Assembly (NCBI GenBank): GCA_029940345.1
Contig: JAOZRC010000035.1
Location: 1 to 16,855 of the forward strand
Origin: Desulfobacterales bacterium
GTDB taxonomy: Bacteria; Desulfobacterota; Desulfobacteria; Desulfobacterales; JAUCGF01
Reading direction: 5' to 3'
Length of the DNA: 16,855 nt
This document shows, one piece after another, positions 1 through 16,855 of this stretch (its first letter is position 1; the number at the start of each line of letters is the position of its first letter). The translations under genes were made by a program, and so were the position numbers. Under the pieces are notes generated by a model. That model was given only the letters and a program-made list of their open reading frames with translations, was not told the origin of the DNA and did no database searches.

Positions 1-208
1 ACGGAACTCTTTCCTCGACCCATTTGTTGTGAGCTTCGTTGGCGCTTTCCCCGGAATCTTTATGTGACGGAACCACCAATAGCTGCTCCAAGTTGAGCTA
101 ATGGATGTTGGCGCTTTCCCCGGAATCTTTATGTGACGGAACTTTATCCTCTGTTAACAGGGGGGGTGACATGTTGGCGCTTTCCCCGGAATTGTTATGA
201 GACGGTAG
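1..208. CRISPR. Leader-distal end of a CRISPR array (36-bp repeat, 30-33-bp spacers)
   Basis: Two identical 36-bp repeats lie at 38-73 and 107-142; they begin GTTGGCGCTTTCCCCGG and end TTTATGTGACGGAAC. The last 7 bases of another copy are at 1-7. A diverged copy at 173-208 keeps the first 20 bases and differs at five positions in the last 16. Between them are three unrelated spacers at 8-37 (30 bp), 74-106 (33 bp) and 143-172 (30 bp). Constant repeat length, near-constant spacer length and a decayed final repeat are the signature of a CRISPR array end. The decayed copy on the right puts the leader and newest spacers to the left, outside the window. No cas gene is visible. The 36/30 geometry fits types II, V and VI and some others, so the type is not assigned. 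The repeat has little internal pairing. Confidence 0.93.
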
Positions 209-454
209 GTTCAGGAGGTGAGATTGAACGATAAATGTCAAGTGTACAAAAGTGCATACAAGGGGTGTTTATAAGATAGGGAATGTGTAATTACGGGGCC
301 GAATCCGAATGTTCGCGGGGATGTGGTTTTTCTTAAAAAAGCCGTTATGCTTTTTGCGGGGGATTTTTCAAACACGCTCTTATGAAAAAATGAAGGATGC
401 CAAGAATAATCCTAAAATCAATCAATCCTGAAAATCCTAATTCAGACAGTGGAA
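209..454. other. Intergenic stretch with no recognisable gene
   Basis: I see no convincing coding frame, RNA gene or CRISPR leader between the terminal repeat and the small ORF that ends at 455. The stretch is mixed in composition. Near 409-450 it contains three near-repeats of the motif AATCCT(G/A)AAAATC, which look like short simple-sequence decay and not a functional site. Confidence 0.5.
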
Positions 455-589
455 TTAATGTTCATTATCCGGTTTAGGGTATTTGTGATAAAAATAATCG
501 GGCTTGATCATCGTTTCGGCCATTTTGAATTTCAGTTGTAATGTACCGCGTCGCACATACAAGTCAGCTACAAAAAGCCGCTTTCCCAT
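455..589 (-). CDS. Possible small hypothetical protein, 44 residues
   Basis: A minus-strand frame runs from an ATG at 587-589 to a TAA at 455-457 and encodes 44 residues, starting MGKRLFVADLYVRRG and ending KPDYFYHKYPKPDNEH. The composition (many K, R, Y and D residues, no low complexity) resembles a real protein C-terminus. The frame stays open upstream of the ATG into the inverted repeat at 622-726, so it could be the tail of a decayed longer gene or a frame carried by a repeat. An AAGGG lies 3 bases before the ATG, which is close for a ribosome-binding site. I do not recognise the family. It could equally be non-coding. Confidence 0.3.
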   Translation of the reverse strand: MGKRLFVADLYVRRGTLQLKFKMAETMIKPDYFYHKYPKPDNEH

Positions 590-621
590 TGACCCTTGAA
601 TTGAACAACTACCCACATAAG

Positions 622-726
622 GCGGGACAGGCGTAGGTTGGGTTGAGGCACGAAACCTGACATCAGCCTGAATTCGTCAGGTTTCGTTCCTCAACCCAAC
701 CGACTCCTATTCCTAAGCTGTCCCGC
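622..726. repeat. Two-part long inverted repeat (palindromic intergenic element)
   Basis: An inner pair of 25-bp arms at 637-661 and 676-700 pairs at 24 of 25 positions around a 14-bp loop; the left arm starts GTTGGGTTGAGG and the right arm ends CCTCAACCCAAC. An outer pair of perfect 9-bp arms, GCGGGACAG at 622-630 and CTGTCCCGC at 718-726, encloses it. The two arm pairs are separated by unpaired DNA, giving a hairpin on a longer stalk. There is no T-run after it on either strand, so a simple terminator role downstream of mnmE is unlikely. It resembles dispersed palindromic elements of environmental bacteria, but its copy number cannot be seen here. Confidence 0.75.
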
Positions 727-768
727 TGAGGGAGTGAACGGTTACATCTGAACGTCCAACGACCTCAA

Positions 769-784
769 TGTTTCACATGAAACA
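769..784. promoter_or_regulatory. parS: parS-like centromere site (ParB-binding palindrome)
   Basis: The 16 bases TGTTTCACATGAAACA differ from the widespread chromosomal parS consensus TGTTTCACGTGAAACA at one position, the G next to the centre of symmetry. The site lies 7 bp downstream of the mnmE stop codon. In many bacteria mnmE is followed by mnmG, rsmG, parA and parB, and parS sites cluster there, so the location supports the call. No parA or parB is in the window. Whether ParB tolerates the central change is not visible from sequence. Confidence 0.7.
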
Positions 785-791
785 TTTCACT

Positions 792-2219
792 TTATTTCCC
801 GATGCAAAAATTACGAAAAATCATATCAAGCACATCCTGACTGGTGGTCTGACCGGTGATTTCATCCAAACAGGCAAGCGTTTCCTGGAGATTGAGCGCA
901 ACAATTTCGTAGGGTGCTTCCGCCATTAATTCGTCAAGCGCGGTAAAAAGCGGCGCAACACCTTTTTCAAGCGCGAGTTTTTGCCGCAGGTTGGGAACAT
1001 ACAACGAGTTTGAGGACGCGCTTGGCTGATCATGAAGCTTTTTTACAATTACCTGGCGTAACGCATTGATTCCTTGTTTGTTTTTTGCGGAGATATAGAT
1101 CGAAGGTGGTGTTTTCCAATCGTCCGGAAACCGTTTCTTGAAACACGCTTCCATAATATCAATTTTGTTATGCACCAAGACAATATTTTTTTCTTTTACT
1201 TCGTCGTAAATATCAAAATCATCTTGGGACAACAAGTTGCCAGTGTCGGTGACCAATAAAACCAGGTCGGCGTTTTTTAAACTTTCCCTGCTTTTGCTAA
1301 TTCCAAGCTTTTCGACTTCATCCTGACTGTCCTGTATTCCAGCTGTATCTGAAAGCAAAATGGGTATTCCGTTTAGAATGACGGTTTCAGACACTAAGTC
1401 ACGGGTGGTGCCGGGGATATCGGTGACAATGGAGCGATCTTTTTCCACCAAACAGTTCATCAGGCTGGACTTACCCACATTCGGTTTCCCGATAATGCTG
1501 ATTTTGAAGCCTTCTCGTAGATAGTTGGCATCATCATATAGCCTGATAAGCGACTGAATATCAGTAATGATTTTTTCTATGCCGGTGGCCGCCTGCTGTT
1601 CGATGGTTTCCGAGTCATTGATGTCATCGGTAAAGTCTATGATAGCTTCAATCAGACTCAGAACCGCTAATAATTCCTTTTTAACTGCCTCGATTTTATG
1701 ACGCAGCCCACCGCCGAGATTTTCATTGGCGATTGCCAGCGCTTTTTCATTTTGGGCGTTAATCAGATCAATGACGGATTCGGCCTGGGTGAGATCAATA
1801 CGGCCGTTTAAGAAGGCTCGCCGCGTAAACTCACCGGGTTCGGCAAGGCGGGCACCATTTTTTAAGACGAGTTTAAGGATGTAATTTAATACGGCCGCTC
1901 CTGAATGGGAGTTGATTTCAACAACGTTTTCGCAAGTGTATGAATGAGGCGCCTGCATGTAGGATATCAGCACCTCATCACAAATTGTATTTTCGGCAGG
2001 ATCGATCAGGTAACCGTAATAGAGATGGTGGCATTGAAACTCGGTTTTAGAATGAAGCACGCCATTAGCGCGAAAAGCCTTGGCGTGCTTGGGTTTAAAA
2101 AGAAGGGTTGCGATTTGTAAGGCGTCTGCGCCTGAAATTTTAATCAGGCCGACACCGCCGGTTCCATAAGGTGTGGCGATGGCGGCAATGGTGTCACTAT
2201 TTCCTGGCAAACGGATCAC
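792..2219 (-). CDS. mnmE: tRNA uridine-5-carboxymethylaminomethyl modification GTPase MnmE
   Basis: MnmE (TrmE) works with MnmG to modify the wobble uridine of certain tRNAs, using GTP, a folate one-carbon unit and FAD. The 475 residues follow the family plan. The N-terminal tetrahydrofolate-binding domain starts IRLPGNSDTIAAIATPYGTGG. A helical middle follows, with an embedded G domain carrying the P-loop GKPNVGKSSL from residue 244, then DTAG and NKID. The C-terminus ends FCIGK, with the conserved catalytic cysteine. The length is close to the usual 450-475. The start is a GTG at 2217-2219, one base after the jag stop codon, with an AGGG nine bases upstream inside the end of jag, so translation is probably coupled. 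It is the last gene of the rpmH-mnmE group, and mnmG does not follow it here. Confidence 0.97.
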   Translation of the reverse strand: MIRLPGNSDTIAAIATPYGTGGVGLIKISGADALQIATLLFKPKHAKAFRANGVLHSKTEFQCHHLYYGYLIDPAENTICDEVLISYMQAPHSYTCENVVEINSHSGAAVLNYILKLVLKNGARLAEPGEFTRRAFLNGRIDLTQAESVIDLINAQNEKALAIANENLGGGLRHKIEAVKKELLAVLSLIEAIIDFTDDINDSETIEQQAATGIEKIITDIQSLIRLYDDANYLREGFKISIIGKPNVGKSSLMNCLVEKDRSIVTDIPGTTRDLVSETVILNGIPILLSDTAGIQDSQDEVEKLGISKSRESLKNADLVLLVTDTGNLLSQDDFDIYDEVKEKNIVLVHNKIDIMEACFKKRFPDDWKTPPSIYISAKNKQGINALRQVIVKKLHDQPSASSNSLYVPNLRQKLALEKGVAPLFTALDELMAEAPYEIVALNLQETLACLDEITGQTTSQDVLDMIFRNFCIGK

Positions 2220-2220
2220 A

Positions 2221-3012
2221 TCACTTTGCCCTGCGATTATTTTTCTTAGGATAAATGACCAGTTTGCGCATAATTCCGCTGCCGATACTCTGGGTGCGCA
2301 CCCCCGCTTTGTCTCTCAGGGCGATATGCACAATCCGGCGTTCCTGGGCGTTCATCACGCCGATGGTAACCGGTTTGCCTGATAATTTCGTTTTTTCGGA
2401 AAGCCTTAGCGCCAGTTTGATCAGGTTGTCTTTACGCTTTTTAAGATATTGTTCAATGTCTATATGTAAACGAATATGCTTTTTACACTTGCGACTGACC
2501 ATTTTTTCGACAAGGTATTGGATCGCCTCCAGGGTCTGGCCATGTTTGCCAATAATGACCCCCGGATGAGGCCCGCTGACCATCAATTCAATCGGTTCAC
2601 GCTTTTCAACGGTTATCGTTGCGTTATCAGTGATAAAATCCAATATTCGCCTTAAGGCCGTTTGGGCAAGCTCAAGTGGGTCCGAAATGTTATCTTTTTT
2701 TGTAGGCACGGCGTCATCGCCTCCCGCGGCGATTTCGGCGTCATCTTCGGTAAGCTGAGGGGAATTCATATCCTTATCTGCTGATGGCGTCTGAGATTTT
2801 TGATCGGACGCTTCACCAGTGTCAGCATGTTCATCCTGGATACGCATTACCCGAATTTTGGCCTTTTTTCTGCCAACAATACCAAAAAAACCACTGGATC
2901 CGGGTTGCACTATTTCATATTTTATATTTTCTTTTAAAATCTTAAGTATATCACATGCATTGCGGACAGCGGCGTCGATATTCTTTCCTTCAAATTCATA
3001 ATAACGTGACAT
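2221..3012 (-). CDS. jag: Jag/KhpB-type RNA-binding protein (KH and R3H domains)
   Basis: This is the SpoIIIJ-associated protein family, usually encoded next to yidC. In several bacteria it forms an RNA-binding pair with a small KH protein and affects envelope growth. The 263 residues show an N-terminal Jag_N domain (about 1-50, starting MSRYYEFEGKNIDAAVRNA) and an acidic low-complexity linker (about 60-110). A KH-like domain carries the GxxG-type loop IIGKHGQT, and a C-terminal R3H domain carries the Arg-x3-His pattern in RRIVH. The basic tail ends KKNNRRAK. The ATG at 3012 is preceded by GGAGG five bases away, a strong ribosome-binding site. The gene starts 13 bp after yidC and runs to within one base of mnmE. 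The cellular RNA targets are not predictable from sequence. Confidence 0.95.
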   Translation of the reverse strand: MSRYYEFEGKNIDAAVRNACDILKILKENIKYEIVQPGSSGFFGIVGRKKAKIRVMRIQDEHADTGEASDQKSQTPSADKDMNSPQLTEDDAEIAAGGDDAVPTKKDNISDPLELAQTALRRILDFITDNATITVEKREPIELMVSGPHPGVIIGKHGQTLEAIQYLVEKMVSRKCKKHIRLHIDIEQYLKKRKDNLIKLALRLSEKTKLSGKPVTIGVMNAQERRIVHIALRDKAGVRTQSIGSGIMRKLVIYPKKNNRRAK

Positions 3013-3025
3013 AGCAACCTCCGGT

Positions 3026-4720
3026 TCAGATAGTTTTTTTCTGGATATAATATTGCTGGGCTATGGACACAACATTGTTGATAAGCCAATAGAGAACCAG
3101 CCCTGCGGAAAAATTGATAAAAATAACTGTAAAGGCGAGGGGCATAAATTGCATGATTTTGGCCTGGGTTGCATCTCCCACCGGCGGAGACATTTTTTGC
3201 TGCAAAAACATGGTGACACCCATTATGATGGTAAGCACCGGGATTCCGTAAGGCGCTTCCATAAATGGAATCGAAAAACCGAAATTACCCAAACGATCAG
3301 GCGCTGACATATCCGTTATCCATCCGAAAAAAGGCGCATGCCGCAATTCGATGGCCTGATAAAGCATCCTGTAAAATGCAAAAAATACGGGAATTTGGAT
3401 AACCATCGGCAAACATCCCCCGATAGGATTAACTTTATAGGTTTTGTAAAGCTGCATGGTTTCTTCTTGAATACGCTTTTTATCCCCTTTGTATTTTTCT
3501 TTAATCTCGGACATAAGCGGTGTCAGTTTTTTCATTTCGGCCATTGATTTATAGCCTTTGCTCCCCAGCGGCCATAAAACCATTTTGATTAACAAGGTTA
3601 AAATGATGATCACAACGCCGTAATTGGGAATATACTGGTAAAGATAATTCATAAATGAGAGGCAGGGTTTTGCAATAAAATCAAACCAGCCGAAATCAAC
3701 AGCTTTATCGAGTTGATGGCCACTTTGTTTTAAAATGCTGACCTTCTTCGGACCGATAAAAAGTTCGTATTCAAGCGACGCTTGCATATTGGCTTGAATC
3801 TCCATCAGCGGTGCGGCATATTGACTGGTAATCACATTTTCGCCGGTCACATTAAGCCTGAGTTCACCGTTCTGGTTTTTAACAGGCATCAGGGCCGTTA
3901 TAAAATAGCGGCCTTCCACCGCAATCCAATCCACTTTACCAGGATAGACATTTTTTTTGGCAATATCTTTAATGGCAATTTGTTCCAATGTATTGTTAAT
4001 GAGGGCGCTGGGTCCGGAAAAACCGAAGCGATCAATATCTTTGGGCATCACTTTTTTTAAGCCCACGATGGCCTGTCCTTGAATATCTCGGTCTGATTTA
4101 TTTATAATTCGGACTGTGAGGCCAATTTTATACGATTGGGGCGTAAACAGGTATTCCTTTTGGACAATAACGCCTTGTTCCGATTGCGATGTAAAAATGA
4201 TATGATGGGGATTGTTCCCAACAGTGACTTCGCTGTCAGTCGCATCGCTATGAAACACAACACTGTTCAGGTTGTTCAATTGGTTCCCGCTGAATTCCAG
4301 CGTAATTGTCCCGGTCTTAATTTCAGAAGGAGGAGCCATTTGGTATAATGGGGAATCCGGTGAGGAGGTTTCATAGTAATTGTTAAGCAGGAAACTTTTA
4401 ATCACAGCACCTTTTTCGGATATTTTAGCGGTGTACAATGGTGTTCTGATCGTTAATATACGCGCCTGGCGCTCTTCCGTAACATCTTTTAACGGCAGTG
4501 CCGCAATGGTTTCATCAGCCTTGCTAACATCAGCGGCAGACGCGGATTCCGCCGGGATAACGGTTTCTTCGTATTTACCGTCATCTTGTTTTTGCCTGAT
4601 TTCATCTTTGCGGGCGTCTTGTTGGCGTTTAGCGGCCTCGTTGTCGACAAAAAGAAGATTCCAAACGAGGAAAACCAATAATGACAGACCGATTGCAAGA
4701 AATAATCTACCTTGTTCCAT
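3026..4720 (-). CDS. yidC: Membrane protein insertase YidC
   Basis: YidC inserts and folds inner-membrane proteins, alone or with SecYEG. The 564 residues match the long Gram-negative form. An N-terminal membrane anchor (about 5-25) is followed by a charged linker and a large periplasmic beta domain (about 70-345). The conserved insertase core starts near residue 360 and carries KVNPIGGCLPMVIQIPVFFAFYRML, with further membrane segments around ILTIIMGVTMFLQQKMSP and the C-terminal AGLVLYWLINN. The position of the groove arginine of E. coli YidC (R366) appears to be a lysine here (K379 in LLIKMVLWPL), a conservative change. The ATG at 4720 has AGGA six to seven bases upstream. The gene lies 187 bp after yidD, an unusually large gap for this cluster, and 13 bp before jag. 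Confidence 0.97.
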   Translation of the reverse strand: MEQGRLFLAIGLSLLVFLVWNLLFVDNEAAKRQQDARKDEIRQKQDDGKYEETVIPAESASAADVSKADETIAALPLKDVTEERQARILTIRTPLYTAKISEKGAVIKSFLLNNYYETSSPDSPLYQMAPPSEIKTGTITLEFSGNQLNNLNSVVFHSDATDSEVTVGNNPHHIIFTSQSEQGVIVQKEYLFTPQSYKIGLTVRIINKSDRDIQGQAIVGLKKVMPKDIDRFGFSGPSALINNTLEQIAIKDIAKKNVYPGKVDWIAVEGRYFITALMPVKNQNGELRLNVTGENVITSQYAAPLMEIQANMQASLEYELFIGPKKVSILKQSGHQLDKAVDFGWFDFIAKPCLSFMNYLYQYIPNYGVVIIILTLLIKMVLWPLGSKGYKSMAEMKKLTPLMSEIKEKYKGDKKRIQEETMQLYKTYKVNPIGGCLPMVIQIPVFFAFYRMLYQAIELRHAPFFGWITDMSAPDRLGNFGFSIPFMEAPYGIPVLTIIMGVTMFLQQKMSPPVGDATQAKIMQFMPLAFTVIFINFSAGLVLYWLINNVVSIAQQYYIQKKTI

Positions 4721-4907
4721 AATTTTTCCTTTTAATTCTAACTAAACTGATAGGCTGTTGACCCAATAATGGTTGAGGAGTTCAAAATAAAGCGGTAACG
4801 ATTTGCATAAATTTTTATCCAAGGGAGTGGTAATTTGTCCGGGCAAGACCTTTATGCCAGTGCGGCAAGTCGAATAAGCAAACTTTAAAACAGTCGATGC
4901 GAGTCTT

Positions 4908-5108
4908 TCATGGCACCGGGTCAAATCCGCCCGGATGAAAGGGATGACATTTTAGGATGCGCTTAACTGCGAGGAAAACACCTTTTAAGGTTCCATACCT
5001 TGCGATTGATTCATACGCATAAGCTGAACAACTCGGATAAAAACGGCATCGATTTCCTAACAAAGGTGAAATTAAAACCTGGTACAACCGAATACACACC
5101 AATGACAA
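4908..5108 (-). CDS. yidD: YidD family membrane protein insertion efficiency factor
   Basis: YidD is a small membrane-associated protein that assists YidC-dependent insertion and normally sits between rnpA and yidC, as here. The sequence has the family signatures [23 protein letters not shown] and the C-terminal CHPFHPGG. The start is uncertain because no in-frame ATG exists. The TTG at 5106-5108 gives 66 residues but has no good ribosome-binding site. The frame stays open upstream through codons reading IKKLLTILS, which look like a normal YidD N-terminus. They would start at an ATC codon (5127-5129 or 5133-5135), and a GGGAG at 5141-5145 is ideally placed for the latter. That would overlap the end of rnpA. 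The function call is safe; the exact start is not. Confidence 0.9.
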
Positions 5109-5113
5109 TATCG

Positions 5114-5485
5114 TTAGCAGCTTTTTGATCGTGATTTTTTCTCCCGGAAACAGATTGCCTTAAAAAGTTTTTTTAAATCGGAACACACCGTTTTGAATGT
5201 TATGCCGGCAGCCTGCTTTTTGGCAATGATATTAATATCCCAAACACCTTGAAGGCACTGTTGGTTTAAACGATAAAATTCGCGTACATAGCGTTTTATC
5301 AGATTACGTGTGACCGCGTTTCCCACTTTTTTGGTAACCGTAATTCCAATACGATTCCGATGGGTTGATCCGGTTTGGTAAATAGCCAAGAAATAGCGGC
5401 TGTGTATTTTTTTACCTTCTCGGGATAACGCGATGTATTCCGTGCGTTTTAAAATTCGGCTCGCTTTGGTAAAGCTGAATTTCAT
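5114..5485 (-). CDS. rnpA: Ribonuclease P protein component
   Basis: The protein subunit of RNase P binds the catalytic RNA and helps remove 5' leaders from precursor tRNAs. The 123 residues carry the family motif [13 protein letters not shown] near the middle, preceded by [14 protein letters not shown], and the protein is strongly basic throughout. The length is normal. I chose the ATG at 5483-5485. An in-frame TTG directly before it would add one residue. No clear Shine-Dalgarno sequence precedes it, which is common when a gene is translated close behind rpmH. It starts 32 bp after the rpmH stop, and the end of the gene may overlap the true start of yidD. Confidence 0.96.
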
Positions 5486-5517
5486 CAAGAATTCGTCCGA
5501 TAAATTGAATAAGCGAA

Positions 5518-5652
5518 TTAAAGAGCGAGTCTTTTGCAGCCTTTGGCTCGACGCCGATTGATAATCCTGCGACCGGCTTTGGATGACATCCGTTTTAAAA
5601 AGCCATGTTTGCGGGCGCGTTTGATTCGACTGGGTTGAAATGTTCGTTTCAT
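5518..5652 (-). CDS. rpmH: 50S ribosomal protein L34
   Basis: The 44-residue basic protein starts [18 protein letters not shown], the L34 signature, and continues with the usual FLKRMSSK and [12 protein letters not shown] segments to end CKRLAL. L34 is a small structural protein of the large ribosomal subunit. The ATG at 5650-5652 has AAGGA about nine bases upstream. The gene heads the conserved rpmH-rnpA-yidD-yidC-jag-mnmE order. In many genomes dnaA and the replication origin lie on its other side, but here the neighbour is rng, reading in the same direction behind a terminator. Confidence 0.97.
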
Positions 5653-5691
5653 AATCTTTAGTCCTTTTCTTCTGATTTTTATTACCAGAAC

Positions 5692-5697
5692 ATCATA
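5692..5697 (-). promoter_or_regulatory. Candidate -10 element upstream of rpmH
   Basis: On the minus strand a TATGAT hexamer lies 39 bases before the rpmH ATG and just after the intrinsic terminator, where the promoter of the ribosomal and RNase P operon should be. The surroundings are AT-rich, but no good -35 hexamer is found at normal spacing (TTGAGC is present, 22 bases away). The call rests on position more than on sequence. Confidence 0.3.
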
Positions 5698-5734
5698 TCA
5701 TTCATTATTGAAAAAATCTGCTCAATAATCAGAT

Positions 5735-5769
5735 AAAAAGCTCGCTATGAGGCAGAGCCTCGTAACGAG
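5735..5769 (-). terminator. Intrinsic terminator after the rng transcript
   Basis: Read on the minus strand, CTCGTTACGAGGC pairs with GCCTCATAGCGAG around the loop TCT. This gives a 13-bp stem with one G-U pair and one mismatch, followed by CTTTTTAT. This is a standard Rho-independent terminator. It lies about 180 bases after the rng stop codon and ahead of rpmH, so it probably insulates the two minus-strand units. Confidence 0.75.
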
Positions 5770-5950
5770 ACGTACTGGTGTCACTAGCTTCTGTCGGCAA
5801 CTATTTACTTTGTTCTTTCACGTAAATCATAATCACTGAATTATGTTAAGCAACATTATTTTATAGTGATTCGCATTTTCAGACAATTGATAATCACACC
5901 GAAAAGTGTGTAAACATATCTTGGCAAGCTTAAAATATTGTTTATCACTT

Positions 5951-7414
5951 TCAAAGCACCTCCACAATATCAAATTCCTCTATATGAAGATTTCCTTTAG
6001 GATATATAATAATCGGTTTGCCGATTAGTTTTTCAAGTTCGGAAATCATCTGATTTTCCTCCCCGTGAAGCAATTCGGCGACCTGTGGATGCACCGCCAG
6101 TGTGAAGTTGACGCCGATCATATCGCGCGAGAGGCGCAATATTTCCCGATACACCTTATAACATAGCGACCTTGGCGATAAATGATGGCCTTCACCTTTA
6201 CAATAGCAGCACGGTTCACATAATGTTTGGGCTAAACTGCTTTTCGTCTTTTTGCGGGTCATCTGGATGATGCCAATTTCAGACATCGGCAGCACATAGG
6301 TTTTGCGTCGATCTTTTTTTAGCGCTTCAACCAGTGCGTTAAACACTTTTTCCCGATTGACCTTTTTTTCCATGTCAATGAAATCAATAATAATAATTCC
6401 GCCGATATCCCGCAAACGAATTTGGTAAGCAATTTCTCTCAACGCCTCCAAATTGGTTTTCAGTAAGGTTTCTTCCAAATTATGTTTACCGACATACCGG
6501 CCGGTGTTCACGTCAATGGCAACCAGCGCTTCGGTTTGGTCAATGACAATGTCCCCTCCTGATTTCAGCCACACTTTGCGTTGAATGGCCCGTGAAATGT
6601 CGCCTTCCAAATTATAGGCGTCGAAAACCGGTTCGTCATCCTGGTAGAAAATCACCGAATCTTTCATCATCGGCATATAGCGGTCTAAAAATTTAATGAT
6701 CTCCTCGTAGTCCTTGCGGGAATCCACGATAAGGCCGTCCGCTTCCAAAGTCAGCAAATCCCTGACAGCCTTCAGGCTGATATTTAATTCCTGATGAACC
6801 CGTGACGGTGCCGGCGCGGTCTTGGCTTCGGACTGAATTCTATCCCACAGGTTATTTAAAAACGTCATCTCACGGATTATTTTTTCTTCTTTAACGCCTT
6901 CCGCCACGGTTCTGACGATAAAACCGGAGTCATCAGGCTTGCTTTCCAAGACAATTTTTTTAAGCCGCTGCCGTTCAGGTTCATCAACAATACGCCTGGA
7001 AATTCCGATAATATTAGCCTGAACCATCAGCACCAGGAAACGCCCAGGAAGGGAAATGTGCGAAGTCACGCGCGCGCCTTTGGATTCCGAGGGAGAGCGG
7101 ATAACATGAACCAGGATCGTCTGCCCTTCCGAAATCAGTTCTTCAATAGATGGTTTGGTTTTTGAATCATGGGAAGCTTCATCAGACTCTTCGATAATAT
7201 CGTTGGCATGAATAAAAGCGGCCTGTTTCAAACCGATATCTATAAAAGCGGCCTGCATTCCAGGCAAAACACGTCGCACCACGCCTTTATAGATGTTGCC
7301 GATGATGTTGTCATCATCTTTGCGCTCCATGAATAGTTCGACAATCGTGTTATCTTCCAGGAACGCGACCCGCGTTTCATGATGGGTGACGTTAATGACC
7401 AGTTTTTTGTTCAT
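5951..7414 (-). CDS. rng: Ribonuclease G (RNase E/G family endoribonuclease)
   Basis: RNase E/G enzymes cut single-stranded RNA next to a 5' monophosphate sensor and process rRNA and mRNA. The protein has 487 residues from the ATG at 7412-7414 (MNKKLVINVT), matching RNase G and not the longer RNase E with its scaffold tail. It has an embedded S1 domain (about 35-120, with NIYKGVVRRVLPGMQAAFIDIG). The metal-binding catalytic aspartates are visible as D301 in VAIDVNTGRYVG and D344 in IIDFIDM. The zinc-link cysteines are C399 and C402 in CEPCCYC. An upstream in-frame TTG would add six residues, but neither start has a clear ribosome-binding site. The gene directly follows the radical SAM gene, with a small palindromic repeat between them. 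Confidence 0.95.
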   Translation of the reverse strand: MNKKLVINVTHHETRVAFLEDNTIVELFMERKDDDNIIGNIYKGVVRRVLPGMQAAFIDIGLKQAAFIHANDIIEESDEASHDSKTKPSIEELISEGQTILVHVIRSPSESKGARVTSHISLPGRFLVLMVQANIIGISRRIVDEPERQRLKKIVLESKPDDSGFIVRTVAEGVKEEKIIREMTFLNNLWDRIQSEAKTAPAPSRVHQELNISLKAVRDLLTLEADGLIVDSRKDYEEIIKFLDRYMPMMKDSVIFYQDDEPVFDAYNLEGDISRAIQRKVWLKSGGDIVIDQTEALVAIDVNTGRYVGKHNLEETLLKTNLEALREIAYQIRLRDIGGIIIIDFIDMEKKVNREKVFNALVEALKKDRRKTYVLPMSEIGIIQMTRKKTKSSLAQTLCEPCCYCKGEGHHLSPRSLCYKVYREILRLSRDMIGVNFTLAVHPQVAELLHGEENQMISELEKLIGKPIIIYPKGNLHIEEFDIVEVL

Positions 7415-7447
7415 AGTTGAATTATAATCCAATTAAGATTAAGAAGC

Positions 7448-7480
7448 AGGGTAGGTTTCGCTTCGCTGCACCCACCCTAC
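7448..7480. repeat. Short palindromic repeat between the radical SAM gene and rng
   Basis: A 33-bp imperfect hairpin, AGGGTAGGTTTCGC opposed by TGCACCCACCCT, has CGCTTCGC near its centre. It overlaps the last codon and stop of the radical SAM gene. This resembles a dispersed intergenic element (reading GTAGGGTGGGTGCAGCGAAG on the other strand) that I recall from several bacterial phyla; I cannot count copies here. It leaves about 33 bp before the rng start and could act as an RNA stem between the two genes. Confidence 0.55.
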
Positions 7481-10005
7481 ATTTTAACAATTCGCGCCTG
7501 TTTAATCTGCTTTTCAGATAGTTTGAAAATTGCGTTCATAACCATGGCCGGCCGAACAACCTGACCTCGCGCCAATTTGAAGTCCATATCCAAATGATCG
7601 GGCGAAGGATGTTCGATTCCGGTAATGATCTTTTTCAAATCGATATTCCGCGTTTTGCCTTTGCGATTGGTCCGAGAGATAATAAATGTCTGGGCGTTCA
7701 GAAATTGAGCTAAGGATTCCGCATTAAAATTGCCCTGTTTGAGTGTAACGCCGTATCTCACCGTTTCTTCCGTATGCGGGGCTGTTTTTACGATATTTAA
7801 TTGACATTTGAATGCCTTAAGCCCCTTTGGAAGAAAAGCGTTTAATTGCTCAATAACAGTTTTGCTGTCAATCGTTCCGATCAGGGATATCCAGAAGCTT
7901 TCATTCATGCTCTCTATACCGATGGGCAGCGTATCATTAAACACAATCTTAGGCTTGGGATGAAATCCCTCGCTGTATTTTATTTTAAGACCGCTGCGCT
8001 TGATTGCACGAACAAACATATTGACCATTTCAAGATGGCCAAAATATTGGGCGGCACCAGATTTTTGATAGTAAATTTTAATTTTTTGATAATTAATCCC
8101 CGGATCGCTTTGCTGCGACAGTTGTTCGTGGGCGCCCGCTTTTGTGGAAGAGCAGAGGCTGGGTTGAATTTTTTTGAAATCACATGCACCGCAAAGCCCG
8201 CAAGCATTATCACGGCAATCCGCCGTTAACGTTTCAGATTGCGCCCGGCACCATTCCTCGATCAAAAAGCCGGTGTCAATCCGCATGTCAATATGATTCC
8301 AGGGAAGTTTTTCATTCATTGTTCTGGGTCGGGTTGTGTAATAATCAATGTCGATCCCGCTCTGATCAAGCGCATCTTGCCATAATTCATACCGGAAGCG
8401 GTCACTCCACCCGTCCAGATGACATCCGCGCTCGTAAGCATGAATCAGCAGAAGGCTCAAACGACGGTCGCCCCTGGCAAAAAGGCCTTCGATCTGACTG
8501 ATTTTAGGATTTTGCCATTTTAATTGAATGCCAGGTCGTTTGAGTTTGTTTTGCAGCCATTGAATCCTGCGCTGCGATTCTTCCGTTGTGATCTGCGGAT
8601 GCCATTGAAAAGGGGTGTGCGGTTTGGGAATAAAGGTTCCCACGCTAACGGTTATTTGGCCTTTTCGCCGGTTATGCTTGCCTGCTGTCCGGGCGACTTT
8701 GCGTATTTCCAAAACCAAATCGACAATCGCCTGAAGGTCTTCATCCGTTTCGGTGGGAAGGCCGATCATAAAGTAAAGCTTAATGAGAGACCAACCCAGG
8801 TTAAAAACCGTGCGAACCGTATCCAAAATTTCTGTGTCTGTGATGTTTTTGTTGATCACATTGCGAAGTCTCTGGCTACCGGCTTCGGGTGCGATGGTAA
8901 ACCCGGTTTTACGCACCGTTTTGACGAGTTTGGCCATTTCCGGCGTTAATGTGCCGGCGCGTAACGATGGCAGGGAAATAGCGATATGTTCCGATGCGCA
9001 CTGCCCCATTAATTGTTGCATCAGGGGCAAGATGGTGCTATAATCACCAGTGCTTAAAGATAGAAGTGACATATCCGTATAACCGGTCTGGGACAGTGAT
9101 TCTTCAGCAAGATGAATAAGGGTTTCCACGCTTCTTTCTCTGACCGGGCGATAAATCATACCGGCCTGGCAAAAACGGCATCCGCGTGTGCATCCGCGAC
9201 CGATTTCCAAACGCAAGCGGTCATGCACCGGCTTGCCAAACGGAACAATGGCCGCCATGGGAAACGGTGCCCGGTCAAGATCTGCAATAATTGTTCGCAC
9301 CACCTTCGGATAGGTGTCATCGCGAGGTTTTAGCGCAGTAATTTCAGGCTTCCAGCTATCGCTCGGATGAATATCTTCAAAAAAAGAGGGGATATAAACC
9401 CCCTCTGTTTTGGCCCATTGACGCAAAAGACACGCTTTATCGTTTCCGTGCGGACCATGTTTCCATTCTAACCAAGTGTGTGTCATGGCCGGCAGCACTT
9501 CTTCGCCATCACCAATCACAATCGCATCAAAAAAAGCGGCTACGGGTTCGGGGTTGCAAGTGCAAGGACCGCCGGCAATGATCAGCGGATGCTCTATGTC
9601 TCTTTCGCTGGCATAAAATGGGATATCAGCCAAATCCAGCATCGTAAGAATATTGGTGTAATTCAATTCATACAACAGGCTGAAACCGATCATATCAAAA
9701 CGGTTTAAGGCGGTATGCGTTTCCAGACTCATCAGTGGAAGTCCGGCTAATTTAAGATGCGCGGTCATATCTTCCGCCGGTGTATAGACGCGTTCAGCAT
9801 ATATTTCAGGATGCAGATTCAAAATATGATAAAGAATCTGAAGCCCGAAATGAGAGGTTCCGATTTCATAAAGGTCGGGAAAAGCCAAGGCGATTTTCAA
9901 TTTTACCTGTTCAGGTTTTTTACAAATACTGTTGATTTCGCCACCGAGATAGTGGCTGGGTTTTTCAATCAGCGGTAAAATATCTTGGATTGTTTTAATT
10001 TTCAT
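7477..10005 (-). CDS. B12-binding-type radical SAM protein fused to a TIGR03936/DUF2344 domain
   Basis: The 842 residues join two pieces that are separate proteins in many bacteria. Residues 1 to about 600 match the TIGR03960-type family: an N-terminal B12-binding-like domain (with DLYEIGTSHFGLQILY), then a radical SAM core whose iron-sulfur cluster motif is C272-x3-C276-x2-C279 in GRGCTRGCRFCQAG. A cysteine-rich link (CRDNACGLCGACDF) leads into a C-terminal domain of about 200 residues of the TIGR03936/DUF2344 type, with YFGHLEMVNMFVRAIKRSG and YSEGFHPKPKI. The family is often encoded beside rne/rng and ribosomal protein genes rplU and rpmA, as here beside rng, which suggests RNA or ribosome modification; the reaction is unknown to me. 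No DxHxxG cobalamin-histidine motif was seen. The ATG at 10005 lacks a clear ribosome-binding site. Confidence 0.92.
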   Translation of the reverse strand: MKIKTIQDILPLIEKPSHYLGGEINSICKKPEQVKLKIALAFPDLYEIGTSHFGLQILYHILNLHPEIYAERVYTPAEDMTAHLKLAGLPLMSLETHTALNRFDMIGFSLLYELNYTNILTMLDLADIPFYASERDIEHPLIIAGGPCTCNPEPVAAFFDAIVIGDGEEVLPAMTHTWLEWKHGPHGNDKACLLRQWAKTEGVYIPSFFEDIHPSDSWKPEITALKPRDDTYPKVVRTIIADLDRAPFPMAAIVPFGKPVHDRLRLEIGRGCTRGCRFCQAGMIYRPVRERSVETLIHLAEESLSQTGYTDMSLLSLSTGDYSTILPLMQQLMGQCASEHIAISLPSLRAGTLTPEMAKLVKTVRKTGFTIAPEAGSQRLRNVINKNITDTEILDTVRTVFNLGWSLIKLYFMIGLPTETDEDLQAIVDLVLEIRKVARTAGKHNRRKGQITVSVGTFIPKPHTPFQWHPQITTEESQRRIQWLQNKLKRPGIQLKWQNPKISQIEGLFARGDRRLSLLLIHAYERGCHLDGWSDRFRYELWQDALDQSGIDIDYYTTRPRTMNEKLPWNHIDMRIDTGFLIEEWCRAQSETLTADCRDNACGLCGACDFKKIQPSLCSSTKAGAHEQLSQQSDPGINYQKIKIYYQKSGAAQYFGHLEMVNMFVRAIKRSGLKIKYSEGFHPKPKIVFNDTLPIGIESMNESFWISLIGTIDSKTVIEQLNAFLPKGLKAFKCQLNIVKTAPHTEETVRYGVTLKQGNFNAESLAQFLNAQTFIISRTNRKGKTRNIDLKKIITGIEHPSPDHLDMDFKLARGQVVRPAMVMNAIFKLSEKQIKQARIVKM

Positions 10006-10073
10006 CGGCTGTGTCAGATGTTATGAATGCTTTCGACGTGTTATGGAATAATTTCGAACTTTACACGGTCGGT

Positions 10074-10481
10074 TTATTTATGGGTAATGAAATTAAGTAA
10101 TTTGTCAGCCAACTTTTTATCCACAGGATAAATTTTTTGATATTGACCCAGCGCCTGGGTATATAAACCCAGTTCTTCATAGCAAACACCGATATAATAT
10201 TCGGTGTTCATGTCATCAGGCGCAATCTGACTTCGTTTCAAAAAATTTTCCAGGGCTTTACGATATTTGCCCAATTGCATATAGACCATTCCCAATTGCA
10301 TATATGCTTCGATGTCGTTGGGGTTTTTCGCGATGGCTTTTTCGCTGTCTTCGATTATTTTGCCTTGAGGCCCTGAATGTGAACAACATGCCAGAAACGT
10401 CCCCATCAGGATAACGATGACGGCAAACACCCAAATGGAATTAAAAGCGACCAACTTGTATTTTTGCACACCTTTTTGCAT
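10074..10481 (-). CDS. Small TPR protein, probable lipoprotein or membrane-anchored
   Basis: The 135 residues start with a basic N-terminus and a hydrophobic segment (about 10-31) that ends TFLACC. This is a plausible but imperfect lipobox, with Cys32 or Cys33 as the lipidation site. About two and a half tetratricopeptide repeats follow (about 45-130), with IEAYMQLGMVYMQLGKYRKAL and YYIGVCYEELGLYTQALGQY. TPRs are protein-binding scaffolds, and the partner is not predictable. I chose the ATG at 10479-10481 because GGAG lies eight bases upstream. A TTG 12 codons earlier also keeps the frame open but has weaker signals. The gene lies 68 bp ahead of the radical SAM gene on the same strand and may share its transcript. 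Confidence 0.8.
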   Translation of the reverse strand: MQKGVQKYKLVAFNSIWVFAVIVILMGTFLACCSHSGPQGKIIEDSEKAIAKNPNDIEAYMQLGMVYMQLGKYRKALENFLKRSQIAPDDMNTEYYIGVCYEELGLYTQALGQYQKIYPVDKKLADKLLNFITHK

Positions 10482-10657
10482 TTCAGTTGCTCCTTTAGTC
10501 AGTTTTGATAAAACCAAAATCGTTTCAGTATTGAAAATATGTTTAAATCAGACCCGTTATCTGCTATGCTGTTAAAGGCTAAAATTGGTGATCGGTGCCA
10601 CCGAACTCAGTATATCCGATCCTTTTCATGCAGAACCGCATCTGCATTGAATAATAA
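10482..10657. other. Divergent intergenic region left of the MITE-like element
   Basis: This is the original control region between two divergent genes. It contains an odd palindrome, TCGGTG-C-CACCGA at 10592-10604, and a hairpin with 7-bp arms ATGCAGA and TCTGCAT at 10628-10647. Either could be an operator or a small RNA stem. On the minus strand a TATACT hexamer near 10610-10616 could be a -10 for the TPR gene, but no good -35 accompanies it. I see no coding frame. Confidence 0.4.
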
Positions 10658-10938
10658 CTGATTATAACGGATTTGGGGAGTAATAACAAACTTTACAAAT
10701 TATTATTTTTACCTCGAAGAGGTCAGGTAATATAACCTGGGGTCACAACCCCAGGTTCGTGAATGGTAATGACAGCAGCGCCCTGAAGGGGCGCGGTAAA
10801 ACTGATCCCATCTGTTTTTTATCCCGCGCCCCTTCAGGGCGCAAAAAAATATTATCACCGACCTGGGGTTGAAACCCCAGGCTATATCACTTTGCCGCTC
10901 TGCGGCATAACCTCTCCCCCAAATTCGTTATAATCAGG
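10658..10938. mobile_element. MITE-like element, 281 bp, with terminal inverted repeats and a 7-bp flanking direct repeat
   Basis: The left end (10658-10680) begins CTGATTATAACGGATTTGG. The right end (10914-10937), read on the other strand, begins CTGATTATAACGAATTTGG. The ends match with one mismatch and one 1-bp indel. The 7-bp sequence ATAATAA sits immediately outside both ends (10651-10657 and 10939-10945), as a target-site duplication would. Inside are hairpins at 10711-10723, 10734-10757, 10778-10794, 10826-10842, 10862-10881 and 10894-10906. The block around GCGCCCTGAAGGGGCGC at 10778 recurs in inverted orientation at 10826, so much of the element folds back on itself. There is no room for a transposase, so it would be moved in trans. 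The family is not identified. Confidence 0.8.
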
Positions 10939-10939
10939 A
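10929..10939 (+). promoter_or_regulatory. -10-like hexamer and ribosome-binding site at the MITE-like element's right edge
   Basis: TATAAT (10929-10934) lies inside the right terminal repeat, and AGGA (10936-10939) spans the junction between the element and the flanking DNA. AGGA is eight bases from the ATG at 10948, a good ribosome-binding distance. The TATAAT would give a leader of only a few bases, and no -35 is found at 17 bp, so its promoter role is speculative. Confidence 0.45.
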
Positions 10940-10947
10940 TAATAAAA

Positions 10948-13900
10948 ATGGCATTAATAGAAAATGACGCAATTGTAAAGAAACTTTACCAAATAGGGAG
11001 CTATGCTTTGAAAACACAACCGCAAGGACTGACCCGCAATCTGGATGAAACTCAGTTTGATGTTCAAATCAATGAAAAATATGAAGTCATCCTGGCACTC
11101 TTTAACACGTATTTCGGACTAAAGGAAGGATTGACTATTTTTCTGAAAGAACTTTCCAATCCGTTACGCAACTGGCAATTTATCATCAGCGAAGCCCGAA
11201 GATACAGCCTGAATCATTTGCATCTTTTTAAGAAACCGCCGCACGGTCCCCGGGCTGCGAAACGATTTGCCGATATTTTCCACTGCGCCATTGAAGAAGA
11301 CATTGAATCGGAAGTCAAAATTGAAGCGGCAGATTACCTACTTCTTTTTTTATTAAGATTTATCAAGGAATCCGGCTCCCCAATCGAAACCATTTTGCCA
11401 CTCATCAACTATTCATTCAAACGTATATATCTTTACGATGATGAACGCTTCTTTCTGTTCGTTAAAAGCTATTATCGCCTGGAACGGATTGTTGAGGCGT
11501 TGTTAGTTCATGGTAAAGATGTGCCGCCGGAGGAATCAGCATTTTTTGAAGTGATGAACACGTTACTTTTGCGATATTATCAAGCCACATACACCTACTG
11601 GCTAAATGAAGCCGACCCATTGTTTTGGGCTAAAAAAGAGGCGGAAGATCTCGCGATTTTGCCAAAGGAGGTAAATACAATTCTTGAACCGCTTTCACAC
11701 GCCCGCCTGCGCAAGGAAAACGAGCGTCTCAACCAGTTGTCGGAAACTGAAAATAGCAAAAATAGAAAAATAACAGCGGCCGAAACGGCGACAAATCTGA
11801 TCCGTTTTCCCGGACATAACCAATTCGTGTCTGTTTACAAACAAGCTCCACAGAATCTGCTTGAGGCCGGCAAAAACAGCCGGCAGGGCAATCAATGGAA
11901 GCTGCTGTTTCTTTTTCATATCATGAATATTCCAGGCCTGGCGTTGATTCATGAGGAAACGTTGCGCGACATCAACAGTACGCTCAGTTGGATGATCGGT
12001 AAGGAAAATAATCCCTATATACAGAAGTTGATTAAAAAAACGTTCACCATTATCAAGCCGCGCGCCGATCAGTTTCCGGAAACAACGCTCAACTGCATTC
12101 TGAATATGGGTAAAGGCGTATATCAGACCGCTGACAGTGATTTGGTGAATTATTTCATTGATTGTGTGATTGATTCAGGCTTTCAAACCCCGATGATCAA
12201 AGGGGTCAATGATGACTGGCAAATTAAAGCGAACACCGCCCATGTTCAGAACATCCGGGTCTGGATGGATCTGATTGAGTTGAATCCCAAATGGTCTCTG
12301 AATTTAATTTCTAACCTGATCATTTATCTTACACTTACAGGAGTTTTTATTAAAGACACTGACCTTTTCCCTCGTGATATCACCCGATTGTTAAACAGCC
12401 CGATTGAACCGGTTTACAACCCGGTGAAACAATTGACGCGTCTCTTTCCGGTCTATTACAATGACATCGGCGCTGAAGGCGACCTGCGCGATATTTCCAC
12501 ACGCATTGATGAAATCTGCAACCGCAAAGATATCCTGATCCATTTTTTTCGCAAACGCATTCATGTTGAAAGCAGTAATCGGGTGATCGGTCTGACTGAG
12601 GCGGTTCTCTGTTTCTGGGAAACCGGTGAAAAAGAGCCGCTGCAGTCTTTTATTCCGCCTGGTTATTATGAGCAAATCGAAACCCATGGGCCTTATGTTG
12701 ACGGCGTTCGCGCAATCATAACTTTTCTTAAAGCAAACGGTGTGCGGGTCCCCGATGATCTCTTAAGTGTTTCTGACGCCAAACTCAGACGCATTATTGA
12801 CAAAACGCCGGAATCCCAAGCTTCGACCATTGATCGCGAACGCGTGGCAATGTTTATCGTTCTTTATAAGTTACTCTATCAGAAATATGACCTGGCCTTT
12901 ACCGAAACGACCCATTACCTGGCGCAACTGAAAACGGAGGTGTTCCCCCATTTCCAAGTGCTTATGGAGGCGTTGGCTGAACAGACGCGGCCTGACGCTG
13001 CCACCAAAACCAAACTTCAAAAATTGCTCAATTACCTGACGTTATTGAAAGATGTCGTCCAATCTGACCAAACCCATGTGATTAAAGAGGACATTTACAA
13101 AAAAAGACACTTCACTACGGATATTCCCTCCATGTTCGGCAGTTATCATGAGCTCAAATTTGATGCCCTGGGTTTGATTTTTCGAATCGAATCATTGATC
13201 AACCCGTTGTTTGAAGCATTGAGTGTGGAAACAGACCTGACCTTGATCACCAAAGCGACGTTTCACAAAATTCACAACCGTTTGCGGCTCTTTTACCAGG
13301 CCCTGAAACTGGATGGCATCTCTTCCACCGCCTTTGAACGCCAGATGGAATTGTTGACCCATTCGCTGGTTGTCAGGGGGTTCACCTTTACGCAATATCT
13401 TGATATTTTTAAAGGTTTTACCAAAGCGGTGCAAAATATAATCAATGACTATTTTCACACCATTCACCAGGATAATTTAGATAACCTGCTGGAACGCCTT
13501 CCCAATGATCGGTTGCTTGATAAATTCCGCTCTGATGAAATGGAATCCGACACCGAACGGTTTAAACATTGGGTGTCGGAAATATTTTTCAGAGATCGGA
13601 TTGCGTTTGCATTGGGACTTCAGCAATTGGACAACTTCTTAAGTAAAATATGGAACACCCTGGTTGAACAGGAACGCAATTTACCCATCGATCACCTCCG
13701 GATGCTGCTCAGATATGATCCGGATCGGATCATAACGCCTTTGGCGAATGCCAGGGCCTGGATCCTGGGTGCGACGGACCTGGGCAACAAGGGAAGTAAC
13801 CTGGTCACCCTTAAGACTTACGATTTCCCGGTGCCGCCCGGATTCATTATTACGACGGAAACATTCCGCTATCGTCTGGTAATTGAACATTATCCCCCCG

Positions 13901-15237
13901 CGAAACAAAATTTTCGGGAACAAGTGAGGCGCGATCTCAAAAGATTGGAAAAGGTGACGGGGAAAATTTTTGGGAATCCGGCCAATCCGTTGCTTGTTTC
14001 GGTTCGCTCCGGATCGGTCATTTCCCAGCCCGGCATGATGGACACCTTTATTAATGTCGGTATTAATGAAAAGATCGCCAAGGGCATTGCCGCGCGTACG
14101 AACAACCCCTGGCTGGCTTGGGATATTTATCGCCGCTTTTTACAATGCTACGGCATGGCGCACAATTTGACCCGCGACTCCTTTGATGCGGTTATCAGGC
14201 GTTATAAAAACCAATGGGGCATCCCCTTTAAAAGGGACTTTAGCGGTGTACAAATGCAAACCGTCGCAATGGGATACAAACGTCTGATCGAAGAATGCAG
14301 CGTTAATATCCTATTAAAACCGATGGACCAACTGAGCCTGGCAATCAGGATGGTCATGGATTCGTGGGAATCACCCAAAGCCCATGCCTACCGCCAGATC
14401 ATGGGTATATCAGATGATTGGGGCACCGCGGTCACCATTCAGCAGATGGTGTATGGCAATCGATCCCAGCGTTCAGGCACCGGTGTTTTTTTAACCCATG
14501 ATCCGCGCTCGCCCGGCGATCTGATCAGCTTGTGGGGCGACTTCACCCTTGGCAACCAGGGGGAGGACGTTGTCGCTGGTCTGGTGAACACCCTTCCGAT
14601 TTCAATTGCCCAACAGGACCGTGAAATGCGCAACACCGATATTACATTGGAAAGTCATTTCCCGGAAATTTACAACGGTCTTCTCTGCTGGGCTGATGAA
14701 TTAGTCGAAAAACGGGGCTGGAGTCCCCAGGAAATCGAATTTACCTTTGAAAATTCATCGGTTGACGGACTCTATATTTTACAATCGCGCGATTTGGGCA
14801 TCCGTGAACGTAAGACCCGGCCGGTTTTTGATCCCAAGGCCAAAACGGATGACAACTTATTGGGATATGGCATCGGCGTCAGTGGCGGCGCCTTGAGCGG
14901 GCGCATCGTGTTCACATTGGATGAAATTCGGCGCTGGCGTGATTCGGAACCCCTGACAAAATTGATACTGATCCGGAACGATACGGTTCCCGATGATATT
15001 CGTGAAATTCACGCCGCTGATGGTCTGCTCACCGCCCGCGGCGGTATGACCTCGCACGCCTCCATCGTGGCGTATCGTCTTGAGAAAACCTGTGTGGTCG
15101 GAAACCACCAAATGGATTGTAATGAAACAGCTAAACAGTGCCATTTCGGAAATATAGCGCTTAAATCCGGAGATTATATCAGTATTGACGGACATAAAGG
15201 GGCCGTTTTCCAGGGGAAGATGTTGATTATGAAATGA
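10948..15237 (+). CDS. Large PPDK-like phosphotransferase without the PEP/pyruvate barrel
   Basis: The 1429-residue protein ends with two domains typical of pyruvate phosphate dikinase. The ATP-binding domain runs from about 935 to 1290. It has LGNKGSNLVTLKTYDFPVPP (K948), VSVRSG (R1020), PGMMDTFINVGIN, WGTAVTIQQMV, QGEDVVAG, and the nucleotide-contact pair E1264 in EIEFT and Q1279 in LQSR. The phosphohistidine domain follows, with GGMTSHA and the catalytic His1370. The protein stops about 59 residues later, so the C-terminal TIM barrel where PPDK and PEP synthase bind PEP or pyruvate is absent. Residues 1-930 are mostly predicted helix by eye and match no domain I know. The likely chemistry is ATP-driven phosphorylation through phosphohistidine onto an unknown acceptor. 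AGGA eight bases before the ATG supports this start. GAPDH follows on the same strand. Confidence 0.9.
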   Translation: MALIENDAIVKKLYQIGSYALKTQPQGLTRNLDETQFDVQINEKYEVILALFNTYFGLKEGLTIFLKELSNPLRNWQFIISEARRYSLNHLHLFKKPPHGPRAAKRFADIFHCAIEEDIESEVKIEAADYLLLFLLRFIKESGSPIETILPLINYSFKRIYLYDDERFFLFVKSYYRLERIVEALLVHGKDVPPEESAFFEVMNTLLLRYYQATYTYWLNEADPLFWAKKEAEDLAILPKEVNTILEPLSHARLRKENERLNQLSETENSKNRKITAAETATNLIRFPGHNQFVSVYKQAPQNLLEAGKNSRQGNQWKLLFLFHIMNIPGLALIHEETLRDINSTLSWMIGKENNPYIQKLIKKTFTIIKPRADQFPETTLNCILNMGKGVYQTADSDLVNYFIDCVIDSGFQTPMIKGVNDDWQIKANTAHVQNIRVWMDLIELNPKWSLNLISNLIIYLTLTGVFIKDTDLFPRDITRLLNSPIEPVYNPVKQLTRLFPVYYNDIGAEGDLRDISTRIDEICNRKDILIHFFRKRIHVESSNRVIGLTEAVLCFWETGEKEPLQSFIPPGYYEQIETHGPYVDGVRAIITFLKANGVRVPDDLLSVSDAKLRRIIDKTPESQASTIDRERVAMFIVLYKLLYQKYDLAFTETTHYLAQLKTEVFPHFQVLMEALAEQTRPDAATKTKLQKLLNYLTLLKDVVQSDQTHVIKEDIYKKRHFTTDIPSMFGSYHELKFDALGLIFRIESLINPLFEALSVETDLTLITKATFHKIHNRLRLFYQALKLDGISSTAFERQMELLTHSLVVRGFTFTQYLDIFKGFTKAVQNIINDYFHTIHQDNLDNLLERLPNDRLLDKFRSDEMESDTERFKHWVSEIFFRDRIAFALGLQQLDNFLSKIWNTLVEQERNLPIDHLRMLLRYDPDRIITPLANARAWILGATDLGNKGSNLVTLKTYDFPVPPGFIITTETFRYRLVIEHYPPAKQNFREQVRRDLKRLEKVTGKIFGNPANPLLVSVRSGSVISQPGMMDTFINVGINEKIAKGIAARTNNPWLAWDIYRRFLQCYGMAHNLTRDSFDAVIRRYKNQWGIPFKRDFSGVQMQTVAMGYKRLIEECSVNILLKPMDQLSLAIRMVMDSWESPKAHAYRQIMGISDDWGTAVTIQQMVYGNRSQRSGTGVFLTHDPRSPGDLISLWGDFTLGNQGEDVVAGLVNTLPISIAQQDREMRNTDITLESHFPEIYNGLLCWADELVEKRGWSPQEIEFTFENSSVDGLYILQSRDLGIRERKTRPVFDPKAKTDDNLLGYGIGVSGGALSGRIVFTLDEIRRWRDSEPLTKLILIRNDTVPDDIREIHAADGLLTARGGMTSHASIVAYRLEKTCVVGNHQMDCNETAKQCHFGNIALKSGDYISIDGHKGAVFQGKMLIMK

Positions 15238-15279
15238 AAAATTCGGGCCGCTGCAATTAAAATGAAATATTCCTCACAA

Positions 15280-15292
15280 GCTCCGTGGGAGC
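15280..15292. repeat. Short hairpin GCTCC-GTG-GGAGC, REP-like
   Basis: A perfect 5-bp hairpin, GCTCCGTGGGAGC, is followed by GGCATGTTTGTAG (15292-15304). I recall this combination as a dispersed intergenic repeat in environmental genomes. It lies about 45 bp after the stop codon of the PPDK-like gene. There is no T-run, so termination is doubtful. Confidence 0.45.
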
Positions 15293-15315
15293 GGCATGTT
15301 TGTAGCCAATTGGCC

Positions 15316-15356
15316 TGCATTGAGTCAGAGTCCCGATGGGACTCTGACTCAATGCA
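15316..15356. repeat. Perfect 19-bp inverted repeat with a 3-base loop
   Basis: TGCATTGAGTCAGAGTCCC at 15316-15334 pairs without mismatch with 15338-15356 around the loop GAT. The hairpin stands between the PPDK-like gene and GAPDH, 47 bp before the GAPDH start codon. Without a T-run on either side it is not a standard intrinsic terminator. It could be a transcript-stabilising or attenuating stem or the core of a mobile palindrome. Confidence 0.8.
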
Positions 15357-15403
15357 CAGGTTGAAACTTTATAAACTTTTCAATAGGGACAAAGGAGGAA
15401 ACT

Positions 15404-16669
15404 ATGGAAACTACAGGCAACCCAATGAAACTGGGTGTTAACGGATTTGGCCGCATTGGTAAACTCACGGCCTGGCATCACATCAACCGCAAGTATTTCG
15501 GGGAACTGGTGATCAACATCGGACGCCAAGCCGGCGCTTCCATTGAAGATATCGCCCACTACCTTGAAAGAGATTCCAACTACGGCCTGCTTTCGGGCTA
15601 TCTGTATGGCTGCAATGCCAAGCCGGTGATTCGGGATATTGATGAAAAAAAAGGGCGCATGACAGTGGATGAAATGCCTGTCCGTTTCCTGAGAACCGCT
15701 CGCAATCCGGCCCTGATTGACTGGCGCAAACAGGATGTGCGGATAGTTGTGGATACCACCGGGCAATTTCTGGACCCAACGCTTCCCGGTGACCTTCCCA
15801 AAGGATCCATACGCGGCCATCTGGACGCCGGCGCTGAGAAAGTGATCGCTTCCGCACCGTTCAAATTTAAGGACAAATCCAAGGAGATGATCGGCGAAAT
15901 GCCGGATGATGCGGTTACAACCGTCATGGGGGTAAATGACGATGTCTATGATCCCCGGCGTCACCGTATTATTTCTAACGCTTCCTGCACCACCACCTGC
16001 CTGGCGCATATATTCAAACCGCTGCTCAACATTTTAGGGCCGCAGAAAATTCTTTCTGCGTCAATGGCAACCATCCATGCGGCCACCGGTTCGCAACAGG
16101 TGTTGGACCGCCTGCCCAAAACCGGCGTAACCGACCTGCGCAAAAATCGCAGCATTTTAAATAACATCATTCTCACATCAACCGGCGCAGCCAAGGCGTT
16201 GCGCCTGGTGATCCCCGAAATGGAGCAGATCGGGTTCATCGCCGAATCGGTGCGTATCCCAACCAGCACTGGCTCTCTCGTTATCCTTGTGCTAAATATC
16301 CAGGAAGACATAGATGGGGAGCCGATCCGCCGGGAATATATCAATGGTATTTACCGGGAAGCGGCCGCTGATGATCCCAAAGGCTATCTTCATTATACGG
16401 ATAAGCAAAATGTCTCTGGCGATATTATCGGCCTGCCCCGTGCCGCTGCCACCATTGAAGGCCACGAAACCCACACCCGCACCGCCGAAGTGCGCATTGA
16501 TCTGAGTACGGTTCCGGGCCTGGATAAAAAAATCATCAGCACGCTGGAAAATACGGTGATTCGTGTTCCCGTCACCCAGACGGTCATTTACGGTTGGTAT
16601 GACAATGAAATGGGCAGTTATGTGAACATATTGGGCGACCGCACGGTGACGATTGCTGAAGAAATGTGA
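15404..16669 (+). CDS. gap: Glyceraldehyde-3-phosphate dehydrogenase, long form
   Basis: GAPDH oxidises glyceraldehyde 3-phosphate to 1,3-bisphosphoglycerate in glycolysis, or runs in reverse in gluconeogenesis. The Rossmann motif NGFGRIGK is at 13-20. The catalytic cysteine is C195 in SNASCTTTC, and the base is H225 in ATIHAATG. The phosphate-site TSTGAAKA, RIPT and the C-terminal WYDNEMGSYVN are present. At 421 residues it is about 85 longer than the usual 335, with extra sequence near the N-terminus and in the last third. After the second beta strand the usual VND of NAD enzymes reads INIGRQAG, so the acidic residue that normally selects NAD is missing. The ATG at 15404 has AAAGGAGG five bases upstream, an ideal ribosome-binding site. 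It follows the PPDK-like gene by 166 bp. Confidence 0.94.
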   Translation: METTGNPMKLGVNGFGRIGKLTAWHHINRKYFGELVINIGRQAGASIEDIAHYLERDSNYGLLSGYLYGCNAKPVIRDIDEKKGRMTVDEMPVRFLRTARNPALIDWRKQDVRIVVDTTGQFLDPTLPGDLPKGSIRGHLDAGAEKVIASAPFKFKDKSKEMIGEMPDDAVTTVMGVNDDVYDPRRHRIISNASCTTTCLAHIFKPLLNILGPQKILSASMATIHAATGSQQVLDRLPKTGVTDLRKNRSILNNIILTSTGAAKALRLVIPEMEQIGFIAESVRIPTSTGSLVILVLNIQEDIDGEPIRREYINGIYREAAADDPKGYLHYTDKQNVSGDIIGLPRAAATIEGHETHTRTAEVRIDLSTVPGLDKKIISTLENTVIRVPVTQTVIYGWYDNEMGSYVNILGDRTVTIAEEM

Positions 16670-16685
16670 ACAGGAAAAAATGAAC

Positions 16686-16719
16686 GTCGAACATCGAACA
16701 TCCAATGTCGAACATCGAA
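16686..16719. repeat. Short direct repeat GTCGAACATCGAA, two copies
   Basis: The 13-bp unit GTCGAACATCGAA occurs at 16686-16698 and 16707-16719, a 21-bp period, and a partial unit (CGAACATCCAATG) lies between. It lies just after the GAPDH stop. It resembles CGAACAT-rich intergenic repeats of environmental bacteria; no function is evident. Confidence 0.6.
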
Positions 16720-16764
16720 TGAGGAAACGAGATTGATATTTTTTTATTCCGGTGTTTTTTCTCA

Positions 16765-16786
16765 TTCCAACGCCGGAGCGTAGGAA
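16765..16786. repeat. Intergenic hairpin TTCCAACGC-CGGA-GCGTAGGAA
   Basis: Nine-base arms at 16765-16773 and 16778-16786 pair at eight positions around the loop CGGA. An overlapping alternative pairing joins TCCGGTGTT (16748-16756) to AACGCCGGA (16769-16777) with one wobble pair, so two mutually exclusive folds are possible. The T-runs near 16740-16745 and 16755-16760 lie before the stem and not after it on the plus strand, so this is not a clear GAPDH terminator. The remaining bases to 16855 hold nothing I can identify. Confidence 0.5.
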
Positions 16787-16855
16787 CAAGGCTAAAATTG
16801 GGCATCCTTCATTTTCCGGTTTACACTTTCCTGAAACTACAAGGATTTGGTTTAA

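Follow-up and report, generated by a model that had tools for sequence, protein, structure and literature searches.

The 16,855-nucleotide window analyzed here (Desulfobacterales bacterium; GenBank assembly GCA_029940345.1, contig JAOZRC010000035.1) encodes a predicted three-part dikinase, whose computed architecture comprises a helical N-terminal part (N-part), an ATP-grasp domain, and a phosphohistidine swivel domain. This large enzyme is widespread in Desulfobacterota and is widely misannotated as pyruvate phosphate dikinase (PPDK). The next open reading frame (ORF), which encodes a divergent glyceraldehyde-3-phosphate dehydrogenase (GAPDH)-like protein (here, GAPx), is part of the same system. 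The joint inheritance of the dikinase and this unusual GAPDH suggests that central sugar metabolism includes a phosphate-transfer step not yet described. An original prediction, made from the sequence alone, correctly recognized the catalytic sites, the absent substrate barrel, and the distinct N-part but overlooked both GAPx and the surrounding glycolytic genes, which are the main clues to the function of the dikinase.

Architecture and conservation of the dikinase

The dikinase ORF (positions 10948 to 15237; forward strand, as are all features described below) is uninterrupted and encodes 1429 amino acids (aa), with a start that lies ca. 12 to 25 residues later in most orthologues. Similarity to the window protein extends along the entire frame (38 to 85% identity for residues 290 to 1429 in 57 relatives; 30 to 82% for residues 1 to 940 in 51 relatives), so that this is not a chance ORF. 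The only Pfam matches, both C-terminal, were PPDK_N (3e-27) and the PEP-utilizers mobile domain (1.1e-16); the PEP-utilizers_C barrel was not found in the protein by this search. The PPDK-type ATP-grasp nucleotide domain spans approximately residues 926 to 1283 (positions 13723 to 14796; K948, R1020, E1264, Q1279, and R1281), and the swivel domain spans approximately residues 1303 to 1425 (positions 14854 to 15222).

Conservation was counted in 59 full-length proteins from 64 neighborhood loci; L073, L119, and L127, which are interrupted or truncated, were left out. Two further loci, L085 and L087, are absent from two alignments (A1 and A2) and from the tree but present in the tblastn neighbor table. 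Alignment A1 has 58 rows (L126 omitted), and A2 has 52 rows (L034 and the N-terminally extended L081, L091, L100, L102, and L122 also omitted). From the best 120 matches of each of three protein searches (1098, 1310, and 3200 matches), we kept 297 sequences, of which 283, including the window's own, are full-length (i.e., at least 1360 aa).

The five residues named in the original prediction (i.e., K948, R1020, E1264, Q1279, and H1370) lie where it had placed them and are identical in 59/59 aligned orthologues, as well as in all 20 complete PPDKs from related genomes. Equivalents of PPDK residues K22, R92, E323, Q335, and R337 are likewise present in the ATP-grasp domains of all 59 orthologues, while D321 is replaced by Glu in 58 of them. 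The swivel domain carries the catalytic His in GG.TSHA, the motif demanded of a PPDK (GGMTSHA in the window; His1370 codon at positions 15055 to 15057). Loss of this His among orthologues had been named as a result that would overturn the prediction; it was retained in all 59 aligned proteins and in 283/283 full-length sequences drawn from the best 120 matches of each search. The GG.TSHA motif itself occurs in 280 of the latter, and the chain ends 36 to 86 residues past the motif start.

The scores for known enzymes of this type fell below their equivalog cutoffs, i.e., 381.3 bits against 843.45 for PPDK (TIGR01828), 72.9 against 739.75 for PEP synthase (TIGR01418; a barrel is also lacking), and 18 against 999 for rifampin phosphotransferase (NF041857). 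In a quick tree, the barrel-less C-terminal part forms a clade separate from the 20 PPDKs of related genomes. On this tree, a recent loss of the barrel is not what is seen; the barrel, absent as the prediction had it, may have been lost or may never have been there. A separate, adjacent barrel gene was also sought with tblastn, using five barrel sequences (PPDK and PtsI-like), and was found in 0/64 neighborhoods (positive control, 20/20). Given the conserved sites, the missing barrel, and an N-part without a known domain, a phosphoryl acceptor other than pyruvate is likely, as had been supposed.

The helical N-part

The N-part (residues 1 to 925; positions 10948 to 13722) is predicted to form a helical solenoid with one beta hairpin and belongs to no known family. 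The AF2 model of residues 1 to 940 has a pLDDT of 86 and a pTM of 0.81, and its structural matches are generic helical-repeat proteins only. Residues 1 to 930 had no Pfam, NCBIfam, or PDB-sequence match, and the N-part had no recurring Pfam match; a diverged form of a known acceptor domain was found by neither sequence nor structure searches. A single search with the N-part matched 3200 protein clusters at an E value of ≤0.001 (not vetted singly).

Two patches are conserved in A2. Patch 1 (residues 419 to 541; positions 12202 to 12570) contains invariant G419, W424, N429, H432, W439, P447, G465, D470, D472, L473, Q495, P501, I507, E510, G511, R514, T518, D521, E522, R535, K536, H539, and E541. 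Patch 2 (residues 714 to 748; positions 13087 to 13191), which the AF2 model shows as the hairpin with a low-confidence loop, contains invariant K719, R720, H721, I726, P727, S728, G731, Y733, E735, K737, F738, R746, and E748; its loop motif occurs in 280/283 full-length sequences from the best 120 matches of each search. On the basis of this conservation, we regard the N-part as a putative acceptor domain.

GAPx and gene context

GAPx (421 aa; positions 15404 to 16669) was identified by profile, alignment, linkage, and co-occurrence. It scores 316.6 bits against TIGR01534, below the cutoff of 367.2, and retains catalytic-type Cys195. The consensus of 48 GAPx sequences keeps the catalytic Cys and His and the GxGRIG nucleotide motif, with several insertions. 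Since Ser occupies the position of canonical Asp181, the substrate may not be exactly glyceraldehyde-3-phosphate (GAP). GAPx lies near the dikinase in 53/64 loci and is not nearby in the other 11. Across genomes, the two co-occur almost perfectly, although Fisher P values overstate independence because the genomes are related; one genome (G047; 97% complete) has a GAPx-like gene without the dikinase.

Recurrent neighbors of the dikinase loci are gapA, pgk, and tpi. Genes for rpoN, hpf, rapZ, or GNAT lie upstream in 14/64 loci, and L093, the only locus checked for them, carries PtsN-type and mannose-type EIIA genes. Among 44 dikinase holders of the order, 41 have a canonical GAPDH above the cutoff and 41 have phosphoglycerate kinase (PGK); therefore, there is, as a rule, no missing step for the pair to fill.

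Among wider gene associations (kinship ignored), that with CdhC (CODH/ACS) is weak (41/51 holders versus 94/147; P = 0.036), and that with dsrA is stronger (44/51 versus 55/147; P = 1.2e-9). Sulfate reduction as a requirement is unsupported, with seven holders lacking a dsrA match above the cutoff (including G000, whose only match has an E value of 4e-6).

Proposed function

We propose that the ATP-grasp domain transfers a phosphoryl group from ATP, yielding AMP, to His1370, with a probable Pi-to-PPi co-reaction at the PPDK-type site. The swivel domain would then deliver the phosphoryl group to an acceptor bound by the N-part, where the invariant Arg/Lys/His patches and the mobile loop may form an anionic-substrate site, and the product would pass to GAPx. 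Judged by GAPx and by the neighboring gapA, pgk, and tpi, 3-phosphoglycerate (3-PG)/1,3-bisphosphoglycerate (1,3-BPG) is the likeliest acceptor pair; GAPx, probably NADP(H)-linked, would interconvert 1,3-BPG and GAP. The pair would constitute a second, AMP-linked route around PGK and GAPDH, likely gluconeogenic, or might run in reverse, recharging AMP and PPi. That the two proteins interconvert 3-PG, 1,3-BPG, and GAP in this AMP-linked manner is a reasonable prospect, if somewhat short of an even one. The more specific identification, a dikinase-type PGK with a new helical acceptor domain (ATP/AMP+PPi <-> 3-phosphoglycerate) coupled to a dedicated NADP(H)-type GAPDH, is offered more tentatively. 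Against 3-PG stand the canonical GAPDH and PGK of most holders, the Ser in GAPx, the upstream regulatory-type and EIIA genes (which also fit regulation), the lone GAPx-like gene of G047, and the 11 loci without GAPx nearby.

The Ser substitution and the insertions in GAPx would also fit activation of a different acid, in which the N-part phosphorylates another carboxylate (e.g., a phospho-sugar acid) and GAPx reduces the acyl phosphate, and the pairing is nearly obligate even though PGK, found in 55/58 genomes, already makes 1,3-BPG. However, the neighboring gapA, pgk, and tpi indicate C3 phosphates, and GAPx keeps the remaining residues that we take to bind the GAPDH substrate; we consider this reading rather doubtful. 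Helical solenoids commonly bind proteins, and the solenoid might instead dock a protein (GAPDH, GAPx, or a PTS EIIA/HPr-type protein) that receives the phosphoryl group from the phosphohistidine and sets glycolytic flux. The rpoN/hpf/rapZ/GNAT and EIIA genes agree with such regulation, but the former lie near far fewer loci than does GAPx, and the patches, dense in invariant R/K/H/D/E, resemble a small-molecule site, which leaves a regulatory role unlikely.

The two other explanations are far less probable. Two-component dikinases are known (HpeHI and PpsAB; PMC12167813), and the window's own genome has a single barrel match, a 607-aa open frame, that might complete a split PPDK with pyruvate as the acceptor; yet none of the 64 neighborhoods encodes a barrel, a complete PPDK is also present in many of the holders, and the N-part would be left unexplained, so that such a split is very improbable. 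An inactive scaffold organizing glycolytic enzymes, its ATP site kept for structure, would suit the solenoid and the clustering with glycolytic genes but hardly the catalytic residues kept in 59/59 orthologues and the His kept in 283/283 sequences, and it merits as little credence.

If the 3-PG proposal is true, many predicted pyruvate, phosphate dikinases have another function, and a step at the triose-phosphate node is absent from metabolic models for sulfate-reducing and syntrophic organisms. AMP and PPi from sulfate activation would be linked to central carbon metabolism, or else energy-poor anaerobes would gain an extra gluconeogenic push. The swivelling dikinases would gain a new acceptor domain.

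Comparison with known systems

In the open-access literature, judged mostly on titles and abstract openings, we found no description of this dikinase family, and passages of PMC5701242, PMC4103992, PMC4046663, PMC7500099, and PMC8691401 offered no usable link to the gene. The Desulfovibrio "nitrate cluster" gene DVU0246/Dde_0604, which has PPDK-like domains according to PMC4001038, was considered, by its description, as a candidate orthologue with a phenotype.

PPDK (EC 2.7.9.1; 1kbl) has a PEP/pyruvate TIM barrel, in place of which the present dikinase has an N-part of ~925 aa. Rifampin phosphotransferase (RPH) resembles it as a single chain with a nonbarrel acceptor domain (putative here) and a C-terminal swivel domain (PMC4844700). 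However, the domain order of RPH is ATP-grasp, acceptor, and His, while that of the dikinase is N-part, ATP-grasp, and His; the RPH nucleotide domain is close to PEPS, while that of the dikinase is close to PPDK; and the RPH matches are confined to the nucleotide and swivel parts, with the N-part compared whole, uncut into single domains. HpeHI, CreHI, and PpsAB are barrel-less dikinases that phosphorylate small molecules (phenolic substrates), but they consist of two proteins with a PEPS-like nucleotide motif, unlike the single PPDK-type chain here, and the passages of PMC12167813 that describe them mention no GAPDH partner.

GAPx shares with Type I GAPDH the fold family, the catalytic Cys/His, and what we take to be the C3-phosphate-site Arg; it differs in being ~85 residues longer, in its replaced NAD determinants, in its score below the TIGR01534 cutoff, and in its co-occurrence with the dikinase. 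GAPOR and GAPN, the latter also found in some bacteria and plants, are alternative enzymes for the metabolic step proposed for the pair, and neither involves a dikinase. A review footnote (PMC8100219) gives GAPOR and GAPN as the sole variations known of the near-universal GAPDH/PGK step, both of them archaeal. If the dikinase-type PGK reading holds, the pair would add another variation to these, and no earlier one would have used a dikinase.

A PPDK-like dikinase without a substrate barrel

The dikinase (positions 10948 to 15237, forward strand; 1,429 aa) almost certainly combines intact catalytic sites with an architecture lacking the substrate barrel. The nucleotide-site and phosphohistidine residues named originally (K948, R1020, E1264, Q1279, and H1370), together with R1063, R1281, and T1368, are identical in an alignment of 59/59 orthologues and 20/20 complete PPDKs from related genomes. 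Position 1262 (the D321 equivalent) is Glu in 58 of the 59 orthologues; at position 1206, 52 of them have Glu and the other 7 Asp. Among 283 full-length sequences (at least 1,360 aa; from 297 sequences in the best 120 matches of each of three protein searches with 1,098, 1,310, and 3,200 matches), the GG.TSHA motif occurs in 280 and GG.(T/S)SH in all 283. Judged by its sequence, the nucleotide domain is PPDK-like, not PEP-synthase (PEPS)-like (TIGR01828, 381 bits; TIGR01418, 73 bits), which suggests that Pi may serve as a co-substrate, with PPi as a product. The protein appears to operate as a swivelling dikinase; by the membership tests run, it is not a PPDK or PEPS member, nor, judged by family score, a rifampin phosphotransferase (RPH). 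A barrel encoded by an always adjacent gene, the alternative raised originally, was not found: PEP/pyruvate-type barrels were absent from all 64 dikinase stretches, with the same queries detecting 20/20 PPDK loci. The window's own genome (93% complete) showed a single PEP-utilizers_C barrel, in a 607-aa frame (PtsI-like by length); neither a complete PPDK nor a PEP synthase barrel was seen there or in its congener G001.

The original description of the N-terminal part as an unknown module also stood: a profile search with residues 1 to 930 gave no match in Pfam or NCBIfam, nor was any found among PDB sequences. The predicted structure of residues 1 to 940 (mean pLDDT, 86; pTM, 0.81) is helical except for one hairpin (713 to 717/730 to 734), and structural searches returned generic helical-repeat proteins. 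Conservation is uneven: column means are 0.39 to 0.45 at residues 101 to 300 and 0.73 to 0.78 at residues 451 to 550 and 701 to 750, on a par with blocks of the ATP site (0.70 to 0.71). Invariant residues among 52 sequences include D470, D472, Q495, E510, R514, T518, D521, E522, R535, K536, H539, E541, K646, Y647, K719, R720, H721, S728, Y733, E735, K737, R746, and E748. The KRH...IPSM loop (present in 280 of the 283 full-length sequences from the best-120 matches) has low confidence in both models (719 to 729 in one, 720 to 727 in the other). A mobile, invariant, charged loop with an adjoining second invariant patch is as expected for a putative anionic-substrate site.

Distribution of the dikinase

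Orthologues occur in 44 of the 58 Desulfobacterales genomes (as fragments only in G008, G034, G043, and G054) and, by a search with the N-terminal part, in 51 of 198 sampled Desulfobacterota genomes; many holders also carry a complete PPDK. In a quick tree (59 + 20 rows), the barrel-less C-terminal parts form a single clade separate from complete PPDKs (support, 100). Named holders include Desulfamplus, Desulfonema, Syntrophus, Syntrophorhabdus, Desulfatitalea, and Desulfococcaceae bacterium HSG9, and the public names, where given, are pyruvate phosphate (or orthophosphate) dikinase, PEP/pyruvate-binding domain-containing protein, PEP-utilizing enzyme, or hypothetical protein. G036 carries a second, divergent dikinase (locus L088, G036:C4) adjoining a canonical GAPDH gene; it clusters in the quick tree with L094, L099, L107, and others, apart from the rest of its order, which suggests horizontal transfer. 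Two otherwise well-conserved orthologues (L016, G009:C5; and G156:C1) each contain one in-frame stop codon, perhaps a sequencing error.

A GAPDH-like partner in a glycolytic neighborhood

Downstream of the dikinase gene lies gapX (15404 to 16669, forward strand), encoding a 421-aa GAPDH-like protein, GAPx. It lies within 1.5 kb of the dikinase gene in 53 of the 64 neighborhoods (48 on the same strand, 5 on the opposite); at a cut of 350 bits, 52 copies are nearby, every one of them downstream, with a median gap of 97.5 bases. The 11 loci with no GAPx nearby are L088, L093, L094, L095, L097, L099, L102, L107, L114, L121, and L123, the last of which ends 325 bases downstream of the dikinase gene. 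Across the 198 genomes, GAPx occurs in 52 and the dikinase in 51, with both in 50 and neither in 145; the exceptions are G168 (76% complete; dikinase only) and G062 and G134 (79% and 62% complete; GAPx only). The associated p value (2.6e-43) is a descriptive figure, not a probability, since the genomes are related. Nine holders (G071, G109, G144, G172, G200, G210, G225, G231, and G248) retain the pair with GAPx far off or on another contig. Within the order, both occur in 41 genomes and neither in 13; the dikinase stands without GAPx in G022 and G043, in both of which it lies at a contig end, and in G054 (a match to residues 21 to 445 only). GAPx stands without the dikinase in G047 (L164), a genome that is 97% complete; its frame there is shorter (392 aa), and the fetched 13.5 kb contain no dikinase. 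The two proteins very probably form a functional pair.

The wider neighborhood is glycolytic. In 27 of the 64 loci, a canonical GAPDH gene is found no more than 1.5 kb away (22 upstream, 5 downstream past gapX), and the fetched stretches contain PGK in 17 and TIM in 15. With intervening genes partly identified, the order is gapA-dikinase-gapX-pgk-tpi-secG in L096, L098, L101, L103, and L108 and dikinase-gapX-gapA-pgk-tpi-secG in L100, L104, L105, L120, and L122. Five of seven separately fetched dikinase-free GAPx loci read gapX-(GNAT)-pgk-tpi-secG; the other two (G047 and G231) have none of GNAT, pgk, tpi, and secG. Neither GAPDH type is near in L094, L095, L097, L102, L114, and L121. An rpoN, hpf, rapZ, or GNAT gene lies upstream in 14 loci, and L093, the sole locus checked, has two EIIA genes. 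In the window, a reverse-strand housekeeping cluster (792 to 10005; mnmE, jag/khpB-like, yidC, rnpA, RNase E/G, and a fused TIGR03960/TIGR03936 B12-radical SAM protein) runs away from the dikinase gene, with a small TPR protein gene (10074 to 10517, reverse strand) between them.

GAPx scores 316.6 bits on TIGR01534, below the cut-off of 367.2. Compared with 23 canonical GAPDHs, 48 GAPx sequences keep the catalytic Cys and His, the TGAA loop, and the C3-phosphate-site Arg; they lack the ND(L) acidic NAD determinant, gaining an Arg there, and show R-L after the LD motif where canonical GAPDHs show L-P, Ser at the Asp181 position, and several insertions. Going by mutagenesis of GAPDH, these substitutions presumably favor NADP(H). 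Canonical GAPDH (above the cut-off) occurs in 54 of the 58 genomes of the order, the window's own among them, and 41 of the 44 dikinase holders (all but G007, G022, and G039), and PGK in 55 and 41 (all but G012, G022, and G032), respectively.

Proposed mechanism and known systems

In the proposed cycle, ATP would phosphorylate His1370, the swivel domain would move over to the helical N-terminal part, the phosphoryl group would pass to an anionic acceptor there, and GAPx would take up the product. The pair probably works at the triose-phosphate node. Since GAPDH-type enzymes use acyl phosphates and gapA, pgk, and tpi are recurrent neighbors, the simplest acceptor step would be 3-phosphoglycerate to 1,3-bisphosphoglycerate, with phosphoglycerate a plausible acceptor at somewhat less than even chances. 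Coupling to ATP → AMP + PPi could draw gluconeogenesis forward when energy charge is low; run the other way, AMP and PPi, both from sulfate activation, could yield ATP. The excess of dsrA among dikinase holders (44/51, versus 55/147 of the others) agrees with the ATP-forming direction, but phylogeny confounds it; syntrophs, too, carry the dikinase gene.

No description of the dikinase family was found in the open-access literature searched. GAPN is found also in some bacteria and plants. A review footnote gives GAPOR and GAPN as the sole two known variations, both archaeal (PMC8100219). In a Desulfovibrio nitrate cluster, disruption of a PPDK-domain gene (DVU0246/Dde_0604) is reported to have increased fitness in nitrate (PMC4001038). 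Barrel-less dikinases have precedents in rifampin phosphotransferase (PMC4844700) and the two-component HpeHI/CreHI/PpsAB group (PMC12167813); both differ from the present dikinase in their PEPS-like nucleotide domains, domain arrangements, and acceptors.
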